This document shows positions 1 to 64,000 of a stretch of DNA of 64,000 bases, piece after piece. The notes beneath the pieces are model-generated. The model saw nothing but the letters and a program-made list of their open reading frames with translations. It did not search any database and was not told the DNA's origin. The stretch covers positions 186,001 through 250,000 of the forward strand of contig JARUHJ010000001.1 in NCBI GenBank assembly GCA_029667085.1, written 5' to 3'. The stretch comes from Deltaproteobacteria bacterium IMCC39524. Its GTDB lineage: Bacteria; Desulfobacterota; Desulfuromonadia; Desulfuromonadales; BM103. Position 1 is the stretch's first letter. Every line of letters begins with the position of its first letter. A program made the position numbers and the translations under genes.

Positions 1-681
1 TGTCCCTCTGATTCCATCGATTATGCGGTGATGGAGAAGACCGATCGCGCCGTGGTGATTCCACTCGATGCCGGCTGGAGCGATGTTGGCTCCTGGGCGG
101 CGCTCTGGGAGGCTGGTGAAGCCGATGGCCAAGGCAATGTCAGCAGTGGTGATGTAAGCGAAGTTGCCTGTAAAGACAGTTACTTCTACTCTGGCTCACG
201 TCTGGTTGCGAGTATCGGTCTTGAGAACACAATCGTGGTTGAGACGGCTGATGCTGTGCTGGTTGCCGCCAAGGATCGTGTTCAGGAGGTCAAAGAGATC
301 GTCTCCCGGCTCAAAACACAAAACCGGGAAGAATACCTGCTGCACAAACGCGTCAACCGTCCCTGGGGTGCCTATGAGGGTCTTGATGCCGGAGACGGCT
401 TCCTCGTCAAACGAATTACAGTCACGCCTGGGGCAAGGCTTTCACTGCAAAGCCACCAGCATCGCGCCGAGCATTGGGTTGTTGTGCGTGGGGTTGCTGA
501 AGTGACCTTGGAGAATGTTGTGCAGACGGTTGAGGCCAACCAGTCGATCTATATCCCGATTGGCCATAAGCACCGCTTGGCCAACCCAGGTGATCAGATT
601 CTTGAGATCATTGAGGTGCAGACGGGGGCTCTGTTGAGTGAAGATGATATTGAGCGGTTTGATGATCAGTATGGTCGGTAA
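1..681 (+). CDS. manC: Mannose-1-phosphate guanylyltransferase / mannose-6-phosphate isomerase, C-terminal part
   Basis: The reading frame is open from base 1, so the 5' part of the gene lies outside the window. The visible 226 codons begin just before the motif SIDYAVMEKT and the segment DAGWSDVGSW, which belong to the end of the nucleotidyltransferase domain of the ManC/AlgA family. The remainder (from about RPWGAYEGL) is the cupin-type phosphomannose isomerase domain with the metal-site pattern SLQSHQHRAEHW and the later GHKHRL. The family makes GDP-mannose for surface polysaccharides in the cytoplasm. An internal GTG at 28 is not a real start because the conserved motif continues upstream of it. 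It ends at a bidirectional terminator facing rdgC. Confidence 0.93.
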   Translation, partial: CPSDSIDYAVMEKTDRAVVIPLDAGWSDVGSWAALWEAGEADGQGNVSSGDVSEVACKDSYFYSGSRLVASIGLENTIVVETADAVLVAAKDRVQEVKEIVSRLKTQNREEYLLHKRVNRPWGAYEGLDAGDGFLVKRITVTPGARLSLQSHQHRAEHWVVVRGVAEVTLENVVQTVEANQSIYIPIGHKHRLANPGDQILEIIEVQTGALLSEDDIERFDDQYGR

Positions 682-690
682 GCTTTTGTT

Positions 691-720
691 CACCACAGAG
701 GGCACAGAGGTCACGGAGAC
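691..720. repeat. Short CACAGAGG-type intergenic repeat
   Basis: Just after the manC stop lies a run of the form CACCACAGAGG-GCACAGAGG-TCACGGAG, a short imperfect tandem of CACAGAGG-like units. Runs of this type are scattered in many bacterial intergenic spaces. It has no coding content and no known function here. Confidence 0.45.
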
Positions 721-860
721 AACCGAAGTATCCCGGTCCAAGGCTTATGCGATCTGGTTGTTGAATCAGCGACGTCGTGATGAGGCCTTTACCGTACGGT
801 CTGACCATGGTGCCAGCTCAGACTAGCGATTTTTTGACCCAGATGGCGTTATGTGTAGAC

Positions 861-896
861 AACAAAGCCCGGCTGAATTTTCAGCCGGGCTTTGTT
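861..896. terminator. Bidirectional terminator between manC and rdgC
   Basis: A perfect 16-bp inverted repeat (AACAAAGCCCGGCTGA at 861-876 and its complement at 881-896) encloses a 4-base loop. It gives AAAGCCCGG..CCGGGCTTT with short A and T tracts on either side, so it can stop transcripts from both convergent genes. Confidence 0.85.
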
Positions 897-915
897 ACGA
901 ACTGTCGTAATGGTT

Positions 916-2082
916 TTAAGCTTGAGCCAAAGCAGTCCTGATCTCCTGCTCCTTCTGTGCCCAACCCTGGTCGAGGCGCTGCGCAAGGAAAGTCGCAAAA
1001 AGGCTGTTAAAGAGCTGTAAGCCTTCTTCTAACAGATACATCCTTTCAAAGAAAACCGCTTCGCGTTCCATCTCCGGATCTGTGATGTCATCCTTTTCCA
1101 GGGTGACAGCCGGAGCCTTGAACGATGCAAAATGAAAAGTGTCGCCTTTCAGAGTCATTTTCCACTGCTTATCCTGCTTCTCTATGTAAAGGACTGCCTC
1201 GTGAATCTCTTTGCCCCCCTGTAAGGCTGTGCGGACCTCACTGAAGTGATCCTGCGGTCCGGTGACCGTGACTTTCTGTACGCCGCTTTCACTACTGAAG
1301 GCCAAGAGCAGACGATCGTTGAGGTAGGCGACAAAACTGTCGCCAGCGTCTGCAGGCCCCGGTTGATTTACGGCGTATTCAGAGGCGGCGTTCATCGTCT
1401 CGTGCATCAGCCAGAGCAGGAAATCGGTGCCGAGCCACTGGTTCGCTTCGATCTGCTCCAAAACCGCATCACTGCCGCTGCGATTGGCCTGGCTGAGGGC
1501 AGGTTGCAGAGCTTCGTCGATCACCTGGCCCGCACGCGCGATAGGGTGTATCGGCACCAGGCGCAAACCTTCAAAGCTCTTCTTGAACTGGTCTACAAAG
1601 AGATCAACTGCATTTGTGCCGAGGGCGCTGAAGGTGATCATGTTGCTGCGGGTATCCCAGACGGCATCGTAGATCGCCGGCGCTGGCAGGGTTTTTGAGA
1701 AAAGGTTGCCGCGCACGGCGTCACGCAGATCTTCGCGTTGCTGCTTGGGGACGCGTTTGAATTGCGGATTGGCTGCCAGCCACTCTTCTTCAGCTTTTAG
1801 AATATAGGGTTTGAGTAACGCGGTTGGCAGCTTGCGTTGGTCGCGACGCAGGGAGAAGGCCAGGTAGTGATCGTGCTGGAACGTATGCAGGCCGTTAAAG
1901 TCGCTTTCCTGATAATCATCCAACTGCACCCAGCCACTCGATAGCTCTTCACTGGTTTGTTCTATGGAACGAAAACCGTCATTGGCAAGACCTTCGCCGA
2001 CCCAGGTCGCCAGATCAGTCGCTGGCATAGTGCCGAGCACCTGGAACTGACAGATGCTGACGGTGTTGTTGAGTATACCCAT
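916..2082 (-). CDS. rdgC: Recombination-associated protein RdgC family
   Basis: A 388-residue protein beginning MGILNNTVSICQFQV. The ATG at 2082 was chosen because an AGAGGAG ribosome-binding site lies immediately upstream; the longer frame to 2175 has no such site. The sequence pattern (N-terminal segment, KLPTALLKPYI-like basic stretch, long helical C-terminus) fits the RdgC family, whose E. coli member is a ring-shaped DNA-binding protein that modulates RecA. This protein is longer than E. coli RdgC (about 300 residues), as I recall for deltaproteobacterial homologues. It is monocistronic and convergent with manC. Confidence 0.8.
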   Translation of the reverse strand: MGILNNTVSICQFQVLGTMPATDLATWVGEGLANDGFRSIEQTSEELSSGWVQLDDYQESDFNGLHTFQHDHYLAFSLRRDQRKLPTALLKPYILKAEEEWLAANPQFKRVPKQQREDLRDAVRGNLFSKTLPAPAIYDAVWDTRSNMITFSALGTNAVDLFVDQFKKSFEGLRLVPIHPIARAGQVIDEALQPALSQANRSGSDAVLEQIEANQWLGTDFLLWLMHETMNAASEYAVNQPGPADAGDSFVAYLNDRLLLAFSSESGVQKVTVTGPQDHFSEVRTALQGGKEIHEAVLYIEKQDKQWKMTLKGDTFHFASFKAPAVTLEKDDITDPEMEREAVFFERMYLLEEGLQLFNSLFATFLAQRLDQGWAQKEQEIRTALAQA

Positions 2083-2228
2083 GATTTCTCCTCTAAAAGT
2101 AAGTTGACAAGGGCTTAAGGTGTTACACCTTTTGCGAAGAGAGGGCAAGGGGAAACTCTGCCAATCCAGTCGCATTCTTCTGAGATAAAGTTCTCACTGA
2201 TCAAGGTTTCAGTTTGTATCTTTACGGG

Positions 2229-2261
2229 TGACACAGTTTTGTGACTTTCTGAGTTGTGTCA
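2229..2261. promoter_or_regulatory. Spaced inverted repeat in the rdgC / chemoreceptor intergenic region
   Basis: TGACACA at 2229-2235 and its exact complement TGTGTCA at 2255-2261 form a dyad with a 19-bp spacer, between divergent rdgC and the chemoreceptor gene. It could be an operator. The rest of 2083-2520 is AT-rich promoter-like sequence in which I recognise nothing definite. Confidence 0.3.
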
Positions 2262-2520
2262 GAAGCATTTGTCTTTTGGTGATTGGCTCATAACAACCAG
2301 ATTAAATGAAAATAATATTTATTTTAATCCTTTTTAAATTAGGCTTTTTGCTCCGTGCAGGTGTTTCCGAGAGGGGTGAAATCAAAATTGGCCTGCTGTT
2401 TGCGAGAGCTGCGGTAAAGAACACGAGACATTTCTTTATAAAGTCGATAGGGGAAAGCAACTATTGACTCAAAAGAAAAATAACCGCCCTTAAGGGGCCG
2501 ATGTTTTAGGAGTAAAGCAG

Positions 2521-4560
2521 ATGAAGATTGGATCAAAGTTAGGGCTCGGATTTGGCGTTATCCTGATTCTTTTAACCGTTGTCGGATTGACCGGTATTTA
2601 TCAACTCGATGAAGTCATCAGCGGATACCAGGATGATGTCAAGGTTCAATGGAATCTGATGGAAGACGCTGATATGATGGTTACAGATATTCTTCAAGTG
2701 CGTCGGAGTGAAAAAGACTTCCTGATGCGTAAAGATCTGAAATATCAGGACAGGGTTAACAAGTTCCTTGATTCTGCAGTGGAAAGGGCCGAGCGACTAA
2801 AAACCAACGCAACGAATCCTGCCGTGATGCAAAAAGGCAAAGATATGCAGGGCCATCTTGCAGATTATCGTAGCGGTTTTAAAAAGTTTGTTGATGCTCA
2901 GGTCGACATGGGGCTCGACGAAAAGTCCGGGGTCTACGGTTCCTTCCGTACTGCGGCTCACAATGTTGAGCAGGTCTTGAAAGATAACAACTTCAATGCT
3001 GGCGAAGTACTGTACCTGACAATTCGTCGTCACGAAAAAGATTACATGCTGCGTAGTGACGCCAAGTACATGAAGCGCGCTGATGCAGCCATTGAACAGT
3101 TACAAGATCTGGTCAATGGTTCCGACTTGGATCTTTCGAAAAAGGAGCAAATCTTTGCTCAGCTGGGTAGGTATGAAAAGGACTTCGACACCCTGGTTGC
3201 AAAGGATCATGAGATAAAGGCTCTGCTTGCCAATATCAAGAAGTCTGCAGATGTGACTATCGTTACGGCTGAAGCCATCGAAGAGCTGGTTAGCCAGGAC
3301 CTGGCAGAGCAAACAAGCCTCATCAATAAATCCGCGTCACTGGCCAAAACCGTACTCTGGGGTGTGATTGGCTTCGGGATAGTTGTGGGCTTGTTATTTG
3401 CCTATTTCTTCGCAAGGAGTATCTCTGTGCCAATGAGCAAGGCTGTAGCAATGATTCAGGACATGAATGCCGGCAACCTGGATCAGCGCCTCGATATGCA
3501 GCGTAGTGACGAGATCGGTCAGATGGCTGTGGCCCTTGATCATTTTGCAGACAATATGAAGAACGAAGTGTTGGCTGCATTTGACGCTTTGTCAGAAGGA
3601 AACTTTACCTTCAAGGCTGAGGGTGTTATCCGTGAGCCCCTGGCAAAAGCGAATGCTGCTTTGTCGAAAGTTGTTGGGCAGATGCAGGCTTCTTCGTTGA
3701 ATGTTTCTGCGGGTAGCCAGGCGATCAGCGCGAGTGCCGAGGAAATGTCGCAGGGTGCTTCTGAGCAAGCGGCAGCGGCCGAGGAAGCTTCTTCCAGTAT
3801 TGAAGAGATGACTGCTAATATCCGTCAGAATGCAGACAACGCCATGCAGACAGAAAAGGTTGCCATCAAGGCCGCCAATGATGCCCTGGAAGGCGGTGTG
3901 GCAGTTAATAAGACTGTCGGGTCGATGCGCGAGATTGCTAACAAAATAGTGATTATCGAAGAGATCGCCAGACAGACCAACTTGTTAGCATTGAATGCCG
4001 CGATTGAGGCTGCGCGTGCCGGAGAACAAGGTAAAGGTTTTGCTGTTGTTGCCGCTGAAGTCAGGAAGCTTGCAGAACGCAGTCAAGTCGCTGCCGGCGA
4101 GATTAATGAGCTTTCGAGCGGCAGCGTCGAAACGGCAGAAGCTGCCGGCAAGATGCTTGAAGTCATGGTGCCTAACATTCAGAAGACTGCGGAGCTGGTT
4201 CAGGAGATTGCTGCTGCCAGCCGCGAGCAGGATGCGGGGGCAGAGCAGATCGCCAAAAGCATACAGCAGCTTGATAGCGTGATTCAGCAGAATGCTTCTG
4301 CTTCGGAAGAGATGGCTTCTACCGCTGAAGAACTTTCCGGTCAAGCGGAAGTGTTGTCAGAGATGGTCGCTTCGTTTGTTGTTGCAAATGGTGGAGAGTC
4401 TCTTGATTCTCTGGCAACCTCCAGCCCGATGACAGCTGCTAAAGCTCAGCCGCAGATCAAACATTTTAGCAGCGACTCAGCATCTGTGAGAAAAAGCGAT
4501 GAGCAGGTTGAAATCGTCGGAAGTGTTGACGCTCAAGACAACGATTTTGAACAATATTGA
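2521..4560 (+). CDS. Methyl-accepting chemotaxis protein with HBM-like sensor domain
   Basis: A 679-residue chemoreceptor. One membrane helix spans about residues 9-29, a second about 273-297 ([19 protein letters not shown]). Between them lies a helical periplasmic domain with two similar motifs, [10 protein letters not shown] and [10 protein letters not shown], typical of helical bimodular (HBM) ligand-binding domains. A HAMP domain follows, then a second HAMP-like stretch and a long coiled-coil signalling domain with the highly conserved tip around residues 481-515 ([21 protein letters not shown]). There is no CheR-binding pentapeptide at the C-terminus. A good ribosome-binding site (TTAGGAG) precedes the ATG. 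The ligand is unknown. It is paired with cheW 10 bases downstream, suggesting co-transcription. Confidence 0.95.
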
Positions 4561-4570
4561 GGAGCTTTTC

Positions 4571-5065
4571 ATGGAAGAGAGCAGTTCAGTTAACAGTAAA
4601 CAGTATGTCACCTTTTGCCTTGCAGGTGAGCTCTTCGGCGTCGAGGTCAGTCGCACTCGAGAGATCTTGAGTGTGGTCTCGGTGACCAGTGTTCCACAGA
4701 CACCGGATTACATGCTTGGTGTTATCAACCTGCGCGGTCAAGTGGTTCCTGTTATCGATATGCGCCTTAAGCTGGGTTTGCCGGCCGCTGAGGAAAGTCA
4801 GGATACCTGCATAATTGTTGTAGAAGTTCTGGTCGATGGTGAACCGATCGTTGTCGGAGCCTTGGCGGATGCGGTTCGCGAGGTCCTCGAGATTCGTTCG
4901 GATGCGATTGAGCCTCCACCGCGCCTGGGCACCAAACTGAATACCGAGTTCATCAAAGGGATGGGCAAGGTCGAGGAAGAGTTTTTGATCCTGCTTGATA
5001 TCGACAAGGTCTTTAACAGTGATGAACTTTCTCTGGTCCAGGATATGACAGAGGAAACTGTTTAA
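4571..5065 (+). CDS. cheW: Chemotaxis coupling protein CheW
   Basis: A 164-residue CheW-domain protein (SKQYVTFCLAGELFGVEVSR at the N-terminus, then the usual LGVINLRGQVVPVIDMR core and a C-terminal ILLDIDKVF). CheW bridges chemoreceptors to the CheA kinase at the cytoplasmic face. The ATG at 4571 was chosen because GGAGC lies at 4561 and the CheW fold begins right after it; a longer frame reaching back to 4499 would overlap the chemoreceptor. It directly follows the chemoreceptor gene and ends before a strong terminator. No cheA, cheY or cheR is nearby, so it presumably serves an array encoded elsewhere. Confidence 0.95.
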   Translation: MEESSSVNSKQYVTFCLAGELFGVEVSRTREILSVVSVTSVPQTPDYMLGVINLRGQVVPVIDMRLKLGLPAAEESQDTCIIVVEVLVDGEPIVVGALADAVREVLEIRSDAIEPPPRLGTKLNTEFIKGMGKVEEEFLILLDIDKVFNSDELSLVQDMTEETV

Positions 5066-5085
5066 CCTGAAGCCGTTAGTAAAAA

Positions 5086-5115
5086 AACGGGGGCTCTTCT
5101 GGAGCCCCCGTTCTC
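5086..5115 (+). terminator. Terminator after cheW
   Basis: AACGGGGGCTC at 5086-5096 pairs with GAGCCCCCGTT at 5102-5112 around a 5-base loop, with an upstream A tract and a following TTCTCCTTT. This is a strong intrinsic terminator for the receptor-cheW unit. Confidence 0.85.
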
Positions 5116-5182
5116 CTTTCTCGCTCCCGTTTCCCCCTCTCGTCATAGAATGTCTCTGTAAAACCCTTATAGGCTCTTCTGG

Positions 5183-5276
5183 GCGATGCGCAAAGATGCA
5201 GAGGGTGACAGTTTTGATTGAGACATTTCACAGAGAATATGAGTTTTTTCTTCACGTCTTTGCGCCTTTGCGTTAA
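5183..5276. repeat. Dispersed GCGCAAAGACG-type inverted repeat, copy 1
   Basis: The left arm (about 5183-5203, GCGATGCGCAAAGATGCAG) and the right arm (about 5250-5276, CTTTGCGCCTTTGCGTTAA) are imperfect complements of each other. Related copies lie near 21420 and 50791. It sits between the cheW terminator and a LysE-family gene. Confidence 0.6.
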
Positions 5277-5337
5277 TAAATGTCTTCAGCTTTTTTTGAC
5301 TCTTGTCTGTCTCGGTTATGAAGACTAAAGTGACCCT

Positions 5338-5964
5338 ATGGAAACAACCTGGCCGGCTATCTTTACTTTTCTCAGCGTCTTCACCTTCGCTATTGTCTCA
5401 CCTGGACCCAATTTTATCCTGGTGACCAACACGGCATTGGGGCAATCCCGGCGAGCAGGTCTTTTGACGGCCTTGGGTGTTGCCACCGGCAGTGGCCTCT
5501 TTGCCTTGGCAGGTCTGGTCGGTTTGCTGGTACTGGTTCATTCCATTCCCTATTTTGCTCTGATTACGCGTTTTGTCGGTGGCGGTTACCTGGCCTGGAT
5601 CGGTGTTGATATGTTGCGTCATTGCCGAAGCAGAAAGGCCCCGGATAAGGCCACGAACGTGCAAAGGGAACCTTCTCCGCTGGCCTCTTACCGGATCGGC
5701 CTGCTGACCAACTTAACCAACCCGAAAGCATGGGCCTTCTACCTGAGTCTCTTTGCTCTGCTCATGAACCCTGACTTCCCACTCTGGGGGAAAGTTGTTC
5801 TGAACATAGCCATGTTCGTCATCTCTTTTGCCTGGTACGCTATTGTGGCCGTAATGATTTCCAGTCGCAGGTTTCAGCCGGTTTTTCTTGGCTTGCAGCC
5901 GGTGATTCAGGGCACGTTGGGTGTTTTGTTGGTGGTCCTGGGTGGGAAGGTCTTGTTGGGGTAG
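5338..5964 (+). CDS. LysE/RhtB-family amino-acid exporter
   Basis: A 208-residue inner-membrane protein with about six hydrophobic helices. Near the N-terminus is the family hallmark IVSPGPNFILVT, followed by a glycine-rich helix (GLLTALGVATGSGLF) and later LTNLTNPKAWAFYLSLF. LysE/RhtB transporters export amino acids such as lysine, threonine or homoserine lactones by proton antiport. The substrate cannot be told from sequence. It is monocistronic, and a 166-bp hairpin element starts five bases after its stop codon. Confidence 0.9.
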   Translation: METTWPAIFTFLSVFTFAIVSPGPNFILVTNTALGQSRRAGLLTALGVATGSGLFALAGLVGLLVLVHSIPYFALITRFVGGGYLAWIGVDMLRHCRSRKAPDKATNVQREPSPLASYRIGLLTNLTNPKAWAFYLSLFALLMNPDFPLWGKVVLNIAMFVISFAWYAIVAVMISSRRFQPVFLGLQPVIQGTLGVLLVVLGGKVLLG

Positions 5965-5968
5965 GGTG

Positions 5969-6134
5969 CTAGTACCGTGTAACCCATAAACTAACGCATC
6001 TTGCTTGTTCTTTGGCACACCAACTGCGTTTTGGCTTCGGTAACATAGCGGTGCTATGCGCTCTCAGCCACGCCTTGTTGGTGCGCCAAATCCCGTCGCA
6101 ATTTTGCGACATTTTATGGGTTACACGGTACTAG
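5969..6134. mobile_element. 166-bp MITE-like hairpin element
   Basis: A 22-bp perfect terminal inverted repeat (CTAGTACCGTGTAACCCATA.. at 5969-5990, its exact complement at 6113-6134) bounds a 166-bp segment. Inside it, TTGGCACACCAAC and GTTGGTGCGCCAA are a second, near-perfect inverted pair, so the whole piece can fold into one long arm. It contains no gene. CTAG stands at both outer ends. Size, termini and lack of coding capacity fit a non-autonomous miniature transposable element, or a long repeat that acts as a terminator between the convergent genes on either side. Confidence 0.6.
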
Positions 6135-6239
6135 TTTGTGCTGTTCCTCAGATGGCTGACAAACCCTATTTTATGTCATGTTGATTTGTCTCATTATATG
6201 TGAACAAATTGAGTCGCTTTGTACTCTTTTTGCAGCATG

Positions 6240-6270
6240 AAAGCAAAAGAGCGTTAATCTGTTGCTCTTT
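6240..6270 (-). terminator. Possible terminator overlapping the stop of the cation transporter gene
   Basis: Read on the minus strand, AAAGAGC (6270-6264) and GCTCTTT (6252-6246) form a stem whose loop includes the TAA stop codon. It is followed by a TTTTGCTTTC stretch. The T-run is interrupted, so it may be weak. Confidence 0.4.
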
Positions 6271-7258
6271 GAATGTCATCTGAAGGCATGTCATTAACAT
6301 CCTTACCTTCTTTCCACCATTCCTTGTCATCATCTGCGCGACGAATACTCTGGGTCGGACATGCTTCACGACCCGGGCATCCATGCCTGCGGCAGGGCTC
6401 GACATGGATGGTGACGTCCGTACCTATGATCTCATCCCCGATCTTCTTTTCGATGTAATCGGTAATGTCATGCGCCTCTTCGACGGACAGGTGTTTACAA
6501 ACGGTTAAGTGAAAATCGATCAGCTTATGCGATCCGGCACGACGGGTGCGCAAGTTGTGGTAACCAAAGAGTTCATGTTTGTGATCGTTGATCAGGCTTT
6601 CGATTTCATGCCGAACGACCTCCGGTAATTGTTCGTCGAGGATGTCACGCATGGCCTGTCGCAGCAAGCGGAGCGATTCGATGAGAATATAGACGGCGAC
6701 CATGAGTGACATGACCGGATCCAGCCAGGGCAGGTTGAAACGGCTGATCAGGATCAATCCAACAAGCAAGGCCAGGTTGGTGTAGACATCCATCGAAAAA
6801 TGGAGGGAGTCTGCTTTGAGCGCTGAAGAGTCTGTCTCTTTGGCGACCCGACGCAGGTGGCGGCTGATCATGAACGACGCGACCGTGCTGATTGACATGA
6901 CGATAATGCCGATACCGGTCTGCTTGATTGGACTTGCTTCGATCATGCGCTGAACGGCTTCGTAAATAATCCAGCAGCCAGAGACTGCAATAACCAGGGC
7001 CTGAAAGATTGTTGCCAGTGATTCGAATTTGCCGTGACCGTAGGGATGTCGTTCGTCGGCCGGTTGCTCAGCGTGATGGATCGCCATCAGGTTGATGCCT
7101 GACATCAGGATGTCGAGCAAAGAGTCGATCGCCGAGGTCAATACCGCCAGGCTGCCGGTGAGGATACCGGTGATAAGCTTGAGTATGGCCAGCCCCAGTG
7201 CTGTAAAAACAGAGAGCCTGGCTGCTGCCATTTTGGGTGATTTTGTTGTTGGCGTCAT
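6254..7258 (-). CDS. Cation diffusion facilitator (CDF) family metal transporter
   Basis: A 334-residue inner-membrane metal/proton antiporter of the FieF/ZitB family. The N-terminal half has about six membrane helices. Metal-site residues are visible as DSLLD in the second helix and HFSMD in the fifth. A cytoplasmic domain (about residues 215-300) ends in IHVEPCRRHGCPGREACP. The likely substrates are Zn, Fe or other divalent ions; sequence alone does not decide. The cysteine-containing tail (PCRRHGCPGREACP, about residues 290-303) is an extension beyond the usual end of the cytoplasmic domain and could bind metal. An unknown gene 42 bases upstream on the same strand probably shares its transcript. 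Confidence 0.92.
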   Translation of the reverse strand: MTPTTKSPKMAAARLSVFTALGLAILKLITGILTGSLAVLTSAIDSLLDILMSGINLMAIHHAEQPADERHPYGHGKFESLATIFQALVIAVSGCWIIYEAVQRMIEASPIKQTGIGIIVMSISTVASFMISRHLRRVAKETDSSALKADSLHFSMDVYTNLALLVGLILISRFNLPWLDPVMSLMVAVYILIESLRLLRQAMRDILDEQLPEVVRHEIESLINDHKHELFGYHNLRTRRAGSHKLIDFHLTVCKHLSVEEAHDITDYIEKKIGDEIIGTDVTIHVEPCRRHGCPGREACPTQSIRRADDDKEWWKEGKDVNDMPSDDIQRATD

Positions 7259-7300
7259 ATTGTTGTCGGCTTGTTGCTCTGTAATGAGACCTGATGCTGT

Positions 7301-7810
7301 CTATAGCGGGCAGGCGTCTCTCCAGCTGTCGTAGCCCTCGCCTTCGATTGCCCAGAAGTCATCAATCCTTTTCTGGAAGTAGTCGAGCGCCTCACTTTGG
7401 GTGGTCACCGCGTCAGCTGTTTCCTGGCTTACCATCTTTTGGGACGCCAGGTAATTATAGAGTTCCGCTGTCCCCGTAAGGATCTTTTTTAATTCGGTCA
7501 GGTTTGGCTCCGGCGTGCGAATGATGTACCAGTGGCCGGCAAACTGCAGCAGGTCATTTGCTTCTACGTCGAAGAGATTCTTGTGCCGCTCGGGAATGAC
7601 GAACTCGCGCAGAAAGTAGTCGGCGCCATGACAACACGCGCCAGCTTGTTCCGGCGGCATCCCTTTCTTTTGTACCAGCTCCTGGTAAAAGTGCCGCAAC
7701 AGGTCGACACACAGGCTGTCGACGCGAATTTCATCATCAAGGCTCTCTACGTTGTAATCACATTTGTTCAAGCCCTGAAGCAGGGGGTGAATCTCGGCTG
7801 TGGGGGTCAT
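7301..7810 (-). CDS. Unknown protein upstream of the CDF transporter
   Basis: A soluble 169-residue protein that I do not recognise. The ATG at 7810 was preferred because a GAGGAG motif lies upstream (with a rather long spacing of about 13 bases) and the sequence before it looks non-coding. It contains four cysteines in the first half, including a CCHGADYF segment, and a tryptophan/tyrosine-rich C-terminus (DDFWAIEGEGYDSW). No signal peptide or membrane helix is visible. The CCHGAD motif and the downstream metal transporter hint at metal handling, but that is only inference from context. It is divergent from mutS. Confidence 0.65.
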   Translation of the reverse strand: MTPTAEIHPLLQGLNKCDYNVESLDDEIRVDSLCVDLLRHFYQELVQKKGMPPEQAGACCHGADYFLREFVIPERHKNLFDVEANDLLQFAGHWYIIRTPEPNLTELKKILTGTAELYNYLASQKMVSQETADAVTTQSEALDYFQKRIDDFWAIEGEGYDSWRDACPL

Positions 7811-7974
7811 TGACGTTGCTGTACTCCTCAGAATTAATAGCTTACAACCATAATGTACTTTGTGCTCTTTTGGCAACCATATGAATTACTTTTAAACCCT
7901 CTTTGCTGTTTACAGCCAACTGAGTGATTTGTTAACATAATAACCAGGGAATGTTTTGTCTTTAAATCTTTGTG

Positions 7975-8000
7975 CGACCCTGTAAGGGGTTGTTTTTTTT
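7975..8000 (+). terminator. Terminator-like hairpin in the mutS leader
   Basis: CGACCC (7975-7980) pairs with GGGTTG (7987-7992) around a 6-base loop and is followed directly by eight T residues (7993-8000). It lies 14 bases before the mutS start, with no plus-strand gene upstream for it to terminate. A promoter-like TTTACA / TAACAT pair lies near 7909-7940. It is therefore a candidate transcription attenuator. Confidence 0.55.
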
Positions 8001-8014
8001 GGATTATAGCAACA

Positions 8015-10624
8015 ATGGCAAAAAAAACACCGATGATGCAACAGTATCTGGAGATTAAGGCTGATTATCCGGATGCGATACTATTTTTTCGCCTTGGCGA
8101 TTTTTATGAAATGTTCATGGAGGATGCAGTTGTCGCATCGCGAATTCTCGATATTACCCTGACCGCTCGTAACAAGGGCGCTGCGGAAGAGATCCCTCTC
8201 TGTGGTATCCCGTTTCATAGCTGCCAACCTTATATCGCCAAGCTTGTTCAACACGGACACAACGTCGCAATCTGTGAACAGGTCGAAGACCCAAAAACGA
8301 CCAAGGGGCTTGTCAAGCGCGCAGTCGTCAGAGTGGTCACACCGGGGCTGGTTGTCGATACCGACACGCTAGATCCGCGCCGCAATAATTACCTCTTGGC
8401 GTTGGCTCCGCTTGGCAATGACTGTTTCGGTGTTGCTTACGTCGACATAACGACCGGTGAGTTCAAGGTTACGGAGCTTTCTGACCTGGAGAGTACCGCG
8501 GGTGAAATTCTTTCCCGGGATCCGGCTGAGGTGCTCGTCGCTGAGGGTGATGCCGAGGATAAGGCCGTTGATGCTTTGCAAGGGATTCTGCAGGGCCGGA
8601 TTGTTAATCGACTCCCCGATTGGGCGTCTGCCGAAGACCGCGCACGACAGGTGCTTCTGGAGTTTTTCCCTGACGGATCACTGGAGAGTTTCGGTTGTCA
8701 TGCAATGCCTGCTGCAATTCAGGCTGCCGGAATGGTCCTTTATTACCTGGAAGAGACGCAGAAAGGGGCTGTTTCTCATCTGCAGCCATTGCTGACCTAC
8801 CATGTCCGCGATCATATGGTCCTCGATGACTTTACCCGCCGCAACCTGGAGCTTACGGAAACCTTGCATGATGGTCAACGAAAGGGCTCCCTGCTTGGGG
8901 TCATGGATCGTACGGTCACAGCCATGGGCGCGCGTAAACTGCGGCACTGGATGACTCATCCCCTGGTTGACCAGAGACGTATTGTTGAGCGGCATGCCGC
9001 TGTCGAAGAGCTGGTTCGCGAGAGCCTCTGCCGGGATGACCTGCGCCAATGTCTTGATGACGTCTATGACCTGGAGCGGCTTAATGGCAGAATCGCCATG
9101 GCCACCGGCAACGCCAAAGACCTGGCCGCGCTTCGCATCTCACTGGAAAAACTTCCCCAACTTATTGATCGCCTCGCGCAACTGGAGAGCCCTCTGCTGG
9201 CGGAGCTGCGAGACAGCCTTGATACTCTGCCTGAAATGGTTGAGCTGATTGCGAAATCTATCGTCGATGATCCTCCCTTTGTAATGCGTGAAGGTGGCTT
9301 GATTCGCGAAGGGTATCATGCCGAGCTCGATGAACTGCGCAGCATCAGTCGAGAGGGCAAAGGTTGGATTGCACGTCTGGAGCAGGAGGAAAAAGAGCGC
9401 ACCGGGATCTCAACCCTCAAGGTTCGTTATAACAGGGTCTTTGGCTACTATATCGAAGTCACCCGTTCGCACCTGGATCGCGTACCTGAGGATTACCAGC
9501 GTAAGCAGACATTGGCTAACGCCGAACGATATATCACGCCAACACTTAAGGAATACGAGGAAAAAGTACTTGGTGCGGAAGACCGGGTTGTTGAGATCGA
9601 ATACGATCTTTTTCAGGAGGTCCGCAGGCAGGTCGCGCTTCAGGGACAGCGTATTCAGGCGACGGCCGACAAGGTCGCCGTGCTGGATGTTTTGCTTGGC
9701 CTCGCCGATCTTGCCCATGAACACAACTACTGCACTCCGTTGATGGATGATTCGACCGAATTGCTCATTGAGGATGGTCGCCATCCGGTCATCGAGACGA
9801 TGAATCTCGGTGAGCGTTTTGTCGCCAATGATGTGCATATGGACACCACGGAAAAACAGATTCTGATTATTACCGGTCCGAATATGGCTGGTAAATCAAC
9901 CTTTATGCGTCAGGTTGCGCTGCTCGTTTTGATGGCGCAGGTCGGTAGCCTGGTGCCTGCAAAAAAGGCACATATCGGCATCGTTGATCGAATCTTCACC
10001 CGGGTTGGCGCCAGTGACAACCTGGCCCGCGGGCAGTCGACGTTCATGGTCGAGATGACAGAAGCCGCCAACATCCTCAACCATGCCACGCCACACAGTC
10101 TGATTGTCCTCGATGAGATCGGCCGCGGAACCTCTACTTTTGACGGCGTCAGTATCGCCTGGGCTGTGGCTGAATACTTGCATGACAATAGCAAGGTGGC
10201 AGCCAAGACCCTGTTTGCAACTCACTACCATGAGTTGACTGATCTGGCGCAGACTCGTGAACGTGTGCAGAACTTCAACGTCGCGGTTAAGGAATGGAAC
10301 GATCAGATTATTTTCCTGCGCCGGATTGTCAAGGGTGGGGCCAGTCATTCCTACGGGATTCAGGTGGCGCGCCTGGCCGGTTTACCTGCCGCTGTGATCG
10401 AGCGTGCCAAGGAAGTTCTGCGCAACCTGGAATCCGGTGAATACGAAGCCGGGGCTCCGCGCCTGGCGCGCAGCAAGAATGCTGTCAAAAAGAGCGAGGC
10501 TCCTCAGTTGGGGCTCTTTGAACAGGCTGATCCGGTCAGGCAGCGTATTGAAGAGATGGACGTTTCTGTCCTGACGCCGCTGGAAGCACTTAATTTGCTC
10601 GACGAACTCAAAAAGATGCTTTGA
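8015..10624 (+). CDS. mutS: DNA mismatch repair protein MutS
   Basis: An 869-residue MutS. The start at 8015 gives [15 protein letters not shown], the usual N-terminus; the longer frame from 7970 runs through a terminator-like hairpin and is unlikely. The mismatch-wedging Phe-X-Glu is present in GDFYEMF (about residue 30). The ABC-type ATPase has Walker [10 protein letters not shown] (about 620), Walker [17 protein letters not shown] (about 695) and the [10 protein letters not shown] motif. A short C-terminal segment ([20 protein letters not shown]) resembles the tetramerisation tail. It recognises mispairs and recruits MutL in the cytoplasm. No clear ribosome-binding site is visible. The stop overlaps the amiC start as TGATG. 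Confidence 0.98.
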
Positions 10625-12399
10625 TGAATATGAAACGCATAGTCATACTTACACTCTCTTTGTTCTGGCTGCTGTCACCGGTCGCTGTCTTTGCAGAAAA
10701 CTCCGAACAGGCTTACCAGAAGGCGCGTGATGCCTACTATTCTCTACAGGATTCGTCGCGCAAGCAGATGTATCGTGAGAACTGGGAGAATGTTTATGAC
10801 AAGTTCGAATCGGTGTACCAACGTTTCCCCAAAACCCGCCGCGGTGCAGATTCCCTTTACATGTGCGGCAAGACCATGGCCGGTCTTTATGCTGTCAGCC
10901 GTATCAAGCCGGATGCGCAGCGCTCTGTTGAGCTCTTTGTGCAGATGGCTGAAACTTACCCTGACAGCTCCCTCGCCGATGATGCCCTGTTGCAGGCCGG
11001 CAAGCTTATGGAAGAGGTCCTGGCTGACAAGTCAGCGGCTTACGCACTTTACAAGCTGCTGGTCGAAGCTCAGCCGAAAGGTGATATGGCCGGCAAAGCC
11101 AAGGCACGCCTGGCGGCACTGGCTCCCTATGCGCCTGCCGATAATGCGGTCGATGCAAAACCTCTCTCAGATGCAAAAGCTGCAGCTGACACACCGCAAT
11201 CCACAGTAGCTGCCGCTCCGGCAAAAACGTCTGCTGGCTCCAGAACGCTCTCCTCTATTCGTTACTGGTCGAACCCCGGCTATACTCGAATTGTCCTGGA
11301 TGTCTCCAGCCAGACCAAGTTTTCAGCACACTACCTTGTCCCGGAGCCGAGCAAGGGTGCTCCACCCAGACTTTATGTTGATATCGAAAAGACCGCTTTA
11401 GCTGAAGGGCTCAACGAGAAAACGGCGGTCGATGATGGCCTGTTGCGCCAGATTCGCACCGGCTCGCCGCAATCCGATACGGTTCGTGTGGTCCTTGATC
11501 TTGAAAGCATTGGTGATTACAAGGTCTTCCCGTTGAGTGACCCCTGGCGGATCGTTATTGATGTTGCGGGCGACAAGTCGCCGGAGCTAAAACGCCGCGA
11601 TCCTGAGATCAGCAGCTTGCCTGACAGCGGCGGGGATGCGATCGCCAAAGTCCTCAACGAAACCCCCAAAGATCAAAAACCGCTGCATATCCCCAAGGCT
11701 CCGGCGACCTCAACCCTGCGGCGTATTGTTGTTGATGCTGGCCACGGTGGAAAAGATCCTGGTGCTGTAGGCAAGTCTGGAACCCTTGAGAAAGATGTCA
11801 CCCTGCAGATGGCCAAGGCTCTGTCAAAAGAATTAACCAGGCAGATTGGCTGCGAGGTTATTCTGACCCGTAGCGGCGATGTTTATCTGCCATTAGAAGA
11901 GAGAACCGCCATTGCCAACAAGGTTGGCGCAGATCTTTTCATATCGCTCCATGCCAACGCGAACAACAATCGTAAGGCCTTCGGTATCGAAACTTACTAC
12001 TTGAACTTCTCCAAAAACGACAAAGCCGCTGCCGTCGCTGCCCGTGAAAACGGCACCTCGATTAAGCAGGTTTCTGATCTTGAACTGATCCTTTTTGACC
12101 TGATGGCCAATGCCAAGATTAACGAGTCCAGTCGTCTTGCGACCGTGATTCAGGAGGGTTTGGTCAAAGGGATCAGCAAAAAGTATAGTGACGTGCGCGA
12201 CCTGGGCGTCAGGCAGGGCCCGTTTTACGTGCTGCTCGGTGCGACAATGCCCTCTGTCCTCGTGGAGACGGCTTTTATTAGCCATCCCCGTGAAGAGAAA
12301 CGCCTCAGGAGCAGTGCCTTCCAGAATTCTGCTGCGAAGGCGATTGCTGCAGCCATCAAAGACTATGCAGTCAACAACAAGCTGATAGCGACCCGATAG
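10624..12399 (+). CDS. amiC: N-acetylmuramoyl-L-alanine amidase with AMIN domain
   Basis: A 591-residue periplasmic cell-wall hydrolase. A signal peptide (about 1-23) ends at AVFA before ENSEQ. Residues about 25-170 resemble tetratricopeptide-like helices (FPKTRRGADSLYMCGK; ETYPDSSLADDALLQAGKL). An AMIN domain (about 210-315) should target septal peptidoglycan. The C-terminal amidase_3 domain (about 365-585) has zinc ligands in VDAGHGGKDPG, in TLEKDV and in SLHANA, plus the catalytic glutamate region VLVETAF. It cleaves the amide bond between N-acetylmuramic acid and L-alanine during cell separation. The start overlaps the mutS stop by one base, implying translational coupling. Confidence 0.93.
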   Translation: MNMKRIVILTLSLFWLLSPVAVFAENSEQAYQKARDAYYSLQDSSRKQMYRENWENVYDKFESVYQRFPKTRRGADSLYMCGKTMAGLYAVSRIKPDAQRSVELFVQMAETYPDSSLADDALLQAGKLMEEVLADKSAAYALYKLLVEAQPKGDMAGKAKARLAALAPYAPADNAVDAKPLSDAKAAADTPQSTVAAAPAKTSAGSRTLSSIRYWSNPGYTRIVLDVSSQTKFSAHYLVPEPSKGAPPRLYVDIEKTALAEGLNEKTAVDDGLLRQIRTGSPQSDTVRVVLDLESIGDYKVFPLSDPWRIVIDVAGDKSPELKRRDPEISSLPDSGGDAIAKVLNETPKDQKPLHIPKAPATSTLRRIVVDAGHGGKDPGAVGKSGTLEKDVTLQMAKALSKELTRQIGCEVILTRSGDVYLPLEERTAIANKVGADLFISLHANANNNRKAFGIETYYLNFSKNDKAAAVAARENGTSIKQVSDLELILFDLMANAKINESSRLATVIQEGLVKGISKKYSDVRDLGVRQGPFYVLLGATMPSVLVETAFISHPREEKRLRSSAFQNSAAKAIAAAIKDYAVNNKLIATR

Positions 12400-12400
12400 C

Positions 12401-15094
12401 ATGATGAAACATGAAACCCTAAAAGATTTTTTTGCCACAGAATTGATGATGGCCGGCGATGTCTCTTTTGAAGAGAGACGTTCTCATCTGCTCGACGCGG
12501 CCCGGTTGTACCTCGAGTACCATCGTGACCATTGTCATGAAATGCACAAATCCGGAGGCAGTGGTCGCGATGTTGTCGCCTGCATGACCTCTATGGCAGA
12601 CGAATTGATTCGCTGCCTCTATCAGTGCTCGGCCGCAGAATTCCCTACGTCAGGCAAGGTCTGCTCGGCGGTTCTTGCCCTGGGTGGCTACGGACGGGGT
12701 GAACTGAATCCTCTTTCTGATATTGACGTCATGTTTTACTGCAGTGAGCAGAATAAGGACCTCGCAGAAAAGATCGCTGAACGGGTGCTCTACCTGATGT
12801 GGGATCTTAACCTTGATGTCGGTTACAGCGTCCGTACTGCCTCCGATTGCTTAAGCCTTGCTCAAACTGATATTACCATCCGTACCGCCATGCTCGACAC
12901 GCGCTTCCTTGTCGGAGACGAAGTCCTTTACCATGAGTTCGAACGTCAGGTGCTCGGGCCACTTCTGAATCGCAACAGCCAGGGTTTTCTAAAGTCTAAA
13001 TTTGAAGAGCACAAAACCCGACTGAGCAAGTATGGTTCGACTGTCTATATGCTGGAACCGAATATCAAGGAAGGGGAAGGTGGCCTGAGAGATCTCCATA
13101 CGGCGGTGTGGATGATGCGCGTCAAGTTCAAGGCAAAGAGCGTGCGTGACCTTTTAAAAAAGGGCGTCATCTCGAATCAGGAGATGGAGGAAATCGATTC
13201 CGCTTACGATTATCTCTGGCGAATTCGCAATGAGCTGCATTTTCAGTTGAAGCGTAAAACCGACCAGCTCCAGTTTGACAAGCAGGAACAGATCGCTGCC
13301 TTCCTTGGATACGAAGACAACAAAAAGGCTCTCTCGGTTGAACAGTTCATGCAGGATTATTACTCTCACGCAACCAGAACAGAGCACCTGGCGACTTCCT
13401 TGATTTTCAAGGCGTATAAAGAAAAAGATGCGTCCACGGGCCTGTTCGGTTATCTCGGCAGACGCAGCCTCGGCGAGGACTTTTTCAGCTATCGTGGTGA
13501 GCTGAAGACTGCCCGTGAAAGCGTCTTTGAAAATCGTCCGGAAGCAATCATGCAAGCCTTTTTGTTGGCCAAACAGAACAGCCTTGCTCTGAGTATGGAT
13601 GTCAAGGGTCAGATCCGCGAGAACCTCTCCCTGGTCAATGACAGTTTCAGGCGTAATCGCGAAGTTTCTGAGATGTTTCTGGAAATCATGCGTGGCCCGA
13701 CCGGTGTCGCCCAGAGTTTGCGTGACATGCACCACCTGGCGTTTTTGAATAAGTACATCCCCGAATTTAAAAGAATCTACTGTAAAGTTCAGCACGACGC
13801 CTATCATGTTTACACGGTCGATATCCATTCGATCTTTGCTGTCGAAGAGATAGAGAAGCTCTGGTCCGGTTTTTATGCTGCCGAGAAGCCATTGCTGACC
13901 AAGGTTGCCGCTGATATCGGCAAGCCGGAGCTGATCGTGCTGGCGGTCCTCTTCCACGATATAGGTAAAGGGGAGGGGAAGGACCATTCCAACAAGGGCG
14001 CGGACATGATCCCAAAGATCGCCCGCCGCCTGAACCTTTCCAAAGAAGCCAGCCAGCGTCTTGAATTCCTGGTTCGCCACCATCTTGACATGGCTCACAT
14101 CTCCCAAAGGCGTGACTTGAATGATATCCGATTGATTCAGGACTTTGCCAATACCATGGAGATGGCAGAGACGCTGAAAATGCTTTTCCTGTTGACCTTT
14201 GCCGATCTGAAGGCTGTTGGCCCTGATGTCTGGTCTGAATGGAAAGGCCATCTGCTACAGGATCTATACGAGAAGGCCTACGAAACCTTTGAGCGGGGCA
14301 ACTTTATGAGCGATATTCGCTCTGAGCGAGTTCGCAATCGTAAACGTAAAGTCCTGGCGGCACTCAAAGATGATTTCGGTGAAAAGAAGATCAAGGACAG
14401 GCTCCGTTCAATGGGGACACGCTATCTGCTGACCCACCGTTCCTTTGAAATCAAGGATCACTTGGCTCTTGAGCTGTCGCGGGGCAACGATACGGTTGCC
14501 ATGCAAGTGTCGCATGATGAGGAAGCAGAATATACCAGTGTGACGATCTCCACCCTCGATGTTCCCGGTTTGTTCAGCATGATTGCAGGGGTTATGGCGG
14601 CCAACGGCATTAACATTCTCGGTGCGCAGATTTATACGCGCCGTAACGGTTTCGCGCTCGATATCCTGCATGTGAACAAGCCGATTGGCGGCATTATTGA
14701 TGACCCTGCCAAATGGGAGAAGGTTCAGGCCGATTTGACCTCTGTTCTGGAAGGTCGCGTGAAAGTCTCCGGCATGGTCAAGAAACGTCAGAAAGCCGGA
14801 TTCCTTCCAGGTCAAAACCTGCCGCGTTATCCGAACAAGGTTGAGTTTGACACAGATGTTTCCAGAGAACACACGGTCATTGATATCTTCGCTCACGATG
14901 AAGTTGGTCTTCTCTACAGGATTACCCGAACTCTTGCCGAGTTGGGTCTCTATATTCATGTTGCCAAAATTTCCACCAAGGTTGATCAGGTTGCCGATAC
15001 TTTCTATGTAAAAGATATCTTCGGACAAACAATCAGTGACGAAGCAAAACGTGAAGATATTCGCAAATCCTTACTCGAAAGCTTGGACGGGTAA
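12401..15094 (+). CDS. glnD: [Protein-PII] uridylyltransferase / uridylyl-removing enzyme GlnD
   Basis: An 897-residue four-part nitrogen sensor. The nucleotidyltransferase motif GGYGRGELNPLSDIDVMF lies at about residue 94. The HD-domain hydrolase motif LFHDIGKGEGKDHSNKG is at about 515. Two ACT domains follow at about 708 (TVISTLDVPGLFSMIAGV) and about 825 (IDIFAHDEVGLLYRITRTLA), where glutamine is sensed. GlnD uridylylates PII when glutamine is low and removes the group when it is high. Start ATGATG lies one base after the amidase stop, without its own clear ribosome-binding site, so it is probably coupled to upstream translation. Confidence 0.97.
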   Translation: MMKHETLKDFFATELMMAGDVSFEERRSHLLDAARLYLEYHRDHCHEMHKSGGSGRDVVACMTSMADELIRCLYQCSAAEFPTSGKVCSAVLALGGYGRGELNPLSDIDVMFYCSEQNKDLAEKIAERVLYLMWDLNLDVGYSVRTASDCLSLAQTDITIRTAMLDTRFLVGDEVLYHEFERQVLGPLLNRNSQGFLKSKFEEHKTRLSKYGSTVYMLEPNIKEGEGGLRDLHTAVWMMRVKFKAKSVRDLLKKGVISNQEMEEIDSAYDYLWRIRNELHFQLKRKTDQLQFDKQEQIAAFLGYEDNKKALSVEQFMQDYYSHATRTEHLATSLIFKAYKEKDASTGLFGYLGRRSLGEDFFSYRGELKTARESVFENRPEAIMQAFLLAKQNSLALSMDVKGQIRENLSLVNDSFRRNREVSEMFLEIMRGPTGVAQSLRDMHHLAFLNKYIPEFKRIYCKVQHDAYHVYTVDIHSIFAVEEIEKLWSGFYAAEKPLLTKVAADIGKPELIVLAVLFHDIGKGEGKDHSNKGADMIPKIARRLNLSKEASQRLEFLVRHHLDMAHISQRRDLNDIRLIQDFANTMEMAETLKMLFLLTFADLKAVGPDVWSEWKGHLLQDLYEKAYETFERGNFMSDIRSERVRNRKRKVLAALKDDFGEKKIKDRLRSMGTRYLLTHRSFEIKDHLALELSRGNDTVAMQVSHDEEAEYTSVTISTLDVPGLFSMIAGVMAANGINILGAQIYTRRNGFALDILHVNKPIGGIIDDPAKWEKVQADLTSVLEGRVKVSGMVKKRQKAGFLPGQNLPRYPNKVEFDTDVSREHTVIDIFAHDEVGLLYRITRTLAELGLYIHVAKISTKVDQVADTFYVKDIFGQTISDEAKREDIRKSLLESLDG

Positions 15095-15114
15095 AGACCT
15101 TACTTCAGGATTTT

Positions 15115-16002
15115 ATGAACCATTATCTCGACCATTACTTGAACTATCTGGCAGTGGAGCGCGGCCTGGCGAATAACACGCTCGATGCCTATGGTCGGGA
15201 TTTGGCGCGCTATCTGGATTACCTCGAAAGCCAGAAGGTCGTGGCTCTTGAAAATATCTCTGCGGCGGTTGTCCTGCGTTTTCTCAGTCACCTGAAAAAT
15301 GCGGGCTTGTCTCCCCGCAGCAGGGCGCGAGCTCTGGCAGCCTTGCGAACCTTTCACAAGTTCCTGGTACGCGAGAAAATTACCAAGGACAACCCTACGG
15401 ACCAGGTGGTTTCGCCAAAGAGCCTCACTGCCTTGCCCCACACCTTAGCTCCGTTGGATGTAGAAAGCCTGCTGTCCAGCCCCAAGGGGGAGTCTGCTCT
15501 TGCCTGGCGCGACAGAGCCATGCTCGAGATCATCTATGCCACCGGTTTGCGTGTTTCCGAGTTGGTCTCCCTTAAATTGAGTGACCTGCAGATGGATGTC
15601 GGCTATCTTACGGCCTTCGGTAAGCGTAGCAAACAGAGAATCGTTCCTCTGGGAGAGACTGCGATTGCGGCTTTGCAGGAATATCTACAGAATGGGCGTC
15701 CGGGATTGGAGAAGCAAAAAGGCTCTCATTTTCTCTTTCTCAATCGTTCTGGTGAGGGCTTGACACGTCAAGGCTTCTGGAAGATTATTAAGCGCCGCGC
15801 TCTTGAGGCAGGTATTAGCCAAAGCATTACGCCGCATACCATGCGCCATTCCTTTGCAACCCATCTTTTGGAGAATGGTGCTGACCTGCGTTCCGTTCAG
15901 GCCATGCTTGGGCATGCGGATATCTCTACAACCCAGATATATACCCACGTCACGCGTGAACGACTACGCAAAATGCACGCAGAACATCATCCTAGGGGCT
16001 GA
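15115..16002 (+). CDS. xerD: Tyrosine recombinase XerD/XerC type
   Basis: A 295-residue integrase-family recombinase of Xer size. The N-terminal SAM-like core-binding domain (YLNYLAVERGLANNTLDAY) is followed by the catalytic domain with the first arginine in YATGLRVSELVSLKL (about residue 145), the HTMRHSFATHLLENGADL box, the LGHADISTTQIYTHV box, and the nucleophilic tyrosine at about 276. Xer recombinases resolve chromosome dimers at dif together with FtsK. The short GG-less N-terminus and the position after glnD suggest XerD, but XerC cannot be excluded from sequence. No dif-like site was noticed in the window. Confidence 0.9.
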   Translation: MNHYLDHYLNYLAVERGLANNTLDAYGRDLARYLDYLESQKVVALENISAAVVLRFLSHLKNAGLSPRSRARALAALRTFHKFLVREKITKDNPTDQVVSPKSLTALPHTLAPLDVESLLSSPKGESALAWRDRAMLEIIYATGLRVSELVSLKLSDLQMDVGYLTAFGKRSKQRIVPLGETAIAALQEYLQNGRPGLEKQKGSHFLFLNRSGEGLTRQGFWKIIKRRALEAGISQSITPHTMRHSFATHLLENGADLRSVQAMLGHADISTTQIYTHVTRERLRKMHAEHHPRG

Positions 16003-16007
16003 TGCTC

Positions 16008-16035
16008 GTGATCGGTGACCAGTGATGAGTGACCA
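16008..16035. repeat. Short GTGACCAGTGAT tandem between xerD and apgM
   Basis: The sequence GTGATCGGTGACCAGTGATG followed by AGTGACCAG is an imperfect tandem of a GTGA(C/T)CAGT-like unit. It lies in the leader between xerD and apgM. Such GTGATCAGT runs are common intergenic low-complexity repeats; no function can be assigned. Confidence 0.45.
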
Positions 16036-16087
16036 GAAATCCTTATTACTGATAACAGATAACTTGAATAAGATAGGTTCTGATTCT

Positions 16088-17305
16088 ATGAAATATATTG
16101 TTCTTCTCGGTGATGGTATGTCTGACGAGCCGATAGCAGCGCTTGATGGGCTAACACCCCTGCAGGCGGCCAAAACCCCCAATATGGACAAGCTCGCACA
16201 ACGGGGCAGGATTGGCCTCCTTGCAACGGTCCCTGATGCTTTCCACCCCGGCTCTGATGTGGCTAATCTTTCCGTGTTCGGTTACGATCCTGCGAGCTGC
16301 TATACGGGCCGCTCGCCTTTAGAAGCTGCCAGTATGGGAGTGGACCTCGGCCCTGATGATGTTGCGTTCCGTCTTAATTTGGTGACGCTGGGTTTGGCTG
16401 GTGGCGACATGTACATGCAGGATTTCTCTGCAGGTCACATCTCGACTGAAGAGGCCCGTGAGTTGATCGAATGCCTTCAGGAAGAGCTGGGCGACGAGGA
16501 ATTTCAGTTCTATCCAGGTGTCTCTTATCGACACCTGATGGTCTGGAGGGGGGGGAGAGATGATCTGCGAATCCTGCCACCTCACGATTTAACTGGTCAG
16601 AGTGTCAGCAATCATGTGTTGCGTTCAGACGAAGCCATGCCTTTGGTGCAGATTACCAGCTCGGCACAGCTTCTTTTTAAACGTCACCCGGTCAATGTTA
16701 AACGTGAGACAGAGGGCAAGAATCCTGCTAACTCCATCTGGCTATGGGGACAGGGCAAGCGCCCGCAGATGCCTACTCTACAGGATAAGTTCAATCTGAC
16801 GGGGGCGGTGATTTCGGCTGTTGATCTGATCAAGGGGATCGGTATCTTCGCGGGCCTTGACGTCATCGACGTGCCTGGTGCGACGGGCTATCTCGACACC
16901 AATTATCTCGGTAAAGCTGAGGCGGCTCTGCAAGCACTCAAGACCAGAGATTATGTTTACCTGCACGTTGAGGCACCCGATGAGGCCGCCCATAGTGGTA
17001 GCTTGACAGATAAGATTGAAGCGATCGAACGTTTTGACAAGGATGTCGTAGGAACGGTGATGGCCGGTATCGATAGCCTTGGTGACTATCGTGTGCTGCT
17101 GTTACCAGATCATCCTACGCCGGTTGAGAAAATGACGCACACCAAGGATCCTGTTCCTTTTGTTCTTTGCGGTTCCGGCAAAGAGTTCGCTCCGGAAAAC
17201 AATGCAGTGGCGGGTTATTCTGAGGCTGCGGCGAAGGAGTCGGGACTGTTGATTGATCCAGGTCACAAGATTATGAATCTTCTGGTGAGTGGCACACTCT
17301 CATAG
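16088..17305 (+). CDS. apgM: 2,3-bisphosphoglycerate-independent phosphoglycerate mutase, archaeal type
   Basis: A 405-residue enzyme of the alkaline-phosphatase superfamily. The start at 16088 gives MKYIVLLGDGMSDEP, containing the metal-binding aspartate near the N-terminus. The PGSDVANLSVFGYDP segment carries the serine expected to be phosphorylated. Later metal ligands are in LHVEAPDEAAHSG and LLLPDHPTPVEKMTHT. It interconverts 3- and 2-phosphoglycerate in glycolysis and gluconeogenesis and is unrelated in sequence length to the bacterial GpmI form. An AGG ribosome-binding site precedes this ATG; the longer frame from 16022 is not supported. A terminator follows the stop. Confidence 0.93.
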   Translation: MKYIVLLGDGMSDEPIAALDGLTPLQAAKTPNMDKLAQRGRIGLLATVPDAFHPGSDVANLSVFGYDPASCYTGRSPLEAASMGVDLGPDDVAFRLNLVTLGLAGGDMYMQDFSAGHISTEEARELIECLQEELGDEEFQFYPGVSYRHLMVWRGGRDDLRILPPHDLTGQSVSNHVLRSDEAMPLVQITSSAQLLFKRHPVNVKRETEGKNPANSIWLWGQGKRPQMPTLQDKFNLTGAVISAVDLIKGIGIFAGLDVIDVPGATGYLDTNYLGKAEAALQALKTRDYVYLHVEAPDEAAHSGSLTDKIEAIERFDKDVVGTVMAGIDSLGDYRVLLLPDHPTPVEKMTHTKDPVPFVLCGSGKEFAPENNAVAGYSEAAAKESGLLIDPGHKIMNLLVSGTLS

Positions 17306-17332
17306 AGGTTTACTGAAATATTTGCTTTTTAT

Positions 17333-17361
17333 AAGGGCGGCCTTTGTGCCGTCCTTTTTGT
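17333..17361 (+). terminator. Terminator after apgM
   Basis: AAGGGCGGC (17333-17341) pairs with GCCGTCCTT (17348-17356, one G-T pair) and is followed by a T-rich run. It closes the mutS-amiC-glnD-xerD-apgM run. The stretch from here to 17600 shows nothing else recognisable. Confidence 0.8.
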
Positions 17362-17600
17362 TTTGAATCTGTAGCGTCAGCTGTCTAACGAAGGGTGGCA
17401 AAGCTTGTTGCAGGCGTTGGGGTCTGTTCAGCCAGAAGGCCTTCATTAGACCTCTGATCTCGTAGAGTGTGAAGCTGGAAGGTTGAGGGGAAAACTGCTG
17501 AGTTCACGATGAAAAGGAGGGCTAAATCTTAGCCCTTTCAACTTCTCCGATAAGCTCTGTGGCTCTCGTGCTGATGTCGGTGTGCTTTTATGCCTCGAGC

Positions 17601-17747
17601 CTACTCTTCTTCTTGAGGGGTCTCAGCATCTACGCCTTCCTCGAGAGCTTTCTCTTCTTGTCTGCGCTTAAGCTTTTCATCTTTTTTCGCTTTCTTGGCG
17701 ATTTCTTTCTGACGTTTTTCGTAACCATAGTTGGGTTTTCTAGCCAT
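17601..17747 (-). CDS. Conserved 48-residue basic protein (ARKPNYGYEKRQKE type)
   Basis: A very short gene on the minus strand. It begins MARKPNYGYEKRQKEIAKKA and continues with lysine/arginine-rich helix, ending in an acidic AETPQEEE tail. An AAAGGGA ribosome-binding site lies nine bases before the ATG at 17747. I recall very similar small proteins starting with RKPNYxxEKR in many proteobacteria, annotated only as hypothetical. The strongly charged helix suggests nucleic-acid or ribosome binding, but that is inference. An opposite-strand frame over the same bases (17559-17807) is its shadow. Confidence 0.8.
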   Translation of the reverse strand: MARKPNYGYEKRQKEIAKKAKKDEKLKRRQEEKALEEGVDAETPQEEE

Positions 17748-17822
17748 TGTGTGTCCCTTTCGGGTCGAGAATCAGCCCGGTCAAGTTTAGAAATGAGAGG
17801 ATCGTAGAAAAAAGTGTTACAG

Positions 17823-17858
17823 AAAAAAAAGCCTCACGAAAACCCGTGAGGCTTTTTT
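17823..17858 (-). terminator. Terminator after the cold-shock gene
   Basis: GCCTCACG (17831-17838) and CGTGAGGC (17845-17852) form a stem flanked by long A and T tracts. On the minus strand it is followed by a run of T, closing cspA. It separates cspA from the 48-residue gene. Confidence 0.85.
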
Positions 17859-17877
17859 AACTTATGCAAAATTAAGA

Positions 17878-18078
17878 TTAAATTTTGCAGACGTTAGCAG
17901 ACTGAGGACCTTTTTGGCCTTCAGTAACGTCAAAGCTTACACGATCTCCTTCAGCGAGGGACTTGAATCCGTCGCCCTGGATCTCGGAAAAGTGAACGAA
18001 TACGTCAGGACCATTGTCCTGCTCGATGAAACCAAAACCCTTTGCGTCGTTGAACCATTTAACTGTACCTTCTGCCAT
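17878..18078 (-). CDS. cspA: Cold-shock domain protein
   Basis: A 66-residue single-domain OB-fold protein. RNP1 (KGFGFI) and RNP2 (VFVHF) motifs are both intact, and length and sequence match the CspA/CspC family closely. It binds single-stranded RNA and DNA as an RNA chaperone. GGAGG lies six bases before the ATG at 18078, so the longer frame to 18255 is only 5' leader. The exact paralogue letter cannot be decided. A 160-base structured leader and a good promoter precede it. Confidence 0.96.
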
Positions 18079-18275
18079 TTTTTCCTCCACGTTCCCCTCG
18101 GGGAATCTGTACTGGTGTGTAAGCTTTGAACGCCCTAAAATGAAAAGCACGCAGCCGAAGTGGTCTGAGTGCTTTAATCCGTTTTGACACCTTGTCAATC
18201 TGGTGAGCGACAAAAAACACTTACACGAACTTACTAAATGCCGACAGCCTAGCACGTTAGAATTTTGAAATGCAA
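18079..18275 (-). promoter_or_regulatory. Promoter and long structured leader of the cold-shock gene
   Basis: On the minus strand, TTGCAT (18275-18270), an 18-base spacer and TAGGCT (18251-18246) form a promoter of the same style as that of the rimP operon. The leader of about 160 bases has a TTGACA/TGTCAA hairpin (18184-18198), an AAAGCAC/GTGCTTT hairpin (18144-18175) followed by a T-rich stretch, and a TTCCC/GGGAA hairpin (about 18095-18110) just before the ribosome-binding site. Long folded leaders are usual for cold-shock mRNAs. Confidence 0.6.
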
Positions 18276-18362
18276 GCCTTAAGTGTCTATTGATACAAAG
18301 ATTCTTGATGAAAAGATCTGTATCGCTGTCGACAACGTTGAAAACGGCAAATGAGGGACGTC

Positions 18363-18767
18363 TTACTTACAGCGCATGATCTTTTTGCCGGTTTCAAAAA
18401 GAACTTCTATTTTACGCAGCCCGACAATACGCTGATTAAGGCCCAGGCCGAACTGGGGGTGATTGATCAGTGCCCCGACTTTGTAGGCAGAATCCATAGA
18501 GTAGGTGCTTGCCTGCTCACTGTTCATGTTTGGACTCAACTCGGCCCATTCTTTCTGCTCTGCGACTTTTGGGTCAACGGTTCGCCGCACTGCAGGCTTC
18601 TTGGGTGCTGTTGGTGGCCGATACTTATGTTGTCCGCTACAAGTGTTGCACTGAACCTTGGCAGGAACGTCATCTTTCATGGCGACAACGATGTGGTTGG
18701 TGTTTTTACGGCATTTTGTACAGCGAGCTTCAATCGGATCGCCAGGGGTAAGTTCTGAAATTTCCAT
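18363..18767 (-). CDS. Zinc-ribbon protein with UvrD/CarD-like SH3 tail
   Basis: A 134-residue protein. Near the N-terminus are two CxxC pairs ([10 protein letters not shown] and [10 protein letters not shown]) that should bind one zinc. A lysine/proline-rich linker follows. The last 40 residues ([20 protein letters not shown].., ending [16 protein letters not shown]) resemble the short beta-barrel at the end of UvrD helicases and in CarD, which contacts RNA polymerase. TAGGAG lies just before the ATG at 18767. The combination suggests a nucleic-acid or RNA-polymerase-associated role, but no function is known to me. A dyad ATTCCGG/CCGGAAT (18800-18821) lies in its leader; nothing else is seen up to 19021. 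Confidence 0.8.
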
Positions 18768-19021
18768 ATTTATTCTCCTAGCCAGGGTGCAGCCGATAAA
18801 TTCCGGGGAGATCACCGGAATCTATGGGGCAGATTTGACATTTTGCGTGCCTGAGATTGGTGGCACGGTAATCGATTCTCTTCTTGCCGTAACGTCATCT
18901 CCGTACGGGGAGAAGGGTGGTATCTGAGGGCGTTTTTCAAGAGTTAAACAATAATTATACATAGTTTTCTTAACAAAAGATACTGATCAATCCTGATGCG
19001 TCCCAGGAAAGAGCCGCGGCT

Positions 19022-20281
19022 TTAGCGTTGACTTTGTCGTTGCTTGCCTCCGCCGCTTCTGTTGCCAGCTGCAGACCTGGTTTTGTTTCCCTGAGGTCTG
19101 TTCTGTTGTCCGGTTCGTTTCGGGCGTTGCGAAGGTTGAACCGTACGTTTAGGCGCGGGTACGTTGTAATCGAAGCCATCCACACGGCGCTGCTCCAGTT
19201 GACTGCCGAGAGCTCGTTCAATTGTTCTGACCATCAAACCGTCTTCATGGCAGACCATGGTGAAAGCGTCGCCGCTTCTAGCTGCCCTGCCGGTACGGCC
19301 GATGCGATGAATATAGGCTTCTGCCGTATCTGGAATGTCGAAATTAATAACGTGGGAGACCTGTGAAACGTCTATACCACGTGCGGCAATATCTGTAGCG
19401 ACCAGGATCTGGAAACTTCCGTCGCGAAAACCGTCAAGGGCTGCCTGACGTCTGGATTGAGAAAGGTTGCCCTGCAAGGAGGCTGCACGATAGCCGCTCT
19501 TTGCCAACTTCTCGCCAAGCCTTTTTGCCCTGTGTTTGGTTCTGGTAAAGACCAGCACTGAATCTGTGCTCGTGTGTTCCAGAAGTTGTAATAACAGGTC
19601 AGTTTTAAGATGCTGAGGTACGGGATAAAGAGCGTGACTCACGGTCACCGGGGGGGCAATCGTGTCGACCTGGATTGTCTCGGGATTATTGAGTACCTCT
19701 TGTGCCAGGTGTCGAATCTCTTTAGGCATGGTTGCCGAGAAGAGCAGGGTCTGGCGTTGTGCAGGCAGACATTTGATGATACGACGGATGTCCGGCAGAA
19801 AACCCATATCGAACATGCGGTCCGCTTCATCAAGAACCAGTACGTCCACTTTGCTCAAGTCAATGGTCCCTTGCTTGATATGGTCGAGCAGGCGTCCCGG
19901 GCAGGCGACGACGATTTCAACGCCTCGCTTGAGTTTGGTTACCTGTGGATTCATGCCGACACCGCCATATACGGTGACGCTGCGTAGACCGCTCTCTTTG
20001 CCGAGCTGAATGATCGCTTCATTGATTTGTTCTGCCAGTTCCCTGGTCGGGGCGACGATCAATGCTCGCACGTGACCGCGCTTGCCTTTCATTAATTGAT
20101 GAAGGATCGGCAGCCCGAAGGCCGCTGTTTTTCCTGTGCCGGTCTGGGCGAGACCCATCACGTCACGGTGTTGCATGATCTTCGGGATTGATTGTGCCTG
20201 AATAGGGGTCGGTTCGGTAAAGCCTGCGGCTTCTACGCCAGCGGCAATCCTCGGGTTGAGATTAAAACTTTTGAAATCCAT
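19022..20281 (-). CDS. rhlE: DEAD-box ATP-dependent RNA helicase, RhlE type
   Basis: A 419-residue helicase with all core motifs: Q motif (FTEPTPIQAQSIP), I (AQTGTGKT), Ia (APTRELAEQ), II (DEAD in LVLDEADRMFDMGF), III (SAT), and VI (HRIGRTGRAARSG). The C-terminal 50 residues are basic and rich in Q, R, N and G, as in RhlE proteins. These enzymes unwind short RNA duplexes in ribosome assembly and mRNA turnover, often under cold stress; the cold-shock gene is nearby on the same strand. A leader of about 180 bases containing a perfect terminator hairpin precedes the start. Confidence 0.95.
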   Translation of the reverse strand: MDFKSFNLNPRIAAGVEAAGFTEPTPIQAQSIPKIMQHRDVMGLAQTGTGKTAAFGLPILHQLMKGKRGHVRALIVAPTRELAEQINEAIIQLGKESGLRSVTVYGGVGMNPQVTKLKRGVEIVVACPGRLLDHIKQGTIDLSKVDVLVLDEADRMFDMGFLPDIRRIIKCLPAQRQTLLFSATMPKEIRHLAQEVLNNPETIQVDTIAPPVTVSHALYPVPQHLKTDLLLQLLEHTSTDSVLVFTRTKHRAKRLGEKLAKSGYRAASLQGNLSQSRRQAALDGFRDGSFQILVATDIAARGIDVSQVSHVINFDIPDTAEAYIHRIGRTGRAARSGDAFTMVCHEDGLMVRTIERALGSQLEQRRVDGFDYNVPAPKRTVQPSQRPKRTGQQNRPQGNKTRSAAGNRSGGGKQRQSQR

Positions 20282-20364
20282 GTTTTCTTCTTTATTATAA
20301 GCCGGTCCGAATTAGTTGTTATGACTGTAACGAGTGAATTGACATCACGGACAGGCTTCAGAAT

Positions 20365-20464
20365 AAAAAAAGCTCCGGAATATTCCGGAGCCTTGAAGAA
20401 CGTCTTTTCAATCTGGGAACAGTGTTGATCAGTCTCGGCACAAAGCCCTCATTGCTGATCAACA
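20365..20464 (-). ncRNA. Candidate small RNA or attenuated leader upstream of rhlE
   Basis: A transcript starting near 20464 would open with the hairpin GTTGATCAG/CTGATCAAC (20463-20455 with 20432-20424). It would end at a perfect 20-bp palindrome, GCTCCGGAATATTCCGGAGC (20391-20372), followed by seven T residues. This gives an RNA of about 100 nt with its own promoter and intrinsic terminator. If the terminator is read through, the same RNA is the 5' leader of rhlE. Confidence 0.55.
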
Positions 20465-20470
20465 GAGCAC

Positions 20471-20500
20471 ATAGTATCAGGCGGCAGGTGTAAAAGTCAA
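20471..20500 (-). promoter_or_regulatory. Promoter upstream of rhlE leader
   Basis: On the minus strand TTGACT (20500-20495), an 18-base spacer and TACTAT (20476-20471) form a good sigma-70 promoter, preceded on the -10 side by TGA. Predicted start near 20464. The rest of 20501-20614, between it and the racemase stop, shows nothing recognisable. Confidence 0.65.
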
Positions 20501-20614
20501 GGGAAGGGTTGAATGGGCTCTTCGCGGTCACTTTATTCATGGCCTGGAATTGACGCCTATGCCATCGATTAGATGCTCGCGATTAATACGCAAAACGATG
20601 TCTCCGAATTATTC

Positions 20615-21307
20615 TCATGCGATCGCTTGTTCAACTGCTTTCTTCGCATGGATGGCGGTCGTATCATAGAGTTTGACATGGGTATCGCTCTGCTTGACCA
20701 GCATGCCTATCTCAGTGCATCCGAGAATAATCGCTTCTGCGCCGTCTTTGGCCAGCGCCTCAATAATCCTGAGATACTCATTTTTGGAGGCTTCAGACGT
20801 TTTGCCAGCACAGAGTTCCTGATAGATGACATTGTGGACTATTCCTCTGTCTCTCTTCGAGGGCGTAACAATGTCCAACTCGAAATTTCGTTTCAGCCGG
20901 CCCCGATAGAAATCTTCTTCCATGGTGAAAGCTGTCCCGAGAAGACCAACTGTCCTGATGCCTTCAGCAATAAGCGTCTCTGCTGTTGCATCAGCAATAT
21001 GCAGTAAAGGTATCTGTACGGCTGCTTCGATCTGGTCTGCCAGTTTGTGCATTGTGTTGGTGCAGATCAAAAGAAAGTCGGCCCCTGCAGCCTCAACCTT
21101 CAAGGCTGCGTCAACGAGGATCTCAGCAGCACCTTGCCAGTCACCCTTGCGCTGAAGCTTCTCAAGAGAGTCGAAGTCGACACTGTAAAGAACAATCTGA
21201 GCGGAATGTAATCCTCCCAGTTCTTTTGCTATTCGTCTGTTTATGCTTCGATAGTACTCAGTGGTGCTTTCCCAGCTCATGCCGCCTAAAAGGCCGATCG
21301 TTTTCAT
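20615..21307 (-). CDS. Aspartate/glutamate racemase family protein
   Basis: A 230-residue cytoplasmic enzyme of the Asp/Glu/hydantoin racemase family. It begins MKTIGLLGGMSWESTTEYY, the aspartate racemase signature. The two catalytic cysteines are in LLICTNTMHKL (about residue 80) and ILGCTEIGML (about residue 190). GAGGAAG lies directly before the ATG at 21307, so the longer upstream frame is not used. It probably converts L- to D-aspartate or a related amino acid; the exact substrate is not visible. It ends with no obvious partner genes, and a dispersed repeat lies upstream. Confidence 0.9.
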   Translation of the reverse strand: MKTIGLLGGMSWESTTEYYRSINRRIAKELGGLHSAQIVLYSVDFDSLEKLQRKGDWQGAAEILVDAALKVEAAGADFLLICTNTMHKLADQIEAAVQIPLLHIADATAETLIAEGIRTVGLLGTAFTMEEDFYRGRLKRNFELDIVTPSKRDRGIVHNVIYQELCAGKTSEASKNEYLRIIEALAKDGAEAIILGCTEIGMLVKQSDTHVKLYDTTAIHAKKAVEQAIA

Positions 21308-21419
21308 ATCTTCCTCACTTGCAGCCATTTCAATGATTGTCCGACCGGCTTTTAGAGATTTGTGGCAAAAGAATTCAAACCTATAACCCAAACAAAGGCA
21401 AGGCAAACTCAAACTATTT

Positions 21420-21522
21420 TTAACGTAAAGGCGCGAAGACGCAGAGCTTAGTTGTCAGAATTGAATCATTTTTCAAAAATGTAAGAGGTTCCCCTCTGCG
21501 ATCTTTGTGACTCTGCGTTAAC
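21420..21522. repeat. Dispersed GCGCAAAGACG-type inverted repeat, copy 2
   Basis: The left arm (21420-21446, TTAACGTAAAGGCGCGAAGA..) and right arm (21493-21522, ..CTTTGTGACTCTGCGTTAA) are imperfect complements. Outside the arms are CTATAACCCAAAC (about 21381) and GGGTCATAG (about 21531). CTATAACCCAAAC is repeated beside copy 3 at about 50728, so the family may be longer than its arms. Confidence 0.65.
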
Positions 21523-21533
21523 TAATTTTTGGG

Positions 21534-21821
21534 TCATAGAAGCGAAAGAGTTTGTTTTAATAATCCATGGATAGCCCTGTAAGGTTGGGCAAGTCTGCCT
21601 GCTGACTTAATGTCAGTCAACAGCAGCCGGCTTGCTTCCATAGCTGTAATGAGCACGCGGCCTTTGGACCTGACAATGAAACTGTTGCCGTGTTTTATGA
21701 TGTGGTCGTGGCTATCACCAACAAGGGTTATCCAGCAACAGCCTTCACGACAGACAATCTTGGCCCCTTGTAACTCCTCCCCAAGGTCGAGCAGTTCCCG
21801 TTTATTCAGAAGCATTTCCAT
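21534..21821 (-). CDS. DUF2917 family protein
   Basis: A 95-residue protein. The central pattern GCCWITLVGDSHDHIIKHGNSF matches the DUF2917 signature (a tryptophan-containing W-I/V-T stretch, then D-H and G-x-S-F, resembling a small cupin-like barrel). No signal peptide is seen. The function of this family is unknown. A CGGAC-spaced GGAGA ribosome-binding site precedes the ATG at 21821. It is divergent from a MocR-type regulator 188 bases away, which suggests shared control. Confidence 0.78.
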   Translation of the reverse strand: MEMLLNKRELLDLGEELQGAKIVCREGCCWITLVGDSHDHIIKHGNSFIVRSKGRVLITAMEASRLLLTDIKSAGRLAQPYRAIHGLLKQTLSLL

Positions 21822-21902
21822 GTCCGTCTCCTTTCATTATCCTATGAATAAATGTGATGGTTCATTAAAGCCTGTTTGTTTTTTTGATGCCAGATACAGT
21901 TC

Positions 21903-21970
21903 TTTACAATTGTGTCCAACACAGATAGTTATATTCTTAACTGTGCCCTGTAATGAGTATGGCAACTGTG
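21903..21970 (+). promoter_or_regulatory. Promoter and operator-like repeats before the MocR gene
   Basis: TTTACA (21903-21908), a 17-base spacer and TAGTTA (21926-21931) form a promoter. AACTGTG occurs as a direct repeat at 21939-21945 and 21964-21970, and ACACAGATAGTT (about 21920) is an inverted relative of it. MocR/PdxR regulators typically bind direct repeats next to their own gene, so these are likely operator sites. Confidence 0.45.
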
Positions 21971-22009
21971 TCTGTTGGAATTGGCAATACCTTGGTAGAA
22001 AGAAGATAG

Positions 22010-23485
22010 ATGGATGGTAATATGATTGAAACGGGTATTCAACTTGACGAAAAACTTCCTCTTTACGAGAAAGTTGCAGGTAAAATCAGTTTTCTGATAG
22101 AGCAGGGGACTTTACGGCCGGGCGACAAGGTTCCATCTATCAGGAATCTGAGCAAGCAGATGCATGTGAGTATCAACACGGTCAAGGAAGCCTACAGCCT
22201 GTTGGAAGACCGTCGTCTGCTTGAGGCCCGTCCGCAGTCAGGATATTACGTTCGGGCGCGTCTGCCGGAGCTTCCGGCCGAACCGGTGGTTGATCGACCG
22301 ACCATCAACCCAGCCGAAGTAAGCCTCTCTAAAATCTACCAGGAGGTGATGACGGATTATAATGATCAGACTCTCCTGCAGCTTGGTATCGCAACCCCTA
22401 ACCTTGACCTGCTTCCCGTTGAAAAACTCAACCGAATGCTGGCACGTGAGACACGTCGATTTGCGAATCAGGCCGTTTCTTACGAGTTCCCCCCGGGTAA
22501 TTTGCGATTGCGCAAACAGATCGCTCAACGACTGTTGCTTTCTGGTTGCACACTTGGACCCGATCAGATCGTGATCACCTCTGGCTGTGTCGAAGCGGTT
22601 GTCCTGTCGCTGCGCACACTCTGCAAACCGGGAGACACCGTAGCGATTGAGACCCCTGTTTATTTTAATTTTCTGCAGATGATTGAAGATCTTGGGCTGA
22701 AAGCTCTGGAAATACCTGCTTCACCACGAGGCGGGATCAGCCTGGAAGCTCTTGGGTATGCCCTTGATCGAAATTCCGGAGAGGTTAAGGCTTGTATTGT
22801 TCTCTCCAATTTCAATAACCCTCTGGGCAGCAGTATGTCTGACGAAGACAAGCTGCGCCTGGTTCAAATGCTTGAAAGCTACCAGATCCCATTGATTGAG
22901 GACGATATTTACGGTGACCTGTCATACAGTGACGAACGACCCTCTGTTGCCAAGTCTTTTGATAAAACCGGCAATGTGCTTCTTTGTTCGTCTTTCAGCA
23001 AAACGGTTGCGCCTGGTTACCGGGTTGGCTGGATTGCAGCGGGCCGCTACCAGAAGCAGATCGAACGTGGGAAAATGCTCGGCAGTGTCGCTTGTGCAAG
23101 CCCGCCGCAGTTGGCTATTGCAGAATTTCTTGCCAACGGCGGCTATGATCACCATCTGCGATCGATTCGCAGGGCTTATGCCAAACAATCTGCCCAGATG
23201 GGAGACGCCATAGGCCGCTCTTTCCCGGCAGGCACGCGTGTTTCACGTCCTCAAGGTGGTTTTGTGCTCTGGGTGGAGATGCCGGAAAAGGTTGATTCAA
23301 TCCTGCTTTATAAAAAAGCCAAGGGATATGGCATTGCCATCGCTCCTGGCTCGATCTTCTCCGTCGACGGCAAGTATCGCAACTGTATTCGTTTGAACGC
23401 GGCAACCTGGTCTCCGGCCGTCAAAGTAGCCATAGACAGGCTCGGGCAGCTTGCCGATGAGCAGCTCAAACCAACCGCTAGGTGA
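22010..23485 (+). CDS. MocR/PdxR-family transcriptional regulator (GntR helix-turn-helix plus aminotransferase domain)
   Basis: A 491-residue regulator. Residues about 15-85 are a GntR-type winged helix (LRPGDKVPSIRNLSKQMHVS). Residues about 120-485 form a fold-type I aminotransferase domain with the PLP lysine in SSFSKTVAPGYRVGW (about residue 330) and NFNNPLGSSMS. Such proteins sense PLP or an amino-acid-PLP adduct and control nearby genes. The downstream EamA transporter begins four bases after its stop, so export of an amino acid or vitamin may be the controlled function. The start at 22010 is followed by a second in-frame ATG at 22022; the first was used. Confidence 0.93.
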   Translation: MDGNMIETGIQLDEKLPLYEKVAGKISFLIEQGTLRPGDKVPSIRNLSKQMHVSINTVKEAYSLLEDRRLLEARPQSGYYVRARLPELPAEPVVDRPTINPAEVSLSKIYQEVMTDYNDQTLLQLGIATPNLDLLPVEKLNRMLARETRRFANQAVSYEFPPGNLRLRKQIAQRLLLSGCTLGPDQIVITSGCVEAVVLSLRTLCKPGDTVAIETPVYFNFLQMIEDLGLKALEIPASPRGGISLEALGYALDRNSGEVKACIVLSNFNNPLGSSMSDEDKLRLVQMLESYQIPLIEDDIYGDLSYSDERPSVAKSFDKTGNVLLCSSFSKTVAPGYRVGWIAAGRYQKQIERGKMLGSVACASPPQLAIAEFLANGGYDHHLRSIRRAYAKQSAQMGDAIGRSFPAGTRVSRPQGGFVLWVEMPEKVDSILLYKKAKGYGIAIAPGSIFSVDGKYRNCIRLNAATWSPAVKVAIDRLGQLADEQLKPTAR

Positions 23486-23488
23486 GCA

Positions 23489-24412
23489 ATGGCAAATTTT
23501 CTTTTTTATACCATCACGGTGCTGATATGGGGTTCCACCTGGTTGGGAATCAAGTTTCAACTTGGCAACGTTGAGCCGGCGCTCTCGGTTGCCTATCGTT
23601 TTGCTCTGGCCGCTTTGATTCTTTTTGTCTGGTGCCTGGCTCGCCGTTTGCCAATGCAGTTCTCGCGCGCCGATCATCTTTATATTGCCATGCAGGGAGC
23701 TTTTCTCTTTGCGTTCAACTACCTGCTTTTTTACCTGGCTGAATTGCATATTACCAGTGGCTTGGCAGCGGTTGTGTTCTCAACGATCGTGGTCATGAAT
23801 CTGCTGAATGGCAGAATTTTCCTGGGAACGCCGATCGAGCTGAAAGTCCTCTTCGGCGGAGCGATGGGAATGCTTGGATTGATTCTGCTTTTCTGGTCAG
23901 AGCTGGCGGAAGTCAACGTCTCAGGACCTGTTATGCTCGGCCTGTTACTCAGCTTTGCAGCAACCTACCTGGCTTCTTTGGGGAACATCCTCTCTGCAAG
24001 AAACCAGCACCGTAAACTGCCAGTCGTACAGACCAACGCCTTCGGTATGGCCTACGGATCGTTCTGTATGGTTCTGGTTGTGGTCTTCACCGGGGCACCG
24101 ATAACGATTGATCTCTCTGCACCGTATCTGCTTTCTCTGGTTTACCTGGCTCTGTTTGGCTCGGTGATTGCCTTTGGTTGCTATCTGACCCTGGTCGGCA
24201 GGATTGGGCCGGGACGTGCTGCATACGTCACGCTGCTCTTTCCGGTTGTTGCACTGATGCTTTCAACAATTTGGGAAGATTACCATTGGACCTTATCAGG
24301 TTTGAGCGGAATACTCCTTATCCTCTGCGGCAATTACCTGGTCCTGGCAAAGCAACGAATTCGGCCTCTAGAAAGTTATCAACGACCCGGCAATGTCTCT
24401 TTAAGGTCTTGA
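23489..24412 (+). CDS. EamA (drug/metabolite transporter) family permease
   Basis: A 307-residue inner-membrane protein with about ten hydrophobic helices arranged as two EamA repeats. The N-terminus ITVLIWGSTWLGIKFQLG and the second-repeat SFAATYLASLGNILSARNQ are typical. The family exports amino acids and other small metabolites. It is almost certainly co-transcribed with the MocR regulator (gap of three bases). It is convergent with the DUF3187 gene; the 85 bases between them hold no clear terminator. The substrate is not known. Confidence 0.92.
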   Translation: MANFLFYTITVLIWGSTWLGIKFQLGNVEPALSVAYRFALAALILFVWCLARRLPMQFSRADHLYIAMQGAFLFAFNYLLFYLAELHITSGLAAVVFSTIVVMNLLNGRIFLGTPIELKVLFGGAMGMLGLILLFWSELAEVNVSGPVMLGLLLSFAATYLASLGNILSARNQHRKLPVVQTNAFGMAYGSFCMVLVVVFTGAPITIDLSAPYLLSLVYLALFGSVIAFGCYLTLVGRIGPGRAAYVTLLFPVVALMLSTIWEDYHWTLSGLSGILLILCGNYLVLAKQRIRPLESYQRPGNVSLRS

Positions 24413-24497
24413 CTCGAGTGAGAGAAGCGAACGGCTGCAAAAATATGTTGACGATCGGAACGAAGCAAGTTGCGGAGAATAAGATCCCCTTTTTTGA

Positions 24498-25487
24498 TTA
24501 AAACTTGTGCGCAAGGTTCAGATGAACTGTGACGTCCGGTGAGGCGTTGACGTTCAGGTCTTCGCCGACCCCTATATCGAGGAGGGTCTTTTCACCCAAG
24601 GCAAGAGTGCCGCCCATGGTCAGCATAACGGCCGGATCACCCAGCTCCGTGAGGTTATTGTCATAGAGAGCTGTATGACTGTCAAGCTGGAGTTTGAGGG
24701 CCAACCACTTGAGTGGGGCCCAGCCGGCCCCGATCCAGCCATTGGCTGCATAGTCTTCGACATCATCCTCCAGGACCTCGCCATCGCCCAGCCAGCTGAC
24801 ACCAAAACCTCCCCAGAGGGCGCCTTGCCCTTTGCCCAGAGGAAAGTCGCGTTGCGCAGACAGGGCCAGGGAGATATCCCAGGCTTCGCTGCCGGTCAAC
24901 TTGTCTGCATCACCGGTTGGTGCCTTGAGCTGGGTTCGCAGGGTGTATGCCGACTGCTCGGTGGTCTTGATTTGCCAGGCAAGCTGCAGGCGTAAATCAC
25001 CGAAACCATTGGTTTCGTCCTCCAGTTCCAGATATTCCTTACCTTCCCGTGAATAAAGGTAATTCAGTTGGTCGTCTTGCAGATCATCCCGATCACCGTT
25101 GGGAAGACCGAAGAAGTTATGCCAATCACTGATAAAGCTATCCATAAAGCCTTTCGAGTGCCAGGCCCAGGGCAGGTCGATCCCCAGCTGAAGAGTGTCA
25201 CTGAGACCATAGCGCAGGCCGAGGGTTGCAATATAGGATTCACCGTCGAGTATGATGTCCTGGTTGTTGCGCGTGCTCACGGTCGCATTGCTAGCCATGT
25301 CGAAGCTGGTGTTCACAGAGGTTGCGCCGGCGGGCAGCACGTAAGGCGTTTCAGCGATTGGCAGGCCGTGGACCAGGGCTGTCGGTGAGAAATTACGGAC
25401 CTGGAACGGAGTGATCTCAAGGCTCCATGCCGGAAGTGTCGCGCTTGCTGTGACAAGGATCGAGCAGACCAGAATACGTAGAGACAA
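24498..25487 (-). CDS. DUF3187 family outer-membrane protein at the end of the gsp operon
   Basis: A 329-residue secreted protein. A signal peptide (about 1-22) ends at PAWS before LEITPFQ. The rest alternates short hydrophobic strands and charged turns, ends in VTVHLNLAHKF with a terminal phenylalanine, and so looks like an outer-membrane beta barrel. I recognise it as DUF3187 (N-terminal PFQVRNFSP, later DLQLGIDLPW). It starts one base after gspN ends, so it is the last gene of the type II secretion operon. Its role there is unknown. Confidence 0.75.
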   Translation of the reverse strand: MSLRILVCSILVTASATLPAWSLEITPFQVRNFSPTALVHGLPIAETPYVLPAGATSVNTSFDMASNATVSTRNNQDIILDGESYIATLGLRYGLSDTLQLGIDLPWAWHSKGFMDSFISDWHNFFGLPNGDRDDLQDDQLNYLYSREGKEYLELEDETNGFGDLRLQLAWQIKTTEQSAYTLRTQLKAPTGDADKLTGSEAWDISLALSAQRDFPLGKGQGALWGGFGVSWLGDGEVLEDDVEDYAANGWIGAGWAPLKWLALKLQLDSHTALYDNNLTELGDPAVMLTMGGTLALGEKTLLDIGVGEDLNVNASPDVTVHLNLAHKF

Positions 25488-25488
25488 A

Positions 25489-26382
25489 TCAACCTCCGGT
25501 TTTCAGGATAGGTTTGGCCAGGGTGCCACTCACTTTTAAAGAATAAAAACCCTCTGGCCCTTGTTTGCCAGCGAGTTCGAGCAACGAGGCGATGGCAGGA
25601 TCTGCGTTGGGCCCAGGCCGAACCTGCAGCTCAAGCTTGATGCGACTGGTCGCTGAGGTGCGACCGATGAGCAGGGTGCCGTCACCCTTGACGTCGAGAT
25701 CGCCGCCCCTGGAAGAAAGAGTATTGATTTTCATGGCTCGTCCCTGGCCATCAACCTCCAGGGTTGTTTCGCCAAAGGCGATACCCGGACTGTCCGCTTT
25801 GAAAAAATCCAGGCCACTGATTCGAACATCGCTCAACTGCAGGGAGATGGCTGTTTTCGTCTCCGGATCAAGACGTGTCGCTGCCTCAAGGTTTGCCTGA
25901 TTAAGGGTTCCTGTAATGTTCATGGCCATCGGCTTCTGCAAGGGCAGTTCGAAGCGCAGGCCCGTCGCCGTGGCGCTGATTAGCCCACTTTTCAGGATCT
26001 CCCCGGTCAGGGTGCCATTCATGAGCTCGCCCTGTAAATGCACTCCTGGGTTGCTGGATAACAATTTCGACCAGAGTGGCGAAAGACTCAACTGCTCAAT
26101 CTCCAGCGGACGGGGCAGGTGCGGCAGGTCAATCTTGACCTGGTCGGCATCAAGGCTCAACAACGGATAGAGAGAGACCTGGCGGATCTGCACCTCTGTG
26201 CCGGTCCTCGTCAATAGCTCCTGGGTGATCCGTTGCTTCAGGACATCTGCCGGGAAGAACAGATAAAAGCCTGTCAGCATGCCCAGCAAGAGCAGGCCGG
26301 CTCCTGTGATCAGGAAAAGGCTCGACCGTTGCCAGCTGCTAACGGGAGCTTTTGATTTGTGTGCTCCACCCGGAGAACTCAT
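25489..26382 (-). CDS. gspN: Type II secretion system protein GspN
   Basis: A 297-residue inner-membrane protein with one N-terminal helix (about 22-45) and a large periplasmic part rich in beta strands. Its pattern (FPADVLKQRITQELLTRTG near the start, later SLYPLLSLDADQVKIDLP) is that of the GspN/AsmA-like family. GspN occurs in only some type II systems and is dispensable in several. The start overlaps gspM by four bases (ATGA), and the DUF3187 gene follows directly. Confidence 0.82.
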   Translation of the reverse strand: MSSPGGAHKSKAPVSSWQRSSLFLITGAGLLLLGMLTGFYLFFPADVLKQRITQELLTRTGTEVQIRQVSLYPLLSLDADQVKIDLPHLPRPLEIEQLSLSPLWSKLLSSNPGVHLQGELMNGTLTGEILKSGLISATATGLRFELPLQKPMAMNITGTLNQANLEAATRLDPETKTAISLQLSDVRISGLDFFKADSPGIAFGETTLEVDGQGRAMKINTLSSRGGDLDVKGDGTLLIGRTSATSRIKLELQVRPGPNADPAIASLLELAGKQGPEGFYSLKVSGTLAKPILKTGG

Positions 26383-26906
26383 GTTGTCCTTCGCAGCGCC
26401 GTTACCGTCAAGCTGGCATCAAGCAGGGTCCTGTTATCGAAACGCTGCTTGAGATAGAGGTTCCTGACCTGCATGGGGGTGGCCGCCTCTTCAATGCCAA
26501 GAAGAAATTCGAGGAGTTGTCTGAGGGTCAATTTTTCGAGCTTGATCTCGACGGCATCGACGGTCATGCCGTTTCGGACCTCGGGGGATTGAGGCCGCAT
26601 GGACAAAAGGTTCTCACGGCCTGCTGTCCGTTGGGCCAGCTCCTCAACGAACGTGAGCGCGGAAAAATTCTGTCGTTTGTCCAGCAGCTTCTCTATCTGG
26701 GCTATCTGCTGTTGCAGCCCCAGATACTCAGATTGCAGAGCCTTGACGTCCTGCAGTTGCCCGCTGCGCACGGTGATCTGTCGGTCGAGCCGATGCAGTG
26801 CATTACGGTAAGGGGCCACAACTGCAAAATAGAGCAGGGCGAGGATAAGGGCAAAACCTCCGGCGAATACGAAAACCCGTTCTCTCTGGTTCAATTGACT
26901 GATCAT
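26379..26906 (-). CDS. gspM: Type II secretion system protein GspM
   Basis: A 175-residue bitopic inner-membrane protein. A short cytoplasmic segment is followed by a membrane helix (about 12-30, VFAGGFALILALLYFAVV), a coiled coil with Q, L and E (LQSEYLGLQQQIAQIEKLL), and a small ferredoxin-like periplasmic domain. GspM pairs with GspL in the assembly platform. It overlaps both gspL (upstream) and gspN (downstream) by four bases, which supports one transcript. Confidence 0.85.
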   Translation of the reverse strand: MISQLNQRERVFVFAGGFALILALLYFAVVAPYRNALHRLDRQITVRSGQLQDVKALQSEYLGLQQQIAQIEKLLDKRQNFSALTFVEELAQRTAGRENLLSMRPQSPEVRNGMTVDAVEIKLEKLTLRQLLEFLLGIEEAATPMQVRNLYLKQRFDNRTLLDASLTVTALRRTT

Positions 26907-28297
26907 TGTTCGGCCCCCGGATTGGCGAGTGAGAGCAGCAATCGAAAATCAATTCGACTCCCATCAAGACTCATTTTGGCATCGGTAACCTGGATCTTGC
27001 TAAACAGTGGAGACTCAGCAAGCACCCCGGACATCTGGTTGACCGCTTCGAATGATGAGGTCTGCCCGGACAGTTTGAGCTCTTCTCTACTTAGGGCAAA
27101 CTCCTGGAATTCGACGGTAACCCGGTCAGGAAGACGGGAAACCTCCTTGAGAACAGCAAGCGCAGAAGATTGTCCTCCCGTGATCAGGCTTCCTTTCTCC
27201 TGTAGGTCGCGGATCGCACTTTTGAGTTGCAAGGGGACATCAACGATGGTTGTGGCTTCCGGGAACAAAGACTTGTAGACGCTCACCATTTCCGCCTGCA
27301 ACTGATCCGCCCGATTCGCCTGGTCGACATACCTGAGGATCATAGAGCTGATTAGAACAACAACCGTCAGGCTGAGCAAGGAGGCCAACAGAATCAACTT
27401 GCGCTTCAGATTGGCCCATTCTCCTTTCAGGGCGTAACGGCCGCTACGAAAATTAAAAGATTGGTCGGCTCTGGCGGTTTTGGCTCGCAGGGCCAAAGCC
27501 ACGGCCGGCAGGAACTCGCTATCAATCTGTTGCCAGCCAAAGTCAAGGGAGAGGACTTCCACATTAAGTTCATTGGTTTGCAGAGTTCTCACCAACTCTG
27601 GCGTGCCCCTGTCGCCCATCAGGATGATGCTGAGGTCACCTTCGCCGGCGGTTTGCTTCAGAACCCTGATTTCTCTGAGAAGCTGCTGAATTTGTCCTGT
27701 CTGGATGGGCTCTGCAATGGCCGGCATGACACGGTAATCCTTCAAACGGCCCTTTTGCAGCATTGAAACTGTGGTCTCCTGCTTTGTTGCACAGATGATG
27801 AGGCCTTCACTGATTTCTTCACCGATTCCTGCTGCATAGCAAAACGGTGATAGGTCTACAAGGTGCAGCGGCACATTCGCGGCTTCGAAATTAGCCAGTA
27901 AAGACTGCAGCGTTTCGGTGGGGACCGCCGCCGCAACTACGGTTGCGCCTTTTTCGGTCGTCTGAACCGGTTGTACTGATGTGGCACATTGATCAATTGC
28001 AACCGGTAGCTGTGTGGACATTGAGAAAGGAATCGCCGCTGCGATTTTCTTTTTATCCTGGAAGGGGAACTCCAACCGGCGCACGTAAGCATTCCGGGCC
28101 GGAAGACAGGTTACCAATTGATCGCCAATGCTAAACTCGCCGGCCAAAACTTCCTTGAGGTGGTTGGTTAGTTGATCCGAATCCGCGTAGCCTCTTTCCT
28201 GCAGGGAGACAACAGAAACCTGTCCCTTCACCTGATTAAGGATGGCGATGCGCAGAGTGCCGTTGCCGATTTCGACGCCGATTAATCGTTTGCTCAT
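26903..28297 (-). CDS. gspL: Type II secretion system protein GspL
   Basis: A 464-residue protein. Residues 1-about 290 form an actin-like cytoplasmic domain of the GspL/PilM type (MSKRLIGVEIGNGTLRIAIL). One membrane helix follows (about 303-322, LILLASLLSLTVVVLISSMI), then a periplasmic PilN-like domain that contacts GspM. GspL anchors the secretion ATPase GspE to the membrane. It overlaps gspM by four bases and follows gspK by four bases. Confidence 0.9.
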   Translation of the reverse strand: MSKRLIGVEIGNGTLRIAILNQVKGQVSVVSLQERGYADSDQLTNHLKEVLAGEFSIGDQLVTCLPARNAYVRRLEFPFQDKKKIAAAIPFSMSTQLPVAIDQCATSVQPVQTTEKGATVVAAAVPTETLQSLLANFEAANVPLHLVDLSPFCYAAGIGEEISEGLIICATKQETTVSMLQKGRLKDYRVMPAIAEPIQTGQIQQLLREIRVLKQTAGEGDLSIILMGDRGTPELVRTLQTNELNVEVLSLDFGWQQIDSEFLPAVALALRAKTARADQSFNFRSGRYALKGEWANLKRKLILLASLLSLTVVVLISSMILRYVDQANRADQLQAEMVSVYKSLFPEATTIVDVPLQLKSAIRDLQEKGSLITGGQSSALAVLKEVSRLPDRVTVEFQEFALSREELKLSGQTSSFEAVNQMSGVLAESPLFSKIQVTDAKMSLDGSRIDFRLLLSLANPGAEQ

Positions 28298-28301
28298 GAT
28301 A

Positions 28302-29267
28302 TTAATTTACCTTGAAAAAAAGCAGTTTGTTGCTTTTTTTATTAACCTTCGCCATCAATCGACGGCTGCCATCGTTGACCTGGGCGGATGTTTCAATCCG
28401 ATAAGTTTGGCTAGTCGTGCCCAACTGCTTTTGGTTGGCAAGAGTCTTTAAAACGACGTAGTTCTCAGGAGCGAGGATTTCCTCGAGCTGGGCAATACTC
28501 TCGATCGGTTCCGTCTGGCGATAGTCGATAATGGCCTGGGCCGTATCACGACTGATCTGGAGGTCGAGGGCCATCAGCACCTCGGCGCTTGCAGTATTAA
28601 TATTGACGGCCGCCGTGCCATTGACGGTCAGGTGCGGGCTGATCTGCTTAATGATCTCAGCTGTGAAGCCTTTGATCAGGGAGAGCTCTTGCAGCGTCTC
28701 GAGCGGACCATTCTTGCTTCCGTAGGGTTGAGCCTGGTTACGATAGTAGGTATCTTCTGCACCCGAGACAGGCAAACTCAGTCCGTCAGTGTGAACCTCT
28801 GTGTAGGGATCATCTCCCGTGTCCAGCCAGTCAATTAAAGCAGCTGTCAGTTCTGCAGGGTCTGCCACTTTGTTCAGTTCCATGACAACCAGCAGACGGT
28901 AAAAACGGTCGGTCATGACGGCTTGCGGACTGTTCTTGTCAACCAGGCCATTGATGGCCAGCTTGCCATCCTGATCTTCGATGCGGATGGTGACGCTGCC
29001 TTCACCGACCGGGTAGTTGATCACACCCTTGCTCCAGTTTTCATCAAGCGAATCGTAATTGTTACGGTCCTCCTGAAGGATCATTCGTCCGGCGTTGATT
29101 CCTCCCTTGGCCAGGTAATAAGCTTTGGTGCTGTCACGAAAAGTTTCAGTAAGGCGCATGTCGACCATGGTTGAGAAGGCCAAATCCGTCAACAGTGAAG
29201 TCAACAGTGCGACAATCACCAGCACCAGCAGGAGCGCCATGCCCCGATTTCCATGTCGACCGTTCAT
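28302..29267 (-). CDS. gspK: Type II secretion minor pseudopilin GspK
   Basis: A 321-residue pseudopilin-like protein. The N-terminus NRGMALLLVLVIVALLTSLL resembles a type IV pilin helix but has no glutamate at position 5, as is normal for GspK. The larger globular part includes ATINTNTASAEVLMALD-type helix-hairpin sequence (VNINTASAEVLMAL). GspK forms the tip of the pseudopilus together with GspI and GspJ. The ATG overlaps the end of gspJ by four bases. Confidence 0.92.
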   Translation of the reverse strand: MNGRHGNRGMALLLVLVIVALLTSLLTDLAFSTMVDMRLTETFRDSTKAYYLAKGGINAGRMILQEDRNNYDSLDENWSKGVINYPVGEGSVTIRIEDQDGKLAINGLVDKNSPQAVMTDRFYRLLVVMELNKVADPAELTAALIDWLDTGDDPYTEVHTDGLSLPVSGAEDTYYRNQAQPYGSKNGPLETLQELSLIKGFTAEIIKQISPHLTVNGTAAVNINTASAEVLMALDLQISRDTAQAIIDYRQTEPIESIAQLEEILAPENYVVLKTLANQKQLGTTSQTYRIETSAQVNDGSRRLMAKVNKKSNKLLFFKVN

Positions 29268-29923
29268 CGGATCATCACCTCGGGGATTTCAAAGGCCGAG
29301 ATGAAATCAATCGGTTCCTCTCCACCTGTGCGTAACTGTAATGCAATTTCAACGAGCTCCGGAAGTCCAGACGTTCGCGCTTGCCATGTCGTCTGCCATT
29401 GGCCGTTGGCGTAGAAGCGCAGGCTCATAGCCTCTATCCCCGGTACCAAGCGCATCATGCCGGCAGCCTCTTCGTCAACCGAATCATGGACCGGGTGCTC
29501 GCTACGTAACAGAACCCGACCGTTTGCTGCCTCTTCCTTGTCCTCAGAGAGGAGGTAGTGGACCTTGGCGATCCCGGACCCCGATTCGCTCAAGGGGGAT
29601 ACCGCCGATGTGGTCAGCTCCAATTCGAAAGAGCGGTCATCAGCTTTAAGGCCGGTAAAGACCAGATTCGGGTCACTCGGCTGGAAGTATGCCCCGCGCA
29701 GCTCTCGGCCTAGGCGATCGAAGAGAACCCTCGCCCGATGATACTCTGCGCTGTCCGCATCCAGTCGTTCTCGTGTCATGCTGACCGAGGAGAAAATACC
29801 ATAAACGGAGGTCAGTAAAATGGCCAGGATACTGATCGCAACCAGCACTTCGATCAGGGTAAAGCCCCTTTCGGAGCGCGGGCCCCGTTTAAAAAATAAA
29901 GGATGTGAGATCGACCAGCTCAT
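29264..29923 (-). CDS. gspJ: Type II secretion minor pseudopilin GspJ
   Basis: A 219-residue pseudopilin. The prepilin peptidase site and helix are SERGFTLIEVLVAISILAIL, with the conserved glutamate at +5. The start at 29923 was chosen because GAGGAG lies four bases before it; an in-frame ATG four codons upstream lacks that. The gene begins inside the 3' end of gspI (overlap of about 35 bases). GspJ belongs to the pseudopilus tip complex. Confidence 0.9.
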   Translation of the reverse strand: MSWSISHPLFFKRGPRSERGFTLIEVLVAISILAILLTSVYGIFSSVSMTRERLDADSAEYHRARVLFDRLGRELRGAYFQPSDPNLVFTGLKADDRSFELELTTSAVSPLSESGSGIAKVHYLLSEDKEEAANGRVLLRSEHPVHDSVDEEAAGMMRLVPGIEAMSLRFYANGQWQTTWQARTSGLPELVEIALQLRTGGEEPIDFISAFEIPEVMIR

Positions 29924-30278
29924 TGCGCTCCTCATCTCCCCAGAGAACTTTGACAGTCACCATCTGCACCGATGGCAACGGCGTATCTGCATAGGCGATC
30001 TGCCAGCGGTAAGCTGCGTAGGGATCGTCGAACTCACCCTGTACTTCAGCTCCTTGTAGCGTCCCGTGCCTTGCGCTCAGTTCGGTTTCGGCCATCTTCC
30101 TCTGAGCCAGCAAGGTGGCGGCGGTAATCCGTTGCAGGCGATCATGAACGCCGATCGTGCGGTTGGCCAGGGACAGCAAGGAAACCAAAGCGATACTGAC
30201 GATGGCCAGTGCGATCATGATCTCCAGCAGCGTAAAGCCACCGCGCTGCGATGATTTTAGGTGAACGGTCTCTGGCAT
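29889..30278 (-). CDS. gspI: Type II secretion minor pseudopilin GspI
   Basis: A 129-residue pseudopilin with the cleavage site and helix QRGGFTLLEIMIALAIVSIA and an otherwise short globular part (LLAQRKMAETELSAR). GspI starts assembly of the pseudopilus tip with GspJ and GspK. It lies between gspH and gspJ, overlapping the start of gspJ. Confidence 0.9.
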   Translation of the reverse strand: MPETVHLKSSQRGGFTLLEIMIALAIVSIALVSLLSLANRTIGVHDRLQRITAATLLAQRKMAETELSARHGTLQGAEVQGEFDDPYAAYRWQIAYADTPLPSVQMVTVKVLWGDEERNELVDLTSFIF

Positions 30279-30305
30279 TACGTCTGCGGCCCTATTGGTG
30301 TCGGC

Positions 30306-30860
30306 TTAAAATTCCCGGTAGCCATCGAAAACCTCAGTGGTTCCCGTTAGCGGCGAGACACGCAGGGTCAGCATTTCGCCGGCCCCGTCATCAAGGTGAA
30401 TGATGGTCTCTTCCACCCAGCCACTCGGATGAATGCGGGTGGTTATCTGCCCCATGGTGAACTTGCCACGTCCAGGGAGTTGCAGATCCATGAATCGAAC
30501 GTCACCTCTTAACTCCGCTTCCCGCCCCTGGTCAGGTGCATCGACCTGTTCACCGTTTGCTTCCAGAATCTGGGCACGGTAGAGGCCCTGATCCAAATCG
30601 TAGACCAAACGGTATTCGAGTCCCGATATGGCGGATTCGTTGAACAGGTATTTAATCGTGCCGCTGAGCCGTCTTGCTGAAGTACCGAGGCTGCTGGTGC
30701 CGATATTGCTGAACAGGGGGATGCTGAACACCATGAACAGGCTGATCAAAACCATCACCACCACGAGTTCAACAAGAGTGAAGCCGGCCAGTCCTCTGCC
30801 TCGAAAGGCATAATGTTTTTGCTGTTCACAGCTCATAGCGGTTAATTCGGGCAAAGGCAC
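30306..30860 (-). CDS. gspH: Type II secretion minor pseudopilin GspH
   Basis: A pseudopilin of 184 residues if started at the GTG at 30860, or 176 from the ATG at 30836. Neither has a clear ribosome-binding site, but GTG lies only 21 bases after the gspG stop. The prepilin signature is LAGFTLVELVVVMVLISLF. GspH connects the pseudopilus shaft (GspG) with the tip proteins. Confidence 0.87.
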   Translation of the reverse strand: MPLPELTAMSCEQQKHYAFRGRGLAGFTLVELVVVMVLISLFMVFSIPLFSNIGTSSLGTSARRLSGTIKYLFNESAISGLEYRLVYDLDQGLYRAQILEANGEQVDAPDQGREAELRGDVRFMDLQLPGRGKFTMGQITTRIHPSGWVEETIIHLDDGAGEMLTLRVSPLTGTTEVFDGYREF

Positions 30861-30881
30861 TCTGCACCGAGCGGTCCGGCG

Positions 30882-31325
30882 CTAATCAAGCTCCCAGCTA
30901 TTGATGTCAGCATCGAAACCTTCTCCTCCGGGTTCTCCATCTGCGCCGTAACTGATCAGGTCGAAATTATGATCATGCAGTCCGGGTGACAGGTAAATGT
31001 AATCACTGCCCCAGGGGTCGACCGGGGTTTTCTTCAGGTAGCCATCAACCGAATATTTGGCGGGTATCCGCCCGGTTGTCGGCTTAACGACCAGGGCTTT
31101 GAGCCCCTGATCAGTGTCGGGGTAAAACCCGTTGTCGAGCTTGAACAAGCCGAGGGCCTCTTCGATGCTTTTCATGTCAACTTTGGCCTTGGTCACCTTG
31201 GCCTCGTCCGGACGACTGAGAAGACGGGGCACAACAATAGCGGCCAGTATGCCGAGGATAACCACCACGACCATGATCTCAATCAGGGTGAAGCCGCGAT
31301 TGTCGCGTATTCTTTTTGTTTGCAT
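30882..31325 (-). CDS. gspG: Type II secretion major pseudopilin GspG
   Basis: A 147-residue major pseudopilin. After a short basic leader (MQTKRIRDNR) the cleavage site GFTLIEIMVVVVILGILAA is followed by PRLLSRPDEAK, the strongly conserved GspG segment. The calcium-binding C-terminal loop is visible as ISYGADGEPGGEGFDADINSW. It forms the shaft of the pseudopilus. A spacer of 137 bases to gspF is the largest gap inside the gspF-N part of the operon and contains no clear signal. Confidence 0.95.
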   Translation of the reverse strand: MQTKRIRDNRGFTLIEIMVVVVILGILAAIVVPRLLSRPDEAKVTKAKVDMKSIEEALGLFKLDNGFYPDTDQGLKALVVKPTTGRIPAKYSVDGYLKKTPVDPWGSDYIYLSPGLHDHNFDLISYGADGEPGGEGFDADINSWELD

Positions 31326-31462
31326 AAAGATTCAATCTCCTTAATTACGGCTTATTGATCGCACCTACGGTGCTGTTGAATCGTTGAACAGTTTAAGCAA
31401 TTCATCAGTTCAACGCGTGCAGCGCTTATCAGCGGGCGAAGCCCATTCAACGTTTCAGCCCC

Positions 31463-32680
31463 TTACCCAAACCCCTGACTGGCCTCGAAGATCGGCAGCA
31501 AAATCGCCAGGACCACGAAGCCGACAATCCCACCCATCACCAGGATCATCAACGGTTCGAGTAGCGAGAGCATGCCGGTCATGGACAGATCGGTCTGATG
31601 CTCGTAGGTGTCAGCAACCCGGAACAGCATCTCTTCGAGTTTGCCGCTTTTCTCGCCGGCCGCCGTAAGTTGGGCCAGCATTGGTGGGAAGACAGTGGTC
31701 TCCTTAAGCGACGAGGCCAGGTCCGCGCCCTCCTGAACTCGAAGCGTGACGGTTGCGATCGCCTGGTTCAGGATCCGATTGGACAGAAGTTTGCGCGCGA
31801 TATCAAGGGCCTTGAGCAATGGCACACCGCTCTCCATTAAAGTGCCCAGGGTGCGGGCAAAACGGGCTGTGACAATCAGCAGTTGCAAGCGACCGAACAG
31901 CGGGGCTTTCAGGAGCAGTGAATCGATACGTTCTCGGCCCCGCGTTGTGTCACGATAGCGTTTCAAGGTAAGCACCGCCATCACCAGCAACAGCCCGAGC
32001 AGCCACCACCACCTGGCCAGAAAATCCGTCAGGGTAATCAGCAGGAGCGTCGGCCATGGCAGCGCCCTGTCAAGCTCGTTCAGCATCGTGGTGATCTTGG
32101 GAATAACAAACACGAACAGGAAAACCAACACGCCGCTACCGACAAGAGTCATCAGCAACGGGTAGGCCAGGGCGGCCTGGATCCGGGCACGCATGCGGGC
32201 CTGGCTTTCGAGAAAATCAGCCAGTCGATACATGGTCCGGTCAAGCGTGCCGCTGTCCTCACCGACCTGAATCATATTGATGAACAGATCTGGAAAAATA
32301 TGCCGATGAGCAGCCAGGGCTTCATGGAGTGTTCCCCCTTGCACAACATGCTCGCGAACCTTGGCAAAGGTTTTGGACAGCAGTGGTTGGTCTGTCTGCT
32401 CATTCACGGTGTTGAGAGCATCATCCAGTGACAGGCCAGCGCCCAAAAGAGTGGCCATCTGGCGCGTCGCCGCGGCAAGTTCGCCGGTCGGAAGTTTGCG
32501 TGCCATCCCGAACCGGAACGATAGCTTGCGAACCCGTTGCGCCCCTGTTTCCCGCAAATCGGTCAGATAGATGCCCTGGTCGCTCAGCTGCTGGGTCACC
32601 ATCTTGCGCCCGGGGCCGTCTATGGTGCCGGTTTTTTTGCGTCCCTGATTATCGAGACCTGAGTACTCGAATAATGGCAA
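31463..32680 (-). CDS. gspF: Type II secretion inner-membrane platform protein GspF
   Basis: A 405-residue polytopic protein. It starts at TTG (32680), with GGAGG eight bases upstream, giving the usual N-terminus MPLFEYSGLDNQGRKKTG. Two similar T2SSF domains (about residues 70-193 and 273-395) each end in hydrophobic helices (LLMTLVGSGVLVFLFVFVIP; LILVMGGIVGFVVLAILLP). GspF is the platform that transmits the GspE power stroke to the pseudopilus. It is followed on the transcript by gspG. Confidence 0.95.
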   Translation of the reverse strand: MPLFEYSGLDNQGRKKTGTIDGPGRKMVTQQLSDQGIYLTDLRETGAQRVRKLSFRFGMARKLPTGELAAATRQMATLLGAGLSLDDALNTVNEQTDQPLLSKTFAKVREHVVQGGTLHEALAAHRHIFPDLFINMIQVGEDSGTLDRTMYRLADFLESQARMRARIQAALAYPLLMTLVGSGVLVFLFVFVIPKITTMLNELDRALPWPTLLLITLTDFLARWWWLLGLLLVMAVLTLKRYRDTTRGRERIDSLLLKAPLFGRLQLLIVTARFARTLGTLMESGVPLLKALDIARKLLSNRILNQAIATVTLRVQEGADLASSLKETTVFPPMLAQLTAAGEKSGKLEEMLFRVADTYEHQTDLSMTGMLSLLEPLMILVMGGIVGFVVLAILLPIFEASQGFG

Positions 32681-32682
32681 CT

Positions 32683-34383
32683 CTAAACCTCCTCCTGGGT
32701 CACGCGCAGGATTTCCTCAAGAGAGGTCACTCCTTCAAGGACTTGGGCCACGCCGGCCGAGCGCAGGCTTTGCATGCCTTGTCGCAAAGCCGCCTGCTTG
32801 ATCGTGGCTGCGTCCTTGTCCTGCAGGAGCAGCTCACGAACGGTTTCGTCGATTGGTAGCAGTTCATAGATGCCGCTGCGTCCCCAGTAGCCAATATTCA
32901 TGCAGCGCGAACATCCTCGACCCTGGTAAAATTGTGGACTGGCAGGCAGGGTGCATTCATCGCCAAGCTGATCCAGAAGTTCGGTCGGCGGCGATACGGC
33001 TTCCTTGCAGTGCGGGCAAATTTTGCGTACCAGGCGCTGGGCAAGGATACCGACGATGCTTGATGCTGCCAGAAAAGGTTCGATCCCCATTTCCACCAAC
33101 CGGGTCAGGGCTCCAGCTGCATTATTGGTGTGCAGGGTTGAAAACACCATATGGCCGGTCAGGGCCGACTGTACTGCAATCTCGGCGGTTTCTCGGTCGC
33201 GGATCTCACCGACCATGATGATGTCGGGATCCTGGCGCAGGATCGAACGCAGACCGTTAGCGAAGGTCAGGTCGATCTTCGGGTTGACCTGGATCTGGCC
33301 GACACCCGGCAGCTGGTACTCGATCGGATCTTCGACAGTGATGATGTTCTTTTCGCGACTGTTCAGGCGGGTCAGTGCCGCGTACAAAGTGGTGGTTTTA
33401 CCGGAACCGGTCGGTCCTGTGACCAGGAAAATTCCGTGATTTTTGTTGATCATCCCCTCGAACTGGTTCAACAGAGTGCTACCCAGGCCAATTTCCTCAA
33501 GGGAGAGAATGTTCGAGGTTTTGTCGAGCAGGCGCAAGACTACCCGTTCACCAAAAGCTGTTGGCAGGGTTGAAACGCGTATATCTATATCGCGTCCAGC
33601 GACCCGCACCCGGAACCGGCCATCCTGAGGCAGACGTTTTTCGGCAATGTTCAGCTGGGACATGATCTTGATGCGGGAGACGATCCCAGGGTGGGCTTTC
33701 AGCGGCGGATGGAGCACTTCATAAAGAATACCGTCGATACGATAACGGACCACAAGGTCCCGTTCGAACGGCTCAATGTGGATATCGCTGGCGCGCTCCT
33801 TGTAACCCTGGGTGATCAGGCTGTTGACAAAACGGATGATCGGCGCTTCGTCCGAAGCATCGATCAGGTCCGTTGGTTCCAGGTCGCGGACCAGGTCTCC
33901 GGCCGTCTTCTCCTCGATTTCCTCGATCACCTCGCTGGAGTCTCCGGCCTGTTTTTCATAGCCGCGATTGATGGCGCTCAAAATTTCCTCAGGAGTCGCG
34001 ACGCAGGGCTCGATATCCTCCCCGGTCAGAGTGCTCAGATCGTTGAGCGGACGGGTGTCCAAGGGGTCGGCAACGGCCACCTGCAGACGGCCGTTGAGCC
34101 TCTCCAGAGGGTAGATACGGTATTCCTTGGCAAAGCCAATCGGAATGACATCGAAAAGATCCTCGGCGGCCGATTCTTCGGCAATCGTCTCCAGGTAGGA
34201 CAGCTCGAACTGAATTGCCAGTGCCTTGGCCAGCATCACGTTGTCCAGCACTTTCAGCTTGAGGAGAATCTGACCGAGGCGCTCGCCGCTCTGCAGTTGT
34301 TCCGTCAGGGCCGCGTCAATGCGCTGCTGATCAACTTCGAAATCCTGTTGCAGTATTTCACCGATACGCCGCCAGTTATGCAT
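32683..34383 (-). CDS. gspE: Type II secretion ATPase GspE
   Basis: A 566-residue cytoplasmic ATPase. The N-terminal region (about 1-150) is of the GspE/MshEN type. The ATPase domain has Walker A GPTGSGKTTTLYAAL (about residue 325), an Asp box region (ITVEDPIEYQLPG), Walker B GEIRDRETAE, and a His box around LHTNNAAGALTRL. A four-cysteine zinc motif (CPHC and CSRC, about 455-490) is complete. GspE drives pseudopilus assembly at the inner membrane. It ends two bases before gspF. Confidence 0.97.
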   Translation of the reverse strand: MHNWRRIGEILQQDFEVDQQRIDAALTEQLQSGERLGQILLKLKVLDNVMLAKALAIQFELSYLETIAEESAAEDLFDVIPIGFAKEYRIYPLERLNGRLQVAVADPLDTRPLNDLSTLTGEDIEPCVATPEEILSAINRGYEKQAGDSSEVIEEIEEKTAGDLVRDLEPTDLIDASDEAPIIRFVNSLITQGYKERASDIHIEPFERDLVVRYRIDGILYEVLHPPLKAHPGIVSRIKIMSQLNIAEKRLPQDGRFRVRVAGRDIDIRVSTLPTAFGERVVLRLLDKTSNILSLEEIGLGSTLLNQFEGMINKNHGIFLVTGPTGSGKTTTLYAALTRLNSREKNIITVEDPIEYQLPGVGQIQVNPKIDLTFANGLRSILRQDPDIIMVGEIRDRETAEIAVQSALTGHMVFSTLHTNNAAGALTRLVEMGIEPFLAASSIVGILAQRLVRKICPHCKEAVSPPTELLDQLGDECTLPASPQFYQGRGCSRCMNIGYWGRSGIYELLPIDETVRELLLQDKDAATIKQAALRQGMQSLRSAGVAQVLEGVTSLEEILRVTQEEV

Positions 34384-34451
34384 GCTGAGTTACTTCCCGG
34401 GAAGAGGGGGTAAAGTCATTGGTTGTCCGAATTGCGTGCCATTGGCAGAGT

Positions 34452-36608
34452 TCATTGGGAAGCCTCGCCTTGTGCATCCTCGGCCGCCGATCTGTCCGCC
34501 TGGCTCGCACCTTTTGTCTCGGGACTTTCAGTTGGTTGTCCCGTTGGCAAGGTTGTGTTCCCTTCTTTGTCAATTTCACCAAAGAAATTTTCCGGCACGG
34601 CGTTAATGACCTTTTCGGTGAGGAAACCCTTGGCCGCCGTGCGGTTACGACCGGTTACACGTTCGAGATCCTCTGCATCCTTGATAATGGTCGGATTGAT
34701 GAAGATCAGCAGATTGGTCTTTTCTTCCTGGGTCGAAGTACGCTTGAACAACCAGCCGAGAAAGGGAATGTCGCCCAGGATGGGCACCTTGGTCACCGAT
34801 TCGATGACATTGGTGTCGATGAGGCCGCCGAGCACCACGGTTCTGTTATTTTCAACCAGGACCGTATTGCGCAGGACTCTCTTGGTGAAAGTCGGACCAA
34901 CATCACTGGGGCTGCCGACGCTGGCAACCAGGGCCTGGGTGGCAGGAGCGATATCGGTGATTTCCTGGTAGACGTTCAGGCGGACCAGATCACCTTCGGT
35001 AATCTGTGGAGTAAAACGCAGGATCAGGGCAACGTCCTGGCGTTCCACTGAGACGCTTTGGGCCAGACCGTCACTGGCGCCGGTATCGGTCAAACGACCG
35101 GTGATAATCGGCACGTTGGAGCCGACGATGATCTCGGCCTCTTCGTTGTCGGAGGTAAGGAGGCGCGGCGCCGAAAGCAGGTTGACATCACTGTCGGTTT
35201 TCGAAACATCAATCAGTACCGAAAGTGATGGCACGGTGATCTCGTTGCCATCTGGGCCGGTGACGGTGATCGGGTTAAAAAAACCGCCGGCCAGAAGCCC
35301 ATCAACAGCCTGGGTCAGCAGGGAAGGTATGCCAGCCGCTCCGGTTGCGAGGGCGTCGCCAATGCCAACCGGGCCGGTGTTCTGGTTGCTGCTGCCGATA
35401 ATCAGGCTGTCATCGCCGACATCCGCGGCACCCTGAAGGGATACGCCGAGACGCTGGGTCGCGTCCATGGAGAGTTCCAGAATCAGCGCCTCGACATAGA
35501 CCTGCTTACGCTTGATGTCGAGCTTGGCGATGATTTCTTCGATCGTTCTGTAGTCGTCCGGGTTGGCATTGATGATCAGCGAGTTAGTCGGTTTGTCGGC
35601 TGTAATGGTAACAGGGCCGGCAGTCAGGGGGCTGCCTGGCGCACCCTGTTGGGCTGTCCTGGCTTCTGTCTTGATACCGGTCAGGATCTCGTTGAGGGTC
35701 GCCGCCAGGGTGACCGCATCGGCATTTTCCAGGTAGAAGAGATTGATATTGGAACGGGCCCCGCTCATTTCCTGGTCCATCTGGGCAATCAGGCCCTTGA
35801 TGATCACCATGTCATCGCCACTGGCCAGGAGGATCAGCGAGCGTCCTGCAGGATAGGGGATGATCTTGGTGACCGGCTCATTTGCGGCCCCCGCCTGGGT
35901 CGACCTTCTGCGCTTGGCGGGCGCGGAAGCCGGCTGGCTCATGACCTCGTTGAGAATCTTGGCGAGCTCTTCGGCGCTGGAGTTCACCAGCGGCACGATC
36001 TCGATCAGGCCTTCCGAGTCCGGTTGGTCGAGCTCGCGGATGATCTTGGCCAGGCGTTCGATGTTGGAGCCGGTATCGGTAATGATCAGGCTGTTGCTCG
36101 GCGCATAGGCGGCAACATTGGCGTAGCTCGGCATCAAGGGAACCAGGACGGTTGGTCCAACGATGCTTGCATCAAGATACTTCAGGCGAAAAACCCGGGT
36201 GATGACCTGCTCGCTCATCTTGCCGCGGCCGTTGAGAACGGTCGGCAGGTTGGATTCCTTGGCGTTTTTCAACGGTACGATTTTGTTGACTTCACCCGAG
36301 GGGACCACCGTATAGCCCTTGACGTTGAGGACCGTGTGAAACAACATATAGGCTTCGTCAAGAGTCATGCTTTCCGGAGACACGATCGTGACTTTGCCCT
36401 TCACCGTCTCGTCGTAAAGAAAGTTCTCTCCGGTCAACTCGCTGATGGTCTGGATCAGGTCGGCCAGTTCCACCTCCTTGAAGTCGAGGGTGACCTGGCC
36501 TTCTTCACTCGGTTGCGGCTGAGTCTGAGCAAGAGCCAGGACGGGGGCCAGGCATAAAAAAAGAAACGTTGTCCATAAGATGATTCGGGAAACTGTCGGT
36601 TTGCTCAT
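34452..36608 (-). CDS. gspD: Type II secretion outer-membrane secretin GspD
   Basis: A 718-residue secretin. A signal peptide (about 1-28) ends ALA before QTQPQP. The N0 domain (VTLDFKEVELADLIQTISEL) and N1-N3 ring domains follow, then the secretin core with VPILGDIPFLGWLFKR, and a proline/glutamate-rich tail likely corresponding to the S-domain region. It forms the outer-membrane exit channel. The GspAB pair encoded about 9 kb away would help it cross the peptidoglycan. GGAGG precedes its ATG. Confidence 0.97.
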   Translation of the reverse strand: MSKPTVSRIILWTTFLFLCLAPVLALAQTQPQPSEEGQVTLDFKEVELADLIQTISELTGENFLYDETVKGKVTIVSPESMTLDEAYMLFHTVLNVKGYTVVPSGEVNKIVPLKNAKESNLPTVLNGRGKMSEQVITRVFRLKYLDASIVGPTVLVPLMPSYANVAAYAPSNSLIITDTGSNIERLAKIIRELDQPDSEGLIEIVPLVNSSAEELAKILNEVMSQPASAPAKRRRSTQAGAANEPVTKIIPYPAGRSLILLASGDDMVIIKGLIAQMDQEMSGARSNINLFYLENADAVTLAATLNEILTGIKTEARTAQQGAPGSPLTAGPVTITADKPTNSLIINANPDDYRTIEEIIAKLDIKRKQVYVEALILELSMDATQRLGVSLQGAADVGDDSLIIGSSNQNTGPVGIGDALATGAAGIPSLLTQAVDGLLAGGFFNPITVTGPDGNEITVPSLSVLIDVSKTDSDVNLLSAPRLLTSDNEEAEIIVGSNVPIITGRLTDTGASDGLAQSVSVERQDVALILRFTPQITEGDLVRLNVYQEITDIAPATQALVASVGSPSDVGPTFTKRVLRNTVLVENNRTVVLGGLIDTNVIESVTKVPILGDIPFLGWLFKRTSTQEEKTNLLIFINPTIIKDAEDLERVTGRNRTAAKGFLTEKVINAVPENFFGEIDKEGNTTLPTGQPTESPETKGASQADRSAAEDAQGEASQ

Positions 36609-36644
36609 CAGAGCGACCTCCTATTCGATTTTACATGCACAACC

Positions 36645-37538
36645 CTATTCGATTTCATATTCAAAACTCATCGGTTTACCCTTACGTTCGACAGCGACGA
36701 TGATCTGCCGTGCTTCGCGTAGTTGTTGAAATACCTGTAAGGCTTTTTCCGGACTGTCCAACTTGATATTGTTGACATCGATGATCACGTCACCTCGCCG
36801 TAAGCCCACTTTAACCAGTAACGACCGGGGATTAATGCGCTGAATCAGGAAGCCGTCGGTTTTGCCGTCCACCGTGCGCGGCTGCATATGGGCAAGACGC
36901 AGCTGGTCGGCAAAATTCTCCCGCACCGATTCGATGGTGCTACGGGAGATCATCCAGCGGTTTTCACCGATTTCTCTTACCGCTCCTTTCGAGTCGCCGG
37001 CGACCCTGGCAACTGGTTTCACGCCACGACTTGGGGCCGGCCCTTTCTCATGCAGTGTCAAGGTTGTCAGGCTCTGGTCCCGGTTTCTGATGTCAACTTG
37101 GTTGCGCCGGATATCCTCGATGGAGCCACCTCCCGGGATTTTATCGTCAAGATGATAGATCTTTAGCTCTTTGTTGACTTCGAGGAGGACCTGGGAACGT
37201 TCAGCGGCGACAACAGTGCCGAAGAGCTTTAAATCGGCGCGAGTGTCCGTTGCCGAGGCTTCCTGGCCTCTTGCTGCAGCGATCTCAAGATTCATCGTCG
37301 CGTCGGCAGAACGGTTGTTGGCATCGAAAATGTTATTCTGCAGGATCAGGTTCAGGTCGGTTTGTGTGGTCTTCAGAGATTTGGCTGTGGCTGGCTGAGT
37401 GATTGTGCTGTCGGCTGCAAAATCAGGCCGCAGATTCTTTTGTAACACGGTGTCAATCAGGTGTCCGCAGGCAAGCCCAAGAATCGCGAGCAGGGTCAGG
37501 CAGAACGGTTTGTAAAAACTGTGCATGGCATTCAGCAT
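36645..37538 (-). CDS. gspC: Type II secretion coupling protein GspC with PDZ domain
   Basis: A 297-residue bitopic protein: short N-terminus, membrane helix (about 9-28, FCLTLLAILGLACGHLI), a homology-region domain (about 90-165, LKLFGTVVAAERSQVLLEV) and a C-terminal PDZ domain (about 205-297, VGLRRGDVIIDVNNIKLDS). GspC links the inner-membrane platform to the secretin and may select substrates. It is the first gene of the operon gspC-D-E-F-G-H-I-J-K-L-M-N-DUF3187. Confidence 0.92.
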   Translation of the reverse strand: MLNAMHSFYKPFCLTLLAILGLACGHLIDTVLQKNLRPDFAADSTITQPATAKSLKTTQTDLNLILQNNIFDANNRSADATMNLEIAAARGQEASATDTRADLKLFGTVVAAERSQVLLEVNKELKIYHLDDKIPGGGSIEDIRRNQVDIRNRDQSLTTLTLHEKGPAPSRGVKPVARVAGDSKGAVREIGENRWMISRSTIESVRENFADQLRLAHMQPRTVDGKTDGFLIQRINPRSLLVKVGLRRGDVIIDVNNIKLDSPEKALQVFQQLREARQIIVAVERKGKPMSFEYEIE

Positions 37539-37568
37539 GACGCCCCCGGATGGTCAATTCAGATAATA

Positions 37569-37596
37569 ATTCTAAACCCATTTGTCAATTTTGCAA
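37569..37596 (-). promoter_or_regulatory. Likely promoter of the gsp operon
   Basis: On the minus strand TTGCAA (37596-37591), 16 bases, then TAGAAT (37574-37569) make a good promoter about 30 bases before gspC. An overlapping perfect TTGACA (37588-37583) could also be used. Confidence 0.5.
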
Positions 37597-37685
37597 GAAT
37601 TTCCATGAAGTTACGTTCATCGACCGGGCTCCCTGTCGCTCGCTCCGTGAGATCGAAAAAAGGTGCAATGAAGCCCACCTCGCGG

Positions 37686-37922
37686 TTACGCCAATATTCG
37701 AAGAAAACATGCTCTCTTGATGATCGTGAAGAGATCATTATTGTCATCGTCGTTCTCAACTCGGTCACCGAACTCCTTAAATCTATGAAGGGTAAAGAAA
37801 GCGAATCCATCGTAATTATCTTCGTTGAGACGTTTACCCCTGTGACAGACAGAACAGGCACTCGCCGCAGGGCCGGTAATCGTTGGATAAAAACTGAGAG
37901 AATAAACATTTACTCGCAGAAT
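37686..37922 (-). pseudogene. Remnant of a c-type cytochrome gene
   Basis: On the minus strand an open stretch of 78 codons without a start or signal peptide reads ..YPTITGPAASACSVCHRGKR.. and later ENDDDNN. The YPxxxGxxxSxCxxCH pattern with a following acidic D/N-rich stretch is typical of small secreted monoheme cytochromes in this group of bacteria. The heme site CSVCH is at 37856-37842. Upstream a TGA interrupts the frame and no signal peptide is found, and downstream the frame stops early. It is probably a decayed or truncated gene. It lies just upstream of gspC on the same strand. Confidence 0.5.
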
Positions 37923-38006
37923 TCAGTTAAGGTCGTGATCTGAAATTTACTGATTGGTGGTACTTAGAGACAGGATTGATAGTCGGTTTAAGGGGATAAG
38001 TTGTGC

Positions 38007-38218
38007 GCAAAAACGTCCCGAAGGTTTTTGCCTGAAACCGGCCTTGTAGCGGCCGATAACTTTAGCGATTTTGCCCTGTATTTTCAGGGCGTAAATCTGG
38101 CGTCTTTCTTCTCGGGTAAGCTACGTGTAGTGGTCCATCGTGCTCCTCTAGTCTCGGTCAGTGAAAGAAGCCATGAGACTACCGAAGCTTGTCCTTCAAA
38201 CCAAGCAACTAGAGTTGC
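38007..38218. other. Hairpin-rich intergenic stretch, possible structured RNA or element remnant
   Basis: Five perfect stem-loops follow one another: GCAAAAAC/GTTTTTGC (38007-38031), CGGCC/GGCCG (38039-38055), GCCCTG/CAGGGC (38073-38090), TAGTCTC/GAGACTA (38149-38181) and GCAACT/AGTTGC (38205-38218). No convincing gene is seen; short frames across it match nothing I know. It may be an unrecognised structured RNA or the remains of a mobile element. Confidence 0.3.
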
Positions 38219-38313
38219 ACTTACAACTTGAAGCCGGGCCTACTTTTAAAGCACAAAGAACCTGACCTGCTCCCTTCCCCTACTCTGAAGAGTGGGGGGG
38301 CGTTGACGTGAAG

Positions 38314-38346
38314 AGAAAAGGCCACCAAGGATCGACCCCTGGTGAC
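38314..38346 (-). terminator. Terminator of the riboswitch-controlled small gene
   Basis: On the minus strand GGTCACCAGG (38346-38337) and CCTTGGTGGCC (38330-38320) pair with one mismatch and one bulge, followed by TTTTCTCTT. It lies about 85 bases after the stop of the small secreted-protein gene. Confidence 0.55.
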
Positions 38347-38430
38347 CATAAGTTTACAGACTTAAAGAGCGCCCTGTTGATAGCATCAATAAGTCAATTC
38401 ATCTATCAAGAAAAAAACGTAATTGGTTCT

Positions 38431-38751
38431 TTACTTGAGTACAGAGGCCAATTCAGTAAATGACTTTTCGCAAGATTGATTGCCAAAATACCTAAACAAT
38501 TCACCACTAATCTCTTTAGTTATCCATTCATCAGCATGGTTATTGGTAATGAATCGAATTTCCTCCGATTTTGAATTAGGGTTGTAGCGTTGTTCGACCT
38601 CAATCGCATTCCCTGTATTTTCGCACTGGTAGACGAAAATACGACCCTGATCAACATTTTTGACTTTAACAAACTTCATGTAGGGTTCGCCGTAGGCCGA
38701 AATAACCGGGATAGCGATTGTCGCGATAAGAACCAAAACTATCTTCTTCAT
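38431..38751 (-). CDS. Small secreted protein of unknown function under a GEMM riboswitch
   Basis: A 106-residue protein that I do not recognise. It has a clear signal peptide (MKKIVLVLIATIAIPVISAYG, about 20 residues), two cysteines in the mature part (YQCENT and NQSCEKS) that could form a disulfide, and mostly polar beta/helix sequence. GGAGGTAAC lies directly before the ATG at 38751. Its mRNA leader contains a cyclic-dinucleotide riboswitch with a terminator, so expression probably depends on c-di-GMP or cGAMP. Its base composition is AT-richer than the surrounding genes. It is not a cytochrome. Confidence 0.75.
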   Translation of the reverse strand: MKKIVLVLIATIAIPVISAYGEPYMKFVKVKNVDQGRIFVYQCENTGNAIEVEQRYNPNSKSEEIRFITNNHADEWITKEISGELFRYFGNQSCEKSFTELASVLK

Positions 38752-38785
38752 TGTTACCTCCTATATTGTTTAACGCCCAATGACC

Positions 38786-38831
38786 CAAAAAAGATACCAC
38801 CTAAATATATGTTTTGGCAGTCCGGCTATCT
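38786..38831 (-). terminator. Expression-platform terminator of the GEMM riboswitch
   Basis: AGATAGCCG (38831-38823) can pair with TGGTATCT (38798-38791 region), with one bulged G, followed by TTTTTT. The upstream arm is part of the aptamer 3' side (GATAGCC), so aptamer folding and terminator formation exclude each other. Ligand binding should therefore switch the gene on. Confidence 0.6.
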
Positions 38832-38898
38832 CTTGTAGGAAAAGATGTGAAGACCCGTAACTTTCCGTCCCCACCTTTCGGTAGGTTTGGCTTTGTCA
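38815..38898 (-). promoter_or_regulatory. GEMM (cyclic di-GMP-I type) riboswitch aptamer
   Basis: On the minus strand the RNA reads ..AGCCAAACC, then the stem CCUACC-GAAA-GGUGGG with its GNRA tetraloop, then GGGACGGAAAG, UUACGGGUCU, and after a short P3 loop GAUAGCCGGACUGCC. These blocks match in order the conserved GEMM-I core as I recall it (GGCAAACC / GAAA / GGGACGCAAAG / ACGGGUCU / GAUAGCCGGGUUGCC). GEMM-I RNAs bind c-di-GMP, and a Geobacter variant binds 3',3'-cGAMP. It precedes the small secreted-protein gene. Confidence 0.85.
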
Positions 38899-38923
38899 AA
38901 CAAAAAAAGAACATTGTTTCTAA

Positions 38924-38951
38924 ATATTAAATGTTGAAGTTTTTAATTCAA
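38924..38951 (-). promoter_or_regulatory. Promoter of the riboswitch transcript
   Basis: On the minus strand TTGAAT (38951-38946), 16 bases, and TAATAT (38929-38924) precede the aptamer by about 30 bases. The rest of 38952-39481 is AT-rich; it contains a strong AAAGGAGGTGG motif at 39031-39041 with no start codon behind it, and nothing else I recognise. Confidence 0.5.
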
Positions 38952-39481
38952 CTTAAAAACTGCATGAAAAAATTAATTTTTGTTATATATCAAAACCTTA
39001 TGGAATTTTTTATCAGATGTTAATGCAAATAAAAGGAGGTGGTATTTATTAACACGGCCTTTAACGAAAGCAGGCTCTATCAACGCAGGAATCAATCAGT
39101 TTGACATGCCTTTCTAATTACAAAGGTTTTGAGAGAAAAAGCGACAGGCAGAACCACGCTAGATTTTGTGCGTTGCCTGGACCTCTTGTCAGATTAAGCA
39201 ACCTTTTTTCTCCTGAAAATTCGCTGGTTAACAGTCTCTCAGTTTTTTTATGTTGTTATCTTGCTCTAACGAATAATGGTGCTAAAGTTATAAAAAATTC
39301 ATCGAAACAGGGGGCTAATTCCCCGCGCCTTGATGTGTGATCTTGCAGACAGACTGTTGATACTTAGTAGCTTTTTGAGTGGTGTTTCATTTTGTGAATC
39401 ATTTTTTTGGGTCGATAATCAGTTTCACCTTCACGATTGTCGTCATGGGTTAGGCAAATCATAAGAATAGCAGGAGGTAAT

Positions 39482-40720
39482 ATGAGCGTCTGGCAAGGAT
39501 TTGTTCCGTGCATGCTCCTGGTGCCGCTGGTCCTCGGGCTGGCTTGTCCGGTTCAGGCGACCGAGATTCATGGTCGAGCAAGTACAGTCATAGAATGGTA
39601 TGACGATCCACAAGAAGACACCGCTGTTCCTCTTCACCAATACTTGCAGCTCAACCTGACCGATATCGCTGATAAGGGGTACAATTTCAGATTTTACGGG
39701 CGACTGGCCGATGACATCGAAAATGAAGTCGATGTCGACAGTCGCCTTTATTATGCCTACTTGGAGAAAAGGGACCTCTTTGATGGCCTTGATTTTCGCC
39801 TGGGTCGGCAGTTCATATCGACAACGGCCGGGGCTTCGGTAATGGATGGTCTGGATCTCGACTACACATTTCTGGAGAACTATCACGTCAAGCTTTTTGG
39901 TGGTGGTGACGTCACCGAGTACGATGCCTATGATGTCGACTCGAATGGTCTCTGGGGTCTTGAGGCCGGCGGGTTCTTCCTTGACAATGCTCTCGATGCC
40001 AATCTCTCATACATGCAGAAATGGTACGATGGTGTCTTGAGCATGGAGCTCATAGGGTTTGATGCCAGCTTTGACTGGGAAGGTAAGCTCTGGCTCTATA
40101 ATGAAACCCAGTGGGATTACCTGTCCGACCGACTCAGCTACGAACTTGTTGGCGCCAAGTATCGTTTCAATGCTCCCTGGACCTTGCGTCTCGAATATCT
40201 CTATTCCCTGCCTGTTTTCTCTTCAACCTCTATCTATTCGGTTTTTGCTGTCGAAGATTACGAAGAAGTTCTCGCCGAGGCAGTCTGGACAATGCAGCCT
40301 GGCGTGCAATCGTTCTTCCGTTACTGGCACGAGATTTACGATGAGTTTGCTGACGCCAATGTTTATGAGGCTGGAATCGAAAAACTACGCACCGGAAGAT
40401 TCTCTGGTTATATCTCCGGGGTCGTTCGTGATGATCCAGATGGCCAGGATTTGTATGGGGTCAAGCTCCGCACTGCTTATCTGTTTACCCCCAAATTTGA
40501 GGCCGGTATTGGTGCCGAAATCGACGTTATGGAGAGAGAGATCGCTTATTTCGACACTGATGATTCTGATCAGGATGAGTCGACCAATACGCGTCTCTGG
40601 GTATATGGCAGTTATGATTTTACCAAGAAACTTAGCCTGGAGGCTAAATTCGAACGCGTCGAGAGTGATCTTTGGGATTATTACAATCGCGGTCGTGTCC
40701 GCCTGAACCTGCTCTTCTGA
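39482..40720 (+). CDS. Outer-membrane beta-barrel porin of a porin-cytochrome conduit
   Basis: A 412-residue secreted protein. The start at 39482 has AGGAGGTAAT just before it. A signal peptide (about 1-27) ends VQA before TEIHGRAS. The rest shows alternating strands with aromatic girdle residues (YNFRFYGRLADD; WTLRLEYLYSLP; LWVYGSYDFTKK) and ends NRGRVRLNLLF, a typical barrel ending in phenylalanine. No heme motif is present. It starts a cluster with a periplasmic decaheme cytochrome (gap 17 bases) and a 13-heme lipoprotein. By context it should be the sheath through which cytochromes pass electrons across the outer membrane; direct homology to MtrB or OmbB was not evident to me. Confidence 0.8.
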   Translation: MSVWQGFVPCMLLVPLVLGLACPVQATEIHGRASTVIEWYDDPQEDTAVPLHQYLQLNLTDIADKGYNFRFYGRLADDIENEVDVDSRLYYAYLEKRDLFDGLDFRLGRQFISTTAGASVMDGLDLDYTFLENYHVKLFGGGDVTEYDAYDVDSNGLWGLEAGGFFLDNALDANLSYMQKWYDGVLSMELIGFDASFDWEGKLWLYNETQWDYLSDRLSYELVGAKYRFNAPWTLRLEYLYSLPVFSSTSIYSVFAVEDYEEVLAEAVWTMQPGVQSFFRYWHEIYDEFADANVYEAGIEKLRTGRFSGYISGVVRDDPDGQDLYGVKLRTAYLFTPKFEAGIGAEIDVMEREIAYFDTDDSDQDESTNTRLWVYGSYDFTKKLSLEAKFERVESDLWDYYNRGRVRLNLLF

Positions 40721-40737
40721 TAAAAAGGAGTGATTTT

Positions 40738-41583
40738 ATGACCCGCAAAGTTCTTTTGAGTCTTACGTTGATGATGGTGGGGGTCACCGTGGTTTGGGCC
40801 GGAGACTTCGATCACCAGGCTCATCTCGGCGATTATATCCCCGAGATATCCTGTGATGCCTGTCATCTTGCCGACGCCCAGTCCATTGTCCCTGATACCA
40901 AAGTCTGCCTCGATTGCCACGATAAAAACGAAGTGGCCGATGTCAATCTGAAGCAGTCCAAAACACACGGCCCTGTCTGGGCCCTGAATCATCGTGCTGA
41001 AGCTAAGGGCCGCGCGATCGATTGTGCTTCCTGTCACTCTCAGGAATATTGTTTGGAGTGCCATAAGTCGGGATTTGCAGATGAAATGGGCGAGTTTGGT
41101 AACAACATGATTAATGTCCATCGTGATGACTTCCATATGAGCCATCCGATCGCTGCGCGAACCGACCAGAACCTCTGTTCAAGTTGCCATGAAGCCCGTT
41201 TCTGTAGTGACTGTCATGATGATTGGCGCTTCAGGACTGGTGATATTGGCAGCCCCTCGCATCGTCGCAGTTTCGGACTTGGTTTTGATCAGTCTGACAT
41301 CGACGCCATTCATGCAGGAATTGAATCTTCACAATGTGATTCGTGTCACCTGCAAAGTTCAGTTGCCCCGGATTTCCATTCCTGGTCAATCGGTCATGCC
41401 CGGGAAGCCCGCAAGTCGTTGATCACTTGTCAGGCCTGTCATCCCGATGGCGATGTCTGCTTGAGTTGTCATAGCGCCAAAGGGGGGGCGGGCGGTTACA
41501 ATCCGCATCCCAAGGACTGGAGTGATTTTAAAAACAGACTGGATCGTGCGAGCAACGGCAGAACCTGCCGCAAGTGCCATTGA
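40738..41583 (+). CDS. Periplasmic decaheme c-type cytochrome
   Basis: A 281-residue protein with ten CxxCH heme sites (CDACH, CLDCH, CASCH, CLECH, CSSCH, CSDCH, CDSCH, CQACH, CLSCH, CRKCH), or about one heme per 28 residues. A signal peptide (MTRKVLLSLTLMMVGVTVVWAG) and no lipobox indicate a soluble periplasmic form. The start at 40738 has AAAAGGAG before it. The last heme site is at the very C-terminus. Dimension and heme count resemble the MtrA/OmaB-type electron carriers that plug a porin; that is inference from number and neighbours. It lies between the porin and a 13-heme lipoprotein. Confidence 0.92.
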   Translation: MTRKVLLSLTLMMVGVTVVWAGDFDHQAHLGDYIPEISCDACHLADAQSIVPDTKVCLDCHDKNEVADVNLKQSKTHGPVWALNHRAEAKGRAIDCASCHSQEYCLECHKSGFADEMGEFGNNMINVHRDDFHMSHPIAARTDQNLCSSCHEARFCSDCHDDWRFRTGDIGSPSHRRSFGLGFDQSDIDAIHAGIESSQCDSCHLQSSVAPDFHSWSIGHAREARKSLITCQACHPDGDVCLSCHSAKGGAGGYNPHPKDWSDFKNRLDRASNGRTCRKCH

Positions 41584-41633
41584 TTGCCAAGATCTTTTTT
41601 TAAGGGTTTCTACAGAGAATAGAGGAGGATGAC

Positions 41634-43946
41634 ATGCGTACGAAATGGTTGGTTTTCCTTGTTGCAACTTTGGCCGTTTCAACCCTCTGGGGATGCGGCA
41701 GTAATGGTGGGTCTGGCGGGAGTGATGTTGGTGGAGATGATCCTGCAACTGTTGATTCTGTTGGGATTCAGAACTGTTCAGTTTGCCACGAGGCATTCAA
41801 AATTGCTTGGGATGGTGAAACAAACAGGCACAACAATAACGTAACAGATAGAGATCCACGGCCTTCTAGTGTGGCTGGTCGTGAAGAGTGTGAAGTATGT
41901 CATGATCCAACTGGAGACAGTGCCAACGTTTTCCCGAGTAGGCCTGTTGTTGGTTGCGAAGGGTGCCACGGTGGTGGCAGTGCTCACCGAGGTGTTGGGC
42001 CCATCCCATACTCGTATCCTGATCCTGAGCAGTGTGCGGCATGTCATGATTCTCATTTTTCTGCGCAATCAAATATAGGAACTGCGGTTTTGGCATCGAC
42101 GCACAACAATTCGGATGACTTGCACGCCAGCCGTGCCAAATGTCAGCGCTGTCACACCAAGGAAGGTTCATTGGCCTTTTCAGGTTACACGGGTGATAAA
42201 GACGTGATGGATCAGATGGATTCTGATAACGATAATGTAACACCTTTTAACGAGGAAGATCTGAATCCAGTGACCTGTACGGCCTGCCATGATGCACATA
42301 ATGGTGCTCTTCGGGCGGATAGTTTTATTGTACGAAATGATATGAGCAACTGGGATCCCAACGGTAACATGACCGCGGACCAGTTCGATTTTTGCACTAG
42401 TTGCCATACTGTCATCAATCAGGATGGCGTTCTGATCGGTTCGGGTAATGAACTTTCAGGGTCATCTCCGGTCTTTCCGGGAACATCTGATGCACCTGCT
42501 CCCTGGACTGTTCAGACCGCACCTTTCTACCACAATACGGCGTGGTATCGGACTGCTACAACCACGCATTTCGATAACCCGGCAACCGGGCCACAGGAGT
42601 TGGATCGCAATGGCGATTTGAACCAGAATACTGCTATTGAAGGCTACGTTGTTCGCTTGACCGTTGAAGGCGAAAACAATCAGAACCCCTGCTTCGACTG
42701 CCACGGTCATGAACTACGCACCAACACCCGTCACTCCATGGATGAACCTGAGGCGGATGATAATCCGGCGGACTTTGGTTCTACCATTCACACGCAATGG
42801 GCTTCCTCGGGACATGCGGCCGGCCTCCTGAAAGAGAAGTACGCAGCAGATTCCGGCGACCGTAGCGAGGAAAATGTAGATAACGTCATGTTGGCTTTTG
42901 CCAGCGATGATTCATCTAATGGTGGCTTCACTCACTATAATTGGGACCGTACAGGGCGTGCCAGTTGCCAGATGTGTCACACCGCAACCGGTTTCATGAA
43001 CTACGCCATGGACAATTACGATGATGATGGCCCGGTTTCGCCACCTGGCTACAACGCGGCTAACAACAACTTCTCTCATCTCGCAGGTTGGACAGCTTCT
43101 CCAGGCGCCGGTTCTCCGCAGAATGAACTGCTTTACTGTTGGGGCTGCCACGACAACGCAGGTGCCGGGACGCTGCGTGTCACGGGCGCTGTTACTGCGG
43201 TTTACACTTACAATGATGAGCCCGTGGTCTTCCCGGATGCTGGCTCTTCCAACACCTGTAACGTTTGCCACTCGGGTCGCGGTAACAATGAGGACGCGTC
43301 TACCAGTAGCCGTTTCGCTGGGCACCATGCCCCCGCGGCGGCAGACCTCTACAGCGAAGATAGTCACGTGGCATATGAGTATCCAGGATTGGACTATACT
43401 AACGCGTCCTACTTTGCTCACGACATTATTGGGATTAATGCTGATACTCCGGAAACAGGTTCCGGTCCGTGTGTAAGCTGTCACATGGGTGCGGACACAA
43501 GCCACACATTCTTTGAAGTTGCTGAAAAGGATGATAATGGCTTCATTATCAACATCCCGAATCAGGCGCTTTGTGATACTTGCCACACTCCTGACGGGCA
43601 ATTTGAAATGACTCCGGCGATCCTAGAGGAGGAATCGGAAGGCTACCAGCAGGCTGGTGAGTTGTTAAATGACTACCTTAATCAAGAAAACGGTCTCACC
43701 AATTATACGGGCGCGGTCATCGACAATGATAACGCTCTAGAAAACGATCGGGGCGCTTTTCAAAACGCAAAGTTCCCAACGGACGAGCCTGGTGGTTTTA
43801 CCCACAATCGTTTTTATGTAAAGCGGGCGCTGTTTGACGGTATCGATTGGGTTGACAACGGTGTGCTCGACGGGACGATTAGTGATAACTCAGCAGGTTA
43901 CCCAGAAGCCATGAATTGGCTGGGCACAACCCGACCCACTCCTTAA
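41634..43946 (+). CDS. Thirteen-heme outer-membrane lipoprotein cytochrome
   Basis: A 770-residue protein with a lipoprotein signal ending LWGC (lipobox) and 13 CxxCH sites (CSVCH, CEVCH, CEGCH, CAACH, CQRCH, CTACH, CTSCH, CFDCH, CQMCH, CWGCH, CNVCH, CVSCH, CDTCH). The first seven are packed in the N-terminal 270 residues; the others are spread with long acidic and asparagine-rich loops between. It should be anchored to the outer membrane and face outward as the terminal electron donor of the cluster. AGAGGAGG precedes the ATG. The last 120 residues carry no heme site. Confidence 0.92.
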   Translation: MRTKWLVFLVATLAVSTLWGCGSNGGSGGSDVGGDDPATVDSVGIQNCSVCHEAFKIAWDGETNRHNNNVTDRDPRPSSVAGREECEVCHDPTGDSANVFPSRPVVGCEGCHGGGSAHRGVGPIPYSYPDPEQCAACHDSHFSAQSNIGTAVLASTHNNSDDLHASRAKCQRCHTKEGSLAFSGYTGDKDVMDQMDSDNDNVTPFNEEDLNPVTCTACHDAHNGALRADSFIVRNDMSNWDPNGNMTADQFDFCTSCHTVINQDGVLIGSGNELSGSSPVFPGTSDAPAPWTVQTAPFYHNTAWYRTATTTHFDNPATGPQELDRNGDLNQNTAIEGYVVRLTVEGENNQNPCFDCHGHELRTNTRHSMDEPEADDNPADFGSTIHTQWASSGHAAGLLKEKYAADSGDRSEENVDNVMLAFASDDSSNGGFTHYNWDRTGRASCQMCHTATGFMNYAMDNYDDDGPVSPPGYNAANNNFSHLAGWTASPGAGSPQNELLYCWGCHDNAGAGTLRVTGAVTAVYTYNDEPVVFPDAGSSNTCNVCHSGRGNNEDASTSSRFAGHHAPAAADLYSEDSHVAYEYPGLDYTNASYFAHDIIGINADTPETGSGPCVSCHMGADTSHTFFEVAEKDDNGFIINIPNQALCDTCHTPDGQFEMTPAILEEESEGYQQAGELLNDYLNQENGLTNYTGAVIDNDNALENDRGAFQNAKFPTDEPGGFTHNRFYVKRALFDGIDWVDNGVLDGTISDNSAGYPEAMNWLGTTRPTP

Positions 43947-43972
43947 ATTCGGGATATTTTTTTGATCATGTT

Positions 43973-43999
43973 AAGCCCCCGCTTAGGCGGGGGCTTTAT
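43973..43999 (+). terminator. Terminator after the cytochrome genes
   Basis: AAGCCCCCGC (43973-43982) and GCGGGGGCTT (43987-43996) form a 10-bp stem with a 4-base loop, followed by a short TTATA. It separates the three-gene conduit from the DUF4382 gene. Confidence 0.75.
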
Positions 44000-44032
44000 A
44001 GTTCTGGACAAAAGTTCTTTTTTTACACCCCA

Positions 44033-44075
44033 CAAAGAAACCAGCCCGTCAATATTGAAAAAGTTGGTTTCTTTG
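44033..44075. repeat. Perfect inverted repeat in the 750-base gap before the DUF4382 gene
   Basis: CAAAGAAACCA (44033-44043) and TGGTTTCTTTG (44065-44075) can form an 11-bp stem with a 21-base loop; no T run follows. The remaining gap to 44697 holds small dyads such as GCTCCT/AGGAGC near 44316 and CATGAGCC/GGCTCATG near 44618-44655, several CTAG sites, and no convincing gene. Confidence 0.4.
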
Positions 44076-44697
44076 ATGTGACGGTTACGGAGAACGTTGT
44101 AGCCTATTAATTTTTCTGAATCGAAACACTGAGGCATTTTAACCGATGTACCAACATGCTTTCTCTAGGTATTTAACAAACTCTTCGGGAATCAGAGTTG
44201 TTCAAGTCTGGGGGCTATAGGTGAAATGTAAGTCATCAGTCAATCCTCTTCACTCAACAGAGAATTATTTATTCGCACCCTCTGACTAGTCAGATCGACA
44301 AGCTAGCTATGCATGCTCCTGGCTAGTAGGAGCTTCCGATTGCTCAAATCTCTGGAAAGGTAAAAGTAGAGTGTCGCCGTTTTAGAAGTCGATTTGTCAA
44401 TGAGGCGTGATTTAGGACTTTCAATAGCAACTGCCTTAGTTTGTTCGCTCTTTGACAGCCCCCTTTCTCTTTGGTGCTTTTGTACTTCAGCCTAGCGTGG
44501 AACCTTGTGTTTTTCAACGACATTATCCTGCACAAAATCGTGATCACTTTGCCAGTTAGCTTGCCACTAAAGTTTCTGGTGGTAAAATTACAATTCATTC
44601 ACAAATAAACCCAAAAGCATGAGCCCAGGCGATCCTCTCTCACTGTGGCAGGCTCATGGCTGTTAAGAAACCATGATTGATTTGTCGGGAGGTGGAC

Positions 44698-45753
44698 ATG
44701 AAGACCATTCATTTCAGATTGTTGTGTGGATTACTAGTCGCCGGGGTGCCTTTTCTGCTGCTGGCTGCATGTGGTGGCGGTGGTAGCGACGGCAGCAGCA
44801 GTTCCTCATCCGTAACCTCAACTTCAGGGACCGTAAGCATCGGACTTACAGACAACCAGGTCGGCTACAATGCCGTTGTGCTGACAATCAAGGAGGTCGG
44901 AATCGTCTCCAGTAACAATGCGAAAACCTATTACAACTCCACAGATTACAACTCCACGGTCCTGGGCGATCTTCCAGCAACAGTCAATGTCCTGGATTAC
45001 CCGGGAGAGCAAACCTTTCACCTCGCTGATATCGAGGTTGACCTGCCTGAGAACGGCGACCAGGTCTGCTTCAAACAGATTCGTTTGGTCCTGGCGGCAG
45101 AAGGAGATCCGGACTGCAAAGAAGAGTTCTGTAACTACGTGGTTCTAATAGATGACCCGACCAAGCATGAGTTAAAAACACCGAGTGGACAACAATCAGG
45201 GGTCAAGATCCTGACGCCTAATGATTTTTGCATCGAAGAGGGCAACGACACGGCGAAGGTCACGATCGACTTTGATCCGGCCAAAGCCATCGTCGACAAC
45301 CCCAACAAGTATATTCTTAAACCAACTGGCATCCGCATCATCGAGGGCAGCTGGAGCACAGCGCCTGTGAGTTTTATTGACGGTTTGGTCGCTGTTCCGA
45401 CTTATAACTCAGCAGCAAGTTGCGACGAGCTTGAGACTGTGCCAGAAGTCACAGTGACCGCTTATGACCAGGGGACTACTGAACCAGCGAGTCAGACTGC
45501 GGCGCTGACAGAGGGGCCTGTGACCGGCGCAGACATATGTACCGAGTGGTGTGCGGAAGACCTCGATCCAGACAGCTGTGAGACCGCTTGTACTGGCGAT
45601 CTGTTGTCGGAATGCTACTACAGCGGCAGCTTTAAACTGCTTCTGTCAGACATGGCGACATATGATCTGGAAGCAACCTGGGAAAACTTTAGTGCGGCAT
45701 TGCCTACGGTAGAATATAACTCTACTGTATTTCTTGAGCTAACAGAGGATTAG
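44698..45753 (+). CDS. DUF4382 family lipoprotein
   Basis: A 351-residue lipoprotein. The signal peptide ends LLAAC (lipobox), followed by a glycine/serine-rich linker GGGGSDGSSSSSS. The next segment, GTVSIGLTDNQVGYNAVVLT with later IKEVGI, matches the DUF4382 fold found in surface lipoproteins. The C-terminal 90 residues contain a cysteine-rich part (ICTEWCAEDLDPDSCETACT) without heme motifs. GGGAGGTGG precedes the ATG at 44698. It lies downstream of the cytochrome cluster but behind a terminator, so it may have its own promoter. Function unknown; a surface-exposed, outer-membrane-anchored role is inferred. Confidence 0.8.
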   Translation: MKTIHFRLLCGLLVAGVPFLLLAACGGGGSDGSSSSSSVTSTSGTVSIGLTDNQVGYNAVVLTIKEVGIVSSNNAKTYYNSTDYNSTVLGDLPATVNVLDYPGEQTFHLADIEVDLPENGDQVCFKQIRLVLAAEGDPDCKEEFCNYVVLIDDPTKHELKTPSGQQSGVKILTPNDFCIEEGNDTAKVTIDFDPAKAIVDNPNKYILKPTGIRIIEGSWSTAPVSFIDGLVAVPTYNSAASCDELETVPEVTVTAYDQGTTEPASQTAALTEGPVTGADICTEWCAEDLDPDSCETACTGDLLSECYYSGSFKLLLSDMATYDLEATWENFSAALPTVEYNSTVFLELTED

Positions 45754-45846
45754 TCGCTCATATTCGTGATGCTTAAAAAAACAGACGTTCTGCGGGTTTC
45801 TCGCCGCCAGCTGAGGGTCCAGTCCCCATAGCCACAAATCACAAAA

Positions 45847-45880
45847 ACAAGCCCCGCTCATTTCAGGCGGGGCTTGTCAG
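45847..45880 (+). terminator. Terminator after the DUF4382 gene
   Basis: ACAAGCCCCGC (45847-45857) and GCGGGGCTTGT (45867-45877) form an 11-bp stem. It can serve either strand and separates this gene from the convergent gspB. Bases 45881-46027 show nothing further. Confidence 0.75.
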
Positions 45881-46027
45881 TTCTTCAGGGCGTCAACAAA
45901 TGCTCCAGCTCTTTTGTTTTGCTGGTGTGAATCACAGGATTCGATCCTGTCTTGTTCTGGATAGGCCCGAGGCAGCCGAATTGTTGCGTTCAGTTTGTCG
46001 ACTTAATATTGTCGCCGCCAATCTTAT

Positions 46028-46816
46028 CTATCGAGCACTGTGCAACTCGAAGATCTTCCCATTAAAACCAAGGATTACACCGGCTGGCGTGATTTCGACA
46101 AGCTCCAGTTCCCTGCTCACCCAATCCCCTTCACGCAGCAGGCGGTCGTTAATTCTCACAAGACTGCGGTCAGGGTCCTTGTTGTAAAAGTGCATACTCA
46201 TATTGACCGGGGCTATTCGGTTACGCAATTCGTTGGACAAGTCGGAGTAGAGGGGTAAACGTGTTGAATCTGGATTAAATGATTCATTGTTGAGCTCTTG
46301 CGGTTCCGGTTGCGCTATCACAACGGTTTCAACAGGGGCTTCTATGGTCTGAATCTTTCTGTCCGCAGTAGAAAAAATCCTTCCTGAGAGAGGGGCTGAT
46401 TGTGTGGTTGTCGGCGATCCAAGTGACCGTGGAACAGGGGCCGGTTCAACTGATATGGCTGGTTGAGGGACAGCACTTGTTGTTTCGGGGGCTGTCTTCG
46501 CGATCTCTGGTTGCAGGATTTCTGGCCTAGGGGGATTTATTGCCGTATCGGACGTCGCGACCTTCTGTGTATGGGCTGAGTTCGTCGACTGGATGACTTC
46601 CGAGGGTGACGTCTGCGATGTGTCTGTCTGAATATAATACCACCAGCCACTAAACATTATGAGAGACAGCAACCCGGACACCAGCCAGGGGAAAAGGCGG
46701 CTGCCATAAGGGCTTGCTTGCAGGGAGAGAATGCGTTTTTGCACTTTTTTTGATGGTGAGTTCTGCTGCTGTCGCTGCTGCTCAGATTTCTTAAGGGCTT
46801 CAAGGATAAAGGACAT
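46028..46816 (-). CDS. gspB: Type II secretion assembly protein GspB
   Basis: A 262-residue bitopic protein. It begins MSFILEALKKSEQQRQQQ, the strongly conserved GspB/ExeB start. A membrane helix follows (about 41-60, LFPWLVSGLLSLIMFSGWWY), then a long proline-, threonine- and alanine-rich linker. The C-terminal domain (about 185-262, LPLYSDLSNELRNRIAPVNM) is the T2SSB domain. With GspA it helps the secretin cross peptidoglycan. The ATG overlaps the gspA stop (TGATG), indicating coupling. Confidence 0.9.
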   Translation of the reverse strand: MSFILEALKKSEQQRQQQNSPSKKVQKRILSLQASPYGSRLFPWLVSGLLSLIMFSGWWYYIQTDTSQTSPSEVIQSTNSAHTQKVATSDTAINPPRPEILQPEIAKTAPETTSAVPQPAISVEPAPVPRSLGSPTTTQSAPLSGRIFSTADRKIQTIEAPVETVVIAQPEPQELNNESFNPDSTRLPLYSDLSNELRNRIAPVNMSMHFYNKDPDRSLVRINDRLLREGDWVSRELELVEITPAGVILGFNGKIFELHSAR

Positions 46817-48510
46817 CAACTCTCTCCTTGCTGTGATAGTCGGGGCCCGGGGAGTTTGCTCGCGGTATTGAGATGAATCATCGACATCGGGCCGAGAACA
46901 CCATCCGGAGTCAGTCCATTGCTGAATTGGAAGCGCTTGAAGGACCCGAGGAGTGTCCCTTCGAGGCGAACTTCATGGCCGGTGGCCTCATAGACCTCAA
47001 GTTGCTGAAGCGTCTCCGCCAACCAACTGACCGAGGCGCCTCTTTCGCCCGGCTGCAAAAGCTTTCGCTTAAACGGGGGTTGCTGCCAGAGCAAAAGATA
47101 TTCTCCAAACCAGCGTGACGTGATTGCTGAAAGGGCCAGCTCGTGCTGAGTGTTGCCGGCAATGAAAAGTGCGCTGTCCTCATTCAACCCTGATATGACG
47201 ACATGGAAAGGAGCACCCTCATCATTATAGAGCGTCAGAACCGCGGGGCGATTCATGTTACGTAAAGTCTCCAGGCTGTCCTTGCGTGCCAGGCAACCAA
47301 GATCATGTTCATTGGCATAGCTACAGTAATCGTGACGCTCAGCAGCTAAAGAGAGGCCCCACAAGCCTGCTAAGTCAGTAATCGCTTGTTCCTTGCTCTG
47401 GTCCGTGGCGAAATCCATTGGCCAGGTCATGGGGAGAGTCTCAACAGGACTGTCGATTGAATCCGAAGACGGCTCCGGAGAGCTTTCTGCGATAACTGCT
47501 GGCTGTGCTTGCAGCGGAGGGCTCGTCACGGGCGTAGCTGCAGGAGTGTCGGTGGCAGAGATTGGAGCGACTAATGTGGCAGAGGGCAGGTCGGTCTTGG
47601 CGAAAAGGGACCCCTTCAACGACCAGAAACCGAAGATGACCAGGACCAGCACAAAGGTGGCTAAACCCATGACCGGAGCCGTTATCCGATGTCTGCTTGG
47701 CTGAAGATCGCCGAGTACTTCACCGGCAGCCTGATTGAGAATCTTGCTGTCGACCTGTTGACATTCCAGCGCATAAGCCCCGAGCAGAGAACGGTCGCAG
47801 ACCAGGTTGATCAGGCGCGGAATGCCGCCTGTGAGCTGCCAAATGGTTTTATTGAGGGTGTCGGGAAAGAGTGGTCGATTGCAGCCGGCAATATTCAGGC
47901 GATGTCGAATATAGGAACCGATCTCGCCGGCATCGAGCGGGCCCAGATGGCAGCGGGCGGTGACCCGCTGCGAGAGCTGACGCATTTCCTGGCGATTGAG
48001 GATCTGCAGCAGCTCAGGTTGGCCGAGCAGTACGATCTGCAGTAACTTGTAGCGGTTTGTCTCAAGGTTGGTCAGTAGTCGCAGTTGTTCGAGAACGTCG
48101 ATGGAGAGGTTCTGAGCCTCGTCGATAATCAGGACGGTTTTGCGGCCGTGTGCATTGGCTTCGAGCAGGTAGCTGTTAAGCCGATCGACCAGCTGTTTGA
48201 TGCTGCCCTGTTCCGGCCGGGTTATATGGAGTTCGTCACAGATGGTTTCAAGCAGTTCGATGACGCTGACTTTGGGATTGAGGACGTAGGCAATCACGAC
48301 GTTCTCAGGCAGCTGCTCAAGGAGGCTTCGGCAGAGGGTCGTTTTGCCGGCCCCGACCTCTCCAGTCAGAAGGACGAAACCACCGTCACTCTTGACCCCG
48401 TATTTCAGGTGTGCAAAAGCCTCTCGATGATGCTCACTCATGTAAAGATAGAGTGGATCGGGCGCGATCGAGAAAGGGTTTTCATTGAGGCCAAAATATG
48501 ACGTATACAT
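46816..48510 (-). CDS. gspA: Type II secretion assembly ATPase GspA
   Basis: A 564-residue inner-membrane protein. Residues 1-about 270 form an AAA+ ATPase (Walker A LLTGEVGAGKTTLC, about 48-61; Walker B VLIIDEAQNLS). A membrane helix lies at about 282-303. The periplasmic part has a papain-like segment (YANEHDLGCLARKDSLETL; PFHVVISG) and a C-terminal peptidoglycan-binding domain (FSNGLTPDGVLGPMS). This is the GspA/ExeA layout, including the C39-like module. It remodels or binds the cell wall for secretin assembly. Confidence 0.92.
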   Translation of the reverse strand: MYTSYFGLNENPFSIAPDPLYLYMSEHHREAFAHLKYGVKSDGGFVLLTGEVGAGKTTLCRSLLEQLPENVVIAYVLNPKVSVIELLETICDELHITRPEQGSIKQLVDRLNSYLLEANAHGRKTVLIIDEAQNLSIDVLEQLRLLTNLETNRYKLLQIVLLGQPELLQILNRQEMRQLSQRVTARCHLGPLDAGEIGSYIRHRLNIAGCNRPLFPDTLNKTIWQLTGGIPRLINLVCDRSLLGAYALECQQVDSKILNQAAGEVLGDLQPSRHRITAPVMGLATFVLVLVIFGFWSLKGSLFAKTDLPSATLVAPISATDTPAATPVTSPPLQAQPAVIAESSPEPSSDSIDSPVETLPMTWPMDFATDQSKEQAITDLAGLWGLSLAAERHDYCSYANEHDLGCLARKDSLETLRNMNRPAVLTLYNDEGAPFHVVISGLNEDSALFIAGNTQHELALSAITSRWFGEYLLLWQQPPFKRKLLQPGERGASVSWLAETLQQLEVYEATGHEVRLEGTLLGSFKRFQFSNGLTPDGVLGPMSMIHLNTASKLPGPRLSQQGES

Positions 48511-48551
48511 AGGATCCCAGGCAAGGGTGACTATACATTCAAGTGTTTGAC

Positions 48552-48581
48552 ATTATAAAGCAATATGGACAAGTGTGCCAG
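48552..48581 (-). promoter_or_regulatory. Promoter of gspAB
   Basis: On the minus strand CTGGCA (48581-48576), 18 bases, and a perfect TATAAT (48557-48552) precede gspA by about 40 bases. Confidence 0.6.
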
Positions 48582-48614
48582 CATTCGTTGGTCAGAAAAA
48601 AAACTAAATAACAG

Positions 48615-48637
48615 GCTCCGTAAAGCCAGTGCGGAGC
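48615..48637 (-). terminator. Possible terminator after the Slp lipoprotein gene
   Basis: On the minus strand GCTCCG (48637-48632) and CGGAGC (48620-48615) form a stem; a run of eight T follows about 12 bases later. The spacing is long, so termination may be weak. Nothing else is seen in 48640-48719. Confidence 0.4.
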
Positions 48638-48719
48638 TATGACAAATACCGTATTTGCAAAGGCTGGGGTTTTACTTTAACAGTCGACATCTTTCTGGAA
48701 CGCTTCAGACAACGCCGTC

Positions 48720-49322
48720 TTATTTCCGAGATTGGTAGACGGAAGGGCTGTACCAGTACTGCGTATATGGATAGATGCTGTAACTCGAATCATAAGGGTT
48801 ACGGTTCGAGTCCCCACGTCGGCCTACGTAATAAGGGTAGTCCGGACCATAAACACGGTGAATCCCGTAGCGGAACGGGCTCTCCCAGGGATAAATTTCA
48901 TTGAGCTCCAAGACAGGGTAGGTATAATCGTGTTCATCTAAGAGGCGGGTTTCCTGACCGAGGACAACACCGGCCAGTGTGACCAGGACTCCGGGCTCGT
49001 AAATTGCCGGGTCAAGCGACTGTTTTGATTTAACCAGGAAACGACGGACGTCATCTCCAAGATAGGCAGGTTCCCCCCAGCGATTCAGCCGCCATTCGAT
49101 AATTTCCAGTACGGTTCCCTCATCAATGTTTTCAGATGCAACGATGACCCCACCAAGCAGAAGCTGCTGGTCGAGGAAAGCTGATGGGTTCTCGCTGACC
49201 ATTGCGAAGGTGGTTTGCGGAACAACCTGCTTTCGGGCTTCTTCTGAAATCGGGTGCATGCACGCCGTCAGCAACACGATTACGAAAAGTGTCTGAACTT
49301 TTAAATGTCGTGTGAGGGTCAT
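48720..49322 (-). CDS. Slp-family outer-membrane lipoprotein
   Basis: A 200-residue lipoprotein. The signal peptide ends in VLLTAC, and the mature start CMHPISEEARKQV together with LLLGGVIVASENIDEGTVLE and later FLVKSKQSLDPAIYEPGVLV is typical of the Slp (starvation-inducible lipoprotein) family. The C-terminal 45 residues are rich in tyrosine, serine, proline and arginine. Slp proteins sit on the inner leaflet of the outer membrane; their role is unclear. It is downstream of no other gene and is followed by gspAB on the same strand. Confidence 0.85.
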   Translation of the reverse strand: MTLTRHLKVQTLFVIVLLTACMHPISEEARKQVVPQTTFAMVSENPSAFLDQQLLLGGVIVASENIDEGTVLEIIEWRLNRWGEPAYLGDDVRRFLVKSKQSLDPAIYEPGVLVTLAGVVLGQETRLLDEHDYTYPVLELNEIYPWESPFRYGIHRVYGPDYPYYVGRRGDSNRNPYDSSYSIYPYTQYWYSPSVYQSRK

Positions 49323-49410
49323 TAAGTGTCCTCCGCGATTACAGTGCCTCTGCTAATTATTTTACCAGAAAAATTTGCTGATTGTAATGCGCACTGATCA
49401 ATGACAGTTG

Positions 49411-49440
49411 TTGACCTTGAAAATAGGGATTTGCTAGAGT
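49411..49440 (+). promoter_or_regulatory. Promoter of holC
   Basis: TTGACC (49411-49416), an 18-base spacer and TAGAGT (49435-49440) precede the holC start by about 38 bases. Confidence 0.6.
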
Positions 49441-49478
49441 GCATCTCCATTTGCAAATGATTGCTCGGGAGCCTCAAC

Positions 49479-49895
49479 TTGACCACCATCGAATTCATCA
49501 AACTGAACCGCCCTGAACGCGCCGCTGTCCTCTGTGAACTTGCAGAAGAGTTCTATCTTTCTGGGCAACGTGTGCTCGTTATGGTTAAGGACGATAACCA
49601 GGGGGTAACCCTGGATCGCTTTATGTGGACCTGGAAACAGGGAGCCTTCGTTCCGCATGTCTACGATAATGGCTCTGTTGACTGTCACGATGAAGCCGTG
49701 GTGATCGTTGCCGGGGAGGAGAACCCCAACGGCGCCGAGGTGCTTTTGATGGGGGCCAGCTGCAGCAATGAGTTCATTCGACTCTTCCGACACGCTATCG
49801 ATTTCGCCGAAGCCTTTGATGAAGATAGACTTGAAATGTCGCGTGAACGTTTTAAAGGTTACCGGGAGAATGGTTTTGCCCCAGTCATGCGTTAA
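49479..49895 (+). CDS. holC: DNA polymerase III subunit chi
   Basis: A 138-residue protein starting at TTG (49479), chosen because GGGAG lies eight bases before it and the family begins with (M)TTIEFIKLNRPE here. The rest (VLVMVKDDNQGVTLDRFMWT; HDEAVVIVAGEENPNGAEVL) matches the HolC family of deltaproteobacteria. Chi links the clamp loader to single-strand-binding protein. The 3' end overlaps the rsmE start. Confidence 0.9.
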   Translation: MTTIEFIKLNRPERAAVLCELAEEFYLSGQRVLVMVKDDNQGVTLDRFMWTWKQGAFVPHVYDNGSVDCHDEAVVIVAGEENPNGAEVLLMGASCSNEFIRLFRHAIDFAEAFDEDRLEMSRERFKGYRENGFAPVMR

Positions 49896-50643
49896 TAATG
49901 GCGGCCAGGCTAGCCTGATCAGGCTGGACCATGTTCCGCAACTTGATCAAGAGGCGCCTCTTTCAGAAAAAGCGCTGCGAGCTCTGGGTCTCTGGCAGGC
50001 AAGTGCAGGTGAGGTTGTGACCGTCATCGATGAACAGATGACGTCATACCTTGCTCGCTTGACCAGCCTTGAGGGAGGCTCTGCCTCCTGCGTCCCTTTC
50101 CAGCGATTGCGCACACCGGTTGAAAGCCCTATCCAGATCGAAGTCTACCTGTCTTTGCCTGACGAAGAGGGTTTTGAGCAGCTCTTGCAAAGGCTGACCG
50201 AACTCGGTGTTAACCGGATCGTGTCAATTCAGTCTGAGTGCTCAGCGGCTCAGGAAGAGCGTGCCTCAAGGCAGGAGAAGTCACATGGCTGGGCGGAGGT
50301 GATCCGTAAGGCTTCTCGCCAATGCAGGCGAGCCATGCTCCCTGAGCTCCTTGAAGTTCATTCTTTTACCGAGGCGCTCAGTTGTGCCGCTACTAAAGAA
50401 TTGAAGCTGATGCTCCATGAAGGTGACACCACCTGGTCTTTGACGGAAGGCTTCGGCTCCTTTAAACCGCAAAGTGTTGCTCTGCTGGTTGGCCCCGAAG
50501 GGGGCTTTTCTGCTGATGAGGTTGAGCAGGCCCAAGCTGAAGGGGTTTTACCGGTCAGCCTTGGCCCGCGGATCCTGCGCACCAAAACGGCAGCTGTTGT
50601 TGCTGCTGCGTTGGTGCAGAGTTACCTGGGTGACCTCAATTGA
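49870..50643 (+). CDS. rsmE: 16S rRNA (uracil(1498)-N3)-methyltransferase RsmE family
   Basis: A 257-residue SPOUT methyltransferase. The C-terminal knot is clear: VALLVGPEGGFSADEVEQAQ and SLGPRILRTKTAAVVAAALV. The N-terminal PUA-like domain is divergent (SLIRLDHVPQLDQEAPL, KALRALGLWQASAGEVV), and the usual TELGV motif is kept as LTELGVNRIVSIQS. The ATG at 49870 lies inside the end of holC; an AAAGG motif is upstream. The family methylates U1498 of 16S rRNA. The short, unusual N-terminus leaves some doubt about the start. Confidence 0.85.
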   Translation: MVLPQSCVNNGGQASLIRLDHVPQLDQEAPLSEKALRALGLWQASAGEVVTVIDEQMTSYLARLTSLEGGSASCVPFQRLRTPVESPIQIEVYLSLPDEEGFEQLLQRLTELGVNRIVSIQSECSAAQEERASRQEKSHGWAEVIRKASRQCRRAMLPELLEVHSFTEALSCAATKELKLMLHEGDTTWSLTEGFGSFKPQSVALLVGPEGGFSADEVEQAQAEGVLPVSLGPRILRTKTAAVVAAALVQSYLGDLN

Positions 50644-50790
50644 AGTCTGTATGTAAGCTTTGTTTAGAATTAAGTGGTCTCAAAAGCCAAACAAATGAAA
50701 AACATTTTAATGCATTAAAAACGGGCCTATAACCCAAACTAAGGGAATACGTCTTTTCACCAAAGCAGTAAGAGCTGAAATCAAAAGATC

Positions 50791-50897
50791 AACGCAAAGA
50801 CGCTAAGAAAAGCCAAGAAAGACGCAAAGGATGACTATGTTTTTTTTGAAGAGGTTTTCTTTGCGGGCTTTCTCTGCCTCTTCGCGCGTTTGCGTTA
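50791..50897. repeat. Dispersed GCGCAAAGACG-type inverted repeat, copy 3
   Basis: The left arm AACGCAAAGACGCTAAG (50791-50807) and right arm CTTCGCGCGTTTGCGTT (50880-50896) are imperfect complements. CTATAACCCAAAC at about 50728 is shared with copy 2. It lies in the 340-base gap between rsmE and trmJ, which otherwise shows nothing. Confidence 0.65.
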
Positions 50898-50984
50898 AAT
50901 GGTTTTAGGTGTTGGTACTGAGAATTACAATAATAGTGACACATACAACGGCCCAGTTTTCAATACTGGCAGCTAAGGCTTAAA

Positions 50985-51743
50985 ATGAATTTAGATAATC
51001 TCAGTGTTGTCCTCGTGGAGTCACGCGGGGAACGAAATATAGGCTCTGTTGCGCGTGCCATGGCTAACTTTGGTGTCAGCGATCTGCGCCTGGTGGCGCC
51101 GGTGGTTGATCATCTTCATGACGAAGCCCGCAAAATGGCGGTTAAAGCGACGCCTCTGCTGGAACAGGCCACCGTTTATCCTGACCTGAAGTCGGCGCTT
51201 GACGACTGTCATTACGCTTATGCTACGACCCGGCGTTTTGGCAAGTACAGGGTTGACTTTCATCATCCCGATAGCGCAGCAAAAGAGTTGCTACCTTTGC
51301 TTGACGGAGGTCGGGTGGCTCTGGTTTTCGGTCGTGAAGATAAGGGCTTGAAGACGGAAGAGCTGGATCTCTGCCAGCGTCTGATTACGATTCCCACCTG
51401 CGGTACCATCGCATCGATGAACCTAGCCCAGTCTGTTGTGATCTGTCTCTATGAGCTGGGCAAACAGTATGGAGAAGCCTTGGGCAATGTCCAGGGTGAG
51501 AGGAAGCTTGCCAACATCGAGCAACTGGAAGTCCTCTTTGACCATATGCGCGAGACCTTGCTCAGAATCAAGTACCTGAATCCCCAGAACCCGGAGCATA
51601 TCATGCGCTCTTACCGGCAGATGTTTGGCCGTGCTGCCCTCGATGAGCGCGAAGTCAGGATCCTGCGCGGGCTTATGAGTGAGATAGACATTGTCGAAGA
51701 TGAACGGCAAGCGTTGCTCGGGAGCGTTGATGATAACGATTAG
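50985..51743 (+). CDS. trmJ: RNA 2'-O-methyltransferase, TrmJ/TrmH (SpoU) family
   Basis: A 252-residue SPOUT methyltransferase. Motifs: VVLVESRGERNIGSVARAMA (motif 1), LVFGREDKGLKTEEL (motif 2) and IPTCGTIASMNLAQSVVICLYEL (motif 3). The helical C-terminal extension with MRETLLRIKYLNPQNPEH fits TrmJ, which methylates nucleotide 32 of tRNAs. TrmH-family relatives of 23S rRNA are a less likely alternative. It overlaps the next gene by 14 bases. Confidence 0.9.
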   Translation: MNLDNLSVVLVESRGERNIGSVARAMANFGVSDLRLVAPVVDHLHDEARKMAVKATPLLEQATVYPDLKSALDDCHYAYATTRRFGKYRVDFHHPDSAAKELLPLLDGGRVALVFGREDKGLKTEELDLCQRLITIPTCGTIASMNLAQSVVICLYELGKQYGEALGNVQGERKLANIEQLEVLFDHMRETLLRIKYLNPQNPEHIMRSYRQMFGRAALDEREVRILRGLMSEIDIVEDERQALLGSVDDND

Positions 51744-52107
51744 AGAGGAAAGGCTGGATAATGGCCTGAAGATTCTCTTTGATGATGAGAGCAATCGGTA
51801 TTTTGGCGATTACCATCGCGTCTGTATTCAGATCACTCTCGTGTGCGCTCTTGACGTATTACCTGTGGCTAATAGCGATGACGAAGCTTTCCGCGATAGT
51901 GCCATCGCTAATTTGGGCAAGGAGTTGAAAGTCATTAAGCGTCTTGAGCGTATGGGCGTGCCTACCGCAGCTGTCGAAGGGGTGCGTCAATCGATGATTG
52001 AGGCTTTCATGGAAAACGCATCTCCCTATCTTAATCGTCCTGAATATCCACGTTCTCTTGTTGCTGCTGAGCTGAACAAGCGGCGCACCCATTCATTCTA
52101 TGGCTGA
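51730..52107 (+). CDS. Conserved protein of unknown function between trmJ and rlmD
   Basis: A 125-residue soluble protein that begins MITIREERLDNGLKILFDDE and contains SNRYFGDYHRVCIQITLVCA. I recall similar small proteins at this place in Geobacter-like genomes but know no function. It is mostly helical in its second half (GKELKVIKRLERMGVPTAAV). The ATG lies inside the end of trmJ and the stop overlaps rlmD by eight bases, so the three genes are one transcript. A link to RNA modification is only contextual. Confidence 0.75.
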   Translation: MITIREERLDNGLKILFDDESNRYFGDYHRVCIQITLVCALDVLPVANSDDEAFRDSAIANLGKELKVIKRLERMGVPTAAVEGVRQSMIEAFMENASPYLNRPEYPRSLVAAELNKRRTHSFYG

Positions 52108-53398
52108 AATTATCAGGAACCTTGAAATAACCTCTCTTGTCCATGGCGGACGGGGGATTGGTCGTCATGAGGGTAAGGCTGTGTTTGTTCCGCTCGTGGC
52201 CCCTGGTGATCGGATTGATTGCCGGGTCGTGAAATCCAAAAAACGCTTTGCCGAAGCCGAACTCATCGAAATTATTGTTCCGTCACCCTTCAGGCGTGAG
52301 CCACCCTGTGCTTTTTTCGGTGCTTGCGGCGGTTGTCAGTGGCAACACCTCCCTTATTCTGAACAGCTACGCTGGAAGGGGCAGAACTTTTCCGACCAGC
52401 TGGTTCGCAGCAAGATGGTTCAGGCGGATCGTATTAAACCGATTGTGGCTGCGCCGGACGAATGGTGTTACCGTAACCGGGTTCAGCTTAAGACCCACTT
52501 TTCTGCTGATGGTCTTGCCCTCGGTTTTTACCGCCATGGCTCGCATAGCGTCGTTGATATCGATCATTGTCGTCTGGTTTCTCCACCCCTGCAGAAAGTT
52601 TTGTCTCTTTTGCGCGAGAACTTGCAAGGGATGGACAACGCCGAGTCTGTGGAGCAGGTCGATCTCGCTTGCGGTGACGATGGCAACGTTCGTCTTCTCC
52701 TGTACGTCCGCCCACAAGGATATGAGTCCCTTCGTGGGCAGTTGCAGAGCTTTGCTGCGCGTTACTCTTTGAATGCCTGCATCAAAACCGTAGAACAGGG
52801 CTCAGTAGAGATCGTCCACGGTGAAGGAGAGTTGACAGTCACCATAGATCAGCCTGCTCTTGCACTCCGTTATGGGCCCGGCGGGTTTGTTCAGGTTAAC
52901 TCGAGCCAGAATCGCGCTATGATCAGCAACATGCTTGAGCTTCTCGACCTCAAAGGCAACGAAAAGGTTTTTGACCTTTTCTGTGGTATGGGTAACTTCA
53001 GTCTGCCGCTTGCCCGCAGGGCTGGACATGTGGTCGGTATCGAAGATTATGCCCCTTCTATTGATATGGCGAGGCTTAACGCTGAGGCCAACCAGGTCAG
53101 GAACGTCGAGTTTTTTGCTGCTGATGCCTTGGCTATTATAGATCGCTTCAAAGGTGAGAATCTCGATCTGGTTGTTCTCGACCCCCCACGCACCGGTAAC
53201 TACGAGGTGGTCAACCAGCTTTTGCAGCTTAAACCTGAAAGGGTCCTGTATGTGTCCTGCGACCCGGCGACTCTCGCTCGTGATCTGGTGCCGATGGTCA
53301 GCGGCGATTACGAGGTGATCTCCAGCCAGCCTTTCGACCTCTTTCCGCAAACCTGGCATATCGAAAGCATGACCTTGCTGCAGAAAGTGTCGCATTGA
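52100..53398 (+). CDS. rlmD: 23S rRNA (uracil(1939)-C5)-methyltransferase RlmD family
   Basis: A 432-residue class I methyltransferase. A TRAM domain (about 1-60, SLVHGGRGIGRHEGKAVFVP) is followed by the four cysteines of a Fe-S cluster (PCAFFGACGGCQW and DHCRLVSP), then the SAM-binding core VFDLFCGMGNFSLPLA, the DPPRTG motif and the catalytic cysteine in LYVSCDPATLARD. RlmCD-type enzymes make 5-methyluridine in 23S rRNA. It could be the RumA/TrmA sister by sequence; the cluster-cysteine pattern favours RlmD. Confidence 0.9.
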   Translation: MAEIIRNLEITSLVHGGRGIGRHEGKAVFVPLVAPGDRIDCRVVKSKKRFAEAELIEIIVPSPFRREPPCAFFGACGGCQWQHLPYSEQLRWKGQNFSDQLVRSKMVQADRIKPIVAAPDEWCYRNRVQLKTHFSADGLALGFYRHGSHSVVDIDHCRLVSPPLQKVLSLLRENLQGMDNAESVEQVDLACGDDGNVRLLLYVRPQGYESLRGQLQSFAARYSLNACIKTVEQGSVEIVHGEGELTVTIDQPALALRYGPGGFVQVNSSQNRAMISNMLELLDLKGNEKVFDLFCGMGNFSLPLARRAGHVVGIEDYAPSIDMARLNAEANQVRNVEFFAADALAIIDRFKGENLDLVVLDPPRTGNYEVVNQLLQLKPERVLYVSCDPATLARDLVPMVSGDYEVISSQPFDLFPQTWHIESMTLLQKVSH

Positions 53399-53441
53399 GT
53401 TTCTCGAAAGCCGTTTTGACAGCCAATGAATGACTTTTCCC

Positions 53442-53470
53442 TTGCATTGCCGGGGGAACTTTGATAGTAA
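53442..53470 (+). promoter_or_regulatory. Promoter of the rimP-nusA-infB operon
   Basis: TTGCAT (53442-53447), a 17-base spacer and TAGTAA (53465-53470) form a promoter of the same style as the one of the cold-shock gene (TTGCAT..TAGGCT). Confidence 0.5.
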
Positions 53471-53481
53471 ACTCTCTATTA

Positions 53482-53524
53482 ACTTTTCATACGAAAAGTG
53501 AGCTTCGCGGCTCGCTTTTTTTGT
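53482..53524 (+). terminator. Leader attenuator before rimP with an alternative hairpin
   Basis: AAAAGTGAGC (53494-53503) and GCTCGCTTTT (53510-53519) form a terminator stem followed by T. The same AAAAGT bases can instead pair with ACTTTT (53482-53487) in the hairpin ACTTTTC-ATAC-GAAAAGT. The two structures exclude each other, as in an attenuator. It lies between the promoter and rimP. Confidence 0.5.
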
Positions 53525-53538
53525 TTTGGTAAATAGCG

Positions 53539-54024
53539 ATGCGAGAAGATAACCTGACACAAATTGAAACACTGGTCCTGCCGATTCTTGATGACCTCGG
53601 TTATGAACTGGTTGATCTTCAGTTACAACAAGATGGCAAACAGTTGGCTTTGCGGATCTTTGTTGACAAACCTGCTGGGATCACACTTGACGACTGTGTC
53701 GAAGTGAGCCGTGAGGTGAGTGCTATACTCGAAGTCGAAGACCCGATCAGGTCCGCTTATCGCCTTGAGGTGTCTTCACCTGGTCTGGATAGGCCTTTGA
53801 AAAAGGCTACCGATTTTAAACGTTTCGTGGGCAAGAAAGCCAGGCTGAAGAGCAAGAACCTGATTGACCCGGACCAGCGGGGTACAACCCGTAAGACTTT
53901 CGTCGGCACCTTGTTAGGTTTTGAAGATGACAATGTGCGACTCGAACTGACTGACAAGCTGGGCGGCGTGATTGCGATACCGCTGGCCGATCTTGATAAG
54001 GCAAATCTGGAAGAAGAGTTTTAG
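53539..54024 (+). CDS. rimP: Ribosome maturation factor RimP
   Basis: A 161-residue protein with the RimP N-terminal domain (ELVDLQLQQDGKQLALRIFV, DCVEVSREVSAIL, LEVSSPGLDRPL) and a C-terminal SH3-like domain. It acts in 30S assembly. It is the first gene of the classical rimP-nusA-infB operon. The leader contains a terminator-like hairpin. The start has only a weak ribosome-binding site. Confidence 0.95.
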   Translation: MREDNLTQIETLVLPILDDLGYELVDLQLQQDGKQLALRIFVDKPAGITLDDCVEVSREVSAILEVEDPIRSAYRLEVSSPGLDRPLKKATDFKRFVGKKARLKSKNLIDPDQRGTTRKTFVGTLLGFEDDNVRLELTDKLGGVIAIPLADLDKANLEEEF

Positions 54025-54096
54025 TAAAACGTATTACAAATACAGACTTCAACAGCAGCCACCACCGTGAAAGAGTGGGGTATGCAGGGGGAAGGG

Positions 54097-55422
54097 ATGA
54101 ATATCAACCTGAATCACATTATCGACCAGGTGGTCAAAGACAAAGGGATCGACCGCGCTGTGTTGGTTGAGGCTCTTGAGGCTGCCGTGCTTTCGGCAGC
54201 GAACAAGAAATATCGCAATACCCGCGATCTCGAGGCTCACTTTAACGATGAAATCGGTGAAGTCGAAGTCTTCGAGTTTGTCACTGTTGTTGAAGAAGTG
54301 GAAAACTCTTACCAGGAAATTGATCTTGGTGAGGCGCAAGAAATTGACCCTGATGTAGAAGTTGGTGACTCCCTCGGTATGAAGATGGATGCCAGCAGCT
54401 TTAGTCGTATTGCTGCACAGACTGCCAAACAAGTGATTATTCAGAAGGTTCGTGAAGCCGAGCGTGAAGGCGTCTTCAATGAATTCAAGGATCGTCTCGG
54501 CGAGTTGGTCAACGGTATCGTGCGTCGTTACGAGCGTGGTGACCTGATTATTGACCTTGGCCGTACCGAGGCCTTGTTGCCTCATCGTGAGCAGGTTCCT
54601 CGTGAGAATTATCGCCAGGGCGACCGTGTTCGCGCTTACATCTCTGATGTCCGCATGGCAACCAAGGGCCCGCAGATTATTCTTTCTCGGACCCATCCAG
54701 CCCTTTTGATTGAACTTTTCAAAATGGAGGTTCCGGAAGTTTCTGAAGGTATCGTTGAGATCAAGGCAGTTTCCCGAGAGCCGGGTAGCCGCGCCAAGAT
54801 CGCCGTGCTTTCCAATGACCCGGACGTCGACCCGATCGGAGCTTGTGTTGGTATGCGTGGCGCGCGTGTCCAGAATGTCGTTTCCGAGTTACGCGGTGAA
54901 AAGATTGATATCATCAACTGGACGCCAGATATTGCACGTTTTGCCTGCGCTGCTCTCTCACCGGCAGAAGTGACCCGTGTTTACGTCGATAACGACGAAG
55001 AGTCGTTGGAGATGATTGTTCCTGATGATCAGCTCTCTCTGGCCATCGGCAAGAAAGGGCAGAATGTTCGTCTTGCCGCCAAGTTGACCGGCTGGAAAAT
55101 TGATATCATGAGCGAAACCCGTGCAGCCGAAGCTGAGCTCGACGAGTTGACCGGTGGCGGCGGCAATAATGACGCCGCAGAGGAAGCAGAGGCTGCTGAA
55201 CTTCTCAGTGCAATGACCGCCAAGGACGCCATTGCGTTCATTCAGACGGCAGAGTCAGCTGAGCAGTTGACCACCATGGCTGAAGGTGAAACACGCGTCA
55301 CTGTGACCCGTGCTCTTGAGGCCAGAGTTGAAGAGCTGACTGCTGACGAGAACGCTGCTGACGAGAACGCTGCTGACGAGAACGCTGCTGACGAGAACGC
55401 TGCTGACGAGAAAGCGGAGTAA
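54097..55422 (+). CDS. nusA: Transcription termination/antitermination factor NusA
   Basis: A 441-residue NusA. The start at 54097 (MNINLNHIIDQVVKDKGI) has GGGGGAAGGG just upstream. The N-terminal RNA-polymerase-binding domain is followed by S1 (about 130-200, VNGIVRRYERGDLIIDLGRT) and two KH domains (about 230-340, GACVGMRGARVQNVVSELRG and LAIGKKGQNVRLAAKLTGW). The C-terminal part is an acidic region with an AADEN repeat. NusA binds RNA polymerase and RNA. Confidence 0.96.
   Translation: MNINLNHIIDQVVKDKGIDRAVLVEALEAAVLSAANKKYRNTRDLEAHFNDEIGEVEVFEFVTVVEEVENSYQEIDLGEAQEIDPDVEVGDSLGMKMDASSFSRIAAQTAKQVIIQKVREAEREGVFNEFKDRLGELVNGIVRRYERGDLIIDLGRTEALLPHREQVPRENYRQGDRVRAYISDVRMATKGPQIILSRTHPALLIELFKMEVPEVSEGIVEIKAVSREPGSRAKIAVLSNDPDVDPIGACVGMRGARVQNVVSELRGEKIDIINWTPDIARFACAALSPAEVTRVYVDNDEESLEMIVPDDQLSLAIGKKGQNVRLAAKLTGWKIDIMSETRAAEAELDELTGGGGNNDAAEEAEAAELLSAMTAKDAIAFIQTAESAEQLTTMAEGETRVTVTRALEARVEELTADENAADENAADENAADENAADEKAE
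55339..55413 (+). repeat. 15-bp tandem repeat at the 3' end of nusA
   Basis: Five tandem copies of GCTGCTGACGAGAAC (first imperfect, last ending AAA) encode the tail DENAADENAADENAADEKAE region. The repeat keeps the frame and adds an acidic tail. Confidence 0.9.
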
Positions 55423-55424
55423 GA

Positions 55425-56021
55425 GTGACACAAGGCCGACGGCAACCGCAGCGAACATGTTTGGGCTGTCGCCAGGTTAAAGACCAGGCAGAGCTGATAC
55501 GCTTCGTCTGCTCGCCGGAGGGTGAGGTGCTGGCGGACTTGAAAAGTCGCTTGCCGGGACGCGGCGCTTACCTTTGCAATTGCCGAAGCTGTATTGAGAC
55601 GGCTGTGCAGAGAAAACAGTTTGACCGGGCTTTTCGCAAGAGTTGTCAGCCCATTGCCAGTGATAGCCTTATTGAGGCCGTCAGGCAGGAGCTCCTTGCT
55701 CATCTTGCCAGTCTCTTAGGCATGGCGAGAAAATCGGCGAAATTTGTAGCTGGCAGTAATGCCGTGCTAGACGCGTTGGGCCGCAGGAAACTATTGGCTG
55801 TTGTCATTCTGGCCAAAGACATCTCACCCCAAATTGGTGAGAAGGTCAGGCGCAAAGCTGAGCACCAAGATATAGTAACGACGAAATTATTCGACAAAGT
55901 AGAGCTTGGCCGCATACTCGGGCGTGCGGAAAGAAGTGTCGTGGGTTTGCCCGATGGAAAGTTGGCGGAAGCATTTCTTCATGATCTGTACCGTTATCAG
56001 GATATCTCAGGGGAAAGTTGA
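55425..56021 (+). CDS. YlxR (DUF448) - L7Ae/YlxQ fusion protein
   Basis: A 198-residue two-domain protein. Residues 1-about 85 are the YlxR/DUF448 RNA-binding domain with [14 protein letters not shown] and [12 protein letters not shown]. Residues about 95-185 are an L7Ae-like (YlxQ) domain ([35 protein letters not shown]). In many bacteria these are separate adjacent genes (ylxR, ylxQ) between nusA and infB. It starts at GTG, two bases after the nusA stop, and its stop overlaps the infB start (TGATG). Confidence 0.85.
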
Positions 56022-58720
56022 TGGCTAAAATTCGTGTTTATGAATTGGCGACTAAATTGGGTCTGGACAACAAAGAGATTGTTGACAAACTTAATCAGGC
56101 CGGCATTGAGGTCAAGAACCATATGAGTGCACTGGAAGAAGAGGTGGCACTCAAGTTCGAGTCGTCTCAATCGCACCAGGCTGACGCAGCAACGGTAGAC
56201 GAGACTGTCGAAGTCAAGGTTAAGGAAGAGCGTCTCGGCTCAGGTCTGATCCGTCGCCGTCGAAAGACTGTCGTCAAAGAAGAGCCGGTCGCTGAAGAGC
56301 CTGTGGTTGCAGCTGAAGTGCCTACTCCTGCTGTCGCATCTGAGCCAGAGGCTGAAGAGCCAGCTCCCTCTACAGAGGAAGTGGTCGCGCAGGAGGCTGA
56401 TGCTCCTGTCGAAAAGGCCAAGGATGCCGATGAGTCTGCAGCGGTTGTTGAGGCTGCGGCTGAGGTCTCTGACGAGGCCCCCGTTGCAACAGAAGTTGTT
56501 GCAGCTGAAGCTGAAGAGAAGCCTGAGAAGGCAGCGGTCGCAAAGAAGAAGACCAAGAAAGATTCGAATTCCACTGCCAAGATCCTTGGCCGTGTTGAGC
56601 TACCGAAGCCTGCAGAAAGACCTCGCCGTCAGCCTGCTGCTGCCGATAAAGGCAAGAGACCTGCTCCGGGTTCTCGCCCGGATCGTCCGGCACGCCCGGC
56701 TCGGCCAGCGGCGCCAAGAGCCGCTGGTGCTCCTGGAGCTCCGATGGTCCCTGACGTCCCTTCAGAAAAAGAGGGCCGTTCGAAAAAGAAAAAGAAGGGC
56801 GGCCGTGAGGCTGCTGGTGCTCGTCCTGAGGCGGGCGGTCCACGTCGCAAGAGCAAAAGAGAGGTTTACGAGCCCGATCGCAACGAACGCTACCGTAAGG
56901 GCCGTAAAGCTAACCGACCTGCCAAAAAGACCGAAATCACGCAGTCGAAAGCGATCAAGCGTAAAATCAGGATTACCGACGTTATTACCATCGGTGAGCT
57001 GGCCAAGCGCATGGGTGTCAAAGCCAACGACCTGATCAAAGAGTTGATGCGTCAGGGTCAGATGGTGACCATCAACCATCCTCTCGATTTCGAGTCTGCT
57101 GCTATTCTGGCTTCGGAATTCGGCTACGAAGTCGAAAACGTCGCTTTCGATGAGGATACCATCCTCGCGCATTCGAGCCTCGATGAGACAGTCGATGACG
57201 ATGAGAACCAGGAGCCTCGTCCTCCGGTCATTACCATCATGGGTCACGTCGACCACGGTAAAACGAGCCTGCTTGATGCTATTCGCGAAGCCAAGGTGAC
57301 CGAAGGTGAGGCCGGCGGCATCACCCAGCATATCGGTGCCTACGATGTTGATCTTGATGGTCGCAAAATGACATTTCTTGATACTCCTGGTCACGAAGCG
57401 TTTACTTCGATGCGCGCCCGTGGCGCAGAAATCACTGATATCGTGGTTCTCGTTGTTGCTGCTGATGATGGTGCCATGCCGCAGACCAAGGAGGCGATCA
57501 ACCACTCCAAGGCTGCCGGAGTACCCATCATTGTTGCTGTCAATAAAATTGACAAGCCGGGAGCCAACCCTGACAAGGTCATGCAGGAACTTTCCGAGCT
57601 CGAGCTTCTTCCCGAAGATTGGGGCGGTGAGACGATCTATGTCAATGTCTCTGCCAAGGAGCACACCAATATCGATAAACTTCTGGAGATGATCTTGCTC
57701 CAGGCTGAAGTTCTTGAATTGAAAGCCAATCCGAACAAACGTGCCCAAGGCGCTGTTGTTGAGGCCCGCCTTGATAAAGGCCGCGGACCTGTCACTACGG
57801 TTCTGGTTCAAAAGGGGACCTTAAAGGTTGGCGACCCAATCGTTGCCGGTCTGCATTATGGTCGTGTCAGGTCAATGACCAACGACCGTGGCATGGCTGT
57901 TGAAGCTGCTGGCCCGTCGTTCCCGGTCGAGGTGACTGGTCTGACCGGAGTGCCGGAAGCTGGTGAATCCTTCCATGCGGTTGAAGACGAAAAAACGGCC
58001 AAAGATGTTGCCCAGCATCGTCATCATAAAATTCGTGAGGCCGAACTTGCCAGAAGCAGCAAGGTCTCTCTGGAAGAACTCTATGCCCGGATCCAGGAAG
58101 GCGACGTCAAAGAGCTCAAGGTTATTGTTAAGGCCGACGTTCAGGGCTCTGCCGAGGCTGTCTCAGGCACCTTGACGAAGCTTTCTACCGATGCCTGCCG
58201 CCTGATCGTTATTCACTCCGGTGTTGGTGGTATTACGGAAACAGACATCAGCCTGGCTTCAGCTTCAGATGCGATCGTTCTTGGCTTTAATGTTCGTCCG
58301 GCGCCTAAGGCAAGTGCCCTGGCCGAGCTTGAAGGTGTTGATATCCGTCTCTACAACGTTATCTACGACGCAGTTAATGACATCAAGGACGCCATGGAAG
58401 GTCTGCTCGCGCCGACCCTCAAGGAAGTTGATCTCGGTCGTGCAGAAGTCCGCGAGGCTTTCAATGTCACCAAGGTTGGTACCGTTGCCGGTTGCTATGT
58501 TGTCTCCGGCAAGATCTTGCGAAACGCCCACGCCCGCCTGTTGCGCGACGATGTCGTGATCTGGACCGGCAAGCTTTCTTCGCTGCGGCGCTTCAAGGAT
58601 GATGTCAAGGAAGTCAATAACAACTACGAATGTGGTATCGGCCTCGAGAATTACAATGACGTCAAGCCCGGCGATATCATCGAAGCTTACGAGATCAAGG
58701 AGTTCAAAACAGCCCTCTAA
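56021..58720 (+). CDS. infB: Translation initiation factor IF-2
   Basis: An 899-residue GTPase. The N-terminal IF2_N domain ([20 protein letters not shown]) is followed by a long alanine-, glutamate- and proline-rich linker and an arginine/lysine-rich stretch. A second IF2_N lies at about 315-370. The G domain has G1 [14 protein letters not shown] (about 408), G3 DTPGHEAF, G4 NKID and a beta-barrel/IF2 C-terminal region (GYxxxGKxxR-like [19 protein letters not shown]). It loads initiator tRNA on the ribosome. It overlaps the upstream stop by one base. Confidence 0.97.
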
Positions 58721-58759
58721 AGGTCGTTGCAGCCTGTTGGCTGGGCCATGTGAGTTTAT

Positions 58760-59047
58760 ATGGTGATCGGTGTTCTGCAGTTGGACCTGCGCCTGCATGG
58801 ACCGCAGAGTCTTAAACAGAAGCGTGGTGTGATCCAGAAAGTCCTGGCTCGTTGTCGTAATCGATTTCCGGCAAGTTGCGCAGAAGTAGGGCACCAGGAG
58901 CTGTGGCAAAGGGCTTTGTTAGGTTTTGCGGTTGTCAGTTCTTCAGAGCATGTTGTCGCGCCGATCTTAACGCGTATAGAATGTGAAGTGCTTGCATCGG
59001 GTGAACTGGACTTGGTCAACGCTGAAACAGAATTCATCCACTATTGA
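58760..59047 (+). CDS. YlxP (DUF503) family protein
   Basis: A 95-residue protein of the DUF503/YlxP family (MVIGVLQLDLRLHGPQSLKQKRG; VEVGHQELWQRALLGFAVVS). YlxP is commonly encoded between infB and rbfA and has been linked to ribosome assembly in some bacteria. It starts 39 bases after infB. Confidence 0.88.
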   Translation: MVIGVLQLDLRLHGPQSLKQKRGVIQKVLARCRNRFPASCAEVGHQELWQRALLGFAVVSSSEHVVAPILTRIECEVLASGELDLVNAETEFIHY

Positions 59048-59065
59048 TAAACGTAAGGTAAAAAC

Positions 59066-59425
59066 GTGTCATCACAACGTGCACAACGGGTGGCTGAGAC
59101 CATCCATAAAGAGATATCAAGCATGCTGATCAAGGGTCTCAAGGATCCTCGCATCGGCTTCGTAACGATTACTTCTGTAGATGTAACCTCTGATCTACGT
59201 CAGGCCCGAGTTTACTACACCCTGATGGGCAGTCAGGACGATCGCGCTGAAACTCATGCCGGTCTCGTTAGTTGTTCTTCATATATCCGCCAGCAACTAG
59301 GTCGCCTGTTGCGCCTGCGTTTCGTTCCTGAGATCCACTTCGAATATGATGCCTCCTTTGATTACGGCCAGAAAATCGAAAAACTCTTAAGTGATATCAA
59401 GACAGACGAACCACAAGATGATTGA
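59066..59425 (+). CDS. rbfA: Ribosome-binding factor A
   Basis: A 119-residue KH-fold protein starting at GTG (59066): MSSQRAQRVAETIHKEISSM, then ITSVDVTSDLRQARVYYTL and LRFVPEIHFEYDASFDYG. RbfA matures the 30S subunit. It overlaps nrnA by eight bases. Position and length are standard. Confidence 0.94.
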   Translation: MSSQRAQRVAETIHKEISSMLIKGLKDPRIGFVTITSVDVTSDLRQARVYYTLMGSQDDRAETHAGLVSCSSYIRQQLGRLLRLRFVPEIHFEYDASFDYGQKIEKLLSDIKTDEPQDD

Positions 59426-60377
59426 ACCGCTTCTGCAACTCATTGAACGTAGCCAGACTTTTTTTGTCGCCGCCCATGAGGGCCCGGATGGAGATGCGAT
59501 CGGTTCAACTCTGGCTCTTACCAATGCTTTGCGTGAAATGGGCAAGGATGTCGTTGCCTATAATCGTGATCGTGCGCCCCTTGAGTTTGAATTTCTGCCA
59601 GGTTATGAAACCGTTGTAAACCAGATTGACGATTCTCAGATATTCGACGTCGGCTTTGTCCTCGATTCCGGTGACCTGGAACGAGCCGGAGGCTGGATTC
59701 GCGAACGTTGTCAAAAGCTGGTTAATATCGATCATCATCCCTATTCGGAAAATTTTGGCGACATCTACTACGTCGATACGCAAGCCTGCGCGACCGGTGT
59801 TTTAATCTATCGTCTTCTGCAAGCCGCAGGTCATCCGATCTCTAAGGATGTCGCGACCTGTATTTATACGTCAATCCTCTCCGATTCAGGCTCCTTTCGC
59901 TACTCCAATGCAAATCCTGAAGCTTTTCAGGTTGCCGGAGAGATGGTCGGTCTCGGCGTAGATCCATGGTCGATTGCCTCAGGTCTATACGAAAGCCAGG
60001 AGTTTGTTCGCCTGCGCCTGCTGGCTCTCGCTTTGCCGACACTGCGTGTTTCTGAGTGCGGCCTCTACGCGTCGATAGCCGTCTCTCTTGAGATGTATGA
60101 GCAGGCCGACGCTAATTCAGAAGCAACCGATCGCTTTATTAATTACCCTCGCTCAATCAGAGGGGTTGAAGTCGCCATCTTCTTCCGTCAAACCAACGCT
60201 CACAGCTTCAAGGTCGGTTTCCGCTCCAAGGGGAATGTCGATGTTGGCGCCCTGGCCAGAGCCATGAACGGAGGAGGGCATCACAATGCCGCTGGTGCAA
60301 CCGTCGACGGTACTCTCGATAGCGTCCAGGGCTGGGTTTTTGATCGTGTCTCCGAGTTGCTCGCCGAACTGCCATGA
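59418..60377 (+). CDS. nrnA: DHH-family bifunctional oligoribonuclease / PAP phosphatase NrnA
   Basis: A 319-residue DHH/DHHA1 phosphoesterase. Metal-site motifs: AAHEGPDGDAIGSTLAL (near 25), VLDSGDLERAG, NIDHHPYSENFGDIYYVD (DHH, about 105), and SDSGSFRYSN. The DHHA1 domain has MNGGGHHNAAGA near the C-terminus. These enzymes degrade short RNA and dephosphorylate pAp. It could also degrade pGpG and so touch cyclic-dinucleotide turnover. The ATG at 59418 lies inside the end of rbfA. Confidence 0.93.
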   Translation: MIEPLLQLIERSQTFFVAAHEGPDGDAIGSTLALTNALREMGKDVVAYNRDRAPLEFEFLPGYETVVNQIDDSQIFDVGFVLDSGDLERAGGWIRERCQKLVNIDHHPYSENFGDIYYVDTQACATGVLIYRLLQAAGHPISKDVATCIYTSILSDSGSFRYSNANPEAFQVAGEMVGLGVDPWSIASGLYESQEFVRLRLLALALPTLRVSECGLYASIAVSLEMYEQADANSEATDRFINYPRSIRGVEVAIFFRQTNAHSFKVGFRSKGNVDVGALARAMNGGGHHNAAGATVDGTLDSVQGWVFDRVSELLAELP

Positions 60378-61294
60378 ATGGTATCCTCATCATTGATAAA
60401 CCACAGGACGTGACCTCTTTCGATATGGTTCGCCAGGCTCGACGTTGGTGCAAGACTCGCCGGGTCGGTCACGCCGGGACATTGGATCCCCTGGCTACCG
60501 GTGTCCTGCCGATCGCTGTTGGTTGGGCCACGCGCCTTGTCGAATATATGATGGCTGGCGAGAAGACCTATCAGGCGACCATGAAACTTGGTGCTACGAC
60601 TGACACTCAGGATTCGGAAGGCCAGTCCCTCGAAACGAAAGAGTGGCAACATGTGGATCGCGAGGCTTTCGATGCTGCCCTTAGCGGTTTTGTCGGCCCG
60701 ATCCAACAGTTGCCGCCGATGTTTTCAGCGCTCAAGAAGGATGGCCAACCTCTTTACAAGTTGGCCCGTCAGGGGATCGAAGTAGAACGCCAGCCGCGCT
60801 CGATAACCATTGAAAGCCTTGTGGTAGACGAATTTGCCCCTCCTTATGTCACCTTTACTGTCCGTTGCAGTAAAGGCACTTACGTCAGAACACTCTGTCA
60901 CGATATCGGCCAGAAATTAAATTGCGGTGCTCATATGACAGCCTTGCGTCGCCTTGCTTGCGGCCAGTTTGATGTGAAGGTCAGCTACACTCCTGACGAA
61001 ATCCAGGAACTGGTAGAGCAGGGGAAGCCACTGCCGCTATTATCGCCTGCCGATGCCCTGGCTGACTGGCCCACACTTTCCGTCACCGGGCCATTGCTCG
61101 ACAGGTTGCAGGATGGTGTGGCTCCGAGTATGGCGGATTTCAATGTGTCCGGACTTAACGCCGGAGACAGGGTTCGTTTTCTGTCTGATGGCAGATTGGT
61201 TGCTATCGCTAATTTTGCTCCTGGTGGTCATGGTAAAAGACCAGGAGATTTTGAGCTTTCCAAGGTTTTCCCCTTGCCTGTTGCTAGCGGATAA
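60374..61294 (+). CDS. truB: tRNA pseudouridine(55) synthase TruB
   Basis: A 306-residue pseudouridine synthase. The catalytic aspartate is in GHAGTLDPLATGVLPIAVG (about residue 38), with YQATMKLGATTDTQDSEG, LPPMFSALKKDGQPLYKLA and CSKGTYVRTLCHDIG following. It forms pseudouridine 55 of tRNA. It overlaps nrnA by four bases (ATGA). Confidence 0.96.
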   Translation: MNGILIIDKPQDVTSFDMVRQARRWCKTRRVGHAGTLDPLATGVLPIAVGWATRLVEYMMAGEKTYQATMKLGATTDTQDSEGQSLETKEWQHVDREAFDAALSGFVGPIQQLPPMFSALKKDGQPLYKLARQGIEVERQPRSITIESLVVDEFAPPYVTFTVRCSKGTYVRTLCHDIGQKLNCGAHMTALRRLACGQFDVKVSYTPDEIQELVEQGKPLPLLSPADALADWPTLSVTGPLLDRLQDGVAPSMADFNVSGLNAGDRVRFLSDGRLVAIANFAPGGHGKRPGDFELSKVFPLPVASG

Positions 61295-61298
61295 ATGC

Positions 61299-61327
61299 TT
61301 TACACGGCATGGCTTTTGTGGTAGATA
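61299..61327 (+). promoter_or_regulatory. Promoter of rpsO
   Basis: TTTACA (61299-61304), 17 bases, then TAGATA (61322-61327, reading TAGATAAT) precede rpsO by about 70 bases, leaving a leader in which S15 could act on its own mRNA. Confidence 0.6.
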
Positions 61328-61397
61328 ATGCTTCTTTAAGGTAGCTAACTGCCGATAATGACAATAACTCATAGACAAAGATCAAGGAGGTGGCGCC

Positions 61398-61664
61398 GTG
61401 CTGGCCACAGAACGTAAACAAGAAATCATTGAGAAATTCAAGACCCATGAGGGTGACACCGGTTCTCCAGAAGTTCAGATTGCACTGCTTTCGGAGCGTA
61501 TCACCTATTTAACGGATCATTTCCGTACCCACAAAAAGGATCACCACTCTCGTCGTGGTCTGCTCAAAATCGTCGGCCAGCGTCGTCGTTTGCTCGATTA
61601 TCTGAAAAGCAAGAGCGTTGAGCGTTACAGCACGGTAATTAAAGAGTTGGGTATTCGTCGCTAA
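61398..61664 (+). CDS. rpsO: 30S ribosomal protein S15
   Basis: An 88-residue S15 protein: [55 protein letters not shown]. It starts at GTG (61398) with AAGGAGG six bases before, a clear case of a GTG start. It is followed by a terminator-like hairpin and pnp, the usual rpsO-pnp order. Confidence 0.98.
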
Positions 61665-61669
61665 AATCG

Positions 61670-61708
61670 GGCAGCAAGATTCTGTTTTTATAGAGTCTGC
61701 TGCCTTTA
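61670..61708 (+). terminator. Terminator or processing hairpin between rpsO and pnp
   Basis: GGCAGCAAGATTCT (61670-61683) pairs with AGAGTCTGCTGCC (61692-61704) with one bulge and one G-T pair, followed by TTTAG. It may partly terminate rpsO transcripts. Confidence 0.6.
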
Positions 61709-61720
61709 GTTTGTAAGTGT

Positions 61721-61800
61721 CATGGCCGGGAGGTTGTCCGGAGAGAGGTTCTGAGCAAGTGTGCTTCAGGAGCTGTCTCAGGCCATCCTCCTCTGCCATT
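61721..61800 (+). promoter_or_regulatory. Structured leader of pnp
   Basis: TGGCCGGGAGG (61723-61733) can pair imperfectly with CCTCCTCTGCCA (61788-61799), enclosing a CTGAGC/GCTTCAG hairpin (about 61751-61768). In E. coli the pnp leader folds into a long stem cleaved by RNase III for autoregulation; this may be the counterpart. Confidence 0.35.
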
Positions 61801-61854
61801 TTAGGAAGCAGTAATTATTGGTGACCGGAAGGCCGGTCAGAAAGAGGTAAAAAA

Positions 61855-63954
61855 ATGGCTTATCAAAAAGTCGAAATTGAGTTCAACGGTCAACCGTTGA
61901 CAATGGAAACGGGCAAGATGGCCCGTCAGGCTGACGGCGCTGTCGTCATTACTTATGGCGAGACCAAGGTGCTTTGTACCGTCGTCTCGGCAAGAAAAAT
62001 GCGTGCAGGGCAGGATTTCTTCCCCCTGACCGTAAACTACCAGGAAAAGTTCTATGCCGGCGGGAAAATCCCCGGATCCTTCTTCCGTCGTGAGCGTGGC
62101 ACCACCGAGCGCGAGACCTTGATCTGTCGTCTGATCGACCGTCCGATGCGTCCGCTATTCCCTAAAGGTTACATGTTTGAAACCCAACTCATGCCCACCG
62201 TCATTTCAGCGGACATGGTCAACGATCCTGACACGATCGCCATGGTTGCAGCTTCAGCAGCCGTTGCTATTTCGGACATTCCTTTCGAAGGGCCGATCGC
62301 AGCCGTTCGTGTTGGCCGGGTTGACGGCAAGCTGATTGCCAACCCGACACTCGAGCAGATGGCACAGAGCGATGTCGAAATCGTTGTCTCCGGTTCGAAA
62401 GACGCCGTGATGATGGTTGAAGGCGAGTCGGACTTCCTCTCTGAATCAGAAATGCTTGATGCAATCTTCTTCGGCCATGAGTCGTTGCAGCCCCTGATCG
62501 ATGCGCAAACCGAGCTGGCCAAACTGGTTGGTCTCGAGAAGCGTGAGTTCATCGTTGCTGAAACCGACGCGGCCCTTGAAGCCAAGGTTGTTGAGTTGGC
62601 TGAAGCCAACATCAAGGTTGCTGCCAAGATTCAAACCAAGCAAGAGCGTTATGCTGCTCTTGGCGACAATCGTACCGCAGTCAAGGAAGCCCTTGCTGAA
62701 GAGTTTGAAGGTCGTGAAGAAGAGATCAGCGCCATCCTCGGCTCAGTTGAGAAGCGTGTTGTCCGTCAAATGGTTGCTAAAGATCGCGTCCGCATCGACG
62801 GTCGTGACATGAGCACCATTCGCCCCATCTCCTGCGAGACAGGCGTTCTGCCACGTTCCCACGGTAGCGCACTCTTCACCCGCGGTGAGACTCAGGCCCT
62901 GGTTGCTGCGACTCTCGGCACCAAGGTTGACGAGCAACGTATGGACAATGTCCAGGGCATGGAGTTCAAGAAGTTTATGCTGCACTACAACTTCCCTCCA
63001 TTCTGTGTTGGCGAAACCAGCATGCGTCTCTTCCCCGGCCGTCGTGAGATTGGCCACGGTATGCTTGCAGAGCGCAGCGCTGCTCAGATCCTGCCCAAGC
63101 ATGAAGACTTCCCTTACACGATTCGTATCGTCTCTGACGTTCTCGAGTCGAACGGTTCTTCTTCCATGGCTTCTGTCTGTGGTGCCTCCCTGGCGTTGAT
63201 GGACGCCGGCGTGCCGGTTAAGGAAGCTATCGCCGGTATCGCTATGGGCCTGATCAAGGAAGGCGACGACGTTGCGATCCTTTCCGACATCCTCGGTGAC
63301 GAAGATCACCTCGGCGACATGGACTTCAAGGTTACCGGTTCCGCTGCAGGCATTACAGCTTTGCAGATGGACATCAAGATCTCCGGCGTCACCAAGGAGA
63401 TCATGACCCAGGCGCTGGATCAAGCTAAAGAAGGTCGTATTCACATCCTTGGCGAAATGGCTAAAGCGATCGACGCTCCTCGCGACGATCTCTCCAAGTA
63501 CGCGCCGCGTATTACCAGCATCCGCGTCAAGACCGACCAGGTCCGTACCGTTATCGGTGCTGGCGGCAAGAATGTCCGCGGTGTTATCGAAGCCACAGGC
63601 TGCGCGATCGATATCCAGGACGACGGCACCATCCATATCGCTTCTTCGGACGGCGAGGCCGCCAAGTTGGCGATCAAGATGATCCGTGACCTGATCCAGG
63701 AAGCTGAAGTCGGTAAGCTCTACGAGGGCACCGTCCGCAAGATCATGGAATTCGGCGCCTTTGTGGAAATCTTCCCGGGAACCGATGGTCTCGTTCACAT
63801 CTCTGAGCTTGATAAAGAGCGTGTCCGTGCGGTCACCGATGTCCTGAGCGAAGGGGACAAGGTCCTGGTTAAGTGCATTGGTATTGACAAGCAGGGCAAG
63901 ATCAAGCTGTCCCGCAAAGAAGCTCTCGGTCAGAAAATGCCTGAAGGCGAGTAA
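61855..63954 (+). CDS. pnp: Polyribonucleotide nucleotidyltransferase (PNPase)
   Basis: A 699-residue phosphorolytic 3'-5' exoribonuclease. Two RNase PH domains (first with [20 protein letters not shown]; second with [14 protein letters not shown] and [12 protein letters not shown]), a KH domain (about 555-615, [18 protein letters not shown]) and an S1 domain (about 620-690, [19 protein letters not shown]) are all complete. It degrades RNA and adds tails in the cytoplasm. The ATG has AGAGG upstream. Confidence 0.98.
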
Positions 63955-63965
63955 ATGCTAAATAT

Positions 63966-64000
63966 ATGATTCAACGTACCACCCTCAATAATGGCATCCG
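63966..64000 (+). CDS. Start of an M16-family zinc peptidase (partial)
   Basis: The last 35 bases encode MIQRTTLNNGI from an ATG at 63966, eleven bases after pnp ends. This is the characteristic beginning of pitrilysin/insulinase-type M16 peptidases, which commonly follow pnp in this and many other groups. The catalytic HxxEH lies beyond the window. Confidence 0.65.
   Translation, partial: MIQRTTLNNGI

Follow-up and report, generated by a model that had tools for sequence, protein, structure and literature searches.

How does a set of multiheme cytochrome genes come to stand between two parts of a type II secretion system (T2SS) locus, and does it encode a new kind of electron conduit? The question is raised by a 64,000-nt window (the whole stretch of DNA analysed) from Deltaproteobacteria bacterium IMCC39524, in which gspC is separated from gspB-gspA by genes for a porin, a decaheme cytochrome, a 13-heme cytochrome and a DUF4382 lipoprotein (Table 1). 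The four ORFs were found where the preliminary description had placed them, and the ten CXXCH motifs of the decaheme protein were recovered, while its length proved to be 282 rather than 281 residues. Family matches in Pfam and NCBIfam also bore out that the flanking genes constitute one genuine T2SS, with gspD, gspE and gspN (25489-26382) assigned by NCBIfam, gspF, G, I, J, K, L and M by Pfam, and a pilin-type methylation motif as the sole Pfam match at the gspH position (30306-30860). The run ends with a gene (24498-25487) that encodes a DUF3187 protein and is not a gsp gene; "GspN" matches beside conduits at two other loci (L023 and L059) were discarded as DUF3187 relatives that are not T2SS genes.

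Table 1 Features of the conduit locus and its flanks, in window coordinates.
Feature	Coordinates	Strand	Remarks
gspC	36645..37538	-	Left flank of exchanged segment; Pfam T2SSC 1.2e-10; NCBIfam GspC_delta 1.2e-47, above cut-off
Segment replaced relative to G005 (and G003, as far as edges show)	37613..46010	.	blastn and 100-bp identity profiles
106-aa small secreted protein	38431..38751	-	Inside replaced segment; no Pfam or NCBIfam match
c-di-GMP-I-GGC riboswitch aptamer	38812..38900	-	Upstream of 106-aa gene; Rfam RF03167, score 75 bits (gathering score 59)
Outer-membrane porin, type A of OmbB-like superfamily	39482..40720	+	412 aa; signal peptide; C-terminal Phe
Decaheme periplasmic cytochrome, OmaB-like with two extra hemes	40735..41583	+	282 aa; signal peptide; no lipobox
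13-heme probable surface lipoprotein, OmcB position	41634..43946	+	770 aa; lipobox-like LWGC
DUF4382 lipoprotein	44698..45753	+	LAAC lipobox; Pfam DUF4382 1.7e-22
gspB	46028..46819	-	Right flank; Pfam T2SSB 8.5e-13
gspA	46816..48510	-	Right flank; Pfam AAA_22 and GspA_C39-like

The periplasmic partner has as many hemes, ten, as MtrA (described in PMC4245776), which would speak for membership of the MtrCAB family. However, the porin gave no match to MtrB_PioB (PF11854) and the decaheme protein none to the DmsE/MtrA family (TIGR03508), in both cases at E values up to 1. The three PF11854 matches of the genome lie elsewhere, and on contig C5 a separate PF11854 porin is next to a GSU2203-family decaheme. 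These family searches contradict assignment to MtrCAB, MtoAB or PioAB, the first of which we regard as extremely improbable, and they agree with the initial view that the barrel does not obviously resemble MtrB. The companion proposal, that the barrel is also unlike OmbB and may mark a distinct conduit type, was not borne out in that form. A profile of 18 porins of the type found here (type A, decaheme-linked) was searched against the genomes of the class, 160 of 244 of which gave a match in one tier or another. The second-tier matches were mostly full length (E about 1e-57 to 1e-70) and lie, in clusters of porin, 8-heme and multiheme genes, in further families of this class (presumed to be Geobacterales). 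Of the 23 distinct porin rows at the 20 loci fetched, 22 have a complete 8- or 9-heme gene directly after the porin, and the partner gene of the remaining one is cut by a contig end. These type O (8-/9-heme-linked) porins are homologous to the type A porin over the whole length, with 26-33% identity. In a porin tree of 73 rows, built by a quick method, types A, O and B (pentaheme-linked) were each separated by one branch (SH-aLRT 98, 98 and 100, respectively), with A and O as neighbouring clades and B as the outgroup. Type O is taken to be the probable OmbB clade, as judged by layout, heme counts and tandem copies. On this alignment and tree evidence, the porin is a whole-length homologue of those in clusters of OmbB-OmaB-OmcB layout and forms a separate clade with a decaheme in place of the octaheme partner, not a new kind of porin.

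The porin presumably folds as a barrel. It ends in ...RLNLLF, and a C-terminal Phe is present in all 37 type A and all 23 type O porins and in none of the 13 type B porins. MtrB has about 28 strands. By a crude count, the 22 amphipathic 9-mers of type A are not above those of shuffled sequences (18.5, sd 2.8). An AlphaFold model from 2 sequences (pLDDT 25.8) gave no barrel support, and sequence searches of solved structures, with the porin alone or as a profile, yielded nothing useful. The weak similarity to Pfam Porin_4, below the cut-off, could be taken to indicate a solute porin of the usual kind, placed ahead of cytochrome genes by coincidence, yet a complete decaheme ORF comes next in 34 of the 37 type A porin rows, and is cut by a contig end in one more, at many genomic sites, which renders this explanation very unlikely. 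The arrangement is not one of chance, since porin and decaheme genes are found paired throughout the order, usually with a spacing of 10-18 bp. The two rows lacking an adjacent decaheme are L038, at a contig end, and L088, where a 917-bp gap holds no intact decaheme ORF.

The periplasmic wires themselves fall into register. Ten hemes were counted in all 34 complete type A partners, compared with eight in 18 and nine in four of the 22 type O partners, and five in ten and four in one of the 11 type B partners. Across ten aligned heme columns, type A occupies all ten, type O columns 2-6 and 8-10 (four of 22 also column 7) and type B columns 2-6. The two extra hemes of the decaheme relative to the octaheme are, in this alignment, one N-terminal and one internal, the wire corresponding to an octaheme OmaB-type protein with these two additions. 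Profile comparison with the heme motifs masked matched A to O with a probability of 99.9% (E 1.6e-36) and A to B with 96.0%, against 10.7% in the sole control, six members of the 13-heme family. Only weak matches to solved structures were obtained for the cytochromes, the best for the decaheme covering 47 residues of alternative complex III subunit A (E 2e-4).

The third gene is poorly conserved, with 23-37% identity and 6-16 hemes among the eight complete ones; the protein encoded here shares 22-42% local identity with third genes of type O clusters, has 13 CXXCH motifs and no CH pair outside them, and carries an unusual residue at position -2 of its lipobox-like motif. Taken together, we consider the locus, with a probability of roughly 0.8, to encode a decaheme variant, typical of Desulfuromonadales, of the outer-membrane conduits of OmbB-OmaB-OmcB kind, formed by porin and cytochromes and acquired as one cassette. 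The 412-aa barrel would sheathe the decaheme wire, which would receive electrons from periplasmic carriers and hand them to the 13-heme surface lipoprotein for reduction of an extracellular acceptor.

The order of porin, periplasmic c-cytochrome and outer-membrane multiheme c-cytochrome is that of OmbB-OmaB-OmcB of Geobacter sulfurreducens (as set out in PMC4589669 and PMC4245776), and porin and wire are homologous, judged against same-layout clusters in other families, with a similar porin length. The wire has ten hemes in place of the eight given there, the surface protein 13 hemes and a lipobox-like motif where OmcB has 12 and a lipid anchor, and the porin only 26-33% identity to those of that layout. 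The OrfR/OrfS transcription factor described upstream of OmbB-OmaB-OmcB also has no counterpart here, in that no regulator-like gene was found upstream and ORFs of at least 76 aa between gspC and the porin gave no Pfam match above the cut-off. Given ten hemes and not eight, the conduit is classed as a neighbouring group within the wider porin-cytochrome (Pcc) kind, not as OmbB-OmaB-OmcB proper. A porin-like protein is clustered with a periplasmic multiheme cytochrome, as in that wider kind, for which PMC4245776 gives 5-14 hemes in the periplasmic partner. Type B, with porin, 5-heme lipoprotein and multiheme protein, resembles ExtBCD and ExtEF of G. sulfurreducens (as outlined in PMC6148476), likened by layout only; its wire is a pentaheme lipoprotein aligning with hemes 2-6 of the decaheme, whereas the decaheme is soluble. 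MtrCAB of Shewanella likewise joins a porin, a ten-heme periplasmic wire and a surface multiheme lipoprotein (PMC4245776, in its description of that system), and by analogy the present conduit would work like it, although its porin (PF11854) and decaheme families differ from those here. OetABI of syntrophic sulfate reducers, likened by description, also comprises porin, periplasmic cytochrome and surface lipoprotein, and is described as having spread horizontally between clades (PMC10553843).

The proposal that the conduit had been inserted as a unit was upheld by comparison of the genome described here (G000) with two sister genomes (G003 and G005), in a set of which many are draft MAGs. Close identity ends sharply at 37,613 and is regained at about 46,010, the right edge falling in the interval from about 46,000 to 46,100, and G005 carries a different, pentaheme-type (type B) conduit in the same place; G003 matches G005 at both edges, the two parts at which it is known. 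At the right flank, the 100-bp MAFFT profile was low where the blastn block averaged 90%, because the block average masked a low-identity stretch; pairwise alignment reproduced these low values. In four genomes (G000, G005, G009 and G010) the DUF4382 gene adjoins gspB, whichever of the two conduit types is present; its candidacy as part of the fixed flank was ruled out, since the 100-bp profiles place it inside the replaced segment. The stretch 37400-45000 contains no repeats of at least 16 bp, the Rfam matches of the window at the gathering score include no tRNA, and the searched ORFs include neither an integrase nor a transposase. Promoter and terminator scans performed no better than on shuffled sequence.

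The trees conflict in the same sense. G000 groups with G010, G014 and G013 in the porin tree and with G003, G005, G001, G002, G017, G012 and G011 in the GspC-D-E tree. Holding G000, G010, G013 and G014 together in the latter was rejected by the AU test (p-AU 2.9e-8), the group having been selected once the trees were known, and G010 filling 16% of its columns. Pairing of G000 with G003 received 92/96 in GspC-D-E and a weak 86/63 in IF-2, and GspA-B paired G000 with G005 (82/21); G003 is thus a moderately supported sister of G000 by these trees. As this relation has only moderate support, replacement of a pentaheme-type region by the decaheme cassette is graded as the likely direction of the swap. 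The ~8.4 kb cassette would have been gained whole, through recombination within the conserved flanking gsp genes, probably displacing a different, pentaheme-type conduit region, and the conduit has the appearance of a swapped cassette at a gspC/gspB junction that is a hotspot of conduit exchange.

Whether the junction has a functional meaning was considered next to its occupancy. The preliminary question of whether gspAB adjoins gspC in the absence of the conduit was answered in the affirmative by two genomes (G015 and G017), in which gspA-gspB-gspC are contiguous without an insert and which carry their own conduits on other contigs; in G006, no multiheme gene lies within 4.5 kb beside gspC. 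Conduit loci fetched outside the family (f1) are in no case beside a T2SS locus orthologous to the one here, and the T2SS genes themselves appear to have been exchanged, e.g. in G004, whose GspC is 47% but IF-2 96% identical to that of G000. All these observations would fit a merely permissive recombination site in cytochrome-rich genomes with no functional tie between T2SS and conduit, to which we would give slightly less than an even chance. A neutral site would nevertheless collect mixed cargo, yet a gene with at least five CXXCH motifs was found at 10 of 14 usable gspC flanks of the family as compared with 23 of 1028 control windows; in neither group are the members independent, and all 23 positive control windows derive from one locus. 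This enrichment fits export of the 13-heme surface cytochrome by the T2SS, a putative but plausible route, while falling short of showing it. Retention of the cassette at the junction because its surface cytochrome is a T2SS substrate, through joint transfer or regulation of the exporter with its cargo, is a reading we hold tentatively: several conduit lineages lie at the junction, on the porin tree type A twice and type B two or three times, and Shewanella surface cytochromes are exported by T2SS (as reported in PMC7096707), whereas type A conduits fetched from other families are not beside a T2SS of this kind. A bolder and more doubtful view is that the T2SS locus serves as a docking site for interchangeable conduits, with distant lineages (decaheme-wired and pentaheme-wired) taken up, retained and exchanged again and again at the gspC/gspB junction, hypothetically because the T2SS delivers the surface cytochrome. 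If so, a respiratory outlet could be changed in one recombination, and the decaheme form would cross the membrane unaided by the surface protein, a property that would account for the free replacement of the third gene.

For the octaheme OmaB, two OmcB hemes have been proposed to be required (PMC4589669), and the number of hemes needed to cross the outer membrane becomes testable here, as does the functional pairing of a secretion system with a conduit, in a natural experiment of close relatives that differ in their outer-membrane conduit at one locus. The comparison also orders conduit classes, some of which are treated as without mutual homology in the account of PMC6148476, into one porin superfamily with wires of 5, 8, 9 or 10 hemes in register. 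Among the minor features of the segment, the riboswitch belongs to a cyclic-dinucleotide aptamer class, and the 106-aa protein has a 52% homologue located 3' of a 13-heme homologue at L021/L022.

The window is part of contig C1 in a 3.78-Mb genome (G000), and its porin, decaheme, 13-heme and DUF4382 genes are flanked by genes of the type II secretion system (T2SS) on both sides, which the preliminary description had tentatively explained by the arrival of a distinct conduit as one unit. A close relative lies on a Desulfuromonadales MAG contig, JAQYVY010000032.1, with a porin 78% identical to that of the window. Relatives of the DUF3187 protein also occur near conduits in L023 (genome G026) and L059 (G017).

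Features of the conduit locus and of the flanking secretion genes
Feature	Position	Strand	Remarks
DUF3187 protein	24498-25487	-	terminal gene of gsp run
GspE	32683-34383	-	T2SS ATPase
gspC	end at 37538	-	one flank of conduit genes; T2SS gene by Pfam/NCBIfam
Secreted protein, 106 aa	38431-38751	-	no known family; downstream of riboswitch
c-di-GMP-I-GGC riboswitch (predicted)	38812-38900	-	sole Rfam gathering match in 64-kb window
Porin, 412 aa	39482-40720	+	
Decaheme protein, 282 aa	40735-41583	+	signal peptide, without lipobox, as read from sequence
13-heme protein, 770 aa	41634-43946	+	lipobox-like LWGC, as read from sequence
DUF4382 lipoprotein	44698-45753	+	clear LAAC lipobox, as read from sequence
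gspB-gspA	46028-48510	-	other flank of conduit genes; T2SS genes by Pfam/NCBIfam

Comparison with the sister genome G005 (GspA 97% and GspC 89% identical to G000), by alignment and in 100-bp bins, delimited the exchanged segment. Identity is ~88% up to 37,612, 74 bp past the gspC start, where the alignment ends, and 39-43% beyond; it ranges from 0.48 to 0.91 at 44,500-46,000, with its maximum directly ahead of the DUF4382 gene and at the gene's beginning, and is 0.91-1.0 from ~46,100 onward. Between these edges G005 carries a conduit of the pentaheme-linked type B, other genes and its own DUF4382 homologue (61%). G003, whose IF-2 is the closest of the set to that of G000 (98%), is broken by contig ends at the conduit region and was compared at both edges. 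At the left edge, 298 bases of G003 are 90.6% identical to G005 and extend through the window's point of departure; at the right edge, identity to G005 is 90.7% across 568 bases. The window, by contrast, reaches 95% identity to the G003 right edge no earlier than 46,011 and shows a 66% block at 45,598-45,872. Because both G003 edges agree with G005, the G005-like arrangement is likely to be the older state and the type A (ten-heme) conduit of the window the newcomer. This reading of the sequences presupposes that G003 and G000 are sisters, a pairing supported at 92/96 in the GspC-D-E tree and 86/63 in the IF-2 tree; the GspA-B tree disagrees, placing G000 with G005 at 82/21.

A conflict between trees is independent of the direction of the swap. 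The porin tree groups G000 with G010, G014 and G013, whereas the GspC-D-E tree groups it with G003, G005, G001, G002, G017, G012 and G011, and constraining G000, G010, G013 and G014 together was rejected on GspC-D-E (p-AU 2.9e-8; the group was picked after the trees were seen, and G010 fills 16% of columns). Likewise, G009 and G010 are sisters by both GspC-D-E and GspA-B, yet hold different conduits: in G010 a type A conduit 80% identical to the window's, in G009 a type A (51%) together with a type B conduit. The two divergent G009 conduits adjoin each other between gspC and gspB (L035), each porin grouping with conduits of family f5, including G025. At L070 (G004), IF-2 is 96% but GspC just 47% identical to the window's, which suggests that the gsp genes themselves were exchanged or that the MAG is chimeric.

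The gspC ORF was examined in 16 genomes of the window's family, with a flank of up to 5 kb (several below 3 kb); two with a flank below 300 bp were set aside, and a seventeenth, G021, has ~130 bp. In 10 of the 14 usable genomes, the gspC flank contains a gene with five or more CXXCH motifs. The remaining flanks are those of G006, G015 and G017, the last two with contiguous gspA, gspB and gspC, and that of G013, whose contig stops within the conduit porin gene. Such a gene occurred in 23/1028 overlapping 5-kb windows, all from one locus, across 20 control stretches (355 kb: 18 surrounds of translation-factor homologues, one GspA-like ATPase and one arbitrary place in G000); the control stretches are no random sample, nor are the gspC-flank genomes independent. 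By the porin tree, at least two arrivals of type A conduits at this junction are implied, and two or three of type B. Separate contigs carry the gspC and gspB ends of G001 and G002, and the G020 porin is ~12 kb from gspC. At L067 (G020:C75:3000-16000), a 760-aa ORF with a weak porin match lies between ORFs with 46 and 38 CXXCH. In other parts of the class, one locus of the second tier (L112) includes, within 9 kb, gsp-like or pilus-like genes that are more divergent (26-42% identity); at L028 a GspG-like gene lies ~9 kb off. Neither conduit exchange at a gsp locus nor a ten-heme OmaB appeared in the titles and abstract openings of the open-access papers listed.

Homologues of the window porin, 49-80% identical, were found by single-sequence search in 20 of 40 genomes, the window's own included. 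The porin-decaheme pair recurs across numerous genomic sites, accompanied by a variable third gene (23-37% identity; 6-16 hemes among eight complete copies), a pattern of conserved porin and periplasmic cytochrome with exchanged outer-surface protein already known for such conduits (PMC6148476). A profile of 18 type A porins (A2) matched in 160 of the 244 genomes of the class on which it was run. Its second tier, type O (full-length matches for the most part, with E between 1e-57 and 1e-70), belongs to other families of the class, presumably Geobacterales. Twenty such loci yielded 23 distinct porin rows (one identical copy dropped); a complete 8- or 9-heme gene follows 22 of them, the remaining partner being cut by a contig end, a complete 8- to 12-heme gene comes next in line in 21/23, and four of the 20 loci hold tandem copies. 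This layout, as seen in clusters from other families of the class, equals that of OmbB-OmaB-OmcB (PMC4589669, PMC4245776). The third tier, type B, matches partially, mainly in the N-terminal half of the porin, and accompanies a pentaheme gene. A C-terminal Phe, typical of outer-membrane barrels, ends 37/37 type A and 23/23 type O but 0/13 type B porins.

In a porin tree built by a quick method from 73 rows (with repeated genomes and three flagged long branches), a branch separates each of the types A (37 rows), O (23) and B (13) from the rest; SH-aLRT is 98, 98 and 100, respectively. Complete partner cytochromes, or wires, which 3/37 A, 1/23 O and 2/13 B rows lack in the DNA examined, have ten hemes in 34/34 type A cases, eight (18/22) or nine (4/22) in type O, and five (10/11) or four (1/11) in type B. 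Their heme columns nest in a joint alignment: 2-6 in B, 2-6 plus 8-10 in O (heme 7 in 4/22) and 1-10 in A. Heme motifs were masked in profile comparison, since they alone can cause matches; the match probability was still 99.9% for A-O (E 1.6e-36), 96.0% for A-B and 95.6% for O-B. In a single control, against six 13-heme family members, masking lowered the probability from 97.2% to 10.7%. Nesting and masked matches together make the window's wire, as judged from sequence, an octaheme type extended by two hemes, one N-terminal and one internal. Some conduit classes have been treated as lacking homology to each other (PMC6148476); the porin and wire families of A, O and B are related at profile level, and the link from type B to the Ext conduits is one of gene layout. 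At L088 (G115), 917 bp without an intact decaheme ORF separate a type A porin from the further cytochrome ORF that follows, which may reflect a disrupted decaheme gene or an error in the sequence.

On the model of OmbB-OmaB-OmcB, the barrel would form a sheath around the decaheme protein, which would pass electrons to the 13-heme surface protein. Eight hemes, as in OmaB, perhaps do not suffice to bridge the membrane unless two of OmcB contribute, whereas the ten-heme MtrAB is functional without MtrC (PMC4589669); the window's ten-heme wire may cross alone. This would fit free replacement of the third gene, yet octaheme conduits show such replacement too. For the proposed export of surface parts by the T2SS, the precedent is the stated T2SS export of Shewanella surface cytochromes (PMC7096707). 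OmcB-type or ombB-omaB-omcB homologues have been mentioned in papers on Desulfuromonas (PMC8235581, PMC8465243). The window's conduit is not the sole candidate of its genome, since a separate porin, of the MtrB/PioB family (PF11854, 76.5 bits), is encoded at about 93-95 kb of contig C5 (L173), adjacent to a decaheme cytochrome of the GSU2203 family; the aligned part of this porin contains one in-frame TGA.

Neither 10 related gsp/conduit loci nor seven conduit loci at other sites yielded a c-di-GMP-I-GGC riboswitch. The GspE N-terminus, which scores 34.4 bits against the MshE-type cyclic di-GMP-binding motif, below the cut-off of 38, may be another cyclic-dinucleotide link at this locus.
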